Shown here: one piece after another, positions 1 to 64,000 of the stretch
Layout: every line of letters begins with the position of its first letter
Numbering within the stretch: the stretch's first letter is position 1
Assembly (NCBI GenBank): GCA_903838565.1
Contig: CAILZB010000060.1
Span: forward strand, 62,001 to 126,000
Length of the DNA stretch: 64,000 nt
DNA from: an uncultured beta proteobacterium
GTDB lineage: Bacteria > Pseudomonadota > Gammaproteobacteria > Burkholderiales > Burkholderiaceae_C
Direction: 5' to 3'
Notes under the pieces: model-generated
Seen by the model: only the letters and a program-made list of their open reading frames with translations
Told to the model about the DNA's origin: nothing
Database searches by the model: none
Position numbers and translations under genes: made by a program

Positions 1-2776
1 CATCCAGGATGGGACTGACCGCGCCGAAGGCTTTCTGGTGGCAGTGGCCATGCAGCAGGATCGGTTTGCCGGCTGGCTTGAGCTGGAGTGCGAAGCGGCC
101 GACCTTGACTTCGCGTGCGATGAACTCTTCGAACATCAGCGCCTGGCGCGACACGACCACGGCCTTCTCGCCCAGTCCCATGACCAGCGTCTCGTCGCGC
201 AGCGTCAACAGGCACGAGGGTTCCAGGCCGACGATCGCCACCCCGGCCTGGGCCAGCGGCAACAAAGCGTCGATCAGGGCGCTGGCGCGCGCCTTGGCTT
301 CACCCACCATGCCCGCGGCCAGATAGCTGCGACCACAGCAGTGGTGGCCACCGCCTGGCTTGCTCACGCAGTGCACGGCGTAGCCAGCAGCCTGCAGCAC
401 CCGCGCAGCAGCGCGGGCGTTCTCGGTCTCGAATGTGCCGTTGAAGGTGTCAACAAAAAGTACGGCGGCCTTGCCCGTTGCCGCGGCCGCCGCGATGGCT
501 TCTTCGCGTGTCGCCAGCGCCGTCGCCAGCGCCGTCACCTGAGGTGCGCGCCAGAAGGTGTCGGCGCGCCATTTCGGCAGCGAGCGCCGCGCCGAAAAGC
601 CCAGCAATTTTTCGCTCAACCAGGCGGCTGCGGGCAGGCGGTCGCGCAGGTTCAGCAGCCAGGAAAAATGGCTCGCGGCGTGCGCGTAGGCCGGCAGGCA
701 GCCGACGATGCGGTCCTTCAGGCTGTGACCGTGCCTGGCCTTGTAGTGCGCCAGGAACTCGATCTTCATCTTCGCCATGTCCACGCCGGTCGGGCAGTCG
801 CGCTTGCAGCCCTTGCAGCTCACGCACAGGTCCATGGTCTGCGCCATGGCGTCACTGGTGAACGCGTCGGGACCGAGCTGGCCGGAGAGCGCCAGGCGCA
901 GCGTGTTGGCCCGTCCCCGCGTCAGGTGCTGTTCGTCGCGCGTCACGCGGTAGCTCGGGCACATGGTGCCGGCATCGAATTGGCGGCAGTGCCCGTTGTT
1001 GTTGCACATCTCCACCGCCATCGCCAGGCCGCCCGTGGTGTCGCCACCACTGCCGGGCACGCTCGTGACCTCGGTCACCGCATCGGCCTGCACATTCCAG
1101 GCAGACCAGTCGAGCACGGGCGTCAACGCAATGCGCCGGTAGGGTTGGGGCGCGTTGGCCGGAGCGAAGCGCAACAGGCTGACGTCATCCATCTTCGGCG
1201 GGTCGATGATGCGGCCCGGGTTGAACAGGCCGATCGGGTCGAGCTTGTGCTTGATGGAGCGCAGTGCCTGGTTGATCGTGGGGCCGAACTGCCATTCAAT
1301 CCATTCGCCGCGGCACAGGCCGTCGCCGTGTTCGCCGCTGTAGGCGCCCTTGAATTGGCGCACCAGGGCCGAGGCTTCCTCGGCGATGGCGCGCATCTTC
1401 GCGGCGCCATCCAGCCGCAGGTCCAGGATGGGGCGCACGTGCAGCGTGCCCACCGAGGCGTGGGCGTACCAGGTGCCGCGCGTGCCGTGGCGCGCGAACA
1501 CCTCGGTCAGCGCAGCGGTGTACTCGGCCAGCCGGTCCAGCGGCACGGCGCAGTCTTCGATGAAGCTCACGGGTTTGCCGTCGCCCTTCAGGCTCATCAT
1601 GATGTTGAGGCCCGCCTTGCGTACTTCCCACAGCGCCTTTTGCGCCGCGTCCTCGCGCAGCTGCACCACGCTGCCGGGCAGGCCCAGGTCGCCCATGAGT
1701 TCGTCCAGGCTTTTTAGCTTGGGCAGCAGGTCGCCCTTGTCGGCGCCAGAAAACTCCACCAACAGGATGGCTGCGGGGCGGCCGATCAGCGCCGTCTCCA
1801 TGGTGGGGCGGAAAGCCGGATTGGCCAGCGCCAATTCGACCATGGTGCGATCGACCAGTTCCACCGCCGTGGGCCCGAGCTTGACGATGTATTGGGCCGC
1901 GTCCATGGCGGCAGCGAAGCTGGTGAAGTTCACCACGCCCAGCAGCTTGGCGCGCGGCAGTTCGGCGAGTTGCAGCGTCAGGCTGCGTGTGTAGGCCAGC
2001 GTGCCCTCCGAGCCGATCAGCAGGTGCGCCAGATTCACGCTGCCGTCTGTGGTGTAGGATTTCTCGCTCTGGTTGTCGAAGATGTCCAGGTTGTAGCCGG
2101 CCACGCGCCGCATCACCTTGGGCCATCGCTCCACGATCTCGGCGCGGTGCTGCCAGGCCAGCTCGCGCACATGCTGCGCGATGTCGGCGCCGCGCCCAGT
2201 GAGCGTGGCCACGGGGCCGAAATCGACCATGGCGCCGTCCGAGAGCCAGGCGCTGGCGCCGAGCACGTTGTGCACCATGTTGCCATAGGCGATGGAGCGC
2301 GAACCGCAGGAGTTGTTGCCCGCCATGCCGCCCAGCGTGGCCTGCGCGGCGGTGGAAACGTCCACCGGATACCACAGGCCGTGGGGCTTGAGTCGGGCGT
2401 TGAGGTGATCGAGCACCAGGCCCGGTTCGACCGTGGCCGTGCGGGCTTCGACATTGAGATCGAGCACTTTGCGCATGTGCTTGGAGCCGTCGATCACGAG
2501 AGAGGCGCCCGTGGTCTGGCCGCACTGGCTGGTACCGCCACCACGGGGCAGCACCGGCACCTTCAATTCACGGGCGATTGCAAGGGCGGTTGTGATGTCG
2601 CGTTCACAGGTCGGCACCAGTACACCCACCGGCATGATCTGGTAAATCGACGCATCGGTCGCATAGCGCCCGCGCGAGCCTGCGTCGAACAGCACCTCGC
2701 CTTCGGTCTCGCCTCGCAGCCGGCGTTCAAGCGCCTGGCTGGTGTCGTTGTGCAGTGGCTTGGGTGCCGGCTCCAT
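1..2776 (-). CDS. FAD-binding and Fe-S-binding 2-hydroxyacid dehydrogenase (YdiJ/GlcD-type), 3' end outside window
   Basis: About 925 codons are visible and the frame is still open at base 1, so the C-terminus is missing. The family (YdiJ-like D-2-hydroxyglutarate, D-lactate or glycolate dehydrogenases) is usually about 1000 residues. The N-terminal half is an FAD_binding_4/FAD-oxidase C domain with the PCMH signature (VLPRGGGTSQCGQTTG, then GGMAGNNSCGSRS). The C-terminal half carries a 4Fe-4S motif (CVSCKGCKRDCPTG) and CCG-type motifs (HHCCGRS, HGHCHQKA). Such proteins oxidise a D-2-hydroxyacid at the inner membrane face and pass electrons to quinone. ATG at 2776 has a purine-rich stretch (AAAAGAGA) upstream. 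It lies 12 bp downstream of the GntR gene, same strand, so the two are probably cotranscribed. The glyoxylate/glycerate neighbours suggest a C2-C3 hydroxyacid substrate, but this is inference. Confidence 0.85.
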   Translation of the reverse strand, partial: MEPAPKPLHNDTSQALERRLRGETEGEVLFDAGSRGRYATDASIYQIMPVGVLVPTCERDITTALAIARELKVPVLPRGGGTSQCGQTTGASLVIDGSKHMRKVLDLNVEARTATVEPGLVLDHLNARLKPHGLWYPVDVSTAAQATLGGMAGNNSCGSRSIAYGNMVHNVLGASAWLSDGAMVDFGPVATLTGRGADIAQHVRELAWQHRAEIVERWPKVMRRVAGYNLDIFDNQSEKSYTTDGSVNLAHLLIGSEGTLAYTRSLTLQLAELPRAKLLGVVNFTSFAAAMDAAQYIVKLGPTAVELVDRTMVELALANPAFRPTMETALIGRPAAILLVEFSGADKGDLLPKLKSLDELMGDLGLPGSVVQLREDAAQKALWEVRKAGLNIMMSLKGDGKPVSFIEDCAVPLDRLAEYTAALTEVFARHGTRGTWYAHASVGTLHVRPILDLRLDGAAKMRAIAEEASALVRQFKGAYSGEHGDGLCRGEWIEWQFGPTINQALRSIKHKLDPIGLFNPGRIIDPPKMDDVSLLRFAPANAPQPYRRIALTPVLDWSAWNVQADAVTEVTSVPGSGGDTTGGLAMAVEMCNNNGHCRQFDAGTMCPSYRVTRDEQHLTRGRANTLRLALSGQLGPDAFTSDAMAQTMDLCVSCKGCKRDCPTGVDMAKMKIEFLAHYKARHGHSLKDRIVGCLPAYAHAASHFSWLLNLRDRLPAAAWLSEKLLGFSARRSLPKWRADTFWRAPQVTALATALATREEAIAAAAATGKAAVLFVDTFNGTFETENARAAARVLQAAGYAVHCVSKPGGGHHCCGRSYLAAGMVGEAKARASALIDALLPLAQAGVAIVGLEPSCLLTLRDETLVMGLGEKAVVVSRQALMFEEFIAREVKVGRFALQLKPAGKPILLHGHCHQKAFGAVSPILD

Positions 2777-2788
2777 GCGGGTCTCTTT

Positions 2789-3478
2789 TCATTCGGGTGC
2801 GCTTTGCACCTGAAGCTCGCCGGCATGCAGTTGTTCCATCACCGCCGTGCGTTTGTTCACCAGGTGTTGCACCAGCAGTTTGCGCATGGCGGCGCCATCG
2901 TGCCTGCCCAGTGCCTGCACCATCTGCTCGTGCTCCTGCATCGCGTGCTTCCACTTGGCCTCGTTCAGGTTGGTGCGAAAGCGCAGCGACTGCACGCGGG
3001 CGTTGATGCTCTGATAGGTGCGCGTCAGCACCGGGTTCTTGGCGGCCTGATTGATGGCGGCGTGGACAGCGGAGTTCAGTCGGTAGTAGTTGGACAGGTC
3101 GCGCCGGGTGAAAGCGGCGAGCATTTCGAAGTGCATGGCGCTGATTTCGGCCAACTCGGCATCGGTGATGCGCTGCGCTGCGAGCTCGCCCGACATCGCT
3201 TCCAGTCCGGCCAGCACTTCAAAGGTATTGAGGATGTCGGCCTCGGTCAGCTTGACCGCAACGGCGCCGCGGTTCGGCAGCAGATCCACCAGACCTTCGG
3301 CTGCTATCAGCTTGATCGCCTCACGCAAGGGCGTGCGCGAGACCTGCAGCAGGGCCGTCAGCTCGCGCTCGTTGAGCTTGGCGCCCGGCGCAATCCGGCC
3401 CTCGATCAGCAAGGTTCGCAGGCGCACGGCCACCTGGTCATGCAGGGACAGGCGCGAAATCTCAGGAAGGTCGGTCAT
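2789..3478 (-). CDS. GntR family transcriptional regulator, FadR/FCD subfamily
   Basis: This 229-residue protein has a winged helix-turn-helix at about residues 15-75, with the GntR recognition pattern VSRTPLREAIKLIAAEGLV. An all-helical FCD ligand domain follows at about 80-215. FCD domains bind small organic acids, often through a metal; the usual Asp of the D-x3-H motif appears as Asn here (NSAVH). It heads a minus-strand pair with the hydroxyacid dehydrogenase and is divergent from the aminotransferase operon. The 187-bp divergent spacer holds two copies of TTTTGAATGCAAAA, one near each gene, so it probably controls both directions and itself. The ligand is unknown; glyoxylate, glycerate or hydroxypyruvate are guesses from context. 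Confidence 0.88.
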   Translation of the reverse strand: MTDLPEISRLSLHDQVAVRLRTLLIEGRIAPGAKLNERELTALLQVSRTPLREAIKLIAAEGLVDLLPNRGAVAVKLTEADILNTFEVLAGLEAMSGELAAQRITDAELAEISAMHFEMLAAFTRRDLSNYYRLNSAVHAAINQAAKNPVLTRTYQSINARVQSLRFRTNLNEAKWKHAMQEHEQMVQALGRHDGAAMRKLLVQHLVNKRTAVMEQLHAGELQVQSAPE

Positions 3479-3496
3479 CGCTCTCTCGGGCTAACT

Positions 3497-3510
3497 TTTT
3501 GAATGCAAAA
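3497..3510. promoter_or_regulatory. Putative GntR operator, copy 1
   Basis: The 14-bp sequence TTTTGAATGCAAAA is an inverted repeat with 5-bp perfect arms (TTTTG/CAAAA) around a 4-bp centre. It lies 18 bp upstream of the GntR start codon. FCD-type GntR proteins bind short palindromes of this size. Its assignment to the adjacent regulator is inference. Confidence 0.6.
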
Positions 3511-3626
3511 GTGCTTGCGCGACTTCAAGCCGACCCATCGGACTTGCTTCGCACTGTTGAATTCTAGTTGCCAACTGGGGTTTCGCGAGTCTTGATGATT
3601 AGGGTAAACGAGTATCGAATAATGTC

Positions 3627-3640
3627 TTTTGAATGCAAAA
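3627..3640. promoter_or_regulatory. Putative GntR operator, copy 2
   Basis: This is an exact copy of the 14-bp palindrome at 3497, 130 bp away. It ends 25 bp before the preferred start codon of the aminotransferase, a position where binding would occlude RNA polymerase. The extended reading frame of the aminotransferase begins inside this palindrome, which argues against that upstream ATG as the true start. Confidence 0.6.
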
Positions 3641-3665
3641 ATCCGTGCCAGAAAAGGACGACCTC

Positions 3666-4904
3666 ATGCTGAACCTCGACTTTCACCCCACCGGCAGGCA
3701 CTTCCTGCAAATCCCCGGCCCCAGCCCCGTGCCCGAGCGCGTGCTGCGCGCCATGAGCCTGCCCACCATCGACCACCGCGGACCCGAGTTCGGCGCGCTC
3801 GGGCTGAAGCTCCTGTCCGGCATCCAGACCATCTTCAAGACCCAGCATCCGGTCATGATCTATCCGGCCTCCGGCACCGGCGCCTGGGAAGCGGCGCTGG
3901 TGAACACGCTCAGCCCCGGTGACCACATCGTGATGTTCGAGACCGGGCATTTCGCTTCACTGTGGGCCAAGATGGCCGCGCGCTTGGGACTGAGCACCGA
4001 GTTCCTGGCCGGAGCTGAGAGCGACGAGCAACTGCCCCATGCGCCAAGCTGGCGCCATGGCGTGCAGGCCGATCTGATCGAGGCACGGCTGCGCCAGGAC
4101 AGCCAGCACAGGATCAAGGCCGTGTGCGTGGTGCACAACGAAACCTCCACCGGCGTCACCTCCGACATCCTGGCCGTGCGCCGGGCCATCGACGCGGCCA
4201 AGCATCCCGCGCTGCTGATGGTGGACTCGATCTCGGGCCTGGCCTGCGCCGACTATCGGCACGACGAGTGGGGCGTGGACGTGACCATCAGCGGATCGCA
4301 AAAAGGTTTGATGCTGCCGCCGGGCATCAGCTTCAACGCGCTCTCGCCGCGTGCCATCGACGCCATGAAGAGCGCCAAGCTGCCGCGCGCTTTCTGGGCC
4401 TGGGACGAGATCATAGAGATGAACAAGACCGGTTATTGGCCCTATACGCCCAACACCAATCTGCTCTATGGCTTGTCCGAAGCGCTGGAGATGATCCAGG
4501 CCGAAGGACTGCCACAGGTGTTCGCGCGCCATCAACGCTGGGCCGCGGGCGTGCGCGCCGCCGTCACGGCCTGGGGCTTGCCGATCCAGTGCGCGGATCC
4601 AAAGCTCTATTCACCGGTGCTGACCGGCGTCATCACGCCTGTCGGTGTGGACGCCGACGCCGTGCGCCGACTCATCCACCAGCGCTTTGACATGTCGCTG
4701 GGCACGGGACTGGGCAAGCTCAAGGGCCGCATGTTCCGCATCGGCCACTTGGGCGACAGCAACGACCTGACCCTGCTCGCCACGCTGGCCGGGGTCGAGA
4801 TGGGCCTGAAGCTCTCGGGCGTGAAGCTGGCCGGTAGCGGCCTGCCGGCGGCGATGGATTACTTTTCCAGCCACCCGGCGGCAAGTTTGAAGCAGTCGAG
4901 CTGA
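3666..4904 (+). CDS. sgaA: Serine-glyoxylate / alanine-glyoxylate aminotransferase (class V, PLP)
   Basis: This 412-residue fold-type I aminotransferase would transfer the amino group of L-serine (or alanine) to glyoxylate, giving hydroxypyruvate and glycine. The N-terminus IPGPSPVPERVLRAM is typical of the family. The PLP-binding Asp lies in VDSISG (about 187) and the Schiff-base Lys is about 213 in SGSQKG. I chose ATG 3666 because AAAAGGA sits just upstream; the ATG at 3633 lies in the operator and lacks a ribosome-binding site. It is the first gene of the plus-strand cluster whose later members reduce hydroxypyruvate and phosphorylate glycerate, which supports the serine-glyoxylate assignment over a purely alanine-specific one. 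Confidence 0.88.
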   Translation: MLNLDFHPTGRHFLQIPGPSPVPERVLRAMSLPTIDHRGPEFGALGLKLLSGIQTIFKTQHPVMIYPASGTGAWEAALVNTLSPGDHIVMFETGHFASLWAKMAARLGLSTEFLAGAESDEQLPHAPSWRHGVQADLIEARLRQDSQHRIKAVCVVHNETSTGVTSDILAVRRAIDAAKHPALLMVDSISGLACADYRHDEWGVDVTISGSQKGLMLPPGISFNALSPRAIDAMKSAKLPRAFWAWDEIIEMNKTGYWPYTPNTNLLYGLSEALEMIQAEGLPQVFARHQRWAAGVRAAVTAWGLPIQCADPKLYSPVLTGVITPVGVDADAVRRLIHQRFDMSLGTGLGKLKGRMFRIGHLGDSNDLTLLATLAGVEMGLKLSGVKLAGSGLPAAMDYFSSHPAASLKQSS

Positions 4905-4958
4905 GCGGCACCGCGCCACTCTATTTTTTGCAGCCCTAGGTGCTTTGGAGACCAGACC

Positions 4959-6218
4959 ATGAAAAGAATATTTGGCGCCACCAACGTGGTTCTGATCCTG
5001 CTGTGCCTGATGTACTTCATCACCTACCTGGACCGCGTGAATGTCAGCACGGCGGCGGCCGGATTCGGTCCGGAATTTGGCTTGTCCAAGACCCAGATCG
5101 GCCTGGTCTTTTCCGCCTTCGCCTATCCGTATCTGGTGTTCCAGATCATCGGCGGCTGGGTCAGCGACCGCTTTGGCGCCAGGCGCACGTTGATCGCCTG
5201 CGGCCTGCTGTGGGCAGCTGCCACGGTGCTCACGGGCATGGCGGGCGGGTTGATTTCCATGTTGGTGGCGCGCGTGCTGCTGGGTCTGGGCGAGGGCGCC
5301 ACGTTTCCGGCGGCGACCTCGGCCATGGCGCGCTGGGTGGCAAAAGAGAAGCGCGGCTTTGCGCAGGGCATCACCCACGCTGCGGCGCGCATCGGCAACG
5401 CCGTAGCGCCGCCAGTCATCGTGCTCGTGATGGCCACGCAGGGCTGGCGCGCCTCGTTCTATGTGTGTGCGGCGATCAGCTTCGTCTGGGTCGGTCTTTG
5501 GGCGCTGACCTTCACCGAGCATCCGGAAGACCATCCGCGCATCACGCCCGAGGAAACCGCTGTGCTGCCGGCGCCGAACCGCAAGAGCGTCCAGGTGCCC
5601 TGGGGGCCGCTGTTCAAGCGCATGGCGCCGGTGACGATCGTCTATTTCTGCTACGGCTGGACGCTGTGGCTGTTTCTGAGCTGGATCCCGCAATACTTCC
5701 TGCACAGCTACGACCTGGACCTGAAGAAGTCGGCGATCTTCGCCGCCAGCGTGTTCTTTGCCGGCGTCGTGGGCGACACCCTGGGCGGTATCGTCACCGA
5801 CAAGATTTTCGAGCGCACGGGAAGTCTGAAAACGGCGCGCAGCCTGATGGTGGCGGTGTGCATGGGTCTCACGCTGCTGTCGCTGATACCGCTGACCTTC
5901 ACGCATGACCTGTATGTCTCGCTGGCCTGCCTCTCAGCTGGTTTCTTTTTTGCCGAGATGACGATCGGTCCGATGTGGGCCATTCCCATGGACATTGCGC
6001 CTGAATACTCGGGCACGGCCAGCGGCATGATGAACACCGGCTCCGCGCTGGCGGCGATCCTCTCGCCCGTGGTGTCGGGCATGTTGATCGACCGCTTCGG
6101 CAGTTGGGAGTTGCCCTTCTACGGCAGCATGATCCTGATGGCCGCGGGCGTGTTGCTGGCGTTTCGCATGCGACCCGAAGCGAAGTTCGAGGGCGCTGCG
6201 GCCCGCCACGGCGCATGA
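4959..6218 (+). CDS. MFS transporter, anion:cation symporter (ACS) type
   Basis: This 419-residue carrier shows 12 predicted membrane segments. The ACS-family signature is in the first segments (MYFITYLDRVNVSTAA) and the MFS loop 2-3 motif is GWVSDRFGARR. ACS members import organic anions such as glucarate, tartrate, phthalate or hydroxyacids. It begins 54 bp after the aminotransferase and is in the same putative operon. Given the flanking glyoxylate/glycerate enzymes it probably imports a C3-C6 hydroxy-carboxylate that enters through hydroxypyruvate or tartronate semialdehyde; the substrate itself cannot be read from sequence. Confidence 0.88.
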   Translation: MKRIFGATNVVLILLCLMYFITYLDRVNVSTAAAGFGPEFGLSKTQIGLVFSAFAYPYLVFQIIGGWVSDRFGARRTLIACGLLWAAATVLTGMAGGLISMLVARVLLGLGEGATFPAATSAMARWVAKEKRGFAQGITHAAARIGNAVAPPVIVLVMATQGWRASFYVCAAISFVWVGLWALTFTEHPEDHPRITPEETAVLPAPNRKSVQVPWGPLFKRMAPVTIVYFCYGWTLWLFLSWIPQYFLHSYDLDLKKSAIFAASVFFAGVVGDTLGGIVTDKIFERTGSLKTARSLMVAVCMGLTLLSLIPLTFTHDLYVSLACLSAGFFFAEMTIGPMWAIPMDIAPEYSGTASGMMNTGSALAAILSPVVSGMLIDRFGSWELPFYGSMILMAAGVLLAFRMRPEAKFEGAAARHGA

Positions 6219-6293
6219 ATGGCATCGTCATTCACTCACTGCATAGAAGGAGAGCGGCATCGCATTCAAGCCAGCGCATACCCCCATAAATAC

Positions 6294-6310
6294 GTGACAC
6301 CCGGTGTCAC
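6294..6310. promoter_or_regulatory. 17-bp palindrome upstream of the permease gene
   Basis: GTGACACCCGGTGTCAC has perfect 8-bp arms around one central base. It lies 65 bp before the GTG start of the KdgT-like gene, in a 157-bp spacer. This size and symmetry suit an operator for a dimeric regulator. It does not resemble the two TTTTG/CAAAA palindromes, so a second regulator would be needed. The arms are too close for an RNA hairpin with a normal loop. Confidence 0.4.
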
Positions 6311-6375
6311 ACCTCCATTGACCCGCACGCTGGCGTGACGCGGTCGCAGACAACATTGAATCCAGGAGACATACA

Positions 6376-7365
6376 GTGAAAATTTTGCAATCAATCAACA
6401 AGGTTCCCGGAGGCCTGATGGTCGTGCCGCTGTTCATCGGCATGCTGCTCAACACCTTCGCTCCCAACGCACTCAAGATCGGCGGTTTCACGCAGGCGCT
6501 CACCAACGCCGGTTACCCGACATTTCTGGCGATGTACCTGTTCACGGTCGGCACCAAGATGACCTTGCGTGCGGCGCCGGCGATGCTCACGCGCGGCTTC
6601 GGCATCATGGGTGCGAAGGTCGGCGTCGCCGTGCTGCTGGCACTGGCTGTTGCCCACTTCTTCAACGGCGATCTTTTCGGTCTGACCACGCTGGCCGTGC
6701 TGGCCGCGATGAACGACACCAACGGCGGCATGTTCATGGCCCTGACCAGCACCTTCGGCAGCAAGGAAGACGCCGGAACGTATGTGCCGCAGAGCATCGA
6801 GACCGGTCCGTTCCTGACCATGCTGGTGCTGGTTGGCGCAGGGTTGGCGGTGATCCCCTGGCTCACGATGGTGTCGGTGATTGCCCCCATTTTTGCCGGC
6901 GCCCTGCTGGGCAATCTGGATGAAGACTTGCGCGAGTTCTTCGGCAAGCATGAACCCATCATCGTGCCTTTCATGGCGTTCACGCTGGGTCAGGGCATCA
7001 ACCTGAAGGCGGTCACGACCGCAGGTCTGCCCGGCATTGCGCTGGGCCTTTCGGTGCTCGTGATCACCGGCCTGGTCTGCATCGTGGCCGACCGGCTGCT
7101 GGGCGGTTCGGGCGTGGCCGGTGCAGCGGCTTCGAGCACTGCCGGCAACGCGGCCGGCACGCCGCAGGCCGTGGCGCTGGCCGATCCTTCCTTCGCTGCG
7201 ATTGCACCGATGGCGACGGTGCAGGTTGCCGCGTCGGTGATCGTGACCGCGCTGCTCACGCCCCTACTCACGGCCTACATGTACCGTCGCACCAAGAAGG
7301 AGGCGCTGGCGGCAGCGCCTAGCGCGAACCCTCTGGATCAGTCGCAAGCGCTTGTGCGGCCATAA
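6376..7365 (+). CDS. kdgT: 2-keto-3-deoxygluconate permease family transporter (KdgT)
   Basis: This 329-residue hydrophobic protein belongs to the KDGT family of proton symporters. Family features visible are the start (IPG-like segment KVPGGLMVVPLFIGMLLNTF), FTVGTKMTLR, AAMNDTNGGMFMAL and the C-terminal repeat. About ten membrane segments are expected. The start is GTG 6376, supported by CCAGGAGAC upstream. An Ala/Ser/Gly-rich loop (about residues 250-275) precedes the last two segments. KdgT of enterobacteria imports 2-keto-3-deoxygluconate. No KDG kinase or aldolase is present here, so a smaller oxo- or hydroxyacid may be the substrate; this is inference. Confidence 0.85.
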   Translation: MKILQSINKVPGGLMVVPLFIGMLLNTFAPNALKIGGFTQALTNAGYPTFLAMYLFTVGTKMTLRAAPAMLTRGFGIMGAKVGVAVLLALAVAHFFNGDLFGLTTLAVLAAMNDTNGGMFMALTSTFGSKEDAGTYVPQSIETGPFLTMLVLVGAGLAVIPWLTMVSVIAPIFAGALLGNLDEDLREFFGKHEPIIVPFMAFTLGQGINLKAVTTAGLPGIALGLSVLVITGLVCIVADRLLGGSGVAGAAASSTAGNAAGTPQAVALADPSFAAIAPMATVQVAASVIVTALLTPLLTAYMYRRTKKEALAAAPSANPLDQSQALVRP

Positions 7366-7366
7366 A

Positions 7367-7783
7367 GTGGCTCAAGTCTTGTCACTGGATTTGAAGTTGA
7401 CGCAGGGCCTGCTCGATCACGCGATCGGGCAGGCGCGGCAGAAGTTCGACAAGCCCGCGTGCGTCGCGGTATGCGACGCACACGGATTTTTGCTCGGCTT
7501 TTTTCGCGCCGACGGCGCGCCGGTGCGCAGCATTGCCCTGGCGCAGCAAAAGGCCTACACCTCGACCCGCATGGGCTCGAGTACCACGGCATTTCTGGCG
7601 CGACTGCGCAGCGAAGATATTCCCATCGGCTACTTCTGCGATCCCTTGCTGACGGCCTTGCCTGGCGGCGCATTGCTGGTCGATGCCGCCGGTCGCGTCA
7701 TCGGCGGTATCGGCGTCAGCGGCCTGTCACCGGCCCAAGACCAGGAGATCGCCGACGCCGGCGCAGGCTTCATCACCCCATAG
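7367..7783 (+). CDS. GlcG/HbpS family protein (DUF336)
   Basis: This protein of about 138 residues belongs to the GlcG/HbpS family (domain of the haem-degrading/haem-binding HbpS and of GlcG from glycolate operons). Typical pieces are ACVAVCDAHGFLLGFFRADGA, SIALAQQKAYT and GGALLVDAAGRVIGGIGVSG. The GTG start at 7367 is one base past the stop of the permease gene; an in-frame TTG at 7352 would overlap it. GlcG proteins recur in glycolate, glyoxylate and dihydroxy-acid gene clusters, but their role is not settled. No signal peptide is evident. Confidence 0.8.
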   Translation: MAQVLSLDLKLTQGLLDHAIGQARQKFDKPACVAVCDAHGFLLGFFRADGAPVRSIALAQQKAYTSTRMGSSTTAFLARLRSEDIPIGYFCDPLLTALPGGALLVDAAGRVIGGIGVSGLSPAQDQEIADAGAGFITP

Positions 7784-7821
7784 CACGGGACGGGGCGCTG
7801 AGGTCGGCGCTTCCATCTTTC

Positions 7822-7844
7822 GCCTGCGCCGCTTGGGCGCAGGC
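7822..7844 (+). terminator. Stem-loop followed by T-rich tract
   Basis: GCCTGCGCC and GGCGCAGGC form a 9-bp GC-rich stem with a 5-base loop. A pyrimidine-rich tract (ATTTCTCTTTCTC) follows directly. It lies 38 bp past the stop of the GlcG-like gene and 28 bp before the reductase start, so it could be a full or partial intrinsic terminator dividing the cluster. The T-tract is interrupted by C, so termination may be incomplete. Confidence 0.5.
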
Positions 7845-7872
7845 ATTTCTCTTTCTCTCCAGGAATTTCACC

Positions 7873-8850
7873 ATGTCACGATCCAATGTCTACGTTACCC
7901 GCATGATTCCGCAGGAGACCATCGACACCCTGCGCCAGTTCCACGATGTCGAGGTGAATCCGCACGACCGCGCGCTCACGCGTGACGAACTCTTGCAGCA
8001 GGTGCGTGGGCGCGATGCGGTCATTACCCTGCTCACCGACAAGGTGGACGGCGAGGTGCTCGACGCCGCCGGACCGCAATGCAAGATCTTTGCGAACTAT
8101 GCCGTCGGTTTCAACAACTTCGACCTGCAGGCGGCGACACAGCGCGGCGTGATCATGAGCAATACGCCCGGCGTGCTGGACGAAGCCACCGCCACCCATG
8201 CCTGGGCGCTGCTGCTGGCGACCGCGCGCCGGATCTCGGAGTCTGAGCGCTATGTGCGCGCTGGCCAGTGGCACGGCTGGGCGCCGATGGCCTTCATCGG
8301 CCAAGACGTGGACCACAAGACGCTGGGCATCGCCGGGCTGGGCCGGATCGGTTCGAAATTCGCGCGCAAGGCGGCGGCTTTCGACATGAAGGTGATCTAC
8401 ACCAACGCTCAGCGCGAACCCGAATTCGAACGTCAATTTAGCGCGACTTTCGTCGACAAGGAAACGCTGCTGCGCGAGTCGGACTACTTGTCGCTGCATC
8501 TGCCGCTGCTGCCCGAAACCCATCACTACATCGGTGCCAAGGAACTTGCGCTGATGAAGCCGAGCGCGATCCTGATCAATGCGGCGCGGGGACCGCTGGT
8601 GGACGAACAGGCTCTGGTCGTGGCCCTGCGCAACAAGGTCATCTGGGGTGCCGGTCTGGACGTGTTCGAAGACGAACCGAAACTCGCCGCCGGCCTGGCC
8701 GAGCTCGACAACGTCGTCATCGTGCCGCATATCGCGTCTGCCACGATTGCGACCCGACTGGCGATGGGAAAGATTGCCACCGACAACGTGATCAGTGTGC
8801 TCAAGGGCGAAGCCCCTCTGACCTGCATCAACCCCGACGTGCTCAAGTGA
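7873..8850 (+). CDS. D-2-hydroxyacid dehydrogenase (glyoxylate/hydroxypyruvate reductase type)
   Basis: This 325-residue NAD(P)-dependent dehydrogenase would reduce hydroxypyruvate to D-glycerate and glyoxylate to glycolate. The Rossmann motif is GIAGLGRIG (about 155-163). The catalytic Arg lies in NAARGPLVDE, the Glu in VFEDEP and the His in VPHIASAT, so the R-E-H set is complete. FANYAVGFNNFD near residue 77 is typical of the glyoxylate reductase group. ATG 7873 is preceded by CCAGGAATTTCACC. It follows the aminotransferase and precedes tartronate semialdehyde reductase and glycerate kinase, so hydroxypyruvate made by the aminotransferase is the likely substrate. Confidence 0.88.
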   Translation: MSRSNVYVTRMIPQETIDTLRQFHDVEVNPHDRALTRDELLQQVRGRDAVITLLTDKVDGEVLDAAGPQCKIFANYAVGFNNFDLQAATQRGVIMSNTPGVLDEATATHAWALLLATARRISESERYVRAGQWHGWAPMAFIGQDVDHKTLGIAGLGRIGSKFARKAAAFDMKVIYTNAQREPEFERQFSATFVDKETLLRESDYLSLHLPLLPETHHYIGAKELALMKPSAILINAARGPLVDEQALVVALRNKVIWGAGLDVFEDEPKLAAGLAELDNVVIVPHIASATIATRLAMGKIATDNVISVLKGEAPLTCINPDVLK

Positions 8851-8884
8851 GCTGCGGATATATTCATTAAACTTGGAGAAGACG

Positions 8885-9772
8885 ATGGCGAGAGTTGGAT
8901 TTGTGGGACTGGGCATCATGGGCGCACCGATGGCCCTGCACCTGATCAAGGCGGGTCATGAGATGTTTTTGCACACGCGAAGCGCTGTGCCTGGCGAACT
9001 GATCAGCGCGGGCGGTTTGGCCTGCGCGTCGGCCCAGGAAGTGGCTCAACACGCGGACATCATCTTCATGATGCTGCCCGACACCTCCGACGTGGCTTCG
9101 GTGCTGTTCGGCGCTGCCGGCGTTGCAGCCGGGCTCACATCCGGCAAGACCGTGGTCGACATGAGCTCGATCTCTCCCATCGAGACCAAGGTGTTCGCGC
9201 AGAAGATCAACGCGCTCGGCTGCGACTATCTGGATGCGCCCGTGTCCGGCGGCGAGGTCGGTGCCAAGGCCGCTTCTCTGACCATCATGGTCGGCGGACC
9301 GCAGGCCGCCTTTGAGCGCGTGCAACCGCTGTTCGAACTGATGGGCAAGAACATCACGCTCGTCGGCGGCAACGGCGACGGTCAGACCACCAAAGTGGCA
9401 AACCAAATCATCGTCGCGCTCAACATCGCGGCGGTGGGCGAAGCGCTGCTGTTCGCAAGCAAGGCCGGTGCGGATCCGGCCAAGGTACGACAGGCGCTGA
9501 TGGGCGGCTTCGCCTCCAGCCGCATCCTGGAAGTGCACGGCGAACGCATGATCAAGCGAACCTTCAACCCGGGCTTTCGCATCGCTCTGCACCAAAAGGA
9601 TCTCGGGCTGGCCTTGGCCGGTGCACGCGCGCTCGGCGTGGCGCTGCCGCAAACCGCCGGCGCTGCGCAACTGATGCAGGTGTGCGCGGCCAACGGCATG
9701 GCCGACCTGGATCACTCCGCCTTGGTGAAGGCGCTGGAGCTGATGGCGGCGCACGAAGTGGCCAGGGTCTAA
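8885..9772 (+). CDS. glxR: 2-hydroxy-3-oxopropionate (tartronate semialdehyde) reductase
   Basis: This 295-residue protein of the 3-hydroxyisobutyrate dehydrogenase family reduces tartronate semialdehyde to D-glycerate with NAD(P)H. It shows the N-terminal VGFVGLGIMGAPMA Rossmann motif, the substrate motif DAPVSGGEVGAKAASL (about 118-133) and the catalytic Lys about 170 in GQTTKVANQ. ATG 8885 follows a clear TTGGAGAAG ribosome-binding site; the more upstream in-frame TTG at 8873 overlaps that site and was rejected. Glyoxylate carboligase and hydroxypyruvate isomerase, which would supply tartronate semialdehyde, are not in this window. Confidence 0.9.
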   Translation: MARVGFVGLGIMGAPMALHLIKAGHEMFLHTRSAVPGELISAGGLACASAQEVAQHADIIFMMLPDTSDVASVLFGAAGVAAGLTSGKTVVDMSSISPIETKVFAQKINALGCDYLDAPVSGGEVGAKAASLTIMVGGPQAAFERVQPLFELMGKNITLVGGNGDGQTTKVANQIIVALNIAAVGEALLFASKAGADPAKVRQALMGGFASSRILEVHGERMIKRTFNPGFRIALHQKDLGLALAGARALGVALPQTAGAAQLMQVCAANGMADLDHSALVKALELMAAHEVARV

Positions 9773-9804
9773 ACTCCAACACGCCACCGTTTACCAGAAG
9801 ATCC

Positions 9805-11079
9805 ATGACCGAGATCGATCGCCTTCCCCTGTTGCGCGCCATGTTTGACGCCGCTGTTGCCGCGGCTCAGCCCGCGCTGTGCCTGCCGCCGCATCTGCCG
9901 CCACCACCCAAGGGCCGCACCATTGTCATCGGTGCGGGCAAGGCGTCGGCCGCGATGGCGCGTGCGCTGGAAGACCATTGGGCGGGTCCGCTCGAAGGCA
10001 TCGTCGTCACGCGCTACGGCTATGAAGTGCCGTGCCAGCGCATCGAGATCGTGCAGGCAGCGCATCCGGTGCCCGACGCGGCGGGGCTACTGGCCGCCGA
10101 GCGCATCCGCCAGTTGGTGAGCGGCCTCACGAGCGACGATCTGGTGATCGCGCTCATCTCCGGCGGCGGCTCGTCGCTGCTGGTGGCGCCCGGCGCCGGA
10201 CTCACGCTGGCCGACAAGCAGGCGGTGAACGCGGCTCTGCTCAAGAGCGGCGCCAGCATTTCGGAGATGAACTGCGTGCGCCGTCACCTCTCCGGCATCA
10301 AGGGCGGCCGACTGGCCGCAGCCTGCCATCCGGCCCGGCTGCTCACCCTGCTTATCTCCGATGTGCCGGGAGACAATCCGATCGACATCGCCTCCGGTCC
10401 CACCGTGGCCGACCCCAGCACCTGTGCCGACGCACTTGCCATCATCGAGCGCTACGGCATCGATGTTCCTGCAGCGGCGCGCGCGCTGCTGACCAGCGGC
10501 CAAGGCGAGAGCGTCAAACCCGGTGACCCGCGCTTGAGCGGCGTCGAGACCCGCATCGTCACCGCGCCGCAGATGGCGCTGGAAGCCGCAGCGCAGGTGG
10601 CGCGCGCCGCAGGATTCACCCCCTACATCCTGAGCGACAGCATGGAAGGCGAAGCGCGCGACATCGGCAAGGCGCACGCGGCCGTCGTGCGCCAGGTGGC
10701 GACACAGGGCCAGCCATTTCAGACGCCTTGTGTGCTGCTCTCCGGCGGGGAGACTACCGTGACGATCCGGGGCAAGGGTCGCGGCGGGCGCAACGTCGAG
10801 TTCCTGCTGTCGCTGGCCGTGGCGCTGGACGGTTTGGCGGGCGTGCACGCGATCGCAGGCGACACCGACGGCGTTGACGGCATGGAAGAGATCGCCGGCG
10901 CCTGTCTCATGCCCGACACCCTGGCGCGCGCCTGGGCCCTGGGCATGAATCCTCGCGCGAGTCTGGACAACAACGACGGCCACGGCTTCTTTCAGGCGCT
11001 GGGCGACTCCGTCATCACCGGACCGACGCTGACCAATGTGAACGACTTTCGCGCTATCGTGATCGAGATCGCCCCATAA
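9805..11079 (+). CDS. Glycerate 2-kinase (MOFRL/DUF4147 family; often annotated hydroxypyruvate reductase TtuD)
   Basis: This 424-residue protein has an N-terminal DUF4147 domain (IVIGAGKASAAMARAL, then ALISGGGSSLL) and a C-terminal MOFRL domain (VLLSGGETTVT, GRGGRNVEFLL, AGDTDGVDG). MOFRL proteins phosphorylate D-glycerate to 2-phosphoglycerate, feeding lower glycolysis. Older annotations call the same family hydroxypyruvate reductase. Here a separate 2-hydroxyacid dehydrogenase and tartronate semialdehyde reductase both yield glycerate just upstream, so the kinase role fits best. It starts 32 bp after the reductase and is the last recognisable gene of the island. Confidence 0.88.
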   Translation: MTEIDRLPLLRAMFDAAVAAAQPALCLPPHLPPPPKGRTIVIGAGKASAAMARALEDHWAGPLEGIVVTRYGYEVPCQRIEIVQAAHPVPDAAGLLAAERIRQLVSGLTSDDLVIALISGGGSSLLVAPGAGLTLADKQAVNAALLKSGASISEMNCVRRHLSGIKGGRLAAACHPARLLTLLISDVPGDNPIDIASGPTVADPSTCADALAIIERYGIDVPAAARALLTSGQGESVKPGDPRLSGVETRIVTAPQMALEAAAQVARAAGFTPYILSDSMEGEARDIGKAHAAVVRQVATQGQPFQTPCVLLSGGETTVTIRGKGRGGRNVEFLLSLAVALDGLAGVHAIAGDTDGVDGMEEIAGACLMPDTLARAWALGMNPRASLDNNDGHGFFQALGDSVITGPTLTNVNDFRAIVIEIAP

Positions 11080-11513
11080 GGAAAACCGTCAATCTCAAAT
11101 TCGTCCTGTCTTGACGATTTCCATAGGCACATCTGAATCACGGACCCGTCAATGTTCGAGCATGTGCATGGAGCGCAACCCATGGAGCGACCGCTCTATG
11201 CAACATCGACCGTGTTGAAAACGCTTCTGCTGCCCGAAAGCTGCCGCTCGCAAGCACCGGCTCTGGTCGCCTCAAGAAGCCAGCGGCGATCTGAAATTGA
11301 TTGCCAGATACCCGACGTTGGAATTGAGGTCGAATCGGCATGCTCCGAATCGGCCTGTCGTGACGATGAACTATGTTCCCGCTACCTTTTCCAGTCAGGA
11401 CCAGCGATTCGCGGCGCCGATCCGGAAAACCGAGGCCGACTCCCAGGCTGCGGATTCGTTTACGATGACCCGACGGACTCTTGAGCGGCGATAGCGGTTG
11501 AGAAGGCTTTACC
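11080..11513 (+). other. 434-bp gap without a recognisable gene
   Basis: The gap separates the glycerate kinase from the DAO-type flavoprotein. Short open frames on both strands (for example 11152-11484 plus and 11138-11563 minus) have no recognisable domain and no ribosome-binding site. The base composition is less GC-biased and less codon-structured than the neighbouring genes. It may hold a decayed intergenic repeat or gene remnant. I see no terminator with a T-tract and no clear promoter. Confidence 0.5.
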
Positions 11514-12737
11514 ATGCAACGCGACATTTTGATTGTTGGCTGCGGCATCTTTGGCGCGGCCATTGCCTGGAACTTGGGGCGTCGAGGCCTGGGGCATCGG
11601 GTGCTGATCGTGGATCGTCAGCCCCCAGCCAGTGGTGCGACCAGTCGAGCGGCCGGCTTGGTCACACAGGTGCGATCCGACCCGGCCCTGCAAGCTCTGG
11701 CGGGTGAAACGCTGGCGGCCATTGATGTACTCCAGGCGCGCTTTGGGGAGGATGTGGGCTGCCACCGCGTCGGTGCGTTGCACGTCGGCCCGCTAGCCCA
11801 GCAAGCGGCTTTGGCAGCCATGCTGACGGTTTGCACGGAGGCCGGCATTCGAGGTCAGTGGCAGGACAAGGCGCAGGTGCTGGCCCAGTCACCCTGGCTC
11901 AACCCCGATGCCTTTGACGTTGCCGCATTCTTCCCGGACGAGTGTTTTGTTGATCCCTACTTGCTGGCCAGCGCCTATTTGCGCGGCGCCCAGCAGATGG
12001 GTGCCAAGCTGCGACTCGATACCCGCGTGGCGCAGATTGCGCATCAAGCGGGCGCGGTAACGGGTGTCGTGCTTGAGGACGGCACTGCGCTGCCCGCTCG
12101 TATTGTGGTGAACGCGGCGGGGGCATGGAGCAATTTGCTCAGTGTCGAACTGGGGTTGCCCTTGCCCATGGCACCGGTGCGCAGCCAATATTGGATCACC
12201 GAGCGCTTGCCGGAATTTTCCCCCGGCACGCCTATCGTTTTCATGACCGATATTCGTGCCTACGCCAGACCTGAAGTCGGTGCACTTTTGTTCGGCATCC
12301 GTGAAAGCGCACCGGCAGTGGCAGCACCCCGGGAATTGCCTGAGAACCTGCAAGGCTTCGTCTTTGATGCCGCGGACCCGGACGGCTGGGGCAACCTGGC
12401 GCAGGCATTTGAACCCCTGAGCCGCTATTTCCCTGCCATTGAGCGGCTCGGCATTGCACACTACATCACGGGCCCAAGCAACTACACGCCGGACGGTCAA
12501 CCGATTGTGGGAGCCAGCGCCGCGATCGCAGGTCTGCTGGTAGCGACCGGTTGCAACGGATCGGGCATTACCTATTCGGCGGGAGTGGGGCGGCTGATCA
12601 CCGAGCTGATTTGCGGTGAAACTCCTTTTGTGGATGCCAGCCGGCTTGACCCCTCACGTGCGCTTCAGATCGATCCCTTTTCCCCTACATTTCTCCAGGC
12701 CTGTGCCCATGCACGTGCCACCAAATCCACCGGATAA
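11514..12737 (+). CDS. FAD-dependent oxidoreductase, DAO family (glycine/D-amino-acid or sarcosine oxidase type)
   Basis: This 407-residue flavoprotein has an N-terminal dinucleotide-binding motif (ILIVGCGIFGAAIAWNLG), SGATSRAAGLV typical of DAO enzymes, and a C-terminal FAD-contact region (YTPDGQPIVGAS, ATGCNGSGITYSAGVGRLI). Members oxidise secondary or D-amino acids such as sarcosine, dimethylglycine, glycine or D-amino acids. It has no signal peptide. It stands alone: 434 bp after the glycerate kinase and 224 bp before the molybdenum hydroxylase genes, which are on the same strand. If it releases glyoxylate from glycine it would feed the upstream island, but the substrate is unknown. Confidence 0.8.
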   Translation: MQRDILIVGCGIFGAAIAWNLGRRGLGHRVLIVDRQPPASGATSRAAGLVTQVRSDPALQALAGETLAAIDVLQARFGEDVGCHRVGALHVGPLAQQAALAAMLTVCTEAGIRGQWQDKAQVLAQSPWLNPDAFDVAAFFPDECFVDPYLLASAYLRGAQQMGAKLRLDTRVAQIAHQAGAVTGVVLEDGTALPARIVVNAAGAWSNLLSVELGLPLPMAPVRSQYWITERLPEFSPGTPIVFMTDIRAYARPEVGALLFGIRESAPAVAAPRELPENLQGFVFDAADPDGWGNLAQAFEPLSRYFPAIERLGIAHYITGPSNYTPDGQPIVGASAAIAGLLVATGCNGSGITYSAGVGRLITELICGETPFVDASRLDPSRALQIDPFSPTFLQACAHARATKSTG

Positions 12738-12961
12738 CCAGATACTTTTACCCGGAAAACCCGCGTATTCAACACACCTTCGAAACAGGGATTGGCGGGT
12801 ACCGGTCGCTCGCTGGCACCGACAGCATGCCCAAAGCCGACGCCCGTTTTCCGGCCAAGAACCAAGACTTCAGCGCGTCCGCCCGTGTCGATGCACAATT
12901 CTGATTTTCAGCGTCAGATTTCCCCGAACCATCACGTTGCCGAGATTGAATAGGAACGGCC

Positions 12962-13420
<459 letters not shown>

Positions 13421-13443
13421 ACCACCTACGCGAGGAAGTCACC

Positions 13444-15729
13444 ATGCATTTCGATGCTGCAACCCTGGATATGGCCAAAGGCCAAATGCCCAAAGGGCTT
13501 CTCGCCCTCGTGCAACGTGCGCAGGTCGCGTCCAAGGCCACGGCCAGCGACGGTCTGATACGGCGAAGTTTCCTGAAGATGGGCGTGGTCTCGGGGTTTG
13601 CACTGGGCGCCTATCCGCTGGTAGCCGCCGCGCAAGGAACGGTTTCCGACGCTGCCCCATCCGGGCTCAAGCCCTTTGAGCAGCCCGCTGCCTTTGTCCA
13701 CATCGAATCGGATGGCAGCGTCACTGTGACCATCAACCGGCTGGAGTTTGGACAGGGTGTGCTGACCGCTTTGCCCATGTGCCTGGCAGAGGAGTTGGAT
13801 GCCGACTGGAGCAAGGTGCGCGCGGAGCATGGCGATGCCGATCCGGCTTACGTGGATCCGGCCTATGGCATGCACATCACCGGCGGTTCGGGCTCCATCA
13901 AGCGCTCTTTCATGCAGTACCGTGAACTGGGGGCCAGGGCCCGCGCCATGCTGGTGGCTGCGGCCGCTTCGCGTTGGGGCGTTGACGTCAGCACCCTGCG
14001 CACAGCGAACGGCAGGGTTTTGGGCGCGGGTGGCCAGTCCATCGGATACGGGGAACTGGCTGACAGTGCCATGAAGATGCCGGTGCCGCAAACGGTGGCA
14101 CTGAAAGAAGCGAAGGACTTCCGCATCATCGGCAAGGCGACCCCGCGTTTGGATGGTCGGGACAAGTCCAGCGGCAAGCAGAACTTTGGCATCGATGTGC
14201 AATTGCCCGGCATGCTGACCGCAGTGGTGGCTCACCCAGCGGTGTTTGGTGCCAAGATCAAGTCGCTGGACGATACCGCTGCCAAAGCGGTCCCGGGCGT
14301 CAAGGCCGTGCTGCGCATGCCAACCGACCGGGGTGGTGAGGGGGTGGCTGTGATCGCCCTGGGCTATTGGGCTGCCAAGCAAGGTCGCGACCAGCTCAAA
14401 CTGGAGTGGGATACCTCTGGCGTCCAGAAGGTGGATAGCGCCGCCCAACTGGCCAGCTACCAGGCCCTGGCCAAGACGACCGGCTTTGTGAAGTTCAATG
14501 CTGATGTGGGGCCGCTGGCCAAAGCACCCAAGAAGATCAGCGCCGAGTTCACTTTCCCCTACCTGGCTCACGCGCCCATGGAACCGCTGAACTGCACCGT
14601 GCACCTCAGCGGCGACGGAGCAGACGCCAAGGCCGACCTCTATCTGGGCACCCAAATGCCAGGTTTGGACGGCATGGCGGCGGCCAAGGTGCTGGGTCTG
14701 GCTCCGCAACAGGTCAAGGTCCATGTGCAAATGGCGGGTGGCGGATTTGGCCGGCGCGCCGTGCCCACGGCCGATTACGTGGCGGAAGCCTGTACGGTTG
14801 CCAGGCTGGCCATGGCGGCTGGGGTGAACGCCCCCATTCGCGTGCTGTGGAGCCGCGAGGACGACATCAAAGGTGGCTACTACCGCCCCATGCACGTGCA
14901 CCGCGCCGACATTGGCTTTGATGCCAGTGGCAAGGTGCTGGCCTGGGACCATGTCATCGTGGGCCAGTCCATCGTCCAAGGCACGCCGTTTGAAGGCATG
15001 ATGATCAAGGACGGCATAGACGCCACCATCGTCGAAGGCATGCGCGATCCGTACGACGTGCCCATGCGCCTGTCGGTGCACCATCCCAGGGTCAATGTGC
15101 CGGTGCTGTGGTGGCGCAGCGTGGGCTCCACCCACACCGCCTATGTCATGGAAACCTTGGTCGATGAGATCGCCCGTGCCACCCACCAGGACCCGGTGGC
15201 CTACCGTCTGAAGCTCATGGGCGACAAGCACCCCCGCCACAAGGCGGCACTGATGCTTGCGGTGGAAAAGTCAGGCTATGGCAAACGCCAGCTGCCCAAG
15301 GGCCAGGCCTGGGGTGTTGCCGTACATGAATCGTTTGACACGGTGGTGGCCTACGTGGCAGAGGCCTCGGTCAACCATGGGTTGCCGAAGTTGCACGCGT
15401 TGACTGCCGCCGTGCACTGCAACCTGGCGGTCAATCCCAAGACCATTGAAGCCCAGGTGCAGGGCGCAGCGCTGATGGGTCTGGGCACCTGCCTGCCCGG
15501 TGCCGCCATCACGCTCAAGGACGGCCAGGTCGAGCAAAGCAATTTCTCCGACTATGTCGTTGCTCGCATTTCCGACATGCCCAAGATCGCGGTACACATC
15601 GTGCCCAGCGCAGAACCCCCCACCGGCATGGGAGAGCCTGGTCTGCCCCCGTTAGCGCCCGCCTTTGCCAATGCCATCGCCAGGTTGACCGGCAAAACGC
15701 CGCGCAGCCTGCCGTTCAAGCTGGCCTGA
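13444..15729 (+). CDS. Molybdopterin-binding large subunit of aldehyde oxidase/isoquinoline 1-oxidoreductase (beta type), Tat-exported
   Basis: This 761-residue protein of the xanthine dehydrogenase family hydroxylates a heterocycle or aldehyde at a Mo centre. A twin-arginine motif (IRRSFLKMG, Arg 40-41) followed by a hydrophobic stretch ending VAAAQ indicates Tat export of the folded complex with its small subunit. MAGGGFGRRAV and MGEPGLPPLAPAFANAI are family motifs; the Glu of GEPG matches the catalytic glutamate. FAD motifs are absent, as in IorB-type enzymes, which usually pass electrons to a cytochrome or quinone. It starts 23 bp after the small subunit. The true substrate is unknown; isoquinoline is only the family name. 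Confidence 0.88.
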   Translation: MHFDAATLDMAKGQMPKGLLALVQRAQVASKATASDGLIRRSFLKMGVVSGFALGAYPLVAAAQGTVSDAAPSGLKPFEQPAAFVHIESDGSVTVTINRLEFGQGVLTALPMCLAEELDADWSKVRAEHGDADPAYVDPAYGMHITGGSGSIKRSFMQYRELGARARAMLVAAAASRWGVDVSTLRTANGRVLGAGGQSIGYGELADSAMKMPVPQTVALKEAKDFRIIGKATPRLDGRDKSSGKQNFGIDVQLPGMLTAVVAHPAVFGAKIKSLDDTAAKAVPGVKAVLRMPTDRGGEGVAVIALGYWAAKQGRDQLKLEWDTSGVQKVDSAAQLASYQALAKTTGFVKFNADVGPLAKAPKKISAEFTFPYLAHAPMEPLNCTVHLSGDGADAKADLYLGTQMPGLDGMAAAKVLGLAPQQVKVHVQMAGGGFGRRAVPTADYVAEACTVARLAMAAGVNAPIRVLWSREDDIKGGYYRPMHVHRADIGFDASGKVLAWDHVIVGQSIVQGTPFEGMMIKDGIDATIVEGMRDPYDVPMRLSVHHPRVNVPVLWWRSVGSTHTAYVMETLVDEIARATHQDPVAYRLKLMGDKHPRHKAALMLAVEKSGYGKRQLPKGQAWGVAVHESFDTVVAYVAEASVNHGLPKLHALTAAVHCNLAVNPKTIEAQVQGAALMGLGTCLPGAAITLKDGQVEQSNFSDYVVARISDMPKIAVHIVPSAEPPTGMGEPGLPPLAPAFANAIARLTGKTPRSLPFKLA

Positions 15730-15743
15730 AGCGAGCCAGAGGC

Positions 15744-16769
15744 ATGGAAAGCCTGGACCTGCGGGTATTGGCCGATGCGCTGCAATGGCGTCTGGCGGGC
15801 CACGGAGTAACGCTGATGACCGTGGTGGAAACCTGGGGCAGTGCGCCCAGACCGCCCGGTGCGCTCTTGGCCTTGAGGGACGATGGCGTCGTCAGCGGTT
15901 CGGTCTCCGGTGGCTGTGTGGAAGACGATCTGATTGCCCAGACCAAGGCCGCGTCGCAAGCGCATGCAGTGGCTGCGTCCCGGGCGCCCGAACGACCATC
16001 CATGATGGCTTATGGCGTCAGCAAAGAAGAGGCCGCCCGCTTTGGATTGCCCTGTGGCGGAACGTTGCGCTTGGTTCGTGAACCTTTGCTCGATACCCAC
16101 TGGGTGCAGGAGCTACTGGAACGAACCACCCGCCACGAACTGGTGGCCCGTCAACTGACCTTGTCGAGCGGCGCGGTGAGCCTGCTTCCCGCGACGCGCG
16201 GCCAGAGCATGCACTTTGACGGCATCCTGCTAAGCACCGTGTTTGGCCCCAAGTGGCGCCTGTTGTTGATTGGCGCGGGTCAGTTGTCACAAGCCGTCGC
16301 GCAGATCGCGCTGATGCTGGACTTTGAGGTGCTGGTTTGCGATCCGCGCGAGGAATACGCGCCCATGATGAACCTGGCCGGTGTGAGTCGTGTCCTGGGC
16401 ATGCCAGATGATGTGGTGCGCGAGTTGGTGCCCGATGCGCACACCGCCATCGTGGCGCTGACCCACGACCCAAAGCTTGACGATATGGCCCTGATGGAGG
16501 CCTTGCGCACCAACGCGTTTTACGTCGGTGCGCTGGGCTCACGGCGCAACCAGGCTGCGCGCAAGCAGCGCCTGGCTGAGCACTTTGATCTATCCGCAGC
16601 AGAATTGGCGCGCCTGCACGGACCGGTAGGCTTGTTCATTGGCGCCAAAACACCGGCCGAGATTGCCGTGTCGGTGGTGGCCCAAATCATCCAGTTCAAA
16701 AATGCCAAGCTTGATTCACAAACCTTGATCGAGCCATCGCCGTGCGCGACGCCCCTGCCACAGTCCTGA
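15744..16769 (+). CDS. xdhC: XdhC family molybdenum enzyme maturation protein
   Basis: This 341-residue XdhC/CoxI protein has an N-terminal XdhC_CoxI domain (MTVVETWGSAPRPPGALLAL, SGGCVEDDL) and a C-terminal Rossmann domain (LLLIGAGQLSQAVAQIAL, YVGALGSRRN). The family binds and protects sulfurated molybdenum cofactor and inserts it into xanthine-dehydrogenase-type enzymes. It begins 14 bp after the large-subunit gene, so it serves that enzyme. Its 3' end overlaps the start of the broken nucleotidyltransferase by 28 bp, a normal translational-coupling arrangement in intact relatives. Confidence 0.88.
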   Translation: MESLDLRVLADALQWRLAGHGVTLMTVVETWGSAPRPPGALLALRDDGVVSGSVSGGCVEDDLIAQTKAASQAHAVAASRAPERPSMMAYGVSKEEAARFGLPCGGTLRLVREPLLDTHWVQELLERTTRHELVARQLTLSSGAVSLLPATRGQSMHFDGILLSTVFGPKWRLLLIGAGQLSQAVAQIALMLDFEVLVCDPREEYAPMMNLAGVSRVLGMPDDVVRELVPDAHTAIVALTHDPKLDDMALMEALRTNAFYVGALGSRRNQAARKQRLAEHFDLSAAELARLHGPVGLFIGAKTPAEIAVSVVAQIIQFKNAKLDSQTLIEPSPCATPLPQS

Positions 16770-17196
16770 TCCTGGCCAGTGGCCGCGGCAAGCGCTTTCA
16801 AGCCTTCGGTGGGCAGGGCTCCAAGCTGGACGCCCTGCTCCACGGCAAGCCGGTGTTGCCGCACACACTGGATGCGGTGCGTGCAAGCGGCCTGACCTAT
16901 CGCTTGGAAGCGGCGCCGCACCCCGGCATGGGCGACTCCATTGCCGCAGCAGTGAGAGCGAGCTTTGACGCAAACGGCTGGCTTGTCCTCCCCGGTGATT
17001 TGCCCCTGATTCAAAGCGAGACGTTGCGCGGGATTGCGCAGGCATTGCATCAGCACCCAGTTGTCGTACTAGTTTTTCAAGGCAAGCGAACCTTGCTACC
17101 GAATTGACAGTGCATGACCTCGGCTGTGTAGCCGATATAGACACGGTCGATGATTTGACCGCGGCCAGTGCAATTGCCGCAACGATTTCAAGGTGA
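16742..17196 (+). pseudogene. Disrupted MobA-like molybdenum cofactor nucleotidyltransferase (MocA type)
   Basis: The first 121 codons encode the N-terminal part of a MobA-like NTP transferase (VLILASGRGKRFQAFGG, HPGMGDSIAAAV, WLVLPGDLPLIQ) and end in an early TGA at 17105-17107. The family C-terminus (VHDLGCVADIDTVDDLTAA) continues in a different frame from about 17104 to the stop at 17194-17196. Intact relatives are near 200 residues and carry about 40 to 45 residues, including the PVGF region, between these parts, so an internal deletion has also shifted the frame. The product should be inactive. MocA proteins convert molybdopterin to the cytosine dinucleotide form used by this enzyme class, so the upstream enzyme would need a paralogue elsewhere. 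Confidence 0.75.
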
Positions 17197-17543
17197 TCAT
17201 TTCATCCGTCGAATTCCCGTCTTGGGGATCAATTTCCGTGCGGGAAATCGTTCAAGTCGGAGCCACTATTCCCTGAATATCAAAAGGGCGATTCAACAGG
17301 TTGAAGCTTCGCCGCAAACTCCACTTCTGTGGGTACTGCGCGATCGTCTGGATTGGCCAATCTGACGGACCCAGGTCAGCGACGCTGGGCGGTTGCAATC
17401 AACGATGCTGAACAGCCAATCAAGGCCACAAACGGGTTTCCCTTGCTTGAGTGTCCGGCGCCGCCCGCCGCCCGCCGCGCACCTGTCGCTTCGGGCGGCA
17501 AAAGGGGCCAGCGTCTCAGGCTGCCGATATACTCAATTCGCCC
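17197..17543 (+). other. 347-bp degenerate spacer before metX
   Basis: This spacer contains no intact gene. It holds a fragment resembling the 5' part of the 2Fe-2S subunit gene (17273-17365) and perhaps further traces of the same gene up to about 17440 (AINDAEQPIKA in another frame). The last 100 bp should contain the metX promoter, but no convincing -35/-10 pair stands out. Confidence 0.55.
17273..17365 (+). pseudogene. Remnant of a second IorA-like 2Fe-2S subunit gene
   Basis: Thirty codons followed by TGA translate to a peptide matching residues 4-33 of the 2Fe-2S subunit at 12962. By hand alignment without gaps, 16 of 30 positions are identical, including the block TPLLW-x-LRD. At DNA level the stretch CCACTTCTGTGGG is shared. 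The frame stops just where the cysteine motif should begin. It has no start codon or ribosome-binding site of its own. The most likely explanation is a decayed second molybdenum hydroxylase gene set. Confidence 0.65.
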
Positions 17544-18689
17544 ATGCTCATCGCCACACCCCAATCGATGCACTTCCCGGCCGCCTTGCCACTGCAAAGC
17601 GGCGCGTCGATTCGCGGCTACGACCTGAGCTTCGAGACCTATGGAGAGCTCAACGCCGACCACTCCAATGCGGTGCTCGTGTGCCACGCTCTCAACGCCT
17701 CGCACCATGTGGCTGGCGTCTACGCCGGGCAGGAAAAATCCGAGGGCTGGTGGGACAACATGATCGGCCCCGGCAAGCCGGTGGACACCGACAAATTCTT
17801 CGTCATCGGCGTGAACAACCTGGGTTCGTGTTTCGGCTCCACCGGTCCCATGCACACCAACCCCGACACCGGCCGCGTCTATGGCGCAGACTTCCCGGTG
17901 GTCACGGTGGAGGACTGGGTCGATGCCCAGGCGCGACTGCTCGATGTGCTGGACATTCAGACGCTGGCGGCCGTGCTCGGCGGCAGCCTGGGCGGGATGC
18001 AGGCGCTGGGCTGGTCGCTGCAATACCCGCAGCGCGTGCGCCACGCGGTGGTGGTGGCCAGCGCGCCCAACCTCACGGCCGAGAACATCGCCTTCAACGA
18101 GGTCGCGCGCCGCGCCATCGTGACCGACCCGGATTTTCACGGCGGACATTTCTACCAGCACGGCGTGACCCCCAAGCGCGGCCTGCGCATCGCCCGCATG
18201 ATCGGCCACATCACGTATCTGAGCGACGACGTGATGAATGAAAAATTCGGCCGGCAGTTACGCGACACGCTCGTCGGCGAGGAAGGCCCGGGAGCTTACA
18301 AGTATTCCACCCAGGACGTCGAGTTTCAGATCGAGAGCTACCTGCGCTACCAGGGCGACAAGTTTGCCGAGTACTTCGACGCCAACACCTATTTGCTGAT
18401 CACCCGCGCCTTGGACTACTTCGATCCGGCGCGCGCATTCGACGGCAATCTGAGCCTGGCGCTGGCCCGTGCCTCGGCGAAGTTCCTGCTCGTGAGCTTC
18501 ACCACCGACTGGCGCTTCTCGCCCCAGCGCAGCCGCGAAATCGTCAAGGCGCTGCTGGACAACCGCAGAAGCTTGAGCTACGCGGAAATCGATGCGCCCC
18601 ACGGGCACGACGCCTTCCTGCTCGACGATGCGCGCTACCTGGGCGTGATGCGATCCTATTTCGACGGCATCGCCAAGGAGCTGGCATGA
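17544..18689 (+). CDS. metX: Homoserine O-acyltransferase (acetyl/succinyl) MetX
   Basis: This 381-residue alpha/beta-hydrolase acylates homoserine, the first committed step of methionine synthesis. The nucleophile Ser about 148 sits in [12 protein letters not shown] and the catalytic His in [12 protein letters not shown] near the C-terminus. The start ATG 17544 gives the usual family N-terminus ([11 protein letters not shown]). It overlaps metW by 4 bp, the standard metXW coupling of proteobacteria. Betaproteobacterial MetX enzymes may use succinyl-CoA rather than acetyl-CoA; the sequence alone does not settle this here. Confidence 0.95.
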
Positions 18690-19270
18690 GCGACCAGAGC
18701 ACGATCGAATCCATCGCCAGTCTGGTGCCGACGGGCTCGCGCGTGCTCGATCTGGGCTGCGGCGACGGTGCCATGCTGGCCTACCTGCAGGCCACACGCG
18801 GTTGCAGCGGCTATGGCGTCGAGATTGACGATGCCAACGTGCACGCCTGCGTGCAGCGCGGCGTGAACGTGATTCAGCTCAACCTGGACGAAGGCCTCAA
18901 TCTGTTCGAGGACCAGAGCTTCGATGTGGTGCTGCAGATCGACACGCTGCAACATCTGCGCAACGCCGAAGTGATGCTGCGCGAGACCGCGCGCGTGGGC
19001 CGCACCGGCATAGTGGCCTTCCCGAATTTCGGGCACTGGCCAAACCGCCTGAGCGTGCTGCGCGGGCGCATGCCGGTCACCAAGCGACTGCCCTACCAGT
19101 GGTACGACACGCCCAACATTCGCGTCGGCACCTTCAAGGACTTTGCCGCGCTCGCCGCCAAGAACCAGCTCCAGGTGCTGGATGCCTTTGGCCTGCAGGA
19201 AGGCCGCGAAGTGCGCCTGTGGCCCAACGCACGCGCCGGCACGGCGGTGTTCAAACTGCAGCGGCGCTGA
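18686..19270 (+). CDS. metW: Methionine biosynthesis protein MetW
   Basis: This 194-residue protein has a class I methyltransferase fold with motif [13 protein letters not shown] (about 20-31) and the MetW hallmarks DEGL, FPNFGHW and [10 protein letters not shown]. MetW is the obligate partner of MetX in many proteobacteria and is required for homoserine acylation. The ATG overlaps the metX stop (ATGA), indicating translational coupling. It converges with the pilus operon that ends at 19330. Confidence 0.95.
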
Positions 19271-19329
19271 GTTTCACGTCAAGCGCTGCGGCCTTGCAGG
19301 AATCGGGGCGAGACCGACGCTTGCAGCTT

Positions 19330-20007
19330 TCACAGGCTGCGGCAAACCGTGTACTGGTTGTCGTCGCTGTAACTGGTGGCGGCCGTTCCTGGCGCGGTGT
19401 TGGCACCAGCCGTCGCCTGAGTTGCCAGCACGCTGCCACGGTCTGGCAGGCCGTCGTCAAACTGGGTGTCGATGGCGCGTGCTGCCTTGCCAGGCACCTG
19501 TGACAGGCAGACGGACAACGCGGCCGCGCCCGCCGCCGAAGTGACGCCCGGGCCAACGCCGATCAATCCGTTGAAGGCATTGCGTGGCAACGCAGCCACG
19601 CCGGTGTCCGCGGGGTTGCCCGCGATGAACCCGCCTGCCTTGAGCGCCTGCCAGAAAGCCAGCGCCTCGCCGCCCGCCGTGAACACCTGCGCCTGGGTGA
19701 CGCCAATCACGCCGTCGTTGTTGCCGGACTCGGTCACGCCGGCCCAGCTGCCGCCCCTGGACTGGAGCGAGGCCAGCGATCCTGCCGCTCCGCCGTCATC
19801 GCCCGGCAGGCTGTGGAAGCGATCGACATAGGCGTTGTATGCCACACCGAGGCTGTTGATGTCGTTCAGGCCGCTCTTGATCCTGGCACTGTCGATCAAT
19901 TCCTGCCCCTTGAGGACGCCACCGAGCAGCAAGCCGATGATGACCAGGACGATGGCGATCTCGACCAGCGTGAAGCCCGACGCGCGGGTCTGAAGCGGAT
20001 GTTTCAT
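19330..20007 (-). CDS. Type IV prepilin-like protein (PulG/MSHA-pilin type)
   Basis: This 225-residue prepilin has a short basic leader cut at G/FTLVE (MKHPLQTRASG then FTLVEIAIVLVIIGLLLGG), Glu5 present, and a C-terminal globular part with YVDRFHSLPGDDG near residue 65. Two Cys (one in SVCLSQ, one in YTVCRSL) could form the usual C-terminal disulfide loop. I chose ATG 20007 because AAAGGAAAACCT stands just upstream; the frame opens earlier. It is the last gene of the pilus operon, 112 bp after the previous prepilin, and is the best candidate for the major pilin because of its canonical processing site and good ribosome-binding site. Confidence 0.85.
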   Translation of the reverse strand: MKHPLQTRASGFTLVEIAIVLVIIGLLLGGVLKGQELIDSARIKSGLNDINSLGVAYNAYVDRFHSLPGDDGGAAGSLASLQSRGGSWAGVTESGNNDGVIGVTQAQVFTAGGEALAFWQALKAGGFIAGNPADTGVAALPRNAFNGLIGVGPGVTSAAGAAALSVCLSQVPGKAARAIDTQFDDGLPDRGSVLATQATAGANTAPGTAATSYSDDNQYTVCRSL

Positions 20008-20119
20008 AGGTTTTCCTTTCGTTGACACGTCGCTCAGTTGTCCCCTCTTTTTCGCGCTCTTACTGTCTTGAGCGACGGCGGCAGTAAATGCGGTTGGCGC
20101 GATGCGCTGATGCTGCTGG

Positions 20120-20842
20120 TCATGGCAGCGTGCCCGCCTGGAGCATCCGGTTGAACAGCGAGCCGGTGGGAAGCCAGCTCACGATGTCGTCGAATTCACC
20201 CATGGCAGACCCGGCAGCCGTGGGACTGCGGCTGACAAAATTGCCGTTTCCGTCGGTGTTGTCGATTTCGTCGGCGCTCGACGGATCCGCTCGCACCACG
20301 CCGCTCGAAGTGACCGCACCGAACCCGTTGACCCCATGGGAAAGGACCACAGCAGGAACCCCGCTGGCCAGCACGGAGGCGCACGACGCGCTGGAGCAAA
20401 CGCGCAGCGTGGCGACCGAGGAAAGGCTGAAACTGGCGGCCGGACTGCGGCTCGAAAAGATGCCGTTGACGCTGTAGCGGATGCGGTTGCCCCAGGCATC
20501 GGCACCTCCCACAGCCAGCGTGGCCCAGGGGAGATTGCCCTCCTGCGTGACGCAGTGGCCGGTCGCCGCAGTCACGTCCTCCAGCCCATCGTTGGCCGTT
20601 CCCGTCGCCGCGGCCACGGTCATGTCGGGACAGGGCAGATGCGGCGGCGTCTGGTTGGCAGCGTAGCCGAGCAGCGCTTCCCTGGCTTCGTCCAGGACCC
20701 TTTGCGTGTCCCGGATCCTTTGCTGCTCCATCTGGCTGCTCAACAGCGACAGACCGCGGCCGAAGATCAGGCCCAGGATGATCAGCGCCATGGCGATTTC
20801 TATCAGCGTAAAACCGCGGCCGTGAGCTGCTGCATGGGTCAT
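20120..20842 (-). CDS. Minor prepilin-like protein with AREALLGYA-LPCPD module
   Basis: This 240-residue protein has a prepilin leader and cleavage site (G/FTLIEIAMALIILGLIFG) with Glu5. After the helix comes EAREALLGYAANQ, LPCPD and NLPWATLAVGGADAWGNRIRYSVNG. The same order of motifs occurs in the N-terminal part of the 680-residue protein encoded immediately upstream in the operon, so the two share an ancestral module. It begins 13 bp after that gene. It is probably a minor pilin or pseudopilin at the fibre tip or base. The last third is rich in Ser, Ala and Asp with no recognised domain. Confidence 0.8.
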   Translation of the reverse strand: MTHAAAHGRGFTLIEIAMALIILGLIFGRGLSLLSSQMEQQRIRDTQRVLDEAREALLGYAANQTPPHLPCPDMTVAAATGTANDGLEDVTAATGHCVTQEGNLPWATLAVGGADAWGNRIRYSVNGIFSSRSPAASFSLSSVATLRVCSSASCASVLASGVPAVVLSHGVNGFGAVTSSGVVRADPSSADEIDNTDGNGNFVSRSPTAAGSAMGEFDDIVSWLPTGSLFNRMLQAGTLP

Positions 20843-20855
20843 GACGCTGCCCTCG

Positions 20856-22898
20856 TCATTCGGTGCGCAACACGAAATGGCTCAGGGCAACGCCCTGGCG
20901 GTGGCTGCCCGAAAGAAAGCCTGCGGTGAAGCCGTAGTACACCCGGTTCAGCGCCGCGTCCGGGGCGACGCAGCGTTGCATCGAGGGCGTCTGGGCGAGC
21001 CGCTCCAGGTCGACGGCAACGTCGCTGCAGTCGGTGCAATCGACCCAGGCCATGACGCGAAGGAAGTCGTTGGGCGCCACGTGCGCAGCCGGATCGCACA
21101 GGCTGCAGCCGGCATCGCAGCCCGAGACAATCTCCACGCGCTGCCGGTGCGTGGCCGGTGGCGACTCCTCGAACCGGTTCGAAGGCACATGGCGACAACC
21201 CGCGGCGCTGCCGTCGCAAGCCAGACTCATGCTGTCTCCGGTTTGAGCGTGGTCAATGCGGCCATTGAGCAGGATCGCACTGTGGTTCTCGAGCGGGTCC
21301 AGGCCGGTAGAGGCGTCGCGATGCACGTCGGTTTCGACGACGATGGAATGCGCACCCCAGGGGTCAGCCGAGTCCAGCACACCCATCATCGCTTCGCTGC
21401 CGCAGTGGCCGGGCGCGGCTCCGACGTCGGCGCTGACCAGTTGCAGCGTGAAGCCCTTGCCCCGGTCCACACCACTGCCCGACAAGGCAAAGGCGTCGGC
21501 CAGGGAGAACCTGAACTCGTAGTAGGCGCGCAGCGTCCTGCCCGCCAATGGAACAACACTGGGCGACCAGATGCAGGCACCCCCCGAACCTGCGGCATCC
21601 GCCAGGCCCACTGAAGCGCTTGCGGTATCCGCCGTGGCGCCAGCGCCGACGGGATGGAAGCTCGCAAGATTCTTGTCAAACGACTCCTGCATGGCCCCGG
21701 CGCCCAAGCCCTTGACGCAGCGCACGAGGTCGGCGCTGGCCTGGGCCGGATTGAAATACCCTGCTCCCGCATAGGCGCCGCTGGCCGGGAAGATCGTGTT
21801 CACACCCTCCAGATACATCGCTGGGTCGCCGAACAGCGCCAGGCTTCCGGTTCGTGCCGGCGTGTCGCGCAGCTGTGCGCCCAGCGGCGCCAGGCTGCGC
21901 TGCGTGCGCTCGCCTGCGAACAGCAGCACACCGACACAGCCGCCAAGACCGTTGACCGTCGGCGCGAGTGCGGGCCGTGCATAGAGAAGGTTGTTCTTCC
22001 AGTGCTTGAGGACATTGGCTTTGGCCGCGGTAGTCGGCGCACAGGCGGCGACAGCGTTGTCCACCCCCTTGTTGCCGGCCGATGCCGTCAAGGCCGGATC
22101 GCCCGTCGGCAGGCTGTTCAGGCAGAACTCCAGGTCGCCCAACAGCTTGTCGATGTCAGCCTTGAAGTCGCTGCGCTTCTTGACGCGGTCGAACACCTCC
22201 TTGGCCGTGATCCAGGTGCCTTGATCATTGTTGAGCGCGGCTTGCCCGCTGGCCCCGGTGCCGAGCACCAGGGTGCTGACAGCGCCAGCGCCGGCAAGCA
22301 CCGTGCTGCCCTCAAGGTAATTGGCTGCGACCAGGTTGCCGCCGCATTCGGTGCTCGTGCCGGCGCCGAGCCGGGCTTGCCCCGGCAGTGCCGCTAGCGG
22401 CGCAAGCACAACGGCCCAGGCCCGGTCGTGCGACGTCGGCCCCGTCAACGCCGCTCCTGCAGCGTCCTGCAGCGCGAACTGGCCTGCCGTGTCCCAGTTC
22501 ACTGGGCTCGCTTTCGGGTTGTCCTTGAGCGCACCGGAGACCGCGTACCAGAGGCACTCGCCGGCACCGTCGCGCAGTGGCGCGAGCGCCATCGACTGGG
22601 TTCTCCAGGGCAGGCGCGCCAGCACCGACACCTGGCTCGCAGCGCAGGGCGGGTTGGCCACGCCGTCGTTGTTGCTGTCGGGGCAGGGCAGGTACCCAAA
22701 GACCTCGTCGGCGTTCACCAGGTAGCGGTAGCCCGACGCAAAACCGATCAGCGCCTCCCTGGCCTGACCCAGGGCCGCCGAGGTGATGCGGTCGCGCTCG
22801 GTTTGAATTCCGCCGGAGGTTCTGAGCGCAAGGAAGGCCGCCACCAGCCCCAGCAGCAGCAGCACCAGCAACAGCGCCGAACCCGATGCGCGCTTCAT
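20856..22898 (-). CDS. PilX/MshP-type pilus protein with C-terminal L-type-lectin-like domain
   Basis: This 680-residue protein has one N-terminal membrane helix (SALLLVLLLLGLVAAFLALR, about 7-26) of the PilX/MshP kind, lacking the G/FTLxE site. A module EALIGFASGY, GYLPCPDSNNDG, WYAVSG spans about 48-122. Residues about 415-680 look like a legume/L-type lectin sandwich: YYEFRFS, IVVETDVHRD (about 519-528), ENHSAILLNG and the closing VYYGFTAGF with SHFVLRTE. At least nine Cys in this domain suggest disulfides. In MSHA systems MshP and MshQ are separate, MshQ bearing a LamG-like domain; here the two roles appear fused. It overlaps the PilO/P gene by 4 bp. The likely role is adhesive tip; sugar binding is inference. 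Confidence 0.75.
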   Translation of the reverse strand: MKRASGSALLLVLLLLGLVAAFLALRTSGGIQTERDRITSAALGQAREALIGFASGYRYLVNADEVFGYLPCPDSNNDGVANPPCAASQVSVLARLPWRTQSMALAPLRDGAGECLWYAVSGALKDNPKASPVNWDTAGQFALQDAAGAALTGPTSHDRAWAVVLAPLAALPGQARLGAGTSTECGGNLVAANYLEGSTVLAGAGAVSTLVLGTGASGQAALNNDQGTWITAKEVFDRVKKRSDFKADIDKLLGDLEFCLNSLPTGDPALTASAGNKGVDNAVAACAPTTAAKANVLKHWKNNLLYARPALAPTVNGLGGCVGVLLFAGERTQRSLAPLGAQLRDTPARTGSLALFGDPAMYLEGVNTIFPASGAYAGAGYFNPAQASADLVRCVKGLGAGAMQESFDKNLASFHPVGAGATADTASASVGLADAAGSGGACIWSPSVVPLAGRTLRAYYEFRFSLADAFALSGSGVDRGKGFTLQLVSADVGAAPGHCGSEAMMGVLDSADPWGAHSIVVETDVHRDASTGLDPLENHSAILLNGRIDHAQTGDSMSLACDGSAAGCRHVPSNRFEESPPATHRQRVEIVSGCDAGCSLCDPAAHVAPNDFLRVMAWVDCTDCSDVAVDLERLAQTPSMQRCVAPDAALNRVYYGFTAGFLSGSHRQGVALSHFVLRTE

Positions 22899-23860
22899 TT
22901 CGCGCCCTGCCTGATCAAGGCGCCGGGAGCCACGAGGTCGGTGCGCACGCCGGTGGCCAGATCCAGCGTTTCACCCACGCGCAAGTGCCGCCCGTCAAGC
23001 ACGATGGCATCCGCCGAAATGCGGGTCGGTGCGCCCGGCGCCGCCGGTTGGTGCTCGGCCACGGCGCGGTGATTGATCCAGGCCGTACCGTGACCGCGAT
23101 CACGTTGCACGATGCCGTCCAGGCGCGCTGGCCGACGGGCGTCCTGGCCGCCCGCATCGCTGCGCTCCAGGACCATGGCGCTGCGTTCGGCAGGCGCATA
23201 GAACAAGGTGTCCAGGCCGGGCCACGATGCCTCAGGGGACGACGACACTGGCGCGTCCGCCTTCATCGGCACGGCCAGAGGAACGGTCGGCACCAGCGTG
23301 AAAAACCGCAGCACGCACCGTGCCGACAAGCCCAGGGGGGTCGGCTCCGACAACTGGCATGCGTCGACGCGAAATGGCCCGGTCGGGCGGCGCTCGAGAT
23401 CGCGCAGCAGACCGAGCAGATCCTCCTCGTGCACCGGGCTCAAAGTCAGTTCGAGATCGTGAAATTGGGCGTCGTGACCCGCAGCGGCCGGCGTCGCCGG
23501 TGGCGCCAACGGCTGGGGTGCGAGCAACGTGTAGCGCAGCGACGACGACAGGCCCGTTCGCCTGGCACTGGCCAGGAGTTGCTCCACCCAGGCTTCGCGC
23601 TCGGGCATGGCGATGAAACCGATCTGAACCAGCTGCCAGTAGAGTTCCGACTGGCGCTCGACGTCGCTCAACTCGGCCTGCCTGTCCCGTGCGCGCGCCT
23701 GCACCGCTGCCAACTCGCCAGCGGCACTGAGCAGCTCGCGCTGGGCGCGCGTCTGCCACTGCTGAGCGCACAGCACCAGGCCCAGGCCCAGCGCCAGCGC
23801 GGCGCCCAACGCGATCAGGCCCCGGCGTGCGTGGACAGCGATGGACTGCCAAGCCTTCAT
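22895..23860 (-). CDS. PilO/PilP-like (MshJ/MshK-like) inner-membrane fusion protein
   Basis: This 321-residue protein has one membrane helix (about 12-31), a periplasmic coiled coil (about 33-70) and a PilO/GspM-like ferredoxin fold, seen as FHDLELTLSPVHEEDLLGLLRDLER (20-residue core only weakly conserved). The C-terminal quarter (about 235-321: LDGIVQRDRGHG, AWINHRAV, ILV-type turn, LRVGETLDLATG) resembles PilP/MshK/GspC homology regions that contact the secretin. In MSHA and PilMNOPQ systems these are two proteins. The gene overlaps both neighbours by 4 bp. It would link the inner-membrane alignment complex to the secretin. Confidence 0.65.
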   Translation of the reverse strand: MKAWQSIAVHARRGLIALGAALALGLGLVLCAQQWQTRAQRELLSAAGELAAVQARARDRQAELSDVERQSELYWQLVQIGFIAMPEREAWVEQLLASARRTGLSSSLRYTLLAPQPLAPPATPAAAGHDAQFHDLELTLSPVHEEDLLGLLRDLERRPTGPFRVDACQLSEPTPLGLSARCVLRFFTLVPTVPLAVPMKADAPVSSSPEASWPGLDTLFYAPAERSAMVLERSDAGGQDARRPARLDGIVQRDRGHGTAWINHRAVAEHQPAAPGAPTRISADAIVLDGRHLRVGETLDLATGVRTDLVAPGALIRQGAK

Positions 23861-25329
23861 CGCCGCAGCACCTCGGTTCGGGGTCTTGGCGCCAACGCGT
23901 CAGGGTCGGCGTCGCGAGTGCGCGCCAGCGCCAGGCACCAGTGCAGGGCTTCCCGCCCTCCCTCGCTGCTCAAGGCTTGCCGGGCGCGCTCTCGCTGCGG
24001 GTCGAGCAGCAGTTTGCTCCCCGGCAACTGGCTGAGTTTGCGGGAAATTTCTGCCACGATCTGACTGCGCGCCAGAGGCGTGGAGTCGCCCTCCAGCCCC
24101 AGTTCCAGCTTGAGCTCGACTGCCCGCGGTTCCGCGTTCACCCCGGCAGGGCGCGCTGCGCCGCCGGGCAAGGCCGCAGCGCCAGCGCAGGCGGCTTCGC
24201 CCGTGGGCAGATGACGCCACTCGAATCTGCGGGCGCGCAGTGACTCAGCGGAACCGACGACCTGGGCGACGCGCAGCATGGCCTGCGCCATCGACGCATC
24301 CCCGGCCAGTTCCCGTTGGTACACGCTCACGGCTTGGCGCAGCGCCTGCGGCGGCACACCCGCATGCTTGAGCGCCTGCTCGGTTTTCGTCAGTCCGGCC
24401 TGAACCTGCCGGACCTGGGCCAGCACTTGGGCGCGCTCCTCTTGAGCCGCCCAGGCCGCTCGCGCCTGATGGTCCGCGGCCCAGACCGCCAGGCCCAGGC
24501 ACAAGGCCGTCGCAGCCCAGCAGATGCGGCCCAGGCGCTGCCCCAGAAAGGCGCCGCGCTGCTGCAACGGAGCCAATTGGCCAACGGGTGACTGCAGGGC
24601 CAGATCGAACAGGACACCTTGCCAGTCCGGCGCCGCCACGTCGCTCCATGGCGCTGGCGGCGCCAGCAGGTCCAGGCCAAGCGCTGCGAGGTCGGGACCC
24701 AGATCGACCGATTCCCCCAGAAACAGCACGGCGTAGCGTTGCCCAGAACGCGCGATGACACGGGTGTTTTCCAGATGTCGCAGCGTGCGCGCCAGCTCCT
24801 GCGCCTGTTCGCTGGCCTGATCGGTCAGTGGCGCAAGGCGCGTCAGCACCGGCACGCGGTCCTTGAGGAAGACAATGCGCAGCTTGCCCCTGCCGGGCAT
24901 GACCACAAACAGTGCGGGCGGCAGTTGGGGATGACGCCCCAGCAACGCCATCAACATCGACTGAGTCCACAGCCCCGCCAGCGCGCCGCGCTGCGAATCG
25001 ACGGCAGACTGAATGCGCTCGGCCGCGTCCACGCCCACCAGCAGTTGCTGCGACGGCAGCACACGCTCCATGAAGCCGGCGCCGGCCAGCCCTGCAACGG
25101 CCGCGCGAAACGGCGTGGAGGGGAAGCGGTTGGCAAGTTGCCTCTGGATGTAGTCGCTTCGATCCCGTCCAAAGAGGCGGGGAACCCGAATCGGCGCAAA
25201 GTCTTCTTCGGCCAGGTCGGTGACGGCCCAGACCGGCCCGGTGGCGGGGCCGGTCAGCATCTGCCAGCCGCTCTTGCCCTTTTGCCAGCCTTGCGTGGCC
25301 GTCGTGCTGATGTGCAGAACGGTTTTCAT
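23857..25329 (-). CDS. PilM/PilN-like (GspL/MshI-like) assembly protein
   Basis: This 490-residue protein has a cytoplasmic N-terminal half of about 265 residues, one membrane helix (WAATALCLGLAVWAA, about 271-285), then a coiled coil and periplasmic domain ending with a GspL/PilN-type fold (VELKLELGLEG, ending in sorting of residues SQIVAEISRKLSQLPG). The layout equals MshI or GspL, that is, PilM and PilN in one chain. Sequence motifs for ATP binding of actin-like PilM are not clear, so I infer the family from order, topology and position between the platform and PilO-like genes. It begins 6 bp after the platform gene and overlaps the next by 4 bp. Confidence 0.6.
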   Translation of the reverse strand: MKTVLHISTTATQGWQKGKSGWQMLTGPATGPVWAVTDLAEEDFAPIRVPRLFGRDRSDYIQRQLANRFPSTPFRAAVAGLAGAGFMERVLPSQQLLVGVDAAERIQSAVDSQRGALAGLWTQSMLMALLGRHPQLPPALFVVMPGRGKLRIVFLKDRVPVLTRLAPLTDQASEQAQELARTLRHLENTRVIARSGQRYAVLFLGESVDLGPDLAALGLDLLAPPAPWSDVAAPDWQGVLFDLALQSPVGQLAPLQQRGAFLGQRLGRICWAATALCLGLAVWAADHQARAAWAAQEERAQVLAQVRQVQAGLTKTEQALKHAGVPPQALRQAVSVYQRELAGDASMAQAMLRVAQVVGSAESLRARRFEWRHLPTGEAACAGAAALPGGAARPAGVNAEPRAVELKLELGLEGDSTPLARSQIVAEISRKLSQLPGSKLLLDPQRERARQALSSEGGREALHWCLALARTRDADPDALAPRPRTEVLRR

Positions 25330-25335
25330 GCTCGC

Positions 25336-26535
25336 TCAGAGCTTGATGTGGGCGACAGTGTCGTAGATCGGCCCGAGCACGGCGAGCATGATCCAGGCCA
25401 GCAGCAAGCCCATGACGACCGTGAGCACGGGCTCGATCAGGGCCTGGACCTTGCCCACCGACTCGTCGATGTCGCGGGTATAGAAGTAGCTGATGTTTCC
25501 CGGTGCTTGGTCCAGCTCGCCGGTGGACTCTCCCACCTTGAGCATGCGGATCACCATCGGCGGAAACAGCCCTTCGGCGCCGAAGCTCTCCGACAGCGTG
25601 CTGCCATTGAGCACGCGCTCGCGGGCCTGGCGGATGGCCTGCTGAACGACCAGGTTGCGCGAGACCTTTTGGCAGTGATCCAGGCTGTCGGCCAGTGCAA
25701 CGCCCGTGCGATGCATCAGTGCCAGGGTGTCGGCAAAGCGGGCCAGCGCCATCTTCTTGAGGATGGGACCGACCCAGGGAAGCGACAGCTCGATCTGATG
25801 CAGACGGTAGCGCACGCCCTCAAACGCTGCGGCCAGCGCGCCCGCGACCGCGATCCCCGACGCCACCACCAGCAGCAGCGCCCAGCCGTAGTTGGCGAAC
25901 AGATCAGACAGGCCCATCAGCAAGCGCGTCTGAAGCGGCAACTGCTGTCCCATCTGGTTGAGAAATCCCACCAGCTGCGGCACCAGATAGACCATCAGGA
26001 AAACGATCACGGCTGCGATGACAGTGAGCACGAAGCTGGGGTAGATCAGCACCCGCTGGGTCTGCGCCGCGAGCTCGTCCTGCCACTTGAGCGAGCGCAC
26101 GATGCCGTCGAGCACCTCGCCCAGCTGGCCAGAAACTTCACCGGCCCGAATCAGCTGCACCTGCGTCTGGGGAAAGACATGCACATAGCCCGACATGGCT
26201 TCGCCCAGCGTGGCGCCGCTTCGGACCTTCTCGTGCAATCCACCGGACAGCTCCCGACCCGCGTCCGTTCCGGACGATGCGCGCAACTCCTCCAGCGCCG
26301 ACAGGACGGGAACGCCGGCGCGCAACAGCATTTCAAGCTGAAACAGGAAGTCGATGAGTTGGCGCCGCGGCAGGCGTTTGCAGCCGCGCCCATGCCGCTG
26401 CGCGGCCCGCGCCCGCAGCAGCACCAGCCCCATGCGCTGCAGCTGTGTTTGCAGATCCAGCTCGTGCAGTGCCTCGGCCTGTCCCTGGTGCACCTGACCT
26501 TGCAGGTTGGCGGCGCGGTAGCGGTACAGCATCAT
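25336..26535 (-). CDS. Type II secretion/type IV pilus inner-membrane platform protein (GspF/PilC/MshG)
   Basis: This 399-residue protein has two tandem T2SSF domains (about 60-180 and 265-390) and three membrane helices (about 162-190, 214-238, 368-388). Family motifs include LLRAGVPVLSALEEL, VREVSGQLGEVLD-like GEVSGQLGEVLDGI, ALMHRTGVALADSLD and KVGESTGELD. It anchors the assembly ATPase and extracts pilins from the membrane. The start overlaps the ATPase stop by 4 bp. The second GE motif is followed by a Gln-Ala-Pro-Gly stretch instead of the more usual LxxM series, a small deviation. Confidence 0.92.
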   Translation of the reverse strand: MMLYRYRAANLQGQVHQGQAEALHELDLQTQLQRMGLVLLRARAAQRHGRGCKRLPRRQLIDFLFQLEMLLRAGVPVLSALEELRASSGTDAGRELSGGLHEKVRSGATLGEAMSGYVHVFPQTQVQLIRAGEVSGQLGEVLDGIVRSLKWQDELAAQTQRVLIYPSFVLTVIAAVIVFLMVYLVPQLVGFLNQMGQQLPLQTRLLMGLSDLFANYGWALLLVVASGIAVAGALAAAFEGVRYRLHQIELSLPWVGPILKKMALARFADTLALMHRTGVALADSLDHCQKVSRNLVVQQAIRQARERVLNGSTLSESFGAEGLFPPMVIRMLKVGESTGELDQAPGNISYFYTRDIDESVGKVQALIEPVLTVVMGLLLAWIMLAVLGPIYDTVAHIKL

Positions 26536-28238
26536 CCGGTCCTCGACGTGAGATCGATCACGCGCGCAACCTCTTCCACTGTGGTGTGGCCCTGGCGCAC
26601 ACGGCGCAGTCCGTCGTCGGCCATGGTGTCAAAGCCGCGTTCGCGCACGAGTTCGTTCAGCACCTTGAGGCTGGCACGCTGCGCCATCAACTCGTCGAGC
26701 TCGGCGTCGAACTTGAGCAACTCGACAATCGCCAGGCGCCCCTGATAGCCCTGGAAATCGCAGGATGGACACCCCACCGGCCGGAAAATGGGGCCCGTTG
26801 CGCCCTCGCCCAGATCGAGCAGTCGGGCCTGGAGCGCACTGGGCGCGTGCGGCGCTTTGCACTTCGGGCACAGGCGGCGCACCAGGCGCTGACCCATGAT
26901 GCCGATGACGTTGCCTGCTGCCACCCCGGGCGCGATGCCCAGGTCGAACAGGCGCGGTATGGCGCGCAGCGCCGAGTTGGTGTGCAGCGTGGAGAACACC
27001 TGATGGCCCGTCATCGCGGCACGAAACGCCATGTCCGCCGTTTCGCGGTCGCGGATCTCGCCCACCAGGATGATGTCCGGATCCTGGCGCAGCATGGAGC
27101 GCACGCCCTGCGCAAAATCCATCTTGACGGCATCGGACAGCGACGTCTGGCGCACGCAGGGCAGAGGATATTCGACCGGATCCTCCAGCGTCATGATGTT
27201 GACCTGTTCCTGGTTCAGATGGGCCAGGATCGAATAAAGGGTGGTGGTCTTGCCCGAGCCCGTGGGACCGGTGACCAGCAGAATGCCCTCGGGGCGCGAC
27301 AGCATCAACTGCATCGACGCCAGTTGCTGCGAGGACAGCCCCAGGCTGTCCAGCGCCAGAACCCGGCGCTTTCGATCCAGGACGCGCAAAACGAAGTTTT
27401 CGCCGTGCAGCGTGGGCTGGATCGCGGCGCGAAAATCCACCGGCCGCCCGGATATCGTGAGCGTGATGCGACCGTCCTGGGGCGCGCGCGTTTCGGCAAT
27501 GTTCATGCCGGCCATGACCTTGAGCCGCACCACCATGGCGGGCCAATAGCGCGAGTGCAGCGCCCGAACCTGGCGCAGCACGCCGTCCAGGCGGTAGCGG
27601 ATGCGCAGGAACTGCGCCTCGGGTTCGAAATGCAGGTCGGAGGCACCGCGCAGCGTCGCGTCTGCCAGCAGGGAGTCCATCAGCCGCACCACCGGGTGGC
27701 TGTAGCCCTCGTTCGCCTGGGCCAGACTGGCGATGTCCAGCGTGCCCGTTTCCAGCTCGCGCAGGATGCCGTCGATCGAGAGCTCGTGACCATAGAACAC
27801 TTCGATCGCGTTCAGGATCTCCGCGCTTGCGGCCAGGGCCCAGCGCGGTCGCGGTCCGCCTGCCAACAAGGCGCTGATCTGGTCGGCGGCGACGATGTCG
27901 TTCGGATCTGCGCTGGCGAGCACCAGTTCGCCGTTCTCCAGGCTGACGGGAAAGACGCGATGACGCTTGGCCAGCGCCTTGGGTATCAGCGCCAGGGCGC
28001 CGGTGTCGGCGACGATGCCGTGCAGACTGATCGCTTCCTGCCCCAGGGTATGCGCGAGGGCGGCGCGCATCGTGGCCTCGGTCATGAACCCCAGCGAGAG
28101 CAGCGTCTCTCCCAGCGGTTTGTGGCTGCGCTCCTGCTCCTGCAATGCGATGCGCAACTGGTCCGGGCCGATGCGCTTCATGGCCACGAGCTGCTCACCG
28201 AGGTGCCGATGCGGCGTGGCCGGGCGCGAAACGTTCAC
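26532..28238 (-). CDS. Pilus/secretion assembly ATPase (GspE/PilB/MshE)
   Basis: This 568-residue ATPase has an N-terminal MshEN/GspE-N domain (about 10-150; PLGETLLSLGFMTE) and a C-terminal hexameric motor. Walker A is GPTGSGKT (324-331), the Asp box LEDPVEYP (351-358), Walker B ILVGEIRDRETAD (about 390-402) and the His box around TGHQVFSTLHT. A four-Cys zinc motif is intact (Cys 457, 460, 490, 493). It powers pilin polymerisation. The MshEN domain of relatives binds cyclic di-GMP; whether this one does cannot be decided by eye. No PilT-type retraction ATPase is encoded in the operon. Confidence 0.93.
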   Translation of the reverse strand: MNVSRPATPHRHLGEQLVAMKRIGPDQLRIALQEQERSHKPLGETLLSLGFMTEATMRAALAHTLGQEAISLHGIVADTGALALIPKALAKRHRVFPVSLENGELVLASADPNDIVAADQISALLAGGPRPRWALAASAEILNAIEVFYGHELSIDGILRELETGTLDIASLAQANEGYSHPVVRLMDSLLADATLRGASDLHFEPEAQFLRIRYRLDGVLRQVRALHSRYWPAMVVRLKVMAGMNIAETRAPQDGRITLTISGRPVDFRAAIQPTLHGENFVLRVLDRKRRVLALDSLGLSSQQLASMQLMLSRPEGILLVTGPTGSGKTTTLYSILAHLNQEQVNIMTLEDPVEYPLPCVRQTSLSDAVKMDFAQGVRSMLRQDPDIILVGEIRDRETADMAFRAAMTGHQVFSTLHTNSALRAIPRLFDLGIAPGVAAGNVIGIMGQRLVRRLCPKCKAPHAPSALQARLLDLGEGATGPIFRPVGCPSCDFQGYQGRLAIVELLKFDAELDELMAQRASLKVLNELVRERGFDTMADDGLRRVRQGHTTVEEVARVIDLTSRTG

Positions 28239-29314
28239 GGCGCGCCCTCCCCGGCCTGGCGCAGTTGTTCCAGGCGCTGCTGCGCTGCGGTGCGCGAAAA
28301 CCCGTGCATGCCTTCAGTTTCCACTTCCGCCTGCGCCAGCGCGCGTCGGTAGTGGATTTGCGCCTGGTCATATCGGTGCAGGCGATCCAGCGCCACGGCC
28401 AGGTTGTAGCTGTGGTTTGCATGGTTTGGCTCGAGTTCCTGCGCAAGGGCATAGGCGAGCGCCGCCTCGGCGAGCCGTTCCTGCCGGACCAGAAGGCTCC
28501 CCAGCGCGCTCTGGGCGGCGGCCGATTCGGGATGCCGGTCGACCCATTCCCGAGCCCGACTCGCCGTCAGCGCCAGATCGAGTTCGCGGCTCAGCAGCAG
28601 GCAGGCGGCGCCGGCTGCGGCATGGCTGGGATCCTGGCGCAGCACGCTGCGGTAGTAATTCAGCGCTTCCTGCGGCCGATCGGTGGCGTGGGCGATGTAG
28701 GCCAGTCCCAGCAGCGCGTCGCGCTCGCCATCATTGGCCTTGAGCACTTTCTTGTACAGGCTCTCGGCCTCGGCCCAGCGCCCGAGCTTGAGGGCCGCGT
28801 AGGCGGAGGCAAGCGTTTCCTGCGCGCTGTTGGAGATCACAAATTCCGGTCCCGAGTTGAGCGCGGCAGCGCTCATGGGCGCGAGGCCGGGAAGGCGAGC
28901 GGGGATTTTCTGAACGGGCCTTGGCCCCGGCGCAGGAGCCTTCATGCCCGGTTCGCGGGCCGACGGCTTGGGCGCGTCCGCTGCGCTGGCATGAGAAGCC
29001 GACGAGAACGGCGCCGCCGTGGCCGCAAGCGCCGCCGGCGCAGCAGCGGTCGGGACAGGCGTTACGGCACGGCTCAGGCCCGGCAGTTGCGCCGCCAGAA
29101 AACCCAAGCCTGCGGCGAGCACGGCCACGAGCGCCAACGCGCGGCGTGGCGTATGCCGTGCGCTCGCGCTGTTGGCCATGCGGGCCCCGGGCTCCCAGGC
29201 TGTGGTCGCCGCGTCAGCTTCATGGGACTGCGCTGTCAGCTCCAAGGCCGGCCCACCCAAGGCCGTCTGTCCGTCCCCGCGGCCCGTAGCGTGTGCATCC
29301 CGCGGCAGGCTCAT
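28235..29314 (-). CDS. TPR-containing membrane protein (MshN-like)
   Basis: This 359-residue protein has one membrane helix (ALALVAVLAAGLGFLAAQ, about 59-76), a Pro/Ala-rich linker, and tetratricopeptide repeats from about 180 to 345 (for example AEAESLYKKVLKANDGERDA, PQEALNYYRSVLRQDPSHAA, DQAQIHYRRALAQAE). In MSHA loci MshN holds this position between secretin and ATPase and probably aids secretin assembly. I chose ATG 29314, one base after the secretin TGA; the open frame continues upstream but would overlap the secretin gene. The 3' end overlaps the ATPase start by 4 bp. Confidence 0.8.
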   Translation of the reverse strand: MSLPRDAHATGRGDGQTALGGPALELTAQSHEADAATTAWEPGARMANSASARHTPRRALALVAVLAAGLGFLAAQLPGLSRAVTPVPTAAAPAALAATAAPFSSASHASAADAPKPSAREPGMKAPAPGPRPVQKIPARLPGLAPMSAAALNSGPEFVISNSAQETLASAYAALKLGRWAEAESLYKKVLKANDGERDALLGLAYIAHATDRPQEALNYYRSVLRQDPSHAAAGAACLLLSRELDLALTASRAREWVDRHPESAAAQSALGSLLVRQERLAEAALAYALAQELEPNHANHSYNLAVALDRLHRYDQAQIHYRRALAQAEVETEGMHGFSRTAAQQRLEQLRQAGEGAP

Positions 29315-29315
29315 C

Positions 29316-31277
29316 TCAGTCTCGCAACGTGGCCGGTCGCGCCGACTCCGGCCTGACTTCAAGCCCGCGTCGCGCGTCGGGCAGGACGGCGCGAAATTCC
29401 CGGAAATCGCCCGACAGGCTGGCGTCGCGCAGCACCGTGGGGCGCAGGAAGATGACCAGCTCCGATTTGCGGCTGCTGTCGTTGCGGAACTTGAACAGGT
29501 CGCCGAACACGGGCAGGCGGTTCAGCCCCGGCACCTCGTCGGAGCCGTCATTGCGCGTGTCCTGCATCAGACCGCCCAGCACGGCAATGTCGCCCGACTG
29601 AACCCGCAGCACGGACTCCATTTCGCGTGTCTGCACTTCCGGAATGCGGTTCACGATGTTGTACTGCGCCAGCGCCGGGTTCGGGTCGGTGGCGTAGCCC
29701 GTGATGCGACTGATGGTGGGCCGCAAGTTCAGCGTGACCTCGTTCGATTCGCTCACCTGCGGCACCACCGTCATCAGGAAGCCGATGGGTACGGTGTTGA
29801 TCGTCGTGTTGTAGGTCGGTGTCGTGGTGAGTGCGCCGTTCGAGTAGGTTGCAGGCGTGACGCTGAGCGTGAAATACACCTTGTTGTCCACCACCTTGAG
29901 TACGCTGTTCTGGTTGTTGAGCACCGAAATCTTGGGGCTCGACAGCACGCGCAGCGTGCCGAAGGATTCCAGCAGGCTGAGCACGGCCGAAAGATCGGTG
30001 TTGCCACCCAGCAGGCCGACATTCTTCAGCGTCAGCGTAGCGAGCGAACTCACCAGACCGCCGGTCTGCAGGCCGGTGCTCGGCCCGCCAGGAGCCAGAT
30101 CGATGCGCGAGCCGGCTCGGGAGCCGGCAGTCTGCACCAACGCCCAGTTGATTCCCTGCTGATAGCTGCTGGACAGGTCGACCTCGACGATGGTGGCCTC
30201 GATCAGCACCTGACGCCGGGCCGAACTCAGGACGCGGTCCAGAAATTCGCGCACCCTCTCATGCTGGCTTTGCGACGCCCGAACGCTGATATTGCCGGTC
30301 TCGGGGTTGGCGATGACGTAGGCGGCCTCGCGCACGGTGCTGCGCTTGACCACGGTGGAGGCGCCGCTGGCCAGCACCGCCGGTCGGGCGCTGGCTGCGA
30401 GCACTGCGGCCGGGGTCGCGGCAGTGCGCGCTGCGGCCCTGCGCGTAGCAGACCCGACGGCCCCGCTGACGGCCACGCCCGTGGTGGACTGCACGCCCGA
30501 TTGCTCGGTGAGGGTCTCGCTCGTACCGTCCGGCAGGATCTTGTCGGTTTCCCGCAGCAGGTCCTTGAGATTGGCGATCAGTGTGTCCCAAAACCGGTTG
30601 TTGGACAGGTTCTCGATGGACGAAGTCGAGCCGTTGCTGGCGTTCGCCGCGCCCGCCAGGTTGCCGGGCGCGCCACCGGTGCTGGCCACGTCGGTCGAGG
30701 TGCTGATGCTGGTCTTGGCGTCGCGCCTGAGGTTGGGATAGTCGACCCGGTAATGCGCCAGGTAGGGCGAATCGACCAGGATCGACAGGCTGTTGCCCTT
30801 GATCTCGTAGCGCAGGTCCACCTGGCGCGCAACGCGGTCCAGAATCTCGGTTAGCGTCTGGTCACGCACGTTCATCGTCACCATCCCCACGATGCTGGGG
30901 TGAATGTCCACGTTCAACTTGGCATCGCGCGCGAGCGCGAACAGCAGTTCCTGCACTTCGACGTTTTGCATCACGACGCTGTACAGCTCCTGGCGCGGTT
31001 TGGGCTGGGGCGGCGGCGGCAGAGGTGAGACTTCGGAAAATGCTGGCGCGGCATCAATGACATGAGGAGCGGGATTCAAGTGCATGCTGGCGGCCGGCAA
31101 CGGCGGGCTGGAACATCCGGCAACAGACAACGCCAAACCGGCAGTCCAGGCCATGGTCAGCAAGGGGGTGACCCACCCGGGAGAATGTGCATCCGCAGAA
31201 CTCAAAGCCCTGGCCCCTGTGGAAGTTGTTCCGATATCCTGATGGCAAATGCTATTCCTTTTTGCAGTTAATGTCAT
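29316..31277 (-). CDS. Secretin lipoprotein (PilQ/MshL/GspD family)
   Basis: This protein is up to 653 residues. A lipobox (LSVAGCSS) follows a hydrophobic stretch, so it is an outer-membrane lipoprotein like MshL. A STN/secretin N domain follows (VQELLFALARDAKLNVDIHP), then a low-complexity Ala/Thr-rich linker, an N1-type domain, and the secretin beta-barrel (VLSSPKISVLNNQNSVLKV, then VPGLNRLPVFGDLFK). It forms the pilus channel. The start is uncertain: ATG 31277 lacks a ribosome-binding site, while AAAAAGGAATAG lies about 25 bp inside the frame, so translation may begin at a rarer codon nearer the lipobox. It heads the nine-gene operon and is divergent from yajC. Confidence 0.85.
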   Translation of the reverse strand: MTLTAKRNSICHQDIGTTSTGARALSSADAHSPGWVTPLLTMAWTAGLALSVAGCSSPPLPAASMHLNPAPHVIDAAPAFSEVSPLPPPPQPKPRQELYSVVMQNVEVQELLFALARDAKLNVDIHPSIVGMVTMNVRDQTLTEILDRVARQVDLRYEIKGNSLSILVDSPYLAHYRVDYPNLRRDAKTSISTSTDVASTGGAPGNLAGAANASNGSTSSIENLSNNRFWDTLIANLKDLLRETDKILPDGTSETLTEQSGVQSTTGVAVSGAVGSATRRAAARTAATPAAVLAASARPAVLASGASTVVKRSTVREAAYVIANPETGNISVRASQSQHERVREFLDRVLSSARRQVLIEATIVEVDLSSSYQQGINWALVQTAGSRAGSRIDLAPGGPSTGLQTGGLVSSLATLTLKNVGLLGGNTDLSAVLSLLESFGTLRVLSSPKISVLNNQNSVLKVVDNKVYFTLSVTPATYSNGALTTTPTYNTTINTVPIGFLMTVVPQVSESNEVTLNLRPTISRITGYATDPNPALAQYNIVNRIPEVQTREMESVLRVQSGDIAVLGGLMQDTRNDGSDEVPGLNRLPVFGDLFKFRNDSSRKSELVIFLRPTVLRDASLSGDFREFRAVLPDARRGLEVRPESARPATLRD

Positions 31278-31433
31278 TATTTTGACAATAAAACAAACTT
31301 TTTTGTGATCGGCAGGCGGCCTGACATGCGTCGCGACGACGCCTGTCGGGCCGAATACAATGCCGGGTTGAACATCCGGAGCCATGCCCTGCGTCGCGGG
31401 GTCGTGAGACCGGTTCTTTTTGTGGAGTTGCCC

Positions 31434-31769
31434 GTGCTGATTTCTTCTGCTTACGCCCAAACCGCCCCTGCCGCTGCTGCTGGCGGGACCGACATCCAGT
31501 CCTCGCTCATGGGAATGCTGCCGCTGGTGCTGATGTTCGTGGTGCTGTACTTTGTGATGATCCGGCCCCAGATGAAGAAGCAAAAGGAACAGCGCAGCAT
31601 GATCGACGCGCTGGCCAAGGGCGACGAGGTGGTCACGGCCGGTGGCTTGATCGGCAAGCTGACCAAGCTGGGTGACAGCTACGTGGGCGTGGAATTGGCC
31701 GCTGGCGTCGAAGTGCAGATGCAGCGCACGGCGGTGGTGCAGGTATTGCCCAAGGGCACGATCAAGTAA
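31434..31769 (+). CDS. yajC: Preprotein translocase subunit YajC
   Basis: This 111-residue protein has one membrane helix (LPLVLMFVVLYFVMI) followed by RPQMKKQKEQ, the YajC hallmark, and a small cytoplasmic domain (KGDEVVTAGGLIGKL). It associates with SecDF. I chose GTG 31434 because GGAG sits 7 bp upstream and it gives the conserved short N-terminus (MLISSAYAQ). secD follows 8 bp later. In many relatives queA and tgt precede yajC; here the divergent pilus operon takes that place. Confidence 0.93.
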   Translation: MLISSAYAQTAPAAAAGGTDIQSSLMGMLPLVLMFVVLYFVMIRPQMKKQKEQRSMIDALAKGDEVVTAGGLIGKLTKLGDSYVGVELAAGVEVQMQRTAVVQVLPKGTIK

Positions 31770-31777
31770 GAACCCTC

Positions 31778-33661
31778 ATGAATCGATACCCGGCCTGGAA
31801 GTTCGCGATCATCGTGATCGCGCTGCTGGTGGGGGCTTTGTACGCCCTGCCGAATTTTTTCCCCGAAGCGCCCGCAGTGCAGGTGTCTTCGATCAAATCG
31901 AGCATCAAGGTGGATGCGAGCACGCTGGCGCGGGTGCAGGAAGTGCTCGGCGCCGCCAGCATCAGCGCCGACCTGGTGGCACTTGAAGGCAGTTCGGTCA
32001 AAGCCCGCTTTGCCAGCACCGATATTCAGCTCAAGGCCAAGGACGCGATCCAGAAGGCGCTGGTGCCGGACCCATCCGACGCCGGTTATGTGGTGGCGCT
32101 GAATCTGGTGTCGCGCTCGCCCGCCTGGCTGAGCGCGATGCGCGCAGCGCCCATGTATCTGGGACTGGATTTGCGCGGCGGCGTGCACTTCATGCTGCAG
32201 GTGGACATGCAGACCGCCCTGAGCAAGAAGGTGGAGTCGCTCGCGGGCGACATCCGCACCAACTTGCGCGAAAAGAATGTGCGCCACAGCGGCATCAGCC
32301 GCAACGGCCAGACGATTGAATTGCGCTTTCGCGATGCGGCCAGTGCGGACGCCGCCAAGGCCGTGCTGCAGGACCAGTTCACGGAGTTGCAGGTCGCCAC
32401 GACGCAGGACGGCAGCGACATCAAGCTTGGCGCGACCATCAAGCCCGAGGCTGCCCGGCGCGTGCAGGAACAGGCGCTCAAGCAAAACATCACCACGCTG
32501 CACAACCGCATCAACGAACTCGGCGTGAACGAGCCGGTGATTCAGCAGCAGGGTCTGGACCGCATCGTGGTGCAGCTGCCCGGCGTGCAGGACACGGCCA
32601 AGGCCAAGGACATTCTGGGTCGCACCGCGACGCTGGAATTGCGCATGGTGGACGAATCCAGCGAAGCCGCCGCGGGCCTCACGGGCGTGGGCGCCGTGCC
32701 GTTTGGCTCCGAGCGCTTCCTGGAGCGCGACGGCCGACCCATCATCGTGAAGAAGCAGGTCATCATTTCGGGCGACAGCCTGACCGACGCTCAGCCCGGT
32801 TTCGATTCGCAAACCCAGCAGCCCAAGGTGGACCTGACGGTGGACGCCAAGGGCGGTCGCATCATGCGCGACGTGAGCCGGGAAAACCTGAAAAAACGCA
32901 TGGCGATCGTGCTGTTTGAAAAGAGCAAGGGGCAGGTGCTGACGGCGCCGGTGATCCAGGGCGAACTGGGCAACCGCTTCCAGATCTCCGGATCCATGAC
33001 CGTGGTCGAGGCCAACGATCTGGCGCTGCTGCTGCGCGCAGGCTCGCTCGCCGCTCCCATGGAGATCATCGAAGAGCGCACCATCGGCCCAAGCCTGGGC
33101 GCGGAGAATATCGCCAAGGGCTTCAACAGCGTGACCTGGGGCTTCGTCGTGGTGACGGTGTTCATGTGCATCTACTACATGCTGTTCGGCGTGTTTTCCA
33201 GCGTCGCGCTGGCGGTGAACCTGCTGCTGCTGGTCGCCGTCCTGTCCATGCTGCACGCCACGCTGACGCTGCCGGGCATGGCCGCGATGGCGCTGGTGCT
33301 GGGCATGGCGATCGACGCCAACGTGCTGATCAACGAGCGGGTGCGCGAGGAATTGCGCGGCGGTGCGTCGGCGCAGGCGGCGATCCACGCCGGCTACGAC
33401 CGCGCCTGGGCAACGATTCTGGACTCCAACGTGACCACGCTGATCGCCGGCTTGGCGCTGCTGGCGTTTGGTTCGGGCCCGGTGCGCGGCTTCGCCGTGG
33501 TGCACGTGCTGGGGATATTGACCAGCATGTTCTCGGGCGTGTTCTTCTCGCGCGGCCTGGTCAACCTGTGGTACGGACGGCAGAAGAAACTCAAGAGCGT
33601 GTCCATCGGCACGGTGTGGCAGCCGCCCGGGGGCAATACCGCGGTAGACAGCACGGACTGA
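31778..33661 (+). CDS. secD: Protein translocase subunit SecD
   Basis: This 627-residue RND-type protein has an N-terminal membrane helix, a large periplasmic domain (about 35-430) with the SecD signature LGLDLRGGVHFMLQVD, and five C-terminal helices (GMAAMALVLGMAIDANVLIN, the latter part holding the functional Asp). SecDF uses proton motive force to complete preprotein translocation. It is followed by secF after 52 bp and preceded by yajC by 8 bp, so the three form one operon. Confidence 0.96.
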   Translation: MNRYPAWKFAIIVIALLVGALYALPNFFPEAPAVQVSSIKSSIKVDASTLARVQEVLGAASISADLVALEGSSVKARFASTDIQLKAKDAIQKALVPDPSDAGYVVALNLVSRSPAWLSAMRAAPMYLGLDLRGGVHFMLQVDMQTALSKKVESLAGDIRTNLREKNVRHSGISRNGQTIELRFRDAASADAAKAVLQDQFTELQVATTQDGSDIKLGATIKPEAARRVQEQALKQNITTLHNRINELGVNEPVIQQQGLDRIVVQLPGVQDTAKAKDILGRTATLELRMVDESSEAAAGLTGVGAVPFGSERFLERDGRPIIVKKQVIISGDSLTDAQPGFDSQTQQPKVDLTVDAKGGRIMRDVSRENLKKRMAIVLFEKSKGQVLTAPVIQGELGNRFQISGSMTVVEANDLALLLRAGSLAAPMEIIEERTIGPSLGAENIAKGFNSVTWGFVVVTVFMCIYYMLFGVFSSVALAVNLLLLVAVLSMLHATLTLPGMAAMALVLGMAIDANVLINERVREELRGGASAQAAIHAGYDRAWATILDSNVTTLIAGLALLAFGSGPVRGFAVVHVLGILTSMFSGVFFSRGLVNLWYGRQKKLKSVSIGTVWQPPGGNTAVDSTD

Positions 33662-33713
33662 CCCAGGCAGACTCGACCAATCGGCGCCAACACGTACAAC
33701 TCAAAAGAATCAG

Positions 33714-34694
33714 ATGGAATTTTTCAAGATACATAAAGACATTCCGTTCATGCGGCACGCGCTGTTTTTCAACGCGGTGTCCTTTCTCACCTTCGTGCTG
33801 GCGGTGTTCTTCCTGTTCAGCCGCGGGCTGAACCTGTCCGTCGAGTTCAAGGGGGGAACGCTGCTGGAAGTGAGCTATTCCCAGCCCGCGGACTTGAATC
33901 AGGTGCGCAACGTGGTGAGTGGCCTGGGCTACAGCGATGTGACGGTGCAGAACTTCGGCTCCGCGCGCGATGTGCTGATTCGTCTGCCGGTGCAAAAAGA
34001 CACGGGCAAGACCGAGCAGGACGGCAAGGCCAAATCGGAACAGGGCGACAAGGTGATGGCCGCGCTCAAGGCGGCCGATCCGAGCGCTGAGAAGAAGCGC
34101 AACGAGTTTGTCGGACCCCAGGTCGGCGATGAGCTCGCCGCCGACGGACTCAAGGCCCTGGCCTTCGTGGTCGCGGGCATCATGCTGTATCTGGCGATGC
34201 GTTTCGAGTGGAAATTTGCCGTGGCCGCGATCGTCGCGAACTTGCACGACGTCATCATCATCCTGGGATTCTTTGCCTTTTTCCAGTGGGAATTTTCGCT
34301 CACGGTGCTGGCTGCCGTGCTCGCGGTGCTGGGTTACTCGGTGAACGAATCAGTGGTGATTTTCGACCGGATCCGCGAGAACTTCCGGCGCTTTCGCAAG
34401 ATGAACACGGTGCAGATCATCGACAGCGCCATCACCTCGACCATCAGCCGCACCATCATCACCCACGGTTGCACCCAGATGATGGTGTTGTCCATGCTGC
34501 TGTTTGGCGGCGAGACGCTGCACTACTTTGCGCTGGCCTTGACCATCGGCATCCTGTTTGGCATCTATTCGTCGGTGTTCGTTGCGGCCGCGATCGCGAT
34601 GTGGCTGGGCATCGAGCGTGAAGACCTGGTCAAGGGCGGACCCGCCAAAAAGATCGAAGACCCGAACGACCCCAACGCCGGGGCCACGGTTTGA
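33714..34694 (+). CDS. secF: Protein translocase subunit SecF
   Basis: This 326-residue partner of SecD has six membrane helices and the motifs LSVEFKGGTLLEV, GYSVNESVVIFDRIREN and AITSTISRTIITHG. A lysine/glutamate-rich insertion at about 95-130 (KTEQDGKAKSEQGDK) in the first periplasmic domain is longer than in Escherichia coli SecF. The DUF1631 gene follows 14 bp later on the same strand. Confidence 0.95.
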   Translation: MEFFKIHKDIPFMRHALFFNAVSFLTFVLAVFFLFSRGLNLSVEFKGGTLLEVSYSQPADLNQVRNVVSGLGYSDVTVQNFGSARDVLIRLPVQKDTGKTEQDGKAKSEQGDKVMAALKAADPSAEKKRNEFVGPQVGDELAADGLKALAFVVAGIMLYLAMRFEWKFAVAAIVANLHDVIIILGFFAFFQWEFSLTVLAAVLAVLGYSVNESVVIFDRIRENFRRFRKMNTVQIIDSAITSTISRTIITHGCTQMMVLSMLLFGGETLHYFALALTIGILFGIYSSVFVAAAIAMWLGIEREDLVKGGPAKKIEDPNDPNAGATV

Positions 34695-34708
34695 CGGAGA
34701 CCTGACGC

Positions 34709-37018
34709 ATGGCGGACACACAGGCTGAAAGGATCGCTGCACAGCTGGGCCGTGAGGCCCGTGAGCGCTATTTGCTGCAGATGTGTCGTGCCATGGTGGG
34801 CGTGACGGGAACGATTCAGGGGTGCCTGACGACCTTGATGGGCCAGTCCGGAACCACGGCCGAGATGCAGTTGCGGCGCGAAGCCTGGACCCAATTCCAG
34901 ATTGCGGGCGAGCGCTGGCGCGAGGGCACGATCAAGGCCTGGCAGCAGTACCTTGCCAGGCCGATGTCGGCGCTGCAGGCCGACCAATCCAAACGCATCA
35001 AGCTGGAACTTCAAGACCAGGAAGTGGTTGAAGGCCAGATCGTGGTGTCGCGCTTCGTCGAGTTGCTCATGGACGCCATATCCCAGGATTTCAACCTGCT
35101 GCGAATGCGCATGAAGGAACTCGAGGGCATCGTGGACCTGTCCAGTCGCGACCTGCTTAGACCCGACGTGCTGGTCTCGATGATGCTGGAGCAGTGGGCT
35201 GCAATTGGCATGCCCGAAGGGAGTTGGGTGATCGTTCAGACGGCGGCCGCAACCTCGTTCCAGGAGGCGCTGATCAAGGCCTGCCAGGCGAGCAACGAAT
35301 TCCTGGTGCAGCGCGGCATTCTTCCCAAAGGCTTCCACCAGGTGCGCATGACAGCACGCCCGGTGGTGAGCCTGTCCTCGGGTGCGGAGCACCTGGCTGT
35401 TGGGCCAGGGGACGGCCGTGAAGGCCTGTCACAGGGCCGGGGCGACAACCGCCCGCGTGTCGTTCCCGGCTGGGTCTCGGGCTCGGACCTGACTCAAATG
35501 GTGCGGGTACAGCCCTCCGGCCCGTCGCTTGAACTGGCGCTGATACGCGCCCAGGGCGTCATCGGTCAACTCAAGAGCCTGCTGCAGTACCGCGTCGCCG
35601 GATTTGATACCGCGCCGCAACAACACCGCTCCGGCGCCCTGGCCCGCGCCATCGCGCCGCGCCCCGCGGTTGCCGAAACCGAATGGGCGCCCACCGAGTA
35701 CCTTGGGCAGACCGTGCCGGTTGACGTGGCGCAAGTCGCCGGACACTTGCGCGAGAACACGTCGGCATTGAAGCTCAAGGCCGAGACCGACAGTGAAAGG
35801 GCCGTGATCGAAGTCGTGGCACTGATGTTTCAAAGCATCCTGACCGAGGACCGGATCCCTTCGGCGGTGCGCATCTGGGTGGCGCGGCTGCAGATGCCGG
35901 TGCTGCGGATTGCGCTCGAGGACACGACGTTTTTCGAGAACCTGGAGCACCCCGCGCGTCTGCTGATCGACCGCATCGGCGCCTGCGTTCTCGGGTTTGA
36001 CGTGGCAACGATCAACGGCAGCGAGCTTGAAACCGAGATCAAGCGCGTGGTGCAGGTGATAGAGCAGTTCCCGGAAACCGGTCGGCAGGTTTTCCAAAAG
36101 GTCTATGAGGAGTTTCTGCATTTCCTCTCCACCCTGCTCACCGGCAAGGGTGTGACGCAACGCGTGGTGAGCGTGGTGCAGCAGGTGGAGCAAAAGGAAA
36201 CGCTGGCCATCAAATACACGATCGAAATGCGCAACATGCTCAAGGACATGCCGGTGCGCGAGGAGATCCGCCAGTTCCTGTTCAAGGTGTGGGCCGACGT
36301 TCTGGCCGTGGCGACGCTCAAGCACAGTGCGCACGACGAGCAGCTCCTGACGTACAAGCGGACCGCGACGGATCTGGTCTGGTCGGCCAGCGCGAAACCC
36401 AGCCGCAGCGCGCGCACCCGCGTCATCCAGAATTTGCCGTTGTTGCTGCAAAACCTGCGCCAGGGCATGAGCGCCCTTGGCTTGCCAGGCACCGAGCAGG
36501 AAGCCCATATCAAGGTCATCAGCGACACCCTGGCCGACGCCTTCATGTCCAAGACCGAAGCCGTTCCCCATGCGCAGATCGAGGCCATGACGCGCCAACT
36601 GGCGCGCCTGGAGGACGTTGTTCCGCCAGATGGCATGGGCGACTTGCCGCTGGATGCCGAGAGCATTGAAATGATGCTGGGGATAGACTCTTCATCCATC
36701 GTCGTGGTCGCCGACGGAGGCTCGCAACCCAGCCCCGACATGGTCAATTGGGCCAGGGCATTGACGGTAGGAACCTGGTTCACGCTGGATCACAACGGCA
36801 AGGTCACCCAGGTCCAGTTTGCGTGGCGCAGCGAGAAACAAAAGTTGCACCTGTTCGCCGCGTCCAATGGCCGGAGTTACCTGATCCAGGCTGGGCGTTT
36901 GTCAGCGTATTTACAGGCCGGACTGCTGGTTCCGCTGGAGGACGAGGCGCTGACGGTGCGTGCGACGCGCGACGCGCTGGCCAAGCTCGAAGCCAATCCG
37001 GAGCGGCTCATCCACTGA
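34709..37018 (+). CDS. DUF1631 domain-containing protein
   Basis: This 769-residue, mostly helical cytoplasmic protein belongs to DUF1631, a family found mainly in beta- and gammaproteobacteria and sometimes mislabelled thymidine phosphorylase. Recognisable stretches are SRFVELLMDAISQDFNLLRM, EDRIPSAVRIWVARLQMPVL and the C-terminal WFTLDHNGKVTQVQFAW, a PilZ-like beta segment. No catalytic motif is visible. It starts 14 bp after secF, possibly by read-through, and converges with the MBL-fold hydrolase gene. The function is unknown; a C-terminal PilZ-like end could mean cyclic di-GMP sensing, which I cannot confirm. Confidence 0.82.
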   Translation: MADTQAERIAAQLGREARERYLLQMCRAMVGVTGTIQGCLTTLMGQSGTTAEMQLRREAWTQFQIAGERWREGTIKAWQQYLARPMSALQADQSKRIKLELQDQEVVEGQIVVSRFVELLMDAISQDFNLLRMRMKELEGIVDLSSRDLLRPDVLVSMMLEQWAAIGMPEGSWVIVQTAAATSFQEALIKACQASNEFLVQRGILPKGFHQVRMTARPVVSLSSGAEHLAVGPGDGREGLSQGRGDNRPRVVPGWVSGSDLTQMVRVQPSGPSLELALIRAQGVIGQLKSLLQYRVAGFDTAPQQHRSGALARAIAPRPAVAETEWAPTEYLGQTVPVDVAQVAGHLRENTSALKLKAETDSERAVIEVVALMFQSILTEDRIPSAVRIWVARLQMPVLRIALEDTTFFENLEHPARLLIDRIGACVLGFDVATINGSELETEIKRVVQVIEQFPETGRQVFQKVYEEFLHFLSTLLTGKGVTQRVVSVVQQVEQKETLAIKYTIEMRNMLKDMPVREEIRQFLFKVWADVLAVATLKHSAHDEQLLTYKRTATDLVWSASAKPSRSARTRVIQNLPLLLQNLRQGMSALGLPGTEQEAHIKVISDTLADAFMSKTEAVPHAQIEAMTRQLARLEDVVPPDGMGDLPLDAESIEMMLGIDSSSIVVVADGGSQPSPDMVNWARALTVGTWFTLDHNGKVTQVQFAWRSEKQKLHLFAASNGRSYLIQAGRLSAYLQAGLLVPLEDEALTVRATRDALAKLEANPERLIH

Positions 37019-37051
37019 GCCGAAGCTCGGCCCCGGCCGCAGCGCGGGTCT

Positions 37052-37840
37052 TCACAGATCGAACGTCTGACCCGCACTCAGCCAGCGGATATCGTGGACC
37101 CCACCGCTTGCCGAGAGCGTGCTGTCAAATGCCTGAACCTCGGCCATGATCACCTGCGTCTCTGCCGGTTTGGTGTGCGTGATGTAGATCGGGTAGTTTC
37201 TCCCGGGCGCGATCTGATCCAACTCGCAGGCCAGTGTCTGGGGTGAAAAATGTCGACTGCGCCGCGCCAGATCGCGCTCGCCGTTGCTGAACGCGGTTTC
37301 GATCACCAGCATGTCGACCGGCATCTGGTTCAGCCTTGCCCACAGCGCCGGATTGTGTTCGGTGTCGCCCGTGAAGACCCAGCAGGCGCTGTCGGTGCAG
37401 ACCGCGTAACCTGCGGCCGGGACGGTGTGGACCGCGGGCAGGACCTCGATCGATTTGCCGCCAATGGACAGCGTTTGACCCACCACAATTTCATGAAATT
37501 CGACCAGGGGCGCCTGCGGCGTCGGAATGCGGGTGAAGTCCGGCCAGATGACGTCATTGAAAATGTGCTCTTTCAGGCTGGCGACGGTACCCGCGAGAGC
37601 GTAGACGCTCAGCGGTGAGCTGCGCTGCGAGCCGATCGCGTCCGCCATCAGCGGCAGTGCCAGCACGTGGTCCAGATGCGAGTGCGTCAGCAGCACGTGG
37701 TCGATGGCGCGCATCTCCTCCAGCGAGAGGTCCCCCACGCCGGTGCCGGCGTCCACCAGCAGGTCGGAGTCGATGAGAAACGCGGTCGTGCGGCAACCCC
37801 TTGCAATCGCGCCCGAACAGCCCAGCACGCGCACTCTCAT
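37052..37840 (-). CDS. MBL-fold hydrolase resembling class II 3',5'-cyclic-nucleotide phosphodiesterase
   Basis: This 262-residue metallo-beta-lactamase-fold protein has the metal motif THSHLDH (His 53, 55, Asp 57, His 58), later metal ligands in HTVPAAGYAV and FTGDTEHN, and the final ITHTKP. This layout matches class II (CpdP/PDE1-like) cyclic nucleotide phosphodiesterases. ATG 37840 gives the conserved N-terminus MRVRVLGCSGAIARG. It lies 8 bp downstream of the CHASE2 cyclase on the same strand, so synthesis and breakdown of the same nucleotide may be coupled. A role as another MBL hydrolase is not excluded. Confidence 0.75.
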   Translation of the reverse strand: MRVRVLGCSGAIARGCRTTAFLIDSDLLVDAGTGVGDLSLEEMRAIDHVLLTHSHLDHVLALPLMADAIGSQRSSPLSVYALAGTVASLKEHIFNDVIWPDFTRIPTPQAPLVEFHEIVVGQTLSIGGKSIEVLPAVHTVPAAGYAVCTDSACWVFTGDTEHNPALWARLNQMPVDMLVIETAFSNGERDLARRSRHFSPQTLACELDQIAPGRNYPIYITHTKPAETQVIMAEVQAFDSTLSASGGVHDIRWLSAGQTFDL

Positions 37841-37848
37841 GCAAACCC

Positions 37849-40083
37849 CTATTTGTTGTCGAATTGGGTGGCGCCGTCCCATTCCGGGTCAAACGGCGCC
37901 GATCGACGCAAGCTTACGCGCGAAGCGTACAGAGGGTAAAGGCATTTGTTGGCATTCTCGCGCTGCAACTGGGTCAGATGCAGCTCACACCCATCCCAAT
38001 CCTGCATCCGATAGGCTTGCAGCGCCAGGGCCCATCGCTCCAGTTCCGAAGCCTGCTGCGGCGAGAGTTCCTCGGTCCGACACAGCGGCGTGAAGATTCT
38101 CACCGTCTGGCTCTTGCCCTTGACCCGGACCCGGTCAAGCTCCTGCCAGGCAAAGTCGGCGGCCTGCTCGCGTGTGGACTCGCTGGCGATGATGTCCACG
38201 CCGTAGAGTGTCGACAACCCCTCCAGGCGCGCCCCAAGGTTCACCGCGTCGCCCACGACGGTGTAGCTGCGCCGGATGTCCGACCCCATGTCGCCCACGC
38301 ACATCAGGCCGGTGTTCAAACCAATTCCCATGCCAGGCACGCCATTCGCGGGCTCATCGAGCTTGAGTGTGCGCACCGCCTGCACCATGTCAAGTGCGGC
38401 CCCGACGGCAAGCGTAGCGTGATCTTTGGCGGCCACGGGTGCGCCCCAGAAAGCCATCACGCAGTCACCCATGTACTTGTCGATGGTGCCGCGGTGGACA
38501 CGAATGCATCGTGTCAGCCGGCTGAAGAGGGTGTTCAGCAGCGCCTGCAGGCGCGTCGGCTCCATGCTTTCGGACATCCGGGTAAAGCCGCGCAGGTCGC
38601 AAAACATGACGGTCAATTCCCGGCTCACGGCCTGCATGCTGTAGGCGTCGGGATCCTTGAGCATTTCATCCACCAGCTCGGGCGGCACGTAGGTGCCAAA
38701 CAGATGGGCCAGCTCGCGTTTGGAACGGCTTTCCACCAGATAGCCGTAACTCATGTTCAGGCTAAAAACCGCCACCGCCATCACCAGTGCCGACGCCAGT
38801 GGCAGTGCCAGTCCCAGCCCGAGATAGGCCCAAAGGTTGATGCCCACCAGCGCGGCGGCCACGAGCGCCCCCAGCGCCACCGCCCGCATGGCCGAGAGCA
38901 GGGGCAGCGCGATGATCATCAGCAGGCCGCTGGCCAGCAGTTGCGCCAGCTCGAATCCCTGGGCGTAGTCGGGCTTGACCAGAACGCGATCGTCGAGCAA
39001 GCCGGACAAGAGGCTGGCGTGCATTTCCACCCCGGGATAAGCCGAACCGACCGGCGTGGCGCGCAGATCCAGCAGCCCTGGCGCCGTGCTGCCCACCAGA
39101 ACGATCTGGCCCTTCAGACTGTTGGGAGCGACCCGCCGGTGCAGCAGGTCGGTCGCGGACACATAGCGAAACGAACCCGCCCCTACCCCGCCGGCCCCGC
39201 GAAAGGGGATCAAGCTGCTGCCGTGCTGGTCGAGCGGGATGGTTCGGGTCTTATTGCCCAGCGTAAGCGCAATGCTCCCCAGGGGCGAAACCTCGCCTTG
39301 CGCGATACCGGGTGCGACTTTGGGCAGGCCTGAAGCCACTCGATACAGCGCCAGCGAAAGCGCTTCGTAGCCCCCGTTTCGGTATGCTGCTATCAGCGGT
39401 ATCGCGCGCACGATGCCGTCACTGTCCAGCACCGGGTTCGCGTGCCCCGCCATCGGTGCCGCCCGTGCCAGCGGCTCGATGTTCGAGCCATAACCGCTGA
39501 AGCGGGTGAAGCCCGCATCGCTGCGCAGTTCCATGACGGGGGCGGGCAATACACCCGAAGTCCGACCGTCGCGGTCGCGGTTGAAGTAGTAGCTCAGCAC
39601 CACCGGCCTGTCTTTCAGCGAGCGGGCAAACCGGCTGTCGTAGTCCAGATCTGGCTGGAGACGAGCCAGCATGTCCTGGAAAGCGGCCTGACCCTGAAAC
39701 TCGTTGTGCGCCAGCAGCTGCAGATGCTTCAAGCCCGAGCTTTCGTCCGGCTCGGCGAAGAACACGTCGAAACCCAGCAGCGCCACCTGTTGTCGCTCGA
39801 ACAACTCGTCGGTCAAGGCAGCGAGCTGATCGCGTCCCCAGGGCCAGTGGCCCAGCTCGGACAGGCTTTTCTCGTCGATGTCGACGATCACGATGCGCGG
39901 GTCCAGGGTCCCGGGCATCGTAGCCCGCAGGCGCAGGTCGTAAATGGCGTTGTCCAGGCGCTCGAGCATGTCGACGCGCAACCCTGCGCCGGCATGCAAC
40001 AGCGCAAACAGCAGCGGAACCAGCAGCAGCGCGATGCGCCGCCCGTGTTTGCGCAGGCTTGACGCGAACGAGCTAACTTTCAT
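37849..40083 (-). CDS. Adenylate/guanylate cyclase with CHASE2 sensor domain
   Basis: This 744-residue membrane protein has an N-terminal helix (about 17-34), a periplasmic CHASE2 domain (about 38-365; IVIVDIDEKSLSELGHWPW), three helices (about 382-446) and a class III cyclase domain (about 485-665). The two metal Asp are near 496 (FCDLRGF) and 540 (DKYMGDCVMAFWG). Lys in TIDKYMGD and Thr in SYTVVGDAVN suit ATP, and the transition-state Asn/Arg are in VNLGARLE, so it should be active and make cAMP. A short helical tail follows. It is 96 bp after the FHA gene and 8 bp before the hydrolase. Its start codon lies within a 44-bp hairpin repeat. Confidence 0.92.
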   Translation of the reverse strand: MKVSSFASSLRKHGRRIALLLVPLLFALLHAGAGLRVDMLERLDNAIYDLRLRATMPGTLDPRIVIVDIDEKSLSELGHWPWGRDQLAALTDELFERQQVALLGFDVFFAEPDESSGLKHLQLLAHNEFQGQAAFQDMLARLQPDLDYDSRFARSLKDRPVVLSYYFNRDRDGRTSGVLPAPVMELRSDAGFTRFSGYGSNIEPLARAAPMAGHANPVLDSDGIVRAIPLIAAYRNGGYEALSLALYRVASGLPKVAPGIAQGEVSPLGSIALTLGNKTRTIPLDQHGSSLIPFRGAGGVGAGSFRYVSATDLLHRRVAPNSLKGQIVLVGSTAPGLLDLRATPVGSAYPGVEMHASLLSGLLDDRVLVKPDYAQGFELAQLLASGLLMIIALPLLSAMRAVALGALVAAALVGINLWAYLGLGLALPLASALVMAVAVFSLNMSYGYLVESRSKRELAHLFGTYVPPELVDEMLKDPDAYSMQAVSRELTVMFCDLRGFTRMSESMEPTRLQALLNTLFSRLTRCIRVHRGTIDKYMGDCVMAFWGAPVAAKDHATLAVGAALDMVQAVRTLKLDEPANGVPGMGIGLNTGLMCVGDMGSDIRRSYTVVGDAVNLGARLEGLSTLYGVDIIASESTREQAADFAWQELDRVRVKGKSQTVRIFTPLCRTEELSPQQASELERWALALQAYRMQDWDGCELHLTQLQRENANKCLYPLYASRVSLRRSAPFDPEWDGATQFDNK

Positions 40084-40119
40084 GACTGGCAGCGTTTCGC
40101 GGGCGAAGCATGAAAGTCA
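40076..40119. repeat. 44-bp inverted-repeat element, copy A
   Basis: The element has perfect 9-bp arms (ACTTTCATG and CATGAAAGT) around a 26-base centre that contains CGCGGGCGAAGC. It shares 9 + 12 + 9 invariant bases and equal length with the element at 41887-41930. Its left arm includes the start codon of the cyclase (minus strand) and the whole lies between the FHA and cyclase genes. It could be a transcript-processing or attenuation hairpin. Confidence 0.6.
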
Positions 40120-40179
40120 ACATGGGTTCGCCTGTCGGGCTGGAAGGGTTGCCAGCGCAGGCGCGTCCGTCGTCTGAAC

Positions 40180-40878
40180 CTACAGGTGAAAGAACTGCAT
40201 CTTCGTTCCAGCGAGTTCCAGAATATCCTGGTCCTTCAAGGCCACGGATTCGCTCCCGATGGGCGTGCCATTGATCATGAGCCGGCTCGCACCTTCCACA
40301 TGGGCGGCGACGAACCCGTGCCTGCGCTTGGTGATCGACGCCACCGATACGCCGATCTTGCCGATGGTGGTGACCACCTTCACCAGCGGAACCTGACGAC
40401 CGGCTGCGGCGCCGGAGACCACCCTGATCGCCGCATTGCCGTCGAACGTGGACAAGGCGACTGAATCGGAAACTTCGGCCTGCATCGTTGTCGGGATCGA
40501 CGTGTAGGACGACGGCGCAACATTTGCAGGTGGCGCCACGTTGGCCGATCCGGGACGCACCACCAGGGTTTTTTCGAAATCGTCGCCGGTCGCATCCTGG
40601 AAATACTTGATCTTGTACTTGCCGATTTCGACCGTGTCGTTGTTGTGCAGAAGTTCGCGCTTGATCGTCTTGCCGTTCAGGTTGGTCCCGTTGGTGCTGT
40701 TCAGGTCCTCGATGTAGACCTGGCCGCCACTCATCTGGATGACGGCGTGCTCGCCGCTGACAGCCAAGTTGTCGATCACGATGTCGTTGTAGGGTCTGCG
40801 CCCCAACGTGGTCCGATTTTTCGTCAGCACCACGTCTTTGACGACAATCCCGTCAAGCGATACGATCATTTTTGGCAT
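40180..40878 (-). CDS. FHA domain protein with degenerate second FHA-like domain
   Basis: This 232-residue protein has an N-terminal FHA domain (about 20-100) with the phosphothreonine-binding residues visible: Gly-Arg in TLGRRPYND, Ser-x-x-His in SGEHAVI and Asn in STNGTNLNG. A Ser/Thr/Ala-rich linker follows, then residues about 148-232 repeat the fold (VTTIGKIG, RRHGFVAAHVEG, LMINGTPIG) but lack several binding residues. It lies 45 bp downstream of the PP2C phosphatase gene. FHA modules read phosphothreonine signals reversed by such phosphatases. No Ser/Thr kinase is present in the window. Confidence 0.88.
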   Translation of the reverse strand: MPKMIVSLDGIVVKDVVLTKNRTTLGRRPYNDIVIDNLAVSGEHAVIQMSGGQVYIEDLNSTNGTNLNGKTIKRELLHNNDTVEIGKYKIKYFQDATGDDFEKTLVVRPGSANVAPPANVAPSSYTSIPTTMQAEVSDSVALSTFDGNAAIRVVSGAAAGRQVPLVKVVTTIGKIGVSVASITKRRHGFVAAHVEGASRLMINGTPIGSESVALKDQDILELAGTKMQFFHL

Positions 40879-40923
40879 TACCCACTCCAGTTTCTTAACC
40901 TATTGCGATGGTGCAAGAAGATA

Positions 40924-41709
40924 CTAACGACCAAGCAAGCGCGCCATGATTGTAGGTTTCTTGACGTCGGCCGTTGCACGCGCCAGTAAAACAGTGATGT
41001 TGTCTCTCCCCCCATTGGCGTTGGCGGCATTGATCAGCCGCTGCGCCATCGCAGCCAGCGTCGGCTCCGCGCCCAGGCTCTGCGCGATCGCCACGTCGCC
41101 GACCATGTCGGTCAGGCCGTCGGAGCACATCAAAAAAATGTCGTCAGCCATCACATCACGCTGATCCACTTCCAGCACGACCTCCTCCTCCACACCCAAG
41201 GCGCGCGTCACCAGATTCTTCTGGGTGGAGCTGGCGGCCTCTTCAGGGGAAATCAGGCCGGCGTCGAGTTGCTCCTGCAGCAACGAGTGATCCCGCGTGA
41301 TGAGGGTCAAGTGGCCGCCACGAAACAGGTAACAGCGCGAGTCACCGATGTGTCCGACCACCAACTGATCCTTCTGAAAAACGCCGACCACCAGCGTTGT
41401 TCCCATTCCCGCGTATTGCGAGTTGGCGTGGGCCGCCTTGAGGATGGCCAGGTTGGTGTTTTCCACGCAGATTTCCAGCGCCCGACACACCTGCTTGGGC
41501 CCGGCCAAGTGCATCGCCTGTGCCAGCCAGCGCGTCATCTCCGCCCTGATGAACTCCACCGCCATGCCGCTGGCAATTTCACCCGCGTTGTAGCCGCCCA
41601 TGCCATCGGCCACGATGCACAACTGGGTCTCGGCATCAAACGCGACCGTGTCTTCGTTGTTGGAGCGACTCAGGCCGGGATCGGTTTGCGAGAAGAATTC
41701 GTAATTCAT
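40924..41709 (-). CDS. PP2C-family serine/threonine phosphatase (Stp/PrpC type)
   Basis: This 261-residue phosphatase shows all main PP2C motifs: SRSNNEDTVAF (metal Asp 20), IVADGMGGYNAGEIAS (Asp 35), VGHIGDSRCYLFR, CSDGLTDMV and GGRDNITVLL. It dephosphorylates phospho-Ser/Thr proteins with Mn/Mg. I chose ATG 41709 because the family N-terminus MNYEFFSQTDPGLSR starts there; the frame is open further upstream across a palindrome. It is the first gene of the PP2C-FHA-cyclase-hydrolase set on the minus strand. Confidence 0.92.
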   Translation of the reverse strand: MNYEFFSQTDPGLSRSNNEDTVAFDAETQLCIVADGMGGYNAGEIASGMAVEFIRAEMTRWLAQAMHLAGPKQVCRALEICVENTNLAILKAAHANSQYAGMGTTLVVGVFQKDQLVVGHIGDSRCYLFRGGHLTLITRDHSLLQEQLDAGLISPEEAASSTQKNLVTRALGVEEEVVLEVDQRDVMADDIFLMCSDGLTDMVGDVAIAQSLGAEPTLAAMAQRLINAANANGGRDNITVLLARATADVKKPTIMARLLGR

Positions 41710-41838
41710 CGTCCGCGGTGATTGGGTGATTTCAGCATGCGTGTCATGGTTGCGCGCCCACGTTACCAGAGCCCCCGCGTTGCGGCAAGGAACTTTGTCG
41801 CACCATGTGACACGGCGTATCAAAAAGGGCACCCCGGG

Positions 41839-41860
41839 CGGTCGACGACGTCGTCGACCG
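41839..41860. repeat. Perfect 22-bp palindrome
   Basis: The sequence CGGTCGACGACGTCGTCGACCG is its own reverse complement over 22 bp. It lies 130 bp upstream of the PP2C start codon, in the 218-bp spacer after TerC. It could be an operator for a dimeric or tetrameric regulator, or a cruciform. It also contains self-similar GTCGAC units. Confidence 0.55.
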
Positions 41861-41886
41861 GGTTCCATGTTAACGTGAAAGAACCC

Positions 41887-41930
41887 ACTTTCATGCCGCG
41901 GGGCGCTCCGCGGGCGAAGCTTGAAAGTCA
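41887..41930. repeat. 44-bp inverted-repeat element, copy B
   Basis: The element has 7-bp arms (ACTTTCA and TGAAAGT) and an inner CCGCGG/CCGCGG stem. About 36 of 44 bases match copy A at 40076-40119 in the same orientation. Its right end includes the stop codon of the TerC gene on the minus strand. Position after a stop codon suggests a terminator or mRNA-stabilising hairpin. Confidence 0.6.
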
Positions 41931-42599
41931 GCGTGCTCGCGCTGCCAGGAGTTTGCCGATGCCGATCACCAGCACCGCGCCCGCAGCCGACGCGGCGTAA
42001 TGCAGCCAGGCGCTGTCGCCGGCCGCCGCGCGCAGGCCGACATCGCCGACGATGGTTTCGCCAGCGACCCAGCCAATCAGACCCGCACCCAGCACCACGA
42101 TGACGGGGAAGCGCTGCATCACCCGGATCATCAGGGTGCTGCCAAAAACCACCAGGGGGATGCTGATCGCCAGACCCAGAATCAGCAACAGGGTGCTGCC
42201 CTTGGCCGCCGCCGCCACGGCGATGACGTTGTCCAGGCTCATCACCAGGTCGGCAAGCAAAATGGTGCGCACTGCGGCCATCAGGTTGGCCTGTTCACGG
42301 GTCTTGTCGTGGCCGTCCTCTTCGTCACTCAACAGTTGCACGCCGATCCAAAGCAACATCAGGCCACCCACGATCTGCAGGTAGGGCAGCGCCAGCAGTC
42401 TGGCGGCGACGACGGTCAACGCGATGCGCAGCACCACGGCCGCGCCCGAGCCCAGCAAGATGGCCTGTTTCTGCCGTTGCGGCTCAAGCGAGCGCGCTGC
42501 CAATGCGATCACGACCGCGTTGTCGCCAGAAAGAATGATGTTGATCCAGATGATCTTGAGCAGACCGATCCAGAAATCCACCGACTGCAGCAGTTCCAC
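41928..42599 (-). CDS. TerC family integral membrane protein (YjbE type)
   Basis: This 223-residue protein has about seven membrane helices and the two TerC metal motifs, NIILSGDNAVVIALAAR (about 20-36) and VMSLDNVIAVAAAAKG. YjbE-type TerC proteins are associated with manganese or other metal export during protein metallation; tellurite resistance is the historical name only. No yybP-ykoY riboswitch is evident upstream. The sucCD terminator hairpin stands between sucD and this gene, so it has its own promoter or depends on read-through. Confidence 0.88.
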   Translation of the reverse strand: MELLQSVDFWIGLLKIIWINIILSGDNAVVIALAARSLEPQRQKQAILLGSGAAVVLRIALTVVAARLLALPYLQIVGGLMLLWIGVQLLSDEEDGHDKTREQANLMAAVRTILLADLVMSLDNVIAVAAAAKGSTLLLILGLAISIPLVVFGSTLMIRVMQRFPVIVVLGAGLIGWVAGETIVGDVGLRAAAGDSAWLHYAASAAGAVLVIGIGKLLAARAR

Positions 42600-42642
42600 G
42601 GCTCCTCCTCTATCTGAATTTCATTACCGCAAAAAGCAAGAA

Positions 42643-42669
42643 GCGCTCGGGACCAAAGGTCCGGAGCGC
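42643..42669 (-). terminator. Intrinsic terminator after sucCD
   Basis: On the minus strand a 12-bp stem (GCGCTC-x-GGACC with one mismatch) closes a 3-base loop and is followed by TTCTTGCTTTTTGC. It begins 56 bp past the sucD stop, in the right orientation to end the sucC-sucD transcript before the TerC gene. Confidence 0.75.
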
Positions 42670-42724
42670 CTCGCGCCGTCTGTCAAAGTTTAGCGGCTTT
42701 TCAGCTGCTGGCTTGACACCCGTA

Positions 42725-43618
42725 TTAAAGGAGCGCCTTGAGCAACTTGGCCATTTCCGAGGGGTTGCGCGTGATGGTGAAACCACACTCTTCCATCACC
42801 GCCAGTTTGGCGTCGGCGGTATCGGCGCCGCCGGAAATCAGCGCACCAGCGTGGCCCATGCGCTTGCCGGCAGGAGCCGTCACGCCCGCGATGAAACCGA
42901 CGATGGGTTTCTTCATGTTGAGCTTGCACCAGCGTGCCGCTTCAGCCTCGTCCGGACCGCCGATTTCACCGATCATGATGACAGCGTCGGTATCGGGGTC
43001 GTCGTTGAAGAGGCGCATGATGTCGATGTGCTTCAGGCCATTGATCGGGTCGCCGCCAATGCCCACGGCGCTGGACTGACCCAGACCGATTTCGGTAAGC
43101 TGAGCCACGGCTTCGTACGTCAGCGTGCCGGAGCGGCTGACCACGCCGATGCGGCCCTTGCGGTGGATGTGACCGGGCATGATGCCGATCTTGATTTCAT
43201 CGGGGGTGATCAGTCCCGGGCAGTTCGGGCCCAGCAACAGGGTCTTCTTGCCGCCGGCGGCTTCCTTGGCGCGCATGCGGTTGCGCACTTCCAGCATGTC
43301 GCGCACGGGGATGCCTTCGGTGATGCAGATCGCCAGATCCAGATCGGCCTCGACCGCTTCCCAGATCGCCGCAGCAGCGCCTGCGGGCGGCACGTAAATG
43401 ACGGACACGGTGGCGCCGGTTTCGCTGGCCGCTTCCTTGACGGAGGCGTAGATCGGGATGTTGAAGATCGACTCGCCGGCCTTCTTCGGGTTCACGCCGG
43501 CGACAAAGCAGTTCTTGCCGTTGGCGTATTCCTGGCACTTCTCGGTGTGGAACTGACCGGTCTTGCCGGTGATGCCCTGGGTGATGACCTTGGTGTCTTT
43601 ATTGATGAGGATGGACAT
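42725..43618 (-). CDS. sucD: Succinyl-CoA synthetase (ADP-forming) alpha subunit
   Basis: This 297-residue subunit binds CoA (N-terminal Rossmann domain, [15 protein letters not shown]) and carries the phosphorylated His in [10 protein letters not shown]. With SucC it converts succinyl-CoA to succinate with ATP formation in the TCA cycle. It starts 9 bp after sucC. Length and motifs are normal. Confidence 0.97.
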
Positions 43619-43627
43619 GGGTGCTCC

Positions 43628-44797
<1,170 letters not shown>

Positions 44798-44956
44798 GAG
44801 GTCTCTCTCGGGAATAGAGGGGTTTTGGACCCCAGCCACGCATTGCCGGGCAATGTGGGACTGGCGCTGAACAGAACAGCTTCTAACTGTATCATGCTGC
44901 AACGCAGCAAACTTTTGCTTGGCTTACAGTTCAGATTTTGACCAACGGCGCAGACC

Positions 44957-45874
44957 ATGACGATGCACAAAATATTCATTGACGGGGAAGCCGGGACCAC
45001 CGGCTTGCAGATTCGCGAGCGTCTGGCCTTGATGCCCGAGGTTGAACTCGTCAGCATCTCCAGCGAACTGCGCAAGGACCCTTTGGCCAAGCGGGAGCTG
45101 ATGTCGCAGGTTGATCTGGTGGTGCTGTGTCTGCATGACGCTGCGGCCATCGAATCGGTGGCGATGATCGCCAGCTTGCCAGGGCATCAGCCCAAGATCA
45201 TCGATGCGTCCACCGCACACCGCACCGCGCCGGGTTGGGTCTACGGCTTCCCTGAACTGGCCGCAGGCCAGGGCGAAGCGGTGCGAGCCGCACAGCGCGT
45301 GGCCAATCCCGGCTGCTACGCCACGGGCGTGATCGCCCTGATCCGACCCTTGGTTGACGCCGGCTTGATCCCGCCCGACGCGCCTCTGGCGCTGCCCGCG
45401 GTGAGTGGTTATTCGGGCGGTGGGCGCAGCATGATCGAGGCCTACGAGGCCGGTACGGCGCCGCTGTTTGAAGCCTATGCGCTGGGTCAGACGCACAAGC
45501 ATTTGCCCGAGATCATGCGCTACACGGGCCTCATGCGGCGCCCTATCTTCATCCCTTCCGTGGGAAACTTCCGCCAGGGGATGCTGGTGCAACTGCCCCT
45601 GCATCTGGACACGCTTCCCGGCAAGCCCGGGGCCGCCGACCTGCACGATGCGCTGGCGCGTCACTATGCCGGCGCGGAGTGGGTGAGCGTGCAGCCCGCC
45701 ACTGATGACGGCAAGCTCGACGCGCTGGCGCTGAACGACACCAACAAGATGGAACTTCGCGTGTTCGCCAATGAAGAGCACGGCCAAGCCGTGTTGATCG
45801 CGCGACTGGACAACCTGGGCAAGGGCGCCAGCGGCGCCGCGGTGCAGAACTTGAAGCTCATGCTCGGGATCTAG
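44957..45874 (+). CDS. argC: N-acetyl-gamma-glutamyl-phosphate reductase, short type
   Basis: This 305-residue protein belongs to the shorter ArgC class (argC_other). It shows the NADP motif [13 protein letters not shown], the catalytic Cys about 120 in ANPGCYATG, and KHLPEIMRY. It reduces N-acetylglutamyl phosphate in arginine synthesis. A second in-frame ATG at 44963 is possible. The stop codon overlaps that of the convergent recX (CTAG). Confidence 0.93.
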
Positions 45875-46335
45875 TCCACAGAGTCCGGGTTTGAGTCGTC
45901 GCCTCCCACGACACGGCGCACCACTTCACCGCTGAAGCCGCGTGCTGCCAGAAAGCGCATCTGTTTGGCGCGCTCGGCGGCGTCTTGTGGCGCATGGAGA
46001 AACTTCTTGCGCCAGACCATGCGCGCACGCTCCAGTTCGCTGCTGTGCAAGGCGGACACGGCGCTGCGCACCGTGTCCGGGTCCAGCCCCTTGGCTTGCA
46101 GTTCATGCTGGATGCGCGCGGCGCCCAGCTTGGCGGCACGCCGGTACAGGACCGACTCCACGACCCGCTGTTCGTTGATGAAGCCCTTGGCCTGGAGTTC
46201 GTCCAGCGCCCGCTCCAGGGCGCCCGGTTCCTCCTCGAAACGCGCGAGCTTGCGCTCGAGTTCGGCGCGCGAATGCTCTTGGCCGCCGAGCAGCCGCAGC
46301 GCTCGACCTTTCAGGGATAGAGGTGTGGCGCACAT
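45871..46335 (-). CDS. recX: Regulatory protein RecX
   Basis: This 154-residue, all-helical protein consists of three RecX repeats ([36 protein letters not shown], and the C-terminal [20 protein letters not shown]). It binds RecA filaments and limits their activity. It lies 42 bp downstream of recA on the same strand, the usual arrangement. Its stop overlaps the argC stop from the opposite strand. Confidence 0.93.
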
Positions 46336-46377
46336 GTTGACATCGCTTGGAAGCGCAGGCCAGGCCCGCGCTGCGAA

Positions 46378-47457
<1,080 letters not shown>

Positions 47458-47499
47458 GAATATCTCCTTAAAAATCAACGGTGGGTTGCGTTCGGCAGC

Positions 47500-47532
47500 T
47501 TGTTGTTATGAACAGGCTGGATGCGTGAACAG
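47500..47532 (-). promoter_or_regulatory. Two degenerate LexA-box-like sites upstream of recA
   Basis: On the minus strand CTGT-N8-CCAG (47517-47532) and CTGT-N8-ACAA (47500-47515) each differ from the CTGT-N8-ACAG consensus at one outer base. They lie 43 to 75 bp before the recA start codon. A weak -35/-10 candidate (TTTACC and TTAAAC, 17 bp apart) lies just upstream at 47535-47563. SOS control of recA is expected; the exact sites are tentative. Confidence 0.4.
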
Positions 47533-47598
47533 TAGTTTAACGGACATGCTTTGAAATGGTAAACACCTTTTTTAGTCAGTTTGCCTTATCATTTGCCG

Positions 47599-48072
47599 AT
47601 GGCAACTGTGCTCCCGAAACGCGACTCGCGCCAAACCCATTTGGGTTATCTGCTGGGTCAGGCGCTGCGCCGCTTTGACGCACGGGTGCTGCACCTGATG
47701 GCAAACAACGTCCACGTTCCGCTGGCGCTGTCCAACCTGGCTGCGCGCGCCCAGATCAGCGCTGCGCACATTCACATCACACGCCATCTGGCAAGGGGTG
47801 GTTCGCGGCTGACGGACCTCGCGCAAAGCGCGGGCATGAGCAAGCAGGCCATGGGTGACCTGGTGACGCAATGCGAGGCCTGGGGGCTGGTGACGCGCCG
47901 CATTGACGACCGGGACGCGCGTGCACGCCAAGTGGTTTTCACGGACGATGGCCTGGCCTGGTTGCAAGCCTTTGAGGACGCGATTGCGCAAGCCGAGGCG
48001 GAATTCCGCGCCGAGGTTGGCGCCGAGGTCGCCACGGTGATTGCGCTGGGGCTGGAGTCCTACGCGCAGTGA
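47599..48072 (+). CDS. MarR family transcriptional regulator
   Basis: This 157-residue protein has a winged helix-turn-helix at about 60-115: HITRHLARGGSRLTDLAQSAGMSKQAMGDLV (core helix SKQAMGDLV) and wing VTRRIDDRDARARQVVFTD. The latter is the MarR DxR wing pattern. ATG 47599 is preferred over an in-frame TTG at 47581. It is divergent from recA and 116 bp upstream of the two-component pair. Its target and ligand are unknown. Confidence 0.85.
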   Translation: MATVLPKRDSRQTHLGYLLGQALRRFDARVLHLMANNVHVPLALSNLAARAQISAAHIHITRHLARGGSRLTDLAQSAGMSKQAMGDLVTQCEAWGLVTRRIDDRDARARQVVFTDDGLAWLQAFEDAIAQAEAEFRAEVGAEVATVIALGLESYAQ

Positions 48073-48188
48073 AAGCCACAGCTCAACACAGGTTTGCGGC
48101 GCAGCGCGGAATTTTCATGTCAAGATAGCGCAAGGCGCCGGGTTCCCAACGGCGGCTGCCGGCAAAACAAATCGTAGGAGACAGGTTC

Positions 48189-48863
48189 ATGCGAATACTC
48201 ATTGCGGAAGACGATCAGGTGATGGCCGATGGGCTGCTGCGCACCTTGCGCGCCTCGGGCGCAGCCGTCGATCACGTGGCCAGCGGCAGCGAAGCCGACG
48301 CTGCGCTGCTCACCAACACCGAATTTGATCTGCTGATTCTTGACCTTGGCTTGCCCAAGATGCACGGCCTGGAAGTTCTGAAAAAACTGCGCGCACGTGG
48401 CTCCACCTTGCCGGTGCTGATTCTGACCGCCGCCGACAGCGTGGAGGAGCGCGTCAAAGGCCTGGACTACGGCGCCGACGACTACATGGCGAAACCGTTT
48501 TCCCTGCAGGAACTCGAAGCCCGCGTGCGCGCCTTGACGCGACGCGGCATGGGTGGCGCGAGCAGCACCATCAAGCACGGGCCCATGGTGTACGACCAGT
48601 CGGGACGCGTCGCCACCATCGACGGCAAGATGGTGGAGTTGTCAGCACGCGAACTCGGACTGCTGGAAGTGCTGCTGCAACGCGCTGGGCGCCTGGTGAG
48701 CAAGGACCAGCTGGTGGAGCGCCTGTGCGAATGGGGCGAGGAAGTGAGCAACAACGCGATCGAGGTCTACATTCACCGCCTGCGCAAGAAAATTGAAAAA
48801 GGCCCGATCCGCATCGCCACCGTTCGGGGCCTGGGTTACTGCCTGGAAAAGATCCCCAACTAA
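48189..48863 (+). CDS. Two-component response regulator, OmpR family (TctD-like)
   Basis: This 224-residue protein has a receiver domain with Asp 52 (LLILDLGLPKMHG), the acidic pocket EDD at 7-9 and Lys in YMAKPF, and a C-terminal OmpR-type winged helix (about 130-222; VELSARELGLLEVLLQRAG). A ribosome-binding site (GTAGGAGACAGG) precedes ATG 48189. The cognate histidine kinase follows 41 bp later. TctD/QmdR-like regulators of this type control tricarboxylate uptake or other genes; the target here is unknown. Confidence 0.92.
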   Translation: MRILIAEDDQVMADGLLRTLRASGAAVDHVASGSEADAALLTNTEFDLLILDLGLPKMHGLEVLKKLRARGSTLPVLILTAADSVEERVKGLDYGADDYMAKPFSLQELEARVRALTRRGMGGASSTIKHGPMVYDQSGRVATIDGKMVELSARELGLLEVLLQRAGRLVSKDQLVERLCEWGEEVSNNAIEVYIHRLRKKIEKGPIRIATVRGLGYCLEKIPN

Positions 48864-48904
48864 ACCGCAATGGAACCACTCCCAAGCCCGGCACTGACCC
48901 GATC

Positions 48905-50362
48905 GTGAAACTGTTCCAGCGCGAGCAGCGAAGCCTGTTCGGGGAGATCCTGGACTGGATGCTCACGCCGCTGCTGCTGGTGTGGCCCGTCACGCTGGTG
49001 CTGACCTGGCTGGTGGCGCAAGGCATCGCCGCCAAGCCCTTTGACCGGGCACTGGAATTCAATGTGCAGGCGCTGGCGCAGCTGGTCGTCGCCAACAACC
49101 ACCGCGCCCGATTCTTCCTGCCACAACCCGCGCGCGAGATTCTTCGCGCCGATGACGCCGACCTCGTTTACTACCAGGTGCTGGGCGCCGAGGGCGAGTT
49201 CCTCAGCGGCGAGCGCGACTTCCCGCCACCCCCCAGTGCCGATACCGCCCTGCCGGGAGAAGTGCGCCTGCGCGATGCGGAAATGCGCGGGCAGGACGTG
49301 CGCGTGGCCTACCTCTGGGTGGCGCTGGACACGCCAGACGGAAAGCCGGCGCTGGTGCAGGTGGCCGAAACGCGGGAAAAACGCTCGGTGCTGGCGACCG
49401 AAATCATCAAGGGCGTGATGCTGCCGCAGTTTGCGATCCTGCCGCTGACAGTGTTGCTGGTCTGGCTGGCGCTGACGCGCGGCCTCAAGCCGCTGAACCA
49501 GCTCGAAGAGCGCATCCGCGCGCGCAAGCCCGACGACTTGAGCCCGCTGGATGACCGGGCCGTGCCGCTGGAGGTTGCGCCCCTGGTGTCGTCGGTGAAC
49601 GATCTGCTGACGCGATTGAAGGACTCCATCTCCACGCAAAAGCGCTTCCTGGCCGATGCCGCGCATCAGCTCAAGACGCCACTGGCGGGCCTGCGCATGC
49701 AGGCTGACCTGGCTCAGCGCGAGGGTGCCAACACCGAGGACCTGAAGCGCTCGCTGCAGCAGATCGGCCGCGCCAGCATTCGCGCCACCCACACCGTGAA
49801 CCAGCTGCTGGCGCTGGCCCGTGCAGAAAGCAGCGGCGCCAACATCACGCGCCAGCCCTGCGACCTGGCGCGGCTGACGATGGAGGTGGTGCAGGACTCG
49901 GTGCCGCGCGCCCTGGACAAGCGACTCGACCTGGGTTACGAGGGCGCGCAGCCCGACTCGCCTGGCACCATGCTCAACGGCAACCCGACACTGATCAAAG
50001 AGCTGATCCGCAACCTGGTGGACAACGCCATCAACTACACCCCCTCGAGTGAAGCCAAGCCTGGCATCGTCACGGTGCGGGTGCTGGCCGACCCCTTTGG
50101 TCAGGTGCTGGTACTTCAGGTGGAGGATTCCGGACCCGGCATACCTCCGTCTGAGAAGGACCTGGTATTCCAGCCCTTTTATCGGGCGCTGGGCACCGAG
50201 GCTGACGGCTCGGGCCTGGGTCTGCCCATCGTCATGGAAATTGCGCACCAGCATGAGGCCCAGGTGACTCTGGAAGATGCCCACCCCGGACAGGCCCGGC
50301 TGGGCGCGCTGTTCAGCGTGCGTTTCAGCTCACTCACGGCGCAGGCCGCGGCGCTGCGCTGA
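48905..50362 (+). CDS. Sensor histidine kinase (TctE-like, 2CSK_N domain)
   Basis: This 485-residue kinase has two membrane helices (about 19-39 and 170-192) enclosing a periplasmic 2CSK_N sensor, then HAMP-like linker, phospho-acceptor His about 254 (FLADAAHQLKTPLAGLR) and an HATPase domain (LIRNLVDNAINYTPS, VEDSGPGIP, GSGLGLPIV). It starts at GTG 48905. 2CSK_N sensors are typical of TctE-type kinases. It pairs with the response regulator upstream and converges with uvrA, leaving 13 bp between stops. Confidence 0.92.
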   Translation: MKLFQREQRSLFGEILDWMLTPLLLVWPVTLVLTWLVAQGIAAKPFDRALEFNVQALAQLVVANNHRARFFLPQPAREILRADDADLVYYQVLGAEGEFLSGERDFPPPPSADTALPGEVRLRDAEMRGQDVRVAYLWVALDTPDGKPALVQVAETREKRSVLATEIIKGVMLPQFAILPLTVLLVWLALTRGLKPLNQLEERIRARKPDDLSPLDDRAVPLEVAPLVSSVNDLLTRLKDSISTQKRFLADAAHQLKTPLAGLRMQADLAQREGANTEDLKRSLQQIGRASIRATHTVNQLLALARAESSGANITRQPCDLARLTMEVVQDSVPRALDKRLDLGYEGAQPDSPGTMLNGNPTLIKELIRNLVDNAINYTPSSEAKPGIVTVRVLADPFGQVLVLQVEDSGPGIPPSEKDLVFQPFYRALGTEADGSGLGLPIVMEIAHQHEAQVTLEDAHPGQARLGALFSVRFSSLTAQAAALR

Positions 50363-50375
50363 ACCGCAGCGGCGT

Positions 50376-53375
50376 TCACGGCGCAACGAGCGGCAAATAC
50401 CTTTTCAAATAGCGCCCCGTGTGGCTGTCGGGATGCGCGGCCAGCGCCTCGGGCGTGCCCACGCCCAGGACCTGTCCCCCGCCCGCGCCACCTTCCGGGC
50501 CCATGTCGATAAGCCAGTCGGCGGTCTTGATCACGTCCAGGTTGTGTTCGATCACGACGATGGTGTTGCCTGCGTCGCGCAGTTGGTGCAACACCTTGAG
50601 CAGCAGGTCGATGTCCGCGAAGTGCAAGCCGGTGGTAGGCTCGTCCAGGATGTACAGCGTGCGCCCGGTGTCGCGCTTGGAGAGCTCGAGTGCGAGCTTG
50701 ACACGCTGCGCCTCGCCGCCGGAGAGCGTGGTCGCGGCCTGGCCCAGCTTGATGTAGCTCAGGCCCACGTCCAGCAGCGTGTGCAGCTTGCGCGCAATCG
50801 TCGGCACCGCCTGCAGGAAGGCGTAGGCGTCTTCCACCGTCATGTCCAGAAGTTGCGCGATGTTCTTGCCCTTGTACAGCACCTCCAGCGTCTCGCGGTT
50901 GTAGCGCTGACCGTGGCAGGTATCGCAGGGCACATACACGTCGGGCAGAAAGTGCATCTCCACCCGCATCACGCCGTCGCCCTGGCAGGTCTCGCAGCGG
51001 CCGCCAGCCACATTGAAACTGAAACGCCCCGGGCCGTAGCCACGTTCGCGCGCGGTGTTGGTTTCGGCCATCAGTTCGCGGATCGGCGTGAACAGACCGG
51101 TGTAGGTCGCGGGGTTGGAGCGCGGCGTACGCCCGATGGGCGACTGATCGACGTTGATGACCTTGTCGAAATGCTCCAGGCCAACGATCGCCTCGTGCGG
51201 CGCGGGCTCTTCATGCGCGCGGTACAGGGCTTGCGCCACGGCGGTGTAGAGCGTGTCGTTGACGAGCGTGGATTTACCCGAGCCCGAGACCCCGGTGACG
51301 CAGGTCAGCAATCCCACCGGAAAGTCCACCGTCACGTGTTTCAGGTTGTTGCCGTGCGCGCCCTGCACCCGGATCGACAGTGGAGCGCCCTTGTCCGTCA
51401 GCCAGGGCGTGCGCCGCCGGGGCACGGCGATCTGGCGCGTTCCGGCCAGATACTGGCCGGTGAGCGATTCGGGGTTGGCCTTGATCTGCTCGAACGTGCC
51501 CTGCGCGATCACGCGGCCACCGTGGATGCCCGCGCCCAGACCCATGTCGACGCAGAAGTCGGCAGCGCGAATCATGTCTTCGTCGTGCTCCACCACCAGC
51601 ACCGAGTTGCCGATGTCGCGCAGGTGTTTGAGGGTGCCGATGAGACGGTCGTTGTCGCGCTGGTGCAAGCCGATGCTGGGCTCGTCCAGCACGTACATCA
51701 CGCCAGTGAGACCAGATCCGATCTGCGAGGCCAGGCGGATGCGCTGCGACTCGCCGCCGCTGAGTGTTTCGGCGCTGCGATCCAGGCTCAGGTAGTTCAA
51801 GCCGACGTCGTTCAGGAACTTCAGCCGCGCGGCGATTTCCAGCACGATCTTGCGCGCGATTTCGCCCTTGGAACCCTTGAGCTGCAGGCTGTTGAAGTAA
51901 CGCCAGGATTCGCCCAGCGTGGCGTGGCTGATCTCGAAGATCGCGCGCGCCTGTTCGCCCTCGCCCAGCCTGACGTGGCGTGCTTCGCTGCGCAGCCGGG
52001 TGCCGCCGCAATCGGTGCAGGGCTGGGTGCTGCGGTAGCGCGCCAGGTCTTCGCGCACCAGTACCGAATCGGTCTCGTGGTAGCGCCGCTGCATGTTCGG
52101 AATGATGCCTTCGAACGGGTGCTTCTTGTTCAGCTTCTTGCCCTGGGAAGCTCCCGAATCCATGATGTAGCTGAACTTGATCTCTTCCTCGCCCGAACCC
52201 TGCAGCACGGCGTTGCGGATGTCGATGGGCAGGGATTCAAACGGCGCCTCCACGTCGAACTTGTAATGCCTGGCCAGGCTTTCCAGCAGCGCAAAGTAGT
52301 AGCCATTGCGCCGGTCCCAGCCCTTGATCGCACCGCTGGCCAGACTCAAGCTGGGAAACGCCACCACCCGCGCCGGATCAAAGAAATCCATGCTGCCCAG
52401 GCCGTCGCAGCTCGGGCAGGCGCCCACCGGCGAGTTGAAGGAAAAAAGCCGGGGCTCCAACTCGCTGATGGCGTAGTGGCACACGGGGCAGGCAAACTTG
52501 GCGTTGAACAGATGCTCGCGCGGCGCGACCGGCGCACCCACGCTGGCCGCATCCGGAGCATCCATCTCCAGCGCGATCGCGCGGCCGTCGGCCAGACGCA
52601 GCGCGGCCTCGAAGCTCTCGGCCAGGCGTTGGCGCAGTCCGGCATCCGCCTGCGAGCGCACCTTGATGCGGTCGATCACGACGTCGATGTTGTGCTTTTC
52701 GGTCTTCTTCAGCTTGGGCAGGTTGTCGTATTCGAACAACTCGCCTTCGACGCGAAAGCGCACGTAGCCCTGGGCCTGCATCTGCCCGAACACGTCTGCG
52801 TATTCGCCCTTGCGCTCGCGCGCGATCGGACTCAGGATCATGATGCGCGTCTCTTCGGGCAGGGCCAGCACCGCGTCCACCATCTGGCTCACGGTCTGCG
52901 CCTGCAGCGGCACGCCGTGCTCCGGGCAGTAGGGCGTACCGGCGCGGGCAAACAGCAGCCGCAGGTAGTCGTGAATTTCCGTCACCGTGCCCACGGTCGA
53001 GCGCGGGTTGTGGCTGGTGGCCTTTTGCTCGATCGAGATCGCTGGACTCAGGCCCTCGATCACGTCCACATCGGGTTTGTCCATGCGCTGCAGGAACTGG
53101 CGCGCATAGGCGCTCAGGCTTTCCACATAGCGCCTCTGGCCTTCAGCGTAAAGCGTGTCAAACGCCAGGCTCGACTTCCCCGACCCGGACAGACCGGTGA
53201 TGACCACCAGTTGATTGCGCGGAATGTCCAGGTCGATGTTCTTCAGGTTGTGCGTGCGCGCACCCCGGATGCTGATGTGCTGGTGCACGGCGCGGCCCAG
53301 GTATTTGCCTTCATTCGTGGCAGCGGTGCTCGGATCATCGGGGAGTGTATTCAAGGTAAGGCCAGCCAAGGGCAA
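50376..53375 (-). CDS. uvrA: Excinuclease ABC subunit A
   Basis: This 999-residue DNA-damage recognition ATPase has two ABC modules. The first has Walker [13 protein letters not shown] and signature [12 protein letters not shown]; the second [13 protein letters not shown] and [12 protein letters not shown]. Zinc-finger cysteines are visible as [10 protein letters not shown]...CPSC and CETCQGDG...CDTCHG. It starts the nucleotide-excision-repair complex with UvrB. It is divergent from the MFS-ssb genes; no clear SOS box was found in the 100-bp spacer. Family N-terminal core begins at [13 protein letters not shown]; the first 35 residues are a species-specific extension. Confidence 0.97.
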
Positions 53376-53475
53376 AACCAGCCATCATAGTGAAGTCAGC
53401 GGGTCTCAGGGCGGGAAGCTGCCGATCAGTGACAATGACAACCTTTCAGTTGACCGCCTCCCGCGGATTTATTGC

Positions 53476-54699
53476 GTGTCTGATACTTCCCATTCCCCCG
53501 TTTCCGCCGCTGCCTCCACCGCCATGACGGCGCCGGAGCGGCGTGCCAGTCTGTCGCTGGCGTTCATCTTTGCCCTGCGCATGCTGGGCCTGTTTCTGGT
53601 GCTGCCGGTGTTCGCGCTGGAAGCGCGCAAGTACCCGGGTGGCGAGGATGCCGCGGCCGTGGGCTTGGCCATGGGTATCTACGGCCTGACCCAGGCGTTT
53701 TTGCAGATGCCCTATGGCATGGCCTCGGACCGCTTCGGGCGCAAGCGCGTGATCGTGTTTGGCCTGTTGATTTTCGCCCTGGGCAGCTGTGTCGCTGCGG
53801 CGGCCAGCAGTCTGAACGGTTTGATGCTGGGCCGCGCGCTGCAGGGCATGGGCGCGGTGTCGGCCGCCGTCACCGCGCTGCTGGCGGACCAGACCCGCGA
53901 CGAAGTGCGCACCAAGGCCATGGCGCTGGTGGGCGGCAGCATTGCGCTGATGTTTGCGCTGTCGCTGGTGCTCGCGCCGCTGCTGGTGAGCGTTGTGGGC
54001 CTGAGCGGCATCTTCGTCGTGACGGCGGTGTTGGCGCTCAGCGGCGTGGCCGTGGTGCTGTGGGTGTCGCCGCCGGAACCGGCAAAGCACAAGGACGCGG
54101 GGCGCGGCACGTGGTCCGAGGTGCTGCTCAATCCGGCGCTGCTGCGGTTGAACCTGGGCGTGTTCGTGCTGCACGCGGTGCAGGTGGCGATGTGGTTGGC
54201 TGTGCCCGCGCTGCTGGTGCAGGCCGGACTCGCCAAGGACCACCACTGGTGGGTCTATTTGCCCGCGGTGTTGGCCTCGTTCCTGGTGATGGGTGGGACG
54301 CTGTTTCCGATGGAGCGGCGGGGCTACCTGCGCGCCGCCTTCCTGAGCGCCGTGGGACTGATCGCGCTGGTGCAACTGGGCTTCTGGTGGGCCGGCGCGG
54401 GTGCGCCGAGTCTGTCGGTCTTGAGCGTGCTGCTGTTCCTGTTCTTTTGCGGCTTCAACGTGCTCGAAGCGAGCCAACCCAGCATGGCCTCGCGCCTGGC
54501 GCCAGCCCATGCGCGCGGCACCGCACTGGGCGTGTACAACACCTTGCAGTCGCTGGGCTTCTTTGTCGGCGGTCTGGTGGGCGGCCTGCTGCTGAAGAAC
54601 CAGGGCGTGCAGGCCCTTTTCACGGCCTGCGGCTGCGCCATGCTGGTGTGGCTGGTGCTGGCCTGGCCCATGACCGCAACCGGGCGCAAGGCGCCATAA
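53476..54699 (+). CDS. MFS transporter (YajR/drug-efflux type)
   Basis: This protein of about 407 residues has 12 membrane helices. It shows the DHA1-type motif GLTQAFLQMPYGMASDRFGR and GRALQGMGAVSAAV (motif C-like), resembling YajR-type efflux carriers. The start is uncertain: GTG 53476 gives a short polar N-terminus, while ATG 53524 would shorten it by 16 residues; neither has a strong ribosome-binding site. It is divergent from uvrA and 33 bp upstream of ssb, an order common in Burkholderiales. The substrate is unknown. Confidence 0.85.
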   Translation: MSDTSHSPVSAAASTAMTAPERRASLSLAFIFALRMLGLFLVLPVFALEARKYPGGEDAAAVGLAMGIYGLTQAFLQMPYGMASDRFGRKRVIVFGLLIFALGSCVAAAASSLNGLMLGRALQGMGAVSAAVTALLADQTRDEVRTKAMALVGGSIALMFALSLVLAPLLVSVVGLSGIFVVTAVLALSGVAVVLWVSPPEPAKHKDAGRGTWSEVLLNPALLRLNLGVFVLHAVQVAMWLAVPALLVQAGLAKDHHWWVYLPAVLASFLVMGGTLFPMERRGYLRAAFLSAVGLIALVQLGFWWAGAGAPSLSVLSVLLFLFFCGFNVLEASQPSMASRLAPAHARGTALGVYNTLQSLGFFVGGLVGGLLLKNQGVQALFTACGCAMLVWLVLAWPMTATGRKAP

Positions 54700-54732
54700 T
54701 CGCAGAAGCTCCCAACAGTTAAGGAACACACC

Positions 54733-55221
54733 ATGGCATCCGTCAACAAAGTCATTCTCGTCGGCAACCTGGGCAAGGACCCGGAAGTGCGCTACCTGCC
54801 CAGCGGCGACGCCGTGGCCAACATCACGCTCGCCACCAGCAGCAAGTACAAGAACAAGACCGGTGAAATGGTTGAAGAGACCGAATGGCACCGCGTCACG
54901 TTCTTCGGCAAGCTGGCCGAGATCGTGGGCCAGTATCTGAAGAAGGGCCGATCCGTCTACGTCGAGGGCCGCATCAAGACGCGCAAGTACACCGACAAAG
55001 ACGGCGTGGAAAAATACGCCACCGACATCATCGCCAACGAGATGCAAATGCTCGGCGGCCGTGAAGGCGCGGGCGAACCTTCCGGCGGTGACGACGAAGG
55101 CGGCGGCTATTCGCGCCCCGCCGCACCGGCCCGTCCCGCTGCCGCAGCGCGCCCCGCGCCAGCCGCAGCATCAAAGCCGTCCAGTGGCTTTGACGACATG
55201 GACGACGACATCCCGTTTTAA
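54733..55221 (+). CDS. ssb: Single-stranded DNA-binding protein
   Basis: This 162-residue protein has an OB-fold (about 1-110; [46 protein letters not shown]), a Gly/Ala/Pro-rich linker and the acidic interaction tail [10 protein letters not shown]. It protects single-stranded DNA and recruits repair and replication proteins. AAGGAACACACC precedes ATG 54733. A hairpin repeat starts one base after its stop. Confidence 0.97.
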
Positions 55222-55271
55222 GACCTTGCGGGACAGACCAAGAGTTACGCGAAGCGAACTTTGCTCTGTCC
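55222..55271. repeat. 50-bp hairpin repeat, left copy beside the LysE-type gene
   Basis: The repeat contains GGACAGA and TCTGTCC arms that could pair across a 26-base loop. Its first 20 bases match the reverse complement of 55935-55954 at 18 positions, and its last ten (TGCTCTGTCC) match the reverse complement of 55907-55916 exactly. It directly follows the ssb stop and ends 10 bp before the LysE-type start. Confidence 0.6.
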
Positions 55272-55281
55272 TCAACTGGCT

Positions 55282-55884
55282 ATGACCTCCGACCTCATCG
55301 CCGGATTCCTGTCCGGCGCCGCGCTGATCATCGCGATCGGTGCGCAGAACTCGTTTGTGCTGCGCCAAGGCCTGCGGCGTGAGCACGTGCTGCCCGTCGT
55401 GCTGGTCTGTGCCAGCGCGGACGCGCTGCTGATCGCGGCCGGTATCGCGGGTCTGGGCGCCCTGATTCAGTCCATGCCCATGGTCCTGGACGTGGCGCGC
55501 TACGGGGGCGCGGCATTTCTGTTGGTCTACGGCTGGGTCGCCGCACGCCGGGCCCTACAAGCCCAGGGGATGACGGTCGATTCCAACGTGGCAACCACCC
55601 TTAACGCAGCCATGGCGACCTGCCTGGCTTTCACCTTTCTCAATCCGCATGTGTACCTGGACACGGTGATCCTGCTGGGCGCGCTGGCCAGCCAGCGCGG
55701 CGAAGGCGGGCGCTGGACCTTCGGCGGTGGCGCAGTCATTGCCAGCTTCGTCTGGTTCTTTGCCCTGGGCTATGGCGCACGTCTGCTCGGTCCCATCTTC
55801 ACACGGCCCATGGCGTGGCGGGTGCTGGACTCGCTCATCGCGTTCATCATGTGGGGCCTGGGGATCGCCTTGCTGGTGGGATAG
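55282..55884 (+). CDS. LysE/ArgO family amino acid exporter
   Basis: This 200-residue protein has six membrane helices and the LysE family N-terminus (FLSGAALIIAIGAQNSFVLR), closest to the ArgO/LysE group that exports basic amino acids. Motif FTFLNPHVYLDTVILLGAL is typical of the ArgO group. ATG 55282 is preferred; the frame opens earlier inside the hairpin repeat. It is bounded by inverted hairpin repeats on both sides. No LysG/ArgP-type regulator is adjacent. Confidence 0.9.
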   Translation: MTSDLIAGFLSGAALIIAIGAQNSFVLRQGLRREHVLPVVLVCASADALLIAAGIAGLGALIQSMPMVLDVARYGGAAFLLVYGWVAARRALQAQGMTVDSNVATTLNAAMATCLAFTFLNPHVYLDTVILLGALASQRGEGGRWTFGGGAVIASFVWFFALGYGARLLGPIFTRPMAWRVLDSLIAFIMWGLGIALLVG

Positions 55885-55906
55885 CGGCCTACTCAGTATC
55901 TGTTGG

Positions 55907-55954
55907 GGACAGAGCACGCGCACTGTGTGTCACTTTGGTCTGCCCCGCAATGTC
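55907..55954. repeat. 48-bp hairpin repeat, right copy, inverted relative to the left copy
   Basis: Read on the minus strand, its first 20 and last ten bases match the left copy at 55222-55271, while the centre differs. Arms GGACAGA and TCTGCCC can pair with one G-U. It ends immediately before the srkA stop codon on the opposite strand, where it could act as a bidirectional terminator. Confidence 0.6.
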
Positions 55955-56998
55955 TCAGACGTAGAGCGGTTCTTCCTGCATCGCCTCGCATTGGTCCTGC
56001 AGCATCTGCACCTGGCCCTTCCAGTAGTCCGAGCTGCCGAACCAGGGGAAGTTGATCGGAAAGATCGGGTCGTCAAAGCGGCGCGCCAGCCAGGCACTGT
56101 AGTGGATCAGGCGCAGCGTGCGCAGCGGCTCGATCAGCGCCAGCTCGCGCCGATCGAAGGGGCGAAACTGCTCGTAGCCTTCGACCAGCGCGGACAGCTG
56201 TTGTGTGCGCTGCCCGCGCTCGCCGCTGAGCAGCATCCACAGGTCCTGCACCGCGGGCCCCGTGCGCGCATCGTCCAGATCGACGAAATGCGGGCCCGGT
56301 CCGGCGCTGGCGGGGGCGTCCACCGGAGTCCACAGGATGTTGCCCGGATGGCAGTCGCCGTGCAGGCGAATCTGGCACAGCGCGCGCTCTTCATTCGCGA
56401 TGCACAGGGGGCCCTTGGCGATCAGCTCGAGCGCCTCGCGGCAGGCACGGTCCCAGGTCGACTGCACGTCCAGCGGAACCTTGTCGTGGCGCAACAGCCA
56501 GTCATGCGATTCGGTGCCAAAGCTTTGCAGGTCCAATGCCGGGCGCTGCACAAACGGGCGCGCCGCGCCCACGCTGTGGATGCGCGCCAGAAAACGGCCG
56601 ATCCACTCCAGCACCTCGAAGTCCTCGAGTTCGGGCGGGCGGCCGCCACGGCGCGGGCTCACGGAAAACGAAAACCCGCCGAAGTGATGCAACGTCGCAC
56701 CTTGCAGCACGAGCGGTCCGATCACCGGGATTTCGGCCGCCATCAACTCCTGCGAAAACGCGTGCTCTTCGGCGATCTGGGCGTCGCTCCAGCGCCCGGG
56801 ACGGTAAAACTTGGCGACCACCACGTCGTGGCCGCCGACCGGCTCCTCCAGCGGGATTTGATAGACGCGGTTTTCATACGAACTCAGGGCCAGCAGCCTG
56901 CCGTCGCCGAACAGCCCCAAGCTGGCCAGCGCATCCAGCACCACATCCGGGCTGAGTTGTTCGTAGGGATGCTGCTGGGAAAGTTGGGGGGCGGTCAT
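55955..56998 (-). CDS. srkA: Stress response serine/threonine protein kinase SrkA (YihE)
   Basis: This 347-residue protein of the APH/YihE kinase fold has LLALSSYENRVYQI near the N-terminus, Lys in VVVAKFYRPGRW, the catalytic loop LHGDCHPGNILW and the metal motif FVDLDDARTGP. In enterobacteria SrkA (formerly YihE/RdoA) protects against stress-induced cell death. I chose ATG 56998, giving MTAPQLSQQHPYEQL, over an ATG seven codons upstream. The gene stands alone, convergent with the LysE-type gene and divergent from the GMC oxidoreductase. Confidence 0.9.
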   Translation of the reverse strand: MTAPQLSQQHPYEQLSPDVVLDALASLGLFGDGRLLALSSYENRVYQIPLEEPVGGHDVVVAKFYRPGRWSDAQIAEEHAFSQELMAAEIPVIGPLVLQGATLHHFGGFSFSVSPRRGGRPPELEDFEVLEWIGRFLARIHSVGAARPFVQRPALDLQSFGTESHDWLLRHDKVPLDVQSTWDRACREALELIAKGPLCIANEERALCQIRLHGDCHPGNILWTPVDAPASAGPGPHFVDLDDARTGPAVQDLWMLLSGERGQRTQQLSALVEGYEQFRPFDRRELALIEPLRTLRLIHYSAWLARRFDDPIFPINFPWFGSSDYWKGQVQMLQDQCEAMQEEPLYV

Positions 56999-57168
56999 GG
57001 GGCCATTGTCGCCGGGCAAGGCGGCGTGTGCCGCCGGAGCGGCGCGGCATAGGGTGCTCTCCTTAAAGTGGCGGCGCCGTCGCCAAAGCTATTGGGTTGC
57101 TGCAGGGATTGAGGTAAGGTCAGCCCCGGTTCGTCATTTGGGATCAAGCGCGACTCAAGGAGCACATC

Positions 57169-58761
57169 ATGCAGGACTACATCATCATCGGCGGCGGCTC
57201 GGCAGGCTGCGTGCTGGCGGCAAGGCTGAGCGAGGATCCTTCGGTCAAGGTGGCGCTGCTGGAAGCGGGTCCCGCCGACAAAAGCGTGTTGATCCATTGC
57301 CCGGCCGGTCTTGCCGTGATGGCGCAGACAGGTCAGATGAACTGGGCCTTTGAGACCGTGCCGCAACCCGGACTCAACGGCCGCAAGGGCTATCAGCCGC
57401 GCGGCATGGTGCTGGGCGGCTCCAGCTCGATCAACGCCATGATCTACACCCGCGGTCATGCGAACGACTACGACCAGTGGGCCGCCGAGGGCAACGCTGG
57501 CTGGAGCTTTGACGAGGTCCTGCCGTATTTCAAGAAGAGCGAACACAACGAGCGCGGCGCCGACGCCTTGCACGGCACCGGTGGCCCGCTGAACGTGATG
57601 GACTTGCGCAGTCCGAACCGCTTCGGACCGATCTTCGTGAAGGCCGGGGTGCAGGCAGGCTATGTGGAAAACCGGGACTTCAACGGACCGCAGCAGGAAG
57701 GCGTGGGCATGTACCAGGTCACGCACAAGAACGGCGAGCGCTACAGCGCGGCCAAGGCCTACCTCACGCCGGTCCTGAACCGCCCCAACCTGCACGTCAT
57801 CACCGGAGCCCACGCCACACGCATCCTGATGGACAAGAAGCGCGCGGTCGGCGTGGAATATCTGCATGACGGCGAGCACAAGCAGATCAAGTGCACGCGT
57901 GAAGTGCTGCTGAGCGCCGGCGCCTTTCAGTCGCCGCAGTTGCTCATGCTCTCGGGCATCGGGCCGCACGCGCATCTGGTGCAGACCGGCATTGCCACGC
58001 TGCACGACCTGCCCGGCGTGGGGCAGAACCTGCACGACCACGTGGACGTGGTGTTGGTGGTGAACGTGCCGCAGGCCACCGACCTGTTCGGCGTATCGCT
58101 GGCCGGCGCTTGGCGCGCGATCAAGGGAATCTTCGAGTGGGCCAGCCGGCGCACGGGCATGCTCACCACCAACTTCGCCGAGGCCGGCGGTTTCGTCAAG
58201 AGCGCGCCCGATGAGACGCTGCCGGATCTGCAGTTTCACTTCGTCATCGGCAAACTGGTCGACCACGGCCGCAAGCCGGTGTTCGGCCACGGCTACTCCT
58301 GCCACGTCTGCATACTGCGCCCCTTGAGCCGGGGCAGCCTGAAACTGGCGAGCAAAGACCCGGTGGCCGCGCCGCTGATCGACCCGAACTTCCTGGGCCA
58401 CCGCGACGACATGGATCGATTGATCTGCGGCTTCAAGGCGGCGCGCCAGATCCTGTCGCAGCCGGCGTTGGCGAGCTTTGGCGGGCGCGAATCCAAGGCC
58501 TTTGCCAACGTGCAGACCGACGAGCAGATCGAACAGTTCATCCGCGACCACGCCGACACCGTCTATCACCCGGTGGGCAGTTGCCGCATGGGCAACGGTC
58601 CCATGGACGTGGTCGACGCCCAATTGCGCGTGCACGGCATCGAGGGACTGCGCGTGGTCGACGCCTCCATCATGCCCAGCGTCGTGGCCGGCAACACCAA
58701 CGCCCCGGTGATCATGATCGCGGAGAAGGCGGCGGACATGATCAAGGCAGCGAACGGTTGA
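57169..58761 (+). CDS. GMC family oxidoreductase (choline dehydrogenase-like)
   Basis: This 530-residue FAD enzyme has the N-terminal motif [20 protein letters not shown], the GMC signature [15 protein letters not shown] (about 83-97) and the C-terminal active-site His in [10 protein letters not shown] with [17 protein letters not shown]. The family oxidises alcohols such as choline, aliphatic alcohols or polyethylene glycols. CAAGGAGCACATC precedes ATG 57169. No betaine aldehyde dehydrogenase or transporter is adjacent, so choline is not favoured; the substrate is unknown. Confidence 0.9.
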
Positions 58762-59168
58762 TCGGTCGGGTCTTGTGCCGACGCACGAGTCGGTGCACTT
58801 CTCACGCTTCGGCGGATGTCTGAAGAAGACCCTGGAAGCAGGTGCTCAGCCATTCAAACGGCTTGCCCGATACCCATCGTTCACCACCCGCCCATCCGGG
58901 GGGCATCATCCACCCTCCGATTGCTCAGAACCAAGCCCGGTAAAGGCTTTGGAGATTGTTACCGGCGGATACTTGACTTGGCGAAATTTGGGAATATTGT
59001 CCCCCATATGAGCAGCGCCAATAAGCAGAAACAGGTCATCTGCACCGCCAAGCGCAATTGAATGATGGAAGCATCGTCGAGCGCGGCGGTCAAGTGCAAG
59101 CCATCGACACGAAGTTTGCGCCTCCTCGCGTCTTTTCTGAATTTCCTTGAACCGGGGTCTATCGCGCT
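58762..59168 (+). other. 407-bp gap with candidate promoter for the CHRD gene
   Basis: No gene is recognised. A weak stem-loop (GCCGAC/GTCGGT, 58777-58794) follows the GMC stop and may end its transcript. A candidate promoter has -35 TTGACT (58973-58978) and -10 TATTGT (58995-59000) with 16-bp spacing, leaving a leader of about 160 bp before the CHRD start. The leader contains no riboswitch that I recognise. Confidence 0.4.
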
Positions 59169-59642
59169 GTGGACCGTCTTCTGAAAAAAATGTGCTGCTC
59201 TGTTGGCGTTCGCTATCGGCTCAGCATCGTCACTGTTGTCATCTCCCTGACCGGCTGCGGCGCGTTGCAGCCCGACGCCTACATGGCCGCCTTCAGCACC
59301 CAGATGACAGGATTGAATCAGGTGCCGCCTGTGGCCACCCCGGCAACGGGTGTTGCCTACGCGGTGCTGAATAAAAACACCCTGCTGCTGCGCTGGAAGG
59401 CGTCGTTTTCGGGTTTGAGCGGGCCGGCCACAGCAGGCCACTTTCATGGCCCTGCCATGATTGGCGCCAACGCAAATAGCACGCTCGCGCTCAAAGTGCC
59501 AGTCAGGAGCCCATTGGAGGGTCAGGCCACGCTGACTCCAGCTCAGGCCGCAGCCATTCTGGGCGGAAAATGGTATCTCAACATCGAAACCGCAGCCCAC
59601 CCCCGCGGTGAGATTCGAGGACAGATGATTTTGCGGGAATGA
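59169..59642 (+). CDS. CHRD domain lipoprotein
   Basis: This 157-residue protein has a lipoprotein signal ending in the lipobox ISLTGC (Cys about 30) and a single CHRD domain (about 37-157; STQMTGLNQVPPVATPATG, AGHFHGPA, YLNIETAAHPRGEIRGQM). CHRD domains occur in animal chordin and in many bacterial exported proteins of unknown role. Translation may start at GTG 59169; ATG 59190 is a possible alternative. It has its own candidate promoter and no operon partner. Confidence 0.85.
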   Translation: MDRLLKKMCCSVGVRYRLSIVTVVISLTGCGALQPDAYMAAFSTQMTGLNQVPPVATPATGVAYAVLNKNTLLLRWKASFSGLSGPATAGHFHGPAMIGANANSTLALKVPVRSPLEGQATLTPAQAAAILGGKWYLNIETAAHPRGEIRGQMILRE

Positions 59643-59780
59643 AACCATGGCGCTCCCGCTACGTGTGCGCCAGCCATCGCAGCCGGTTTCTGTAAAAGTG
59701 AGTGCGCCGTCGGGCGCGCTTCCCGCCAGAGCCCGCAGGTCACGCGCACATCCTCACGCCTCGGGCATAAACTCGGGCCC

Positions 59781-61400
59781 ATGAACCTCACCGAATCCCT
59801 CCTTCACGCCTTGAAGGCGCATGGCGCGCGCCAGATCTTCGGCATCCCTGGCGACTTTGCGCTGCCCTACTTCCGCATCATCGAAGAGTCGCAGATCCTG
59901 CCGCTGTACACGCTATCGCACGAACCCGGCGTGGGCTTTGCGGCCGACGCGGCCGGACGCATCGGCGGCGGGTTGGGCGTGGCGGCCGTGACCTATGGCG
60001 CGGGCGCCCTCAACATGGTGAATTCGGTGGCCGCGGCCTTTGCCGAGAAGTCGCCGTTGGTGGTGCTCTCCGGCGGCCCGGGGCAAGGCGAGTCGCACTC
60101 AGGCTTGCTGCTGCACCATCAGGCCAAGACGCTGGATTCGCAGTTCCAGATCTACAAGGAAATCACCTGCGACCAGACGCGCCTCGATGATGCGAAGACG
60201 GCGCCAGCCGAAATCGCGCGCGTGCTGGCGAGCTGCCTGCGCCTGTCGCAGCCCGTCTACATCGAGATTCCGCGCGACATGGTGGCGGTGCCCTGTGCCC
60301 CGGTCGTGGCGGCGGCCGCGCAAGCGGTGGACCCCGAAGCGCTCGACGCCTGCGTCAGCGAAATCCTGCAGCGCCTGCAACAGGCCAAGGCGCCGGTGCT
60401 GATGGCCGGCGTGGAAGTGCGACGCTTTGGCCTCGAAGACAAGGTGGCCGAACTCTCGCGCCGCCTGAGCCTGCCGGTGGTCACGAGCCTGATGGGGCGG
60501 GGACTGCTCACGCAGACCGATACCCTGCTGGGCACCTACATGGGCGTGGCCGGTCTGCCGGAGATCACCGAGCGCGTGGAGAACTCGGACGGACTGTTCC
60601 TGCTGGGCGTGATCGTGTGCGACACCAACTTCGGGGTGTCGGCGCACAAGATCGACCTGCGCAAGACGATACAGGCGCTCAACGGCCAGGTGACCATGGG
60701 CTACCACAGCTACGCCCAGATACCGCTGGCCGCGCTGGTGGACAGGCTGCTGGAGCGCGTGCCGAGCGGCACCCAGACCTTCACCGTGCCGCCGCAACAG
60801 TTCCCCCACGGCCTGGTGGCCGACGAGGCCACGATCACACCCACCGACATCGCCACCGCCGTGAACGACCTGATGGCGCTGCACGGAAAAATGCCCATCG
60901 CCAGCGACATGGGCGACTGCTTCTTCACCGCCATGGACATGAGCCAGACCGCGCTGGTCGCGCCGGGCTACTACGCAACCATGGGCTTCGGCGTGCCCGC
61001 GGGTCTGGGCCTGCAGGCGGCCACGGGTGAACGGCCGTTGATCCTGGTGGGCGACGGCGCCTTCCAGATGACGGGCTGGGAACTGGGCAACTGCCTGCGT
61101 TACGGCTGGGACCCGATCGTGCTGGTGTTCAACAACGCCAGCTGGGAGATGCTGCGCACATTCCAGAGCGAGTCGTCCTTCAACAACCTGGACCGCTGGG
61201 GTTTTGCCGAGATGGCCGCGGGCATGAACGGCGACGGCGTGCGCGTGAACACCCGGGCCGAGTTGCAGGCGGCGCTGGCCAAGGCGTTTGCCACGCGCGG
61301 ACGCTTTCAGCTGATCGACATCACGATCCCGCGCGGCGTGCTGTCGCAAACCCTGTCGCGCTTCGTCGCGGGCGTCAAGCGCATCAACGCGCAGGGATAG
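59781..61400 (+). CDS. Thiamine-diphosphate-dependent indolepyruvate/phenylpyruvate decarboxylase
   Basis: This 539-residue TPP enzyme has the PYR-domain Glu 48 (SHEPGVGFAADAAG), a central domain and the PP-domain cofactor motif GDGAFQMTG with NNASWE about 27 residues later. Closest overall character is the indole-3-pyruvate/phenylpyruvate decarboxylase group, which yields arylacetaldehydes and can feed auxin or phenylacetate. The active-site HH pair of pyruvate decarboxylase is replaced by LLLHHQAKTLDS (about 110-121), which does retain two His. It is 38 bp upstream of psd on the same strand. Benzoylformate decarboxylase-like or other 2-oxoacid substrates are possible. Confidence 0.8.
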   Translation: MNLTESLLHALKAHGARQIFGIPGDFALPYFRIIEESQILPLYTLSHEPGVGFAADAAGRIGGGLGVAAVTYGAGALNMVNSVAAAFAEKSPLVVLSGGPGQGESHSGLLLHHQAKTLDSQFQIYKEITCDQTRLDDAKTAPAEIARVLASCLRLSQPVYIEIPRDMVAVPCAPVVAAAAQAVDPEALDACVSEILQRLQQAKAPVLMAGVEVRRFGLEDKVAELSRRLSLPVVTSLMGRGLLTQTDTLLGTYMGVAGLPEITERVENSDGLFLLGVIVCDTNFGVSAHKIDLRKTIQALNGQVTMGYHSYAQIPLAALVDRLLERVPSGTQTFTVPPQQFPHGLVADEATITPTDIATAVNDLMALHGKMPIASDMGDCFFTAMDMSQTALVAPGYYATMGFGVPAGLGLQAATGERPLILVGDGAFQMTGWELGNCLRYGWDPIVLVFNNASWEMLRTFQSESSFNNLDRWGFAEMAAGMNGDGVRVNTRAELQAALAKAFATRGRFQLIDITIPRGVLSQTLSRFVAGVKRINAQG

Positions 61401-61438
61401 AAATTTATAATCGCCGGTTCATCTATCCGGTAGCGTCC

Positions 61439-62293
61439 ATGTCCGATCGTCTCAAAGTGCTGCCGCAGTACCTGTTGCCCAAGCAGGCCCTCACCGCGCT
61501 GGCAGGAAGGTTTGCCAATGCCCAGGCCGGGGGCATCACCACGGCCGTGATCCGGAAATTCGTCGCGCGCTACGGCGTGAACATGGACGAGGCCGAGAAT
61601 TCCGACATCGCCAGCTATTCCAGCTTCAACGACTTCTTCACCCGTCCATTGCGCGCAGGCGCCAGGCCGTTGGCGCAGGCGGACTTCATCTGCCCAGTGG
61701 ACGGCGCCATCAGCCAGTTCGGACAAATCGAGCGCGATCAGATCTTTCAGGCCAAGGGCCACCAGTACAGCACCACGGCGCTGGTCGGCGGCGATGCGCA
61801 ACTCGCAGCGCTCTTTCAGGACGGCAGCTTCGCCACGATCTACCTGAGCCCGCGCGACTACCACCGCATCCACATGCCCCTCGCCGCACGCCTGACGCGC
61901 ATGATTTACGTTCCTGGCGCGCTGTTTTCGGTGAACCCGACCACGGCGCGCGGCGTCCCCGGTCTGTTCGCGCGCAACGAGCGCGTGGTGTGCGTTTTTG
62001 ACTCCGAGCGCGGCCCCTTCGTGCTGGCGCTCGTGGGCGCAACCATCGTGGGCAGCATGGCCACGGTCTGGCACGGCGTGGTGAACGCGCCGCGTCCCGG
62101 TGTGCTGCGTGAATGGCGCTACGACGATCAGGGCATCGCGCTGAACCAGGGTCAGGAAATGGGCCGCTTTCTGCTGGGCTCGACCGTGGTGCTGCTGTTC
62201 CCCAAGGGCGCGCTGCAGTTCAATCCCTCGTGGGCCCCAGCCCACGCCGTGCGCCTCGGACAGGCCATGGGAACGGCACTTTCTTCTTCCTAA
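61439..62293 (+). CDS. psd: Phosphatidylserine decarboxylase proenzyme
   Basis: This 284-residue enzyme converts phosphatidylserine to phosphatidylethanolamine at the inner membrane. It has PVDGAISQFGQI, the catalytic DYHRIHMP and the autocleavage motif LGST near residue 240, where the Ser becomes the pyruvoyl group. ATG 61439 is preceded by a weak ribosome-binding site. It is 38 bp after the decarboxylase and 18 bp before purT. Confidence 0.95.
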   Translation: MSDRLKVLPQYLLPKQALTALAGRFANAQAGGITTAVIRKFVARYGVNMDEAENSDIASYSSFNDFFTRPLRAGARPLAQADFICPVDGAISQFGQIERDQIFQAKGHQYSTTALVGGDAQLAALFQDGSFATIYLSPRDYHRIHMPLAARLTRMIYVPGALFSVNPTTARGVPGLFARNERVVCVFDSERGPFVLALVGATIVGSMATVWHGVVNAPRPGVLREWRYDDQGIALNQGQEMGRFLLGSTVVLLFPKGALQFNPSWAPAHAVRLGQAMGTALSSS

Positions 62294-62311
62294 ACATTCA
62301 ACCACACGACC

Positions 62312-63553
62312 ATGAAAACCATCGGTACCCCGCTCTCACCCCAGGCCACCAAAGTCATGCTGCTGGGCAGCGGCGAACTCGGCAAGGAAGTCCTGATCGC
62401 GCTGCAGCGCCTGGGCGTGGAGACCATCGCCGTGGACCGCTACGAGAACGCGCCGGGGCAGCAGGTGGCGCACCATGCGCGCACCATCACCATGAGCGAC
62501 CCGGCCCAGCTCAAGGCACTGATCGAGGCCGAAAGGCCGCACCTGGTGGTGCCCGAGATTGAGGCCATCGCCACGCCCATGCTGCAGGAGCTGGAGGCGG
62601 CGGGCACGGTGCGCGTCATCCCCACGGCGCGCGCTGCACGCCTGACCATGGACCGCGAAGGCATACGCCGTCTCGCGGCTGAAACCCTGGGGCTGCCCAC
62701 CAGTCCCTACCAATTCTGCGACTCGCTGGCCGAGTTGCAGGCCGCGATCGACGGAGGCATCGGCTACCCCTGCATCGTGAAGCCGGTGATGAGCAGTTCG
62801 GGCAAGGGCCAGAGCAAGATCGACGGACCCACCGACGTGAAGAAGGCCTGGGACTACGCCATGGCCGGAGGCCGTGTCAGCCACGGTCGCGTGATCGTCG
62901 AAGGCTTCATCGCCTTCGATTACGAAATCACCCTGCTCACGGTGCGCGCCATCGGCGCCGACGGCCTGGTGGAGACGCATTTCTGCGAGCCCATTGGCCA
63001 CGTGCAGGTCAATGGCGACTACGTTGAATCCTGGCAGCCGCAGCCCATGCACACCGTGGCGCTGGAGCGCTCGCAGCACATCGCCAAGGCCGTGACCGAC
63101 AACCTGGGCCAGGGCCTGAACGGCGACTCGACCCAGGGTCCGAGCGTGGGCCTGGGCCTGTTCGGCGTGGAGCTGTTCGTGCAGGGCGAGCAGGTCTGGT
63201 TCAGCGAGGTCAGCCCGCGCCCGCACGACACCGGCATGGTGACCATGACCACGCAGTGGCAGAACGAGTTCGAACTGCACGCCCGCGCGATCCTGGGCCT
63301 GCCGGTGAACACCGCGCTCAAGAGCCCCGGCGCCAGCGCCGTGATCTACGGCGGCGTGGAGGCCAAGGGCATCGTGTTCGACGGCGTGGCCGAGGCGCTG
63401 CGCGTGCCCAACACCGACATCCGCCTGTTCGGCAAACCCGAGAGCTTCGTCAAGCGCCGCATGGGCGTGGCGCTGGCGTTTGACGCCGACGTGGAAGTGG
63501 CGCGCGTCAACGCCAAGCTGGCGGCGTCCAAGGTCAAGCCCCGGGTCGCGTGA
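62312..63553 (+). CDS. purT: Formate-dependent phosphoribosylglycinamide formyltransferase
   Basis: This 413-residue ATP-grasp enzyme uses formate and ATP to formylate GAR in purine synthesis. It has the N-terminal [19 protein letters not shown], the ATP-grasp core [11 protein letters not shown], the metal site [16 protein letters not shown] and RRMGVALAF. Length and motifs are normal. Its TGA is immediately followed by the reverse TCA stop of the next gene. Confidence 0.96.
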
Positions 63554-64000
63554 TCATTCGCCCCAAGGCAGCATCAGCGTGATCATCGCCAGCTTGGCGA
63601 ACTCGGGTTCGAAGGCGTCGATGATGGCCTGCGGATCGGGGCACAGCGTGCTGTCGGTGATGACGCCGAACTGCACGCCGCCGCCGTAGCTCAGGATCGA
63701 CACGCCCAGGCCGACCGAGCCCGACTGCGGCACCCAGAACAGGCTTTGCTCAAGGGTGGAGCCGCACAGCGTGAGCTTCTTGGCTGGTCCCGGGACATTG
63801 GTCATCACGGCCGTGGTCTTCTTCGAGAACAGGTTCAGCATCGCGTCTTGCGCCGGCTTGATCAGCAGGCCCGCGACCGCCAGCAGTCCAAAGGTCAAGA
63901 GGGGCTGCATCGAGCCCTTGAGTTCGGCCATGCGTCGGCGCACTTCGTACACGCGCTCCACCGGATTGGCCACGCCGATGGGCAGCACCAGCGGCGCCAG
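63554..64000 (-). CDS. Wax ester synthase/diacylglycerol acyltransferase (WS/DGAT) family, 3' part
   Basis: Only the last 148 codons are visible; the start lies beyond the window. Recognisable C-terminal WS/DGAT (DUF1298) motifs are MTNVPGPAKKLTLCG, QSGSVGLGVSILSYGGGVQFG and VITDSTLCPDPQAI. These membrane-associated enzymes make wax esters or triacylglycerol from acyl-CoA, and their catalytic HHxxxDG motif would lie in the missing N-terminal part. It converges with purT with no space between the stops. Confidence 0.85.
   Translation of the reverse strand: MAPLVLPIGVANPVERVYEVRRRMAELKGSMQPLLTFGLLAVAGLLIKPAQDAMLNLFSKKTTAVMTNVPGPAKKLTLCGSTLEQSLFWVPQSGSVGLGVSILSYGGGVQFGVITDSTLCPDPQAIIDAFEPEFAKLAMITLMLPWGE

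Follow-up and report, generated by a model that had tools for sequence, protein, structure and literature searches.

Between mocA and metX of an uncultured betaproteobacterium lies a short interval that a preliminary description had read, from position 17273 onwards, as a second, fossil 2Fe-2S subunit gene, left from a former tandem of two molybdenum-hydroxylase operons. Of which gene is this interval a remnant, and did a second operon once stand here? We followed these questions in the window, by which we mean the whole stretch of 64,000 nucleotides of contig C60 that was analysed, in the remainder of its genome (4,345,435 bases, 4.35 Mb, in 141 contigs) and in related genomes.

A small-subunit fragment behind the resident operon

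The interval stands behind a resident molybdenum-hydroxylase operon, whose features are collected with those of the interval in Table 1. The order iorA-iorB-xdhC-mocA is also found in G240, a family member of another genus, with the first three genes 87, 77 and 77% identical to those of the window, and because of this shared order the window mocA is most likely a member of the resident operon. PMC2997495 describes XdhC-type chaperones as well as MocA, the enzyme that makes the cytosine-dinucleotide form of the cofactor. Four of the five genomes of the genus, G004 being the exception, encode a protein closely related to the 12962 protein (E<=1e-60). The small subunit of G240 (L223:10807-11241) matches the 12962 protein at 87% over 145 residues, as against 82-83% identity for the nearest members of the genus, and this slightly closer relationship may hint at a transfer of the resident operon.

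Table 1 Features of the resident operon and of the interval before metX (window coordinates).
Feature	Position	Strand	Remark
Small subunit, 2Fe-2S, IorA-like, intact	12962..13420	+	Resident operon; lineage differs from that of the stub
Large subunit, molybdopterin-binding, IorB-like, open	13444..15729	+	Resident operon
XdhC-family maturation factor, open	15744..16769	+	3' end runs into the beginning of mocA
Broken mocA (molybdenum cofactor cytidylyltransferase)	16742..17196	+	116 N-terminal codons in frame, C-terminal remnant in another frame
Stub of an iorA2-type 2Fe-2S small-subunit gene, codons 2-34 (5' end)	17261..17359	+	Homology
Stretch without assignment, from behind the stub to the native metX leader	17360..17475		Includes AINDAEQPIKA (17395-17427)
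metX with native leader	17476..18689	+	Leader homology to G002 from about 17476

Compared residue by residue, 17273-17362 agrees with residues 4-33 of the 12962 protein at 16 of 30 positions, which reproduces the count of 16 identities in thirty codons given before; the strand, the distance of about 4.3 kb from the intact gene and the flanking mocA and metX had likewise been given correctly. The homology begins 12 bases before the proposed start. We use IorA2, a label coined in this analysis, for a second lineage of small subunits, and the IorA2 protein of G001 matched the window at 17261-17359, 99 bases or 33 codons that correspond to a 2Fe-2S small-subunit N-terminus, with 23/33 identities (E=4e-11); translated searches of the stretch thus return significant IorA-type matches. 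The 12962 protein found the stub at E=1e-6 when searched against the window only and at E=0.0066 (C60:79270-79353, window 17270-17353) when searched against the whole genome, where its six matches were itself, open frames of 57, 39 and 35% identity, the stub, and one at E=0.084 without assignment. At the DNA level the interval matched the start of the G001 iorA2 gene (E=1.7e-8). Alignment scores of the stub were 120 and 122 with two IorA2 proteins and 80 with the 12962 protein; the highest values reached in the respective sets of 2000 shuffles were 48, 49 and 45. Judged by these searches, the homology to 2Fe-2S small subunits is far above chance; that only 33 codons are involved and that Pfam profiles miss the fragment alone could speak for a fortuitous resemblance, but with these E values, and with none of the 2000 shuffles near, that explanation is refuted and its probability virtually nil.

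Behind the stub, the preliminary description had assigned AINDAEQPIKA to a further region of the small subunit. This assignment did not survive: comparison with small subunits gave p=0.06-0.105 in protein shuffles with three targets, and local DNA alignment of this second stretch with the five IorA2 genes of the genus gave p=0.20-0.83; we rejected it as a small-subunit piece. The corresponding alignment with the 12962 gene reached p=0.03, but the match lies elsewhere in the gene. An anchored collinear extension of about 35 bases past 17359 yielded p=0.02-0.25 (six targets, 100 shuffles each), so that iorA2 homology may continue, weakly supported, to about 17396. The beginning of homology to the metX leader of G002 sets the right bound of the remnant. 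The metX frame can be read from GTG 17451, and ATG 17544 aligns with the metX ATG of G001; by this alignment the latter is the likelier start. In G001 and G003, a gene read as an ABC-transporter ATP-binding protein lies upstream of metX.

The position of the stub within 350 bases before metX, its 33 open codons and an in-frame GTG upstream of it would be compatible with a present role, for example as a short peptide or as a regulatory leader of metX. However, simple consensus searches found no promoter-like or terminator-like site in 16700-17700, no Rfam family was detected in 12700-17800, and about 500 bases upstream of metX in each of G001-G004 contained no match to the stub. Such a role is extremely unlikely. 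Searches for repeats and tRNA genes gave nothing of use.

Lineage of the stub

IorA2 is open, full length and free of stops in all five genomes of the genus, at 83-100% identity to the G001 copy, and a gene for a large subunit follows it in each. The own genome carries its iorA2B2 pair at C60:208385, on the same contig as the window and about 129 kb away; this pair is of the stub's lineage, but open and full length. When we ranked 156 small-subunit rows against the stub (taken from the loci collected by then, some places being represented in several loci, and 60 rows listed), the five IorA2 proteins of the genus were the top matches besides the stub itself, with 21-23/33 identities and 46.6-51.6 bits, and the next-best row scored 42.4 bits. 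Four family members added later scored 34.3-42.0 bits. In a tree of 68 rows and 31 columns, which left out rows that were shorter than 26 residues, contained stops or were identical, the stub fell within the IorA2 clade of the genus with support of 99/81, a figure for which the program warns of few columns; one odd row from another genus (L064) fell beside it.

These comparisons also bear on the idea that the stub is a partial tandem duplicate of the 12962 gene. The 16/30 identities, the common strand, the distance of 4.3 kb and a DNA match of 34 bases at 82% fit such a duplication. By contrast, over the same 30 columns the IorA2 proteins of the genus share 18-21 residues with the stub; the five iorA2 genes match its DNA over 99-108 bases; and at seven diagnostic columns the stub agrees with IorA2 in four and with the 12962 protein in none. 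A duplicate of the 12962 gene is therefore contradicted and very unlikely. The alignments place the stub in the IorA2 lineage, distinct from the 12962 gene, and the proposal of a fossil second 2Fe-2S subunit gene is supported in this form. With its own genome's iorA2 the stub shares 23/33 residues and 68/99 bases, and because pS is 0.65 it is no recent copy of that gene.

The parent family of the stub is the xanthine-oxidase family. IorA2 falls below every NCBIfam cut-off, and the solved chain nearest to it is the small subunit of an aldehyde dehydrogenase (8gy3_B). The IorAB-like hydroxylases, among them isoquinoline 1-oxidoreductase and the deoxyribose dehydrogenase of Pseudomonas simiae (PMC6365646), combine a small 2Fe-2S subunit with a large molybdopterin subunit, as does the parent family of the stub, which is itself a fragment; the P. 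simiae enzyme oxidises deoxyribose.

Decay of the stub and of mocA

Several features of the stub set it apart from its intact orthologues. It has 33 codons where 155-158 are matched in those genes, the ATG that directly precedes the homologous start in the five intact iorA2 genes is absent from the window, and a TGA stop (17363-17365) stands right behind it. The homology stops ahead of the first conserved cysteine, so that no cluster cysteines are present. Read from an in-frame GTG within the mocA remnant (17168), the stub becomes part of a mechanical 65-codon ORF; a domain search found no Fer2 or Fer2_2 match in the stub or in the two ORFs over it. The GC content is 0.51-0.53 over 17000-17449 and 0.644 in the window as a whole, and third-position GC is 0.48 in the stub compared with 0.76-0.88 in the five intact orthologues.

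We next considered how the stub had diverged. Among 60 sites invariant in the five orthologues it shows 10 private differences, which affect 5 of the 10 third positions as against 5 of the 50 first and second positions (p=0.008). Its pairwise dN/dS of 0.09-0.21 lies within the range of intact pairs (0.05-0.28), values that come from a short sequence and from branches mixing functional and dead time. Because the private differences concentrate at third positions and the pairwise dN/dS is low, we read the stub as having diverged mostly while it was part of a functional gene and as having died later. The direction and number of the private changes do not by themselves demonstrate decay, since intact G004 is alike: 7/10 changes in the stub and 6/8 in G004 are from G/C to A/T, and G004 likewise has five such private differences at first or second codon positions (of 55 sites). 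Although the whole case for the stub rests on 99 bases, 17261-17359 is very probably a dead, non-functional stub of an IorA2-lineage gene, and most likely it makes no protein now.

Remnants of bacterial pseudogenes in intergenic DNA are well known, as PMC3899985 sets out. The stub resembles the remnants treated there in being truncated, in having lost its start and in having intact orthologues in relatives, and it differs only in the particular gene. Nothing here departs from a described enzyme family or from described intergenic gene remnants; this is ordinary gene decay, and the annotation gains a gene stub before metX.

The neighbouring gene needs a second correction. The preliminary description had placed mocA correctly as the left flank; that mocA is itself broken had been missed. 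The first 116 codons of the window gene, as far as 17089, share one frame; a gap of about 30 codons comes next, which takes in the GHPVGF segment typical of the MocA NTP-transferase domain, and the C-terminal remnant (17092-17193, stop 17194-17196) follows in another frame. A full NTP-transferase domain with GHPVGF was accordingly not found in the window mocA, whereas the segment is kept in intact copies, namely that of G001 and that of the own genome on contig C41. The window gene still reads as an ORF of 121 aa; an ORF of 1584 aa adjoins the intact copy on C41. We had considered a fusion with a G001-type 3' half and rejected it, as the C-terminus fits several other mocA genes slightly better than that of G001, and a mocA tree of 17 rows, from which 2 of the 18 loci had been left out because their alignments were short, does not fix the place of the window mocA. 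With the mocA of its own operon broken, the resident molybdenum hydroxylase probably draws on the copy of another contig. The mocA behind iorAB in G007, of another genus (L098:5087-5577), also matches in two frames, which may point to repeated loss of mocA from such operons or to an assembly error.

Origin of the remnant

A whole second unit of this kind is found in G001, where the row at L048:5566-10067 comprises a calcineurin-like phosphoesterase, mocA, iorA2 and iorB2. The G001 iorA2 (L048:7336-7812) resembles the stub in 23/33 residues and 71/99 bases and in having mocA directly upstream. Unlike the stub, it has the full 158 residues with both 2Fe-2S domains, it does not stand beside metX, and its start lies 4 bases behind the mocA stop as against 64 in the window, which makes the junction a different one. 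A family search with IorA2 found this clade in 9 of 399 genomes (E<=1e-66; at most nine candidates scored per genome), and mocA stands beside IorA2 in G001 alone among the nine, one of which (G353) offers a contig of only 4.4 kb. No mocA was found in the 8 kb before the own iorA2B2 (L053), and the metX loci of G001-G004 hold neither iorA2 nor iorB2 in the 1.9-8.2 kb upstream examined.

In the window, metX follows the stub in place of a linked iorB, and no remnant of iorB2 rose above shuffles between the two. The best lead, 17407-17523, matched the C-terminus of IorB2 at 15/39 positions (E=0.019; 446-base subject, 13 queries). We rejected it, since shuffles fail it (DNA p=0.22-0.50, protein p=0.19) and its right part matches the native metX leader of G002. 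The earlier proposal of two operons in tandem, the second largely deleted, is thus plausible in the light of the G001 row and unproven for want of an iorB2 trace and with one such arrangement in nine genomes. On balance we lean slightly towards a former complete iorA2B2 copy at this place.

That only a short 5' piece of iorA2 was copied or captured behind mocA, and that a full second operon never stood here, is possible but rather unlikely. Neither iorB2 nor any part of iorA2 past codon 46 or so could be traced above the chance level, which fits such an event, as do the open iorA2B2 elsewhere in the genome and the single family genome with mocA beside iorA2. However, a piece dead on arrival would not be expected to concentrate its differences at third positions, and pS to the own iorA2 argues against a recent copy. 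The stub moreover begins at the 5' end of the gene and is preceded by 6-7 bases identical to those in G002 and G004, too few for much weight.

The homology, the lineage, the breakage, the AT shift and the intact copies elsewhere are established by the comparisons above; for the preferred reading, a former gene copy that decayed in place, we infer the following course. A copy of iorA2, probably with iorB2, would once have stood behind mocA and before metX, where it would have evolved for a time under coding constraint before losing its function. The remaining iorA2 may then have gone in a deletion that started near codon 34 and ended shortly ahead of the metX leader, and the neighbouring mocA may have lost its 30 or so codons in the same eroding stretch. 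The genome would have borne these losses because it still has both iorA2B2 and mocA intact at other sites. Since intact copies of both stand elsewhere, one might go further and take the broken mocA and the stub as a single decay tract, in which mocA eroded together with a second molybdenum-hydroxylase unit behind it that died as a whole; we put this forward tentatively, as a reading with somewhat less than even prospects. If it is true, the resident IorAB depends on a distant mocA for its cofactor. In either form the locus is a routine case of how genes of a widespread enzyme family are gained and lost.

Finally, we surveyed the interval and its genes more widely. With the DNA from mocA to metX, 108 of the 399 family genomes gave matches (two candidates scored per genome). 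Among the best 29 mocA loci besides the own, 15 have xdhC or a large-subunit gene at most 1.5 kb ahead of mocA. An IorA gene behind mocA occurs at none of the 29, nor was one found in the 8 of these loci for which more DNA was taken. Searches of genome contigs with the IorA2 protein of G001 gave a longer list of loci; of the best 80, several with little upstream DNA and possibly lacking the own or near-genome records, 19 show xdhC, mocA or metX in the DNA examined. Among those 19, none has metX and none has mocA directly upstream of the IorA2-like gene. A distant DNA search of plasmids with 16700-17545 gave no match, while the IorA2 protein matched 383 plasmid records at E<=1e-40, the best among the matches listed having 64% identity.

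Follow-up and report, generated by a model that had tools for sequence, protein, structure and literature searches.

A modular pilin-like protein with a C-terminal L-type lectin-like domain encoded in a betaproteobacterial MSHA-like pilus operon

Modular pilins and the operon of X

A pilin with a bulky lectin module fits the concept of modular pilins (PMC8179133). The closest described system is PilC of S. sanguinis, which combines a pilin module with Ig-like and concanavalin A (ConA)-like lectin modules and whose glycan ligands are sialylated and sulfated; this binding has been demonstrated, and a tip complex has been proposed (PMC9934059). In GspK the extra domain is an α-domain inserted into the pilin module (PMC8179133), and in the minor pilins CofB and TcpB of type IVb pili the pilin domain is combined with C-terminal β modules (PMC7248040, PMC8179133). 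Here we describe X, a 680-aa modular pilin-like protein encoded by a minus-strand ORF (22898–20856) of the window (the whole 64,000-nucleotide stretch of DNA that was analyzed) from a betaproteobacterium of the freshwater type. X is made up of three modules, a pilin module (residues 1–240), an extra module (240–395) and a C-terminal L-type lectin-like sandwich (400–680), and thus follows the order of PilC, that is, pilin module, intermediate module and C-terminal ConA-like lectin. PilC, however, belongs to a Gram-positive type IV pilus and retains Glu5. Its description goes no further than a ConA-like lectin/glucanase (SSF49899), while the metal-ligand motif of X is that of the L type, ExD...D...H. 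X resembles CofB and TcpB in joining a pilin domain to C-terminal modules, but it belongs to a different pilus class and has a different C-terminal fold, that of CofB being H-type-lectin-like. Like GspK, PilX and MshP, X has a hydrophobic helix that lacks Glu5, and like GspK it would be an oversized tip subunit; unlike those of GspK, its extra modules are appended at the C-terminus, and the last one has a lectin fold. We found no report of an L-type lectin associated with a minor pilin or MSHA in the literature searched, which leaves its absence elsewhere unproven. With X, the range of modular pilins, known from PilC and others, comes to include Gram-negative MSHA-like pili and an L-type (legume) lectin module; Pfam and NCBIfam contain no model that flags this protein. 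With a probability that we put at roughly 0.6, X is a modular pilin of an MSHA-like pilus that serves as a tip or capping subunit and bears a glycan-binding lectin cassette.

Nine tightly packed minus-strand genes form an MSHA-like type IV pilus operon, and the X gene is the seventh of them. Its ATG overlaps the stop codon of the upstream gene (ATGA) and only 13 bases separate its own stop codon from the start of the next gene, so that X lies inside a tight operon. Conserved homologues of the open frame (20856..22898) occupy the same place in their operons, and the frame contains all of the lectin motifs quoted in the preliminary description. As a single-sequence query, X matched nothing in Pfam, NCBIfam or the PDB sequences. 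The operon comprises, all on the minus strand, an MshL-like secretin (29316..31583; Pfam Secretin, and TIGR02519 MshL at 247.4 bits, about 3 bits under the cutoff of 250.2), an MshN-like TPR protein (28235..29362; Pfam TPR), an MshE-type assembly ATPase (26532..28238; Pfam T2SSE and MshEN, with the MshE-related c-di-GMP motif scoring over its cutoff) and an MshG/GspF platform protein (25336..26535; Pfam T2SSF, E = 1e-46). These are followed by a 490-aa inner-membrane protein (23857..25329), PilM/N-like by position and with no strong family match in Pfam or NCBIfam, and by a 321-aa inner-membrane protein (22895..23860), PilO/MshJ-like by position and architecture and with no match in either collection. 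Downstream of X lie a 240-aa prepilin that has Glu5 (GFTLIE; 20120..20842; Pfam N_methyl, E = 4e-4; NCBIfam IV_pilin_GFxxxE above cutoff) and a 232-aa MshA-like prepilin (19330..20028; N_methyl above cutoff; IV_pilin_GFxxxE), the probable major pilin. One operon thus holds an MSHA-type set of MshL secretin, MshE ATPase with its c-di-GMP motif, MshG and prepilins.

The N-terminal hydrophobic helix (G6^SALLL, no Glu5) and the pilin module of X (residues 1–240; 22179..22898, minus strand) are paralogous to the adjacent 240-aa prepilin, with which they align by hhalign at a probability of 92.9 (E = 3.8e-7, 159 columns). In the AlphaFold2 (AF2) model of X, an initial helix of about 50 residues (6–55) is followed by strands, and residues 4–230 give a weak structural match to the pilins TcpA (Z = 3.8) and FimA (Z = 2.9). 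Pfam N_methyl did not match X, and a Foldseek search with residues 1–395 alone returned no significant PDB match, so that residues 1–240 are assigned as a pilin module from the sequence profile and the gene neighborhood. The N-terminal pilin-type anchor described earlier was borne out by both the helix and the homology to the neighboring prepilin; helix and module together would place X in the filament. A Glu residue at mature position 5 is absent from X and from all relatives aligned there (alignment A8). Gly6-Ser7 is a plausible prepilin peptidase cleavage site, at which X would be processed.

The middle module (residues 241–395; 21714..22178, minus strand) ends in the boundary motif D-[ILV]-x-R-C-[ILV], at which lectin-less homologues stop. 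It is a second well-folded module in the model, for which no relative was identified. The preliminary description had spoken of a repeated pilus-associated module, a claim that is weakly backed: residues 60–240 and 240–395 reached only 65% in hhalign, and the idea that the pilin module is truly duplicated within X gained no support beyond this value.

The C-terminal domain: fold, metal site and sugar contacts

The full-length AF2 model of X, built from 40 sequences, had a mean pLDDT of 88.2 and a pTM of 0.84. In a Foldseek search the model matched legume lectins best, soybean agglutinin among them (E = 1.5e-9). The best structural neighbor according to VIA-align was the legume-lectin domain 7elv of M. 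jannaschii (Z = 21.8, rmsd 2.6, 204 residues), followed by many plant lectins with Z about 20 over residues 400–680 (20859..21701, minus strand). Comparison of the predicted structure with lectin folds thus returned an L-type sandwich, and the order of the lectin motifs, which are conserved in homologues, goes beyond chance. The lectin-like part had been placed from about residue 415; it is present but starts slightly earlier, at about 400. The lectin module of X itself goes undetected by all Pfam and NCBIfam models. The window-type lectins nevertheless align with a canonical branch of homologues by hhalign (99.6%, E = 1.2e-24), and one member of that branch (L123) matches Pfam Lectin_legB (PF00139) at 32.6 bits, over a cutoff of 26.3; its alignment with peanut lectin runs through EFDTYSNSEYNDPPTDHVGI. 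It is therefore well supported that residues 400–680 of X, as modeled, fold like a plant (legume) lectin.

Because LamG and L-type lectins share a jelly-roll sandwich and MSHA-type operons elsewhere carry MshQ, we considered whether the domain could be a LamG-type or other ConA-like module, that is, an MshQ variant. X does resemble MshQ (DUF6701) in being a large MSHA-operon protein within a pilin cluster that is presumed to be adhesive. Yet all 50 structural neighbors listed were L-type lectins, X has the ExD...DP...NH metal motif, and it lacks DUF6701, while MshQ has its own gene in a second operon of the same genome. An MshQ variant is thus disfavored and, in our estimate, highly improbable.

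Like the legume/L-type lectins (PF00139; the archaeal 7elv; peanut and soybean agglutinins), X combines the fold of residues 400–680 with the metal-ligand set. The motif E522-T-D524-V-H-R-D528-ASTGL-D534-PLEN-H539 (21282..21335, minus strand) reproduces the order and nearly the spacing of EFDTYSNSEYNDPPTDH of peanut lectin, whose metal-ligand roles we take to be matched by E522, D524, D528, D534 and H539 of X. Across 45 homologues (24 of the window type and 21 of the other branch) E522, D524 and H539 were invariant, and position 534 was either Asp or Glu. The span from E to H is usually 17 residues in the window-type subfamily, as it is in peanut lectin, and 18 in X. The Ca/Mn-binding residues that the preliminary description had suggested looking for are thus present and conserved, and a putative Ca/Mn ligand set in legume-lectin order and spacing is well supported by this comparison; the site is presumably occupied by metal. 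It would shape the binding loops of the L-type lectin-like sandwich.

The sugar contacts are a different matter. At the loop-A position, which is Asp in classical legume lectins, X has Lys481 (codon 21456..21458, minus strand; opposite the D of DGIIFFIAP in the alignment with peanut lectin), and the window-type subfamily has Asn in 20 of 24 members, Lys in two and Tyr in two. The loop-C Asn, which is essential for sugar binding in peanut lectin (PMC4598763), is replaced by Asp528 in X and by Asp in 18 of the 24. The classical contacts are therefore not kept, and the sugar pocket foreseen in the preliminary description is absent in its classical form, both defining side chains being replaced. 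For this reason X is filed as L-type-lectin-like rather than as a proven lectin, and glycan-binding activity cannot be read off its sequence. X further differs from the legume lectins in its fusion to a pilin and in its extra Cys clusters (561/568, 594–601, 621/624, 643).

The loss of the loop-A Asp and the loop-C Asn from X and most of its close relatives is also what would be expected from the main rival to a glycan-binding head, namely a structural, protein-binding or capping element that has kept fold and metal site and lost sugar binding, as in the storage and defense lectin-related proteins of legumes. Against this, the metal ligands are invariant, and it is these ligands that give the sugar loops of legume lectins their shape; moreover, in the other branch the loop-C position is mostly Asn (14 of 21). 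We regard a non-sugar head as unlikely but worth keeping in view.

Residues from 394 onward contain 11 Cys, out of 18 in all of X; the earlier count of at least nine was thus right as a minimum. A CxxxCxxC plus CxxC cluster (Cys 594, 598, 601, 621 and 624; within 20859–21737) is specific to the window-type lectin subfamily and may form disulfides or a further metal site. A relation to thioredoxin near the Cys-rich loop was discarded, as the matches of profile A2 were weak (E = 0.4 or worse) and judged to be due to chance; a search with profile A7 gave no such matches.

Presence and absence of the lectin-like module

X was found in all five genomes of its genus and, among the 301 genomes sampled from the family, in 10; matches to the lectin profile occurred in 8 of 399 genomes at the order level, 3 of 369 at the class level and 2 of 398 at the phylum level, each of these counts including the genome that contains the window. 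Scanning contigs with X alone as query detected no relatives, whereas an alignment query did find them, and a profile scan of GTDB genomes yielded 312. The best 80 of these, whose loci were inspected, were nearly all betaproteobacterial (Rhodoferax, Rhodocyclaceae, Sterolibacteriaceae, Gallionellaceae, Azospira, Thauera, Azoarcus). A relative of the 240-aa prepilin was present in 76 of the 80 loci, mostly directly after X (in a few of them the match falls inside X itself, owing to the common pilin module); MshG was present in 72 and MshE in 67, both upstream of X, these counts being lower bounds because flanks were short in several loci. The PilO/MshJ-like protein lay upstream in 60 and the PilM/N-like protein occupied the same place in 37. 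Among the side findings, a homologue with 51% identity from a MAG labeled Desulfobulbaceae (L051) was nested among the betaproteobacteria and likely represents a mis-binned contig or a recent transfer.

About a third of the relatives have no lectin and end at residue ~395, with the D-[ILV]-x-R-C-[ILV] motif, where a clean junction separates versions with and without the domain. One lectin-less relative belongs to the same genus (L024/L074), and there the next gene starts at once. In distant relatives at the class level the middle module is missing and the pilin module is joined straight to the lectin. When residues 1–395 were placed on a tree (77 rows, of which 51 have the lectin and 26 lack it), the label "no lectin" required seven changes, at least six of them being forced by well-supported branches; the count is approximate, since a few of the lectin-less labels, such as that of L077, may be truncated lectins. 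The lectin would thus be a cassette that has repeatedly come and gone behind one fixed junction (~395), and each gain or loss would retune what the pilus sticks to. That many lineages live without the module is compatible with a merely structural head, but gain and loss as frequent as this would be unexpected for a purely structural cap.

The domain also varies in size. A Rhodoferax homologue of 954 aa (L023/L052) has two tandem repeats of ~130 residues in a loop of the lectin domain (residues ~653–905). Long forms of about 980–1260 aa (L082–L127; Rhodocyclales, Sulfuritalea) have long insertions between E-x-D and D-P...H of the metal loop and carry extra sequence as well.

Together these genomes offer a natural series at a fixed operon position (with lectin, without lectin, with lectin plus extra domains, and with one lectin-less copy within a genus), so that the determinants of adhesion specificity in these pili are directly testable in strains that are culturable and harmless. 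Lectin-bearing homologues occur, for example, in the culturable environmental strains Rhodocyclus gracilis DSM 110 (L073) and Azospira oryzae DSM 21223 (L079). More tentatively, and with somewhat less than even odds, a swappable L-type lectin cassette, missed in most of its members by current family models, may be the adhesive head of one entire lineage of MSHA-like pili in betaproteobacteria. Its reworked loops, with Asn or Lys in loop A, Asp in loop C and clustered Cys, would represent a new mode of glycan binding for the legume-lectin fold.

Position in the pilus and other adhesin candidates

X would most likely cap the filament or sit at its tip, a placement also put forward for GspK and for PilABC of S. 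sanguinis. A capping position is suggested because X lacks Glu5 and carries two bulky C-terminal modules, by the reasoning applied to GspK. The argument from Glu5 does not transfer one-to-one to S. sanguinis, where Glu5 is retained by the modular lectin pilin and is missing from another, small pilin. The same features (no Glu5, large size, GspK-like helix), together with the conservation of a short lectin-less version at the same place in many genomes, could also point to a GspK-like initiator of pilus assembly, whose C-terminal modules would mainly block entry below the tip while other subunits adhere. Such a role, which we consider improbable as a full account, leaves unexplained a conserved lectin fold with its metal site and the extra inserted domains of some relatives; it is moreover compatible with a glycan-binding head rather than exclusive of it. 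As a glycan-binding head, which is the reading that we favor, the lectin-like sandwich would be presented at the tip and would bind an extracellular glycan, for example a cell-surface or matrix polysaccharide, through non-classical contacts, and X would thereby mediate adhesion. Such binding would depend on metal and differ in specificity from that of the classical lectins. The dedicated glycan-binding tip of the preliminary description thus keeps its pilin anchor, its L-type lectin fold, its metal-ligand set and a setting in an MSHA-like operon, but its classical sugar site is replaced.

The same genome contains a second MSHA-like operon (L133, G000:C7:35000-54000; positions 2299–15744), which encodes a PilB/MshE-type ATPase with the c-di-GMP motif, GspF, several prepilins, a GspK/PilX-like pilin and a 1253-aa MshQ/DUF6701 protein. 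On another contig (L129–L131, G000:C11), three PilY1-type matches in open frames of 2100–2980 aa lie within about 22 kb. With MshQ in the second operon and three PilY1 matches, the genome holds several candidate pilus adhesins, X among them. The second pilus operon also includes a 735-aa TPR protein (L133:7570-9774) whose C-terminus matches UDP-glucose:protein N-glucosyltransferase at 31.7 bits, far below the cutoff; this resemblance hints at a possible involvement in pilin glycosylation.
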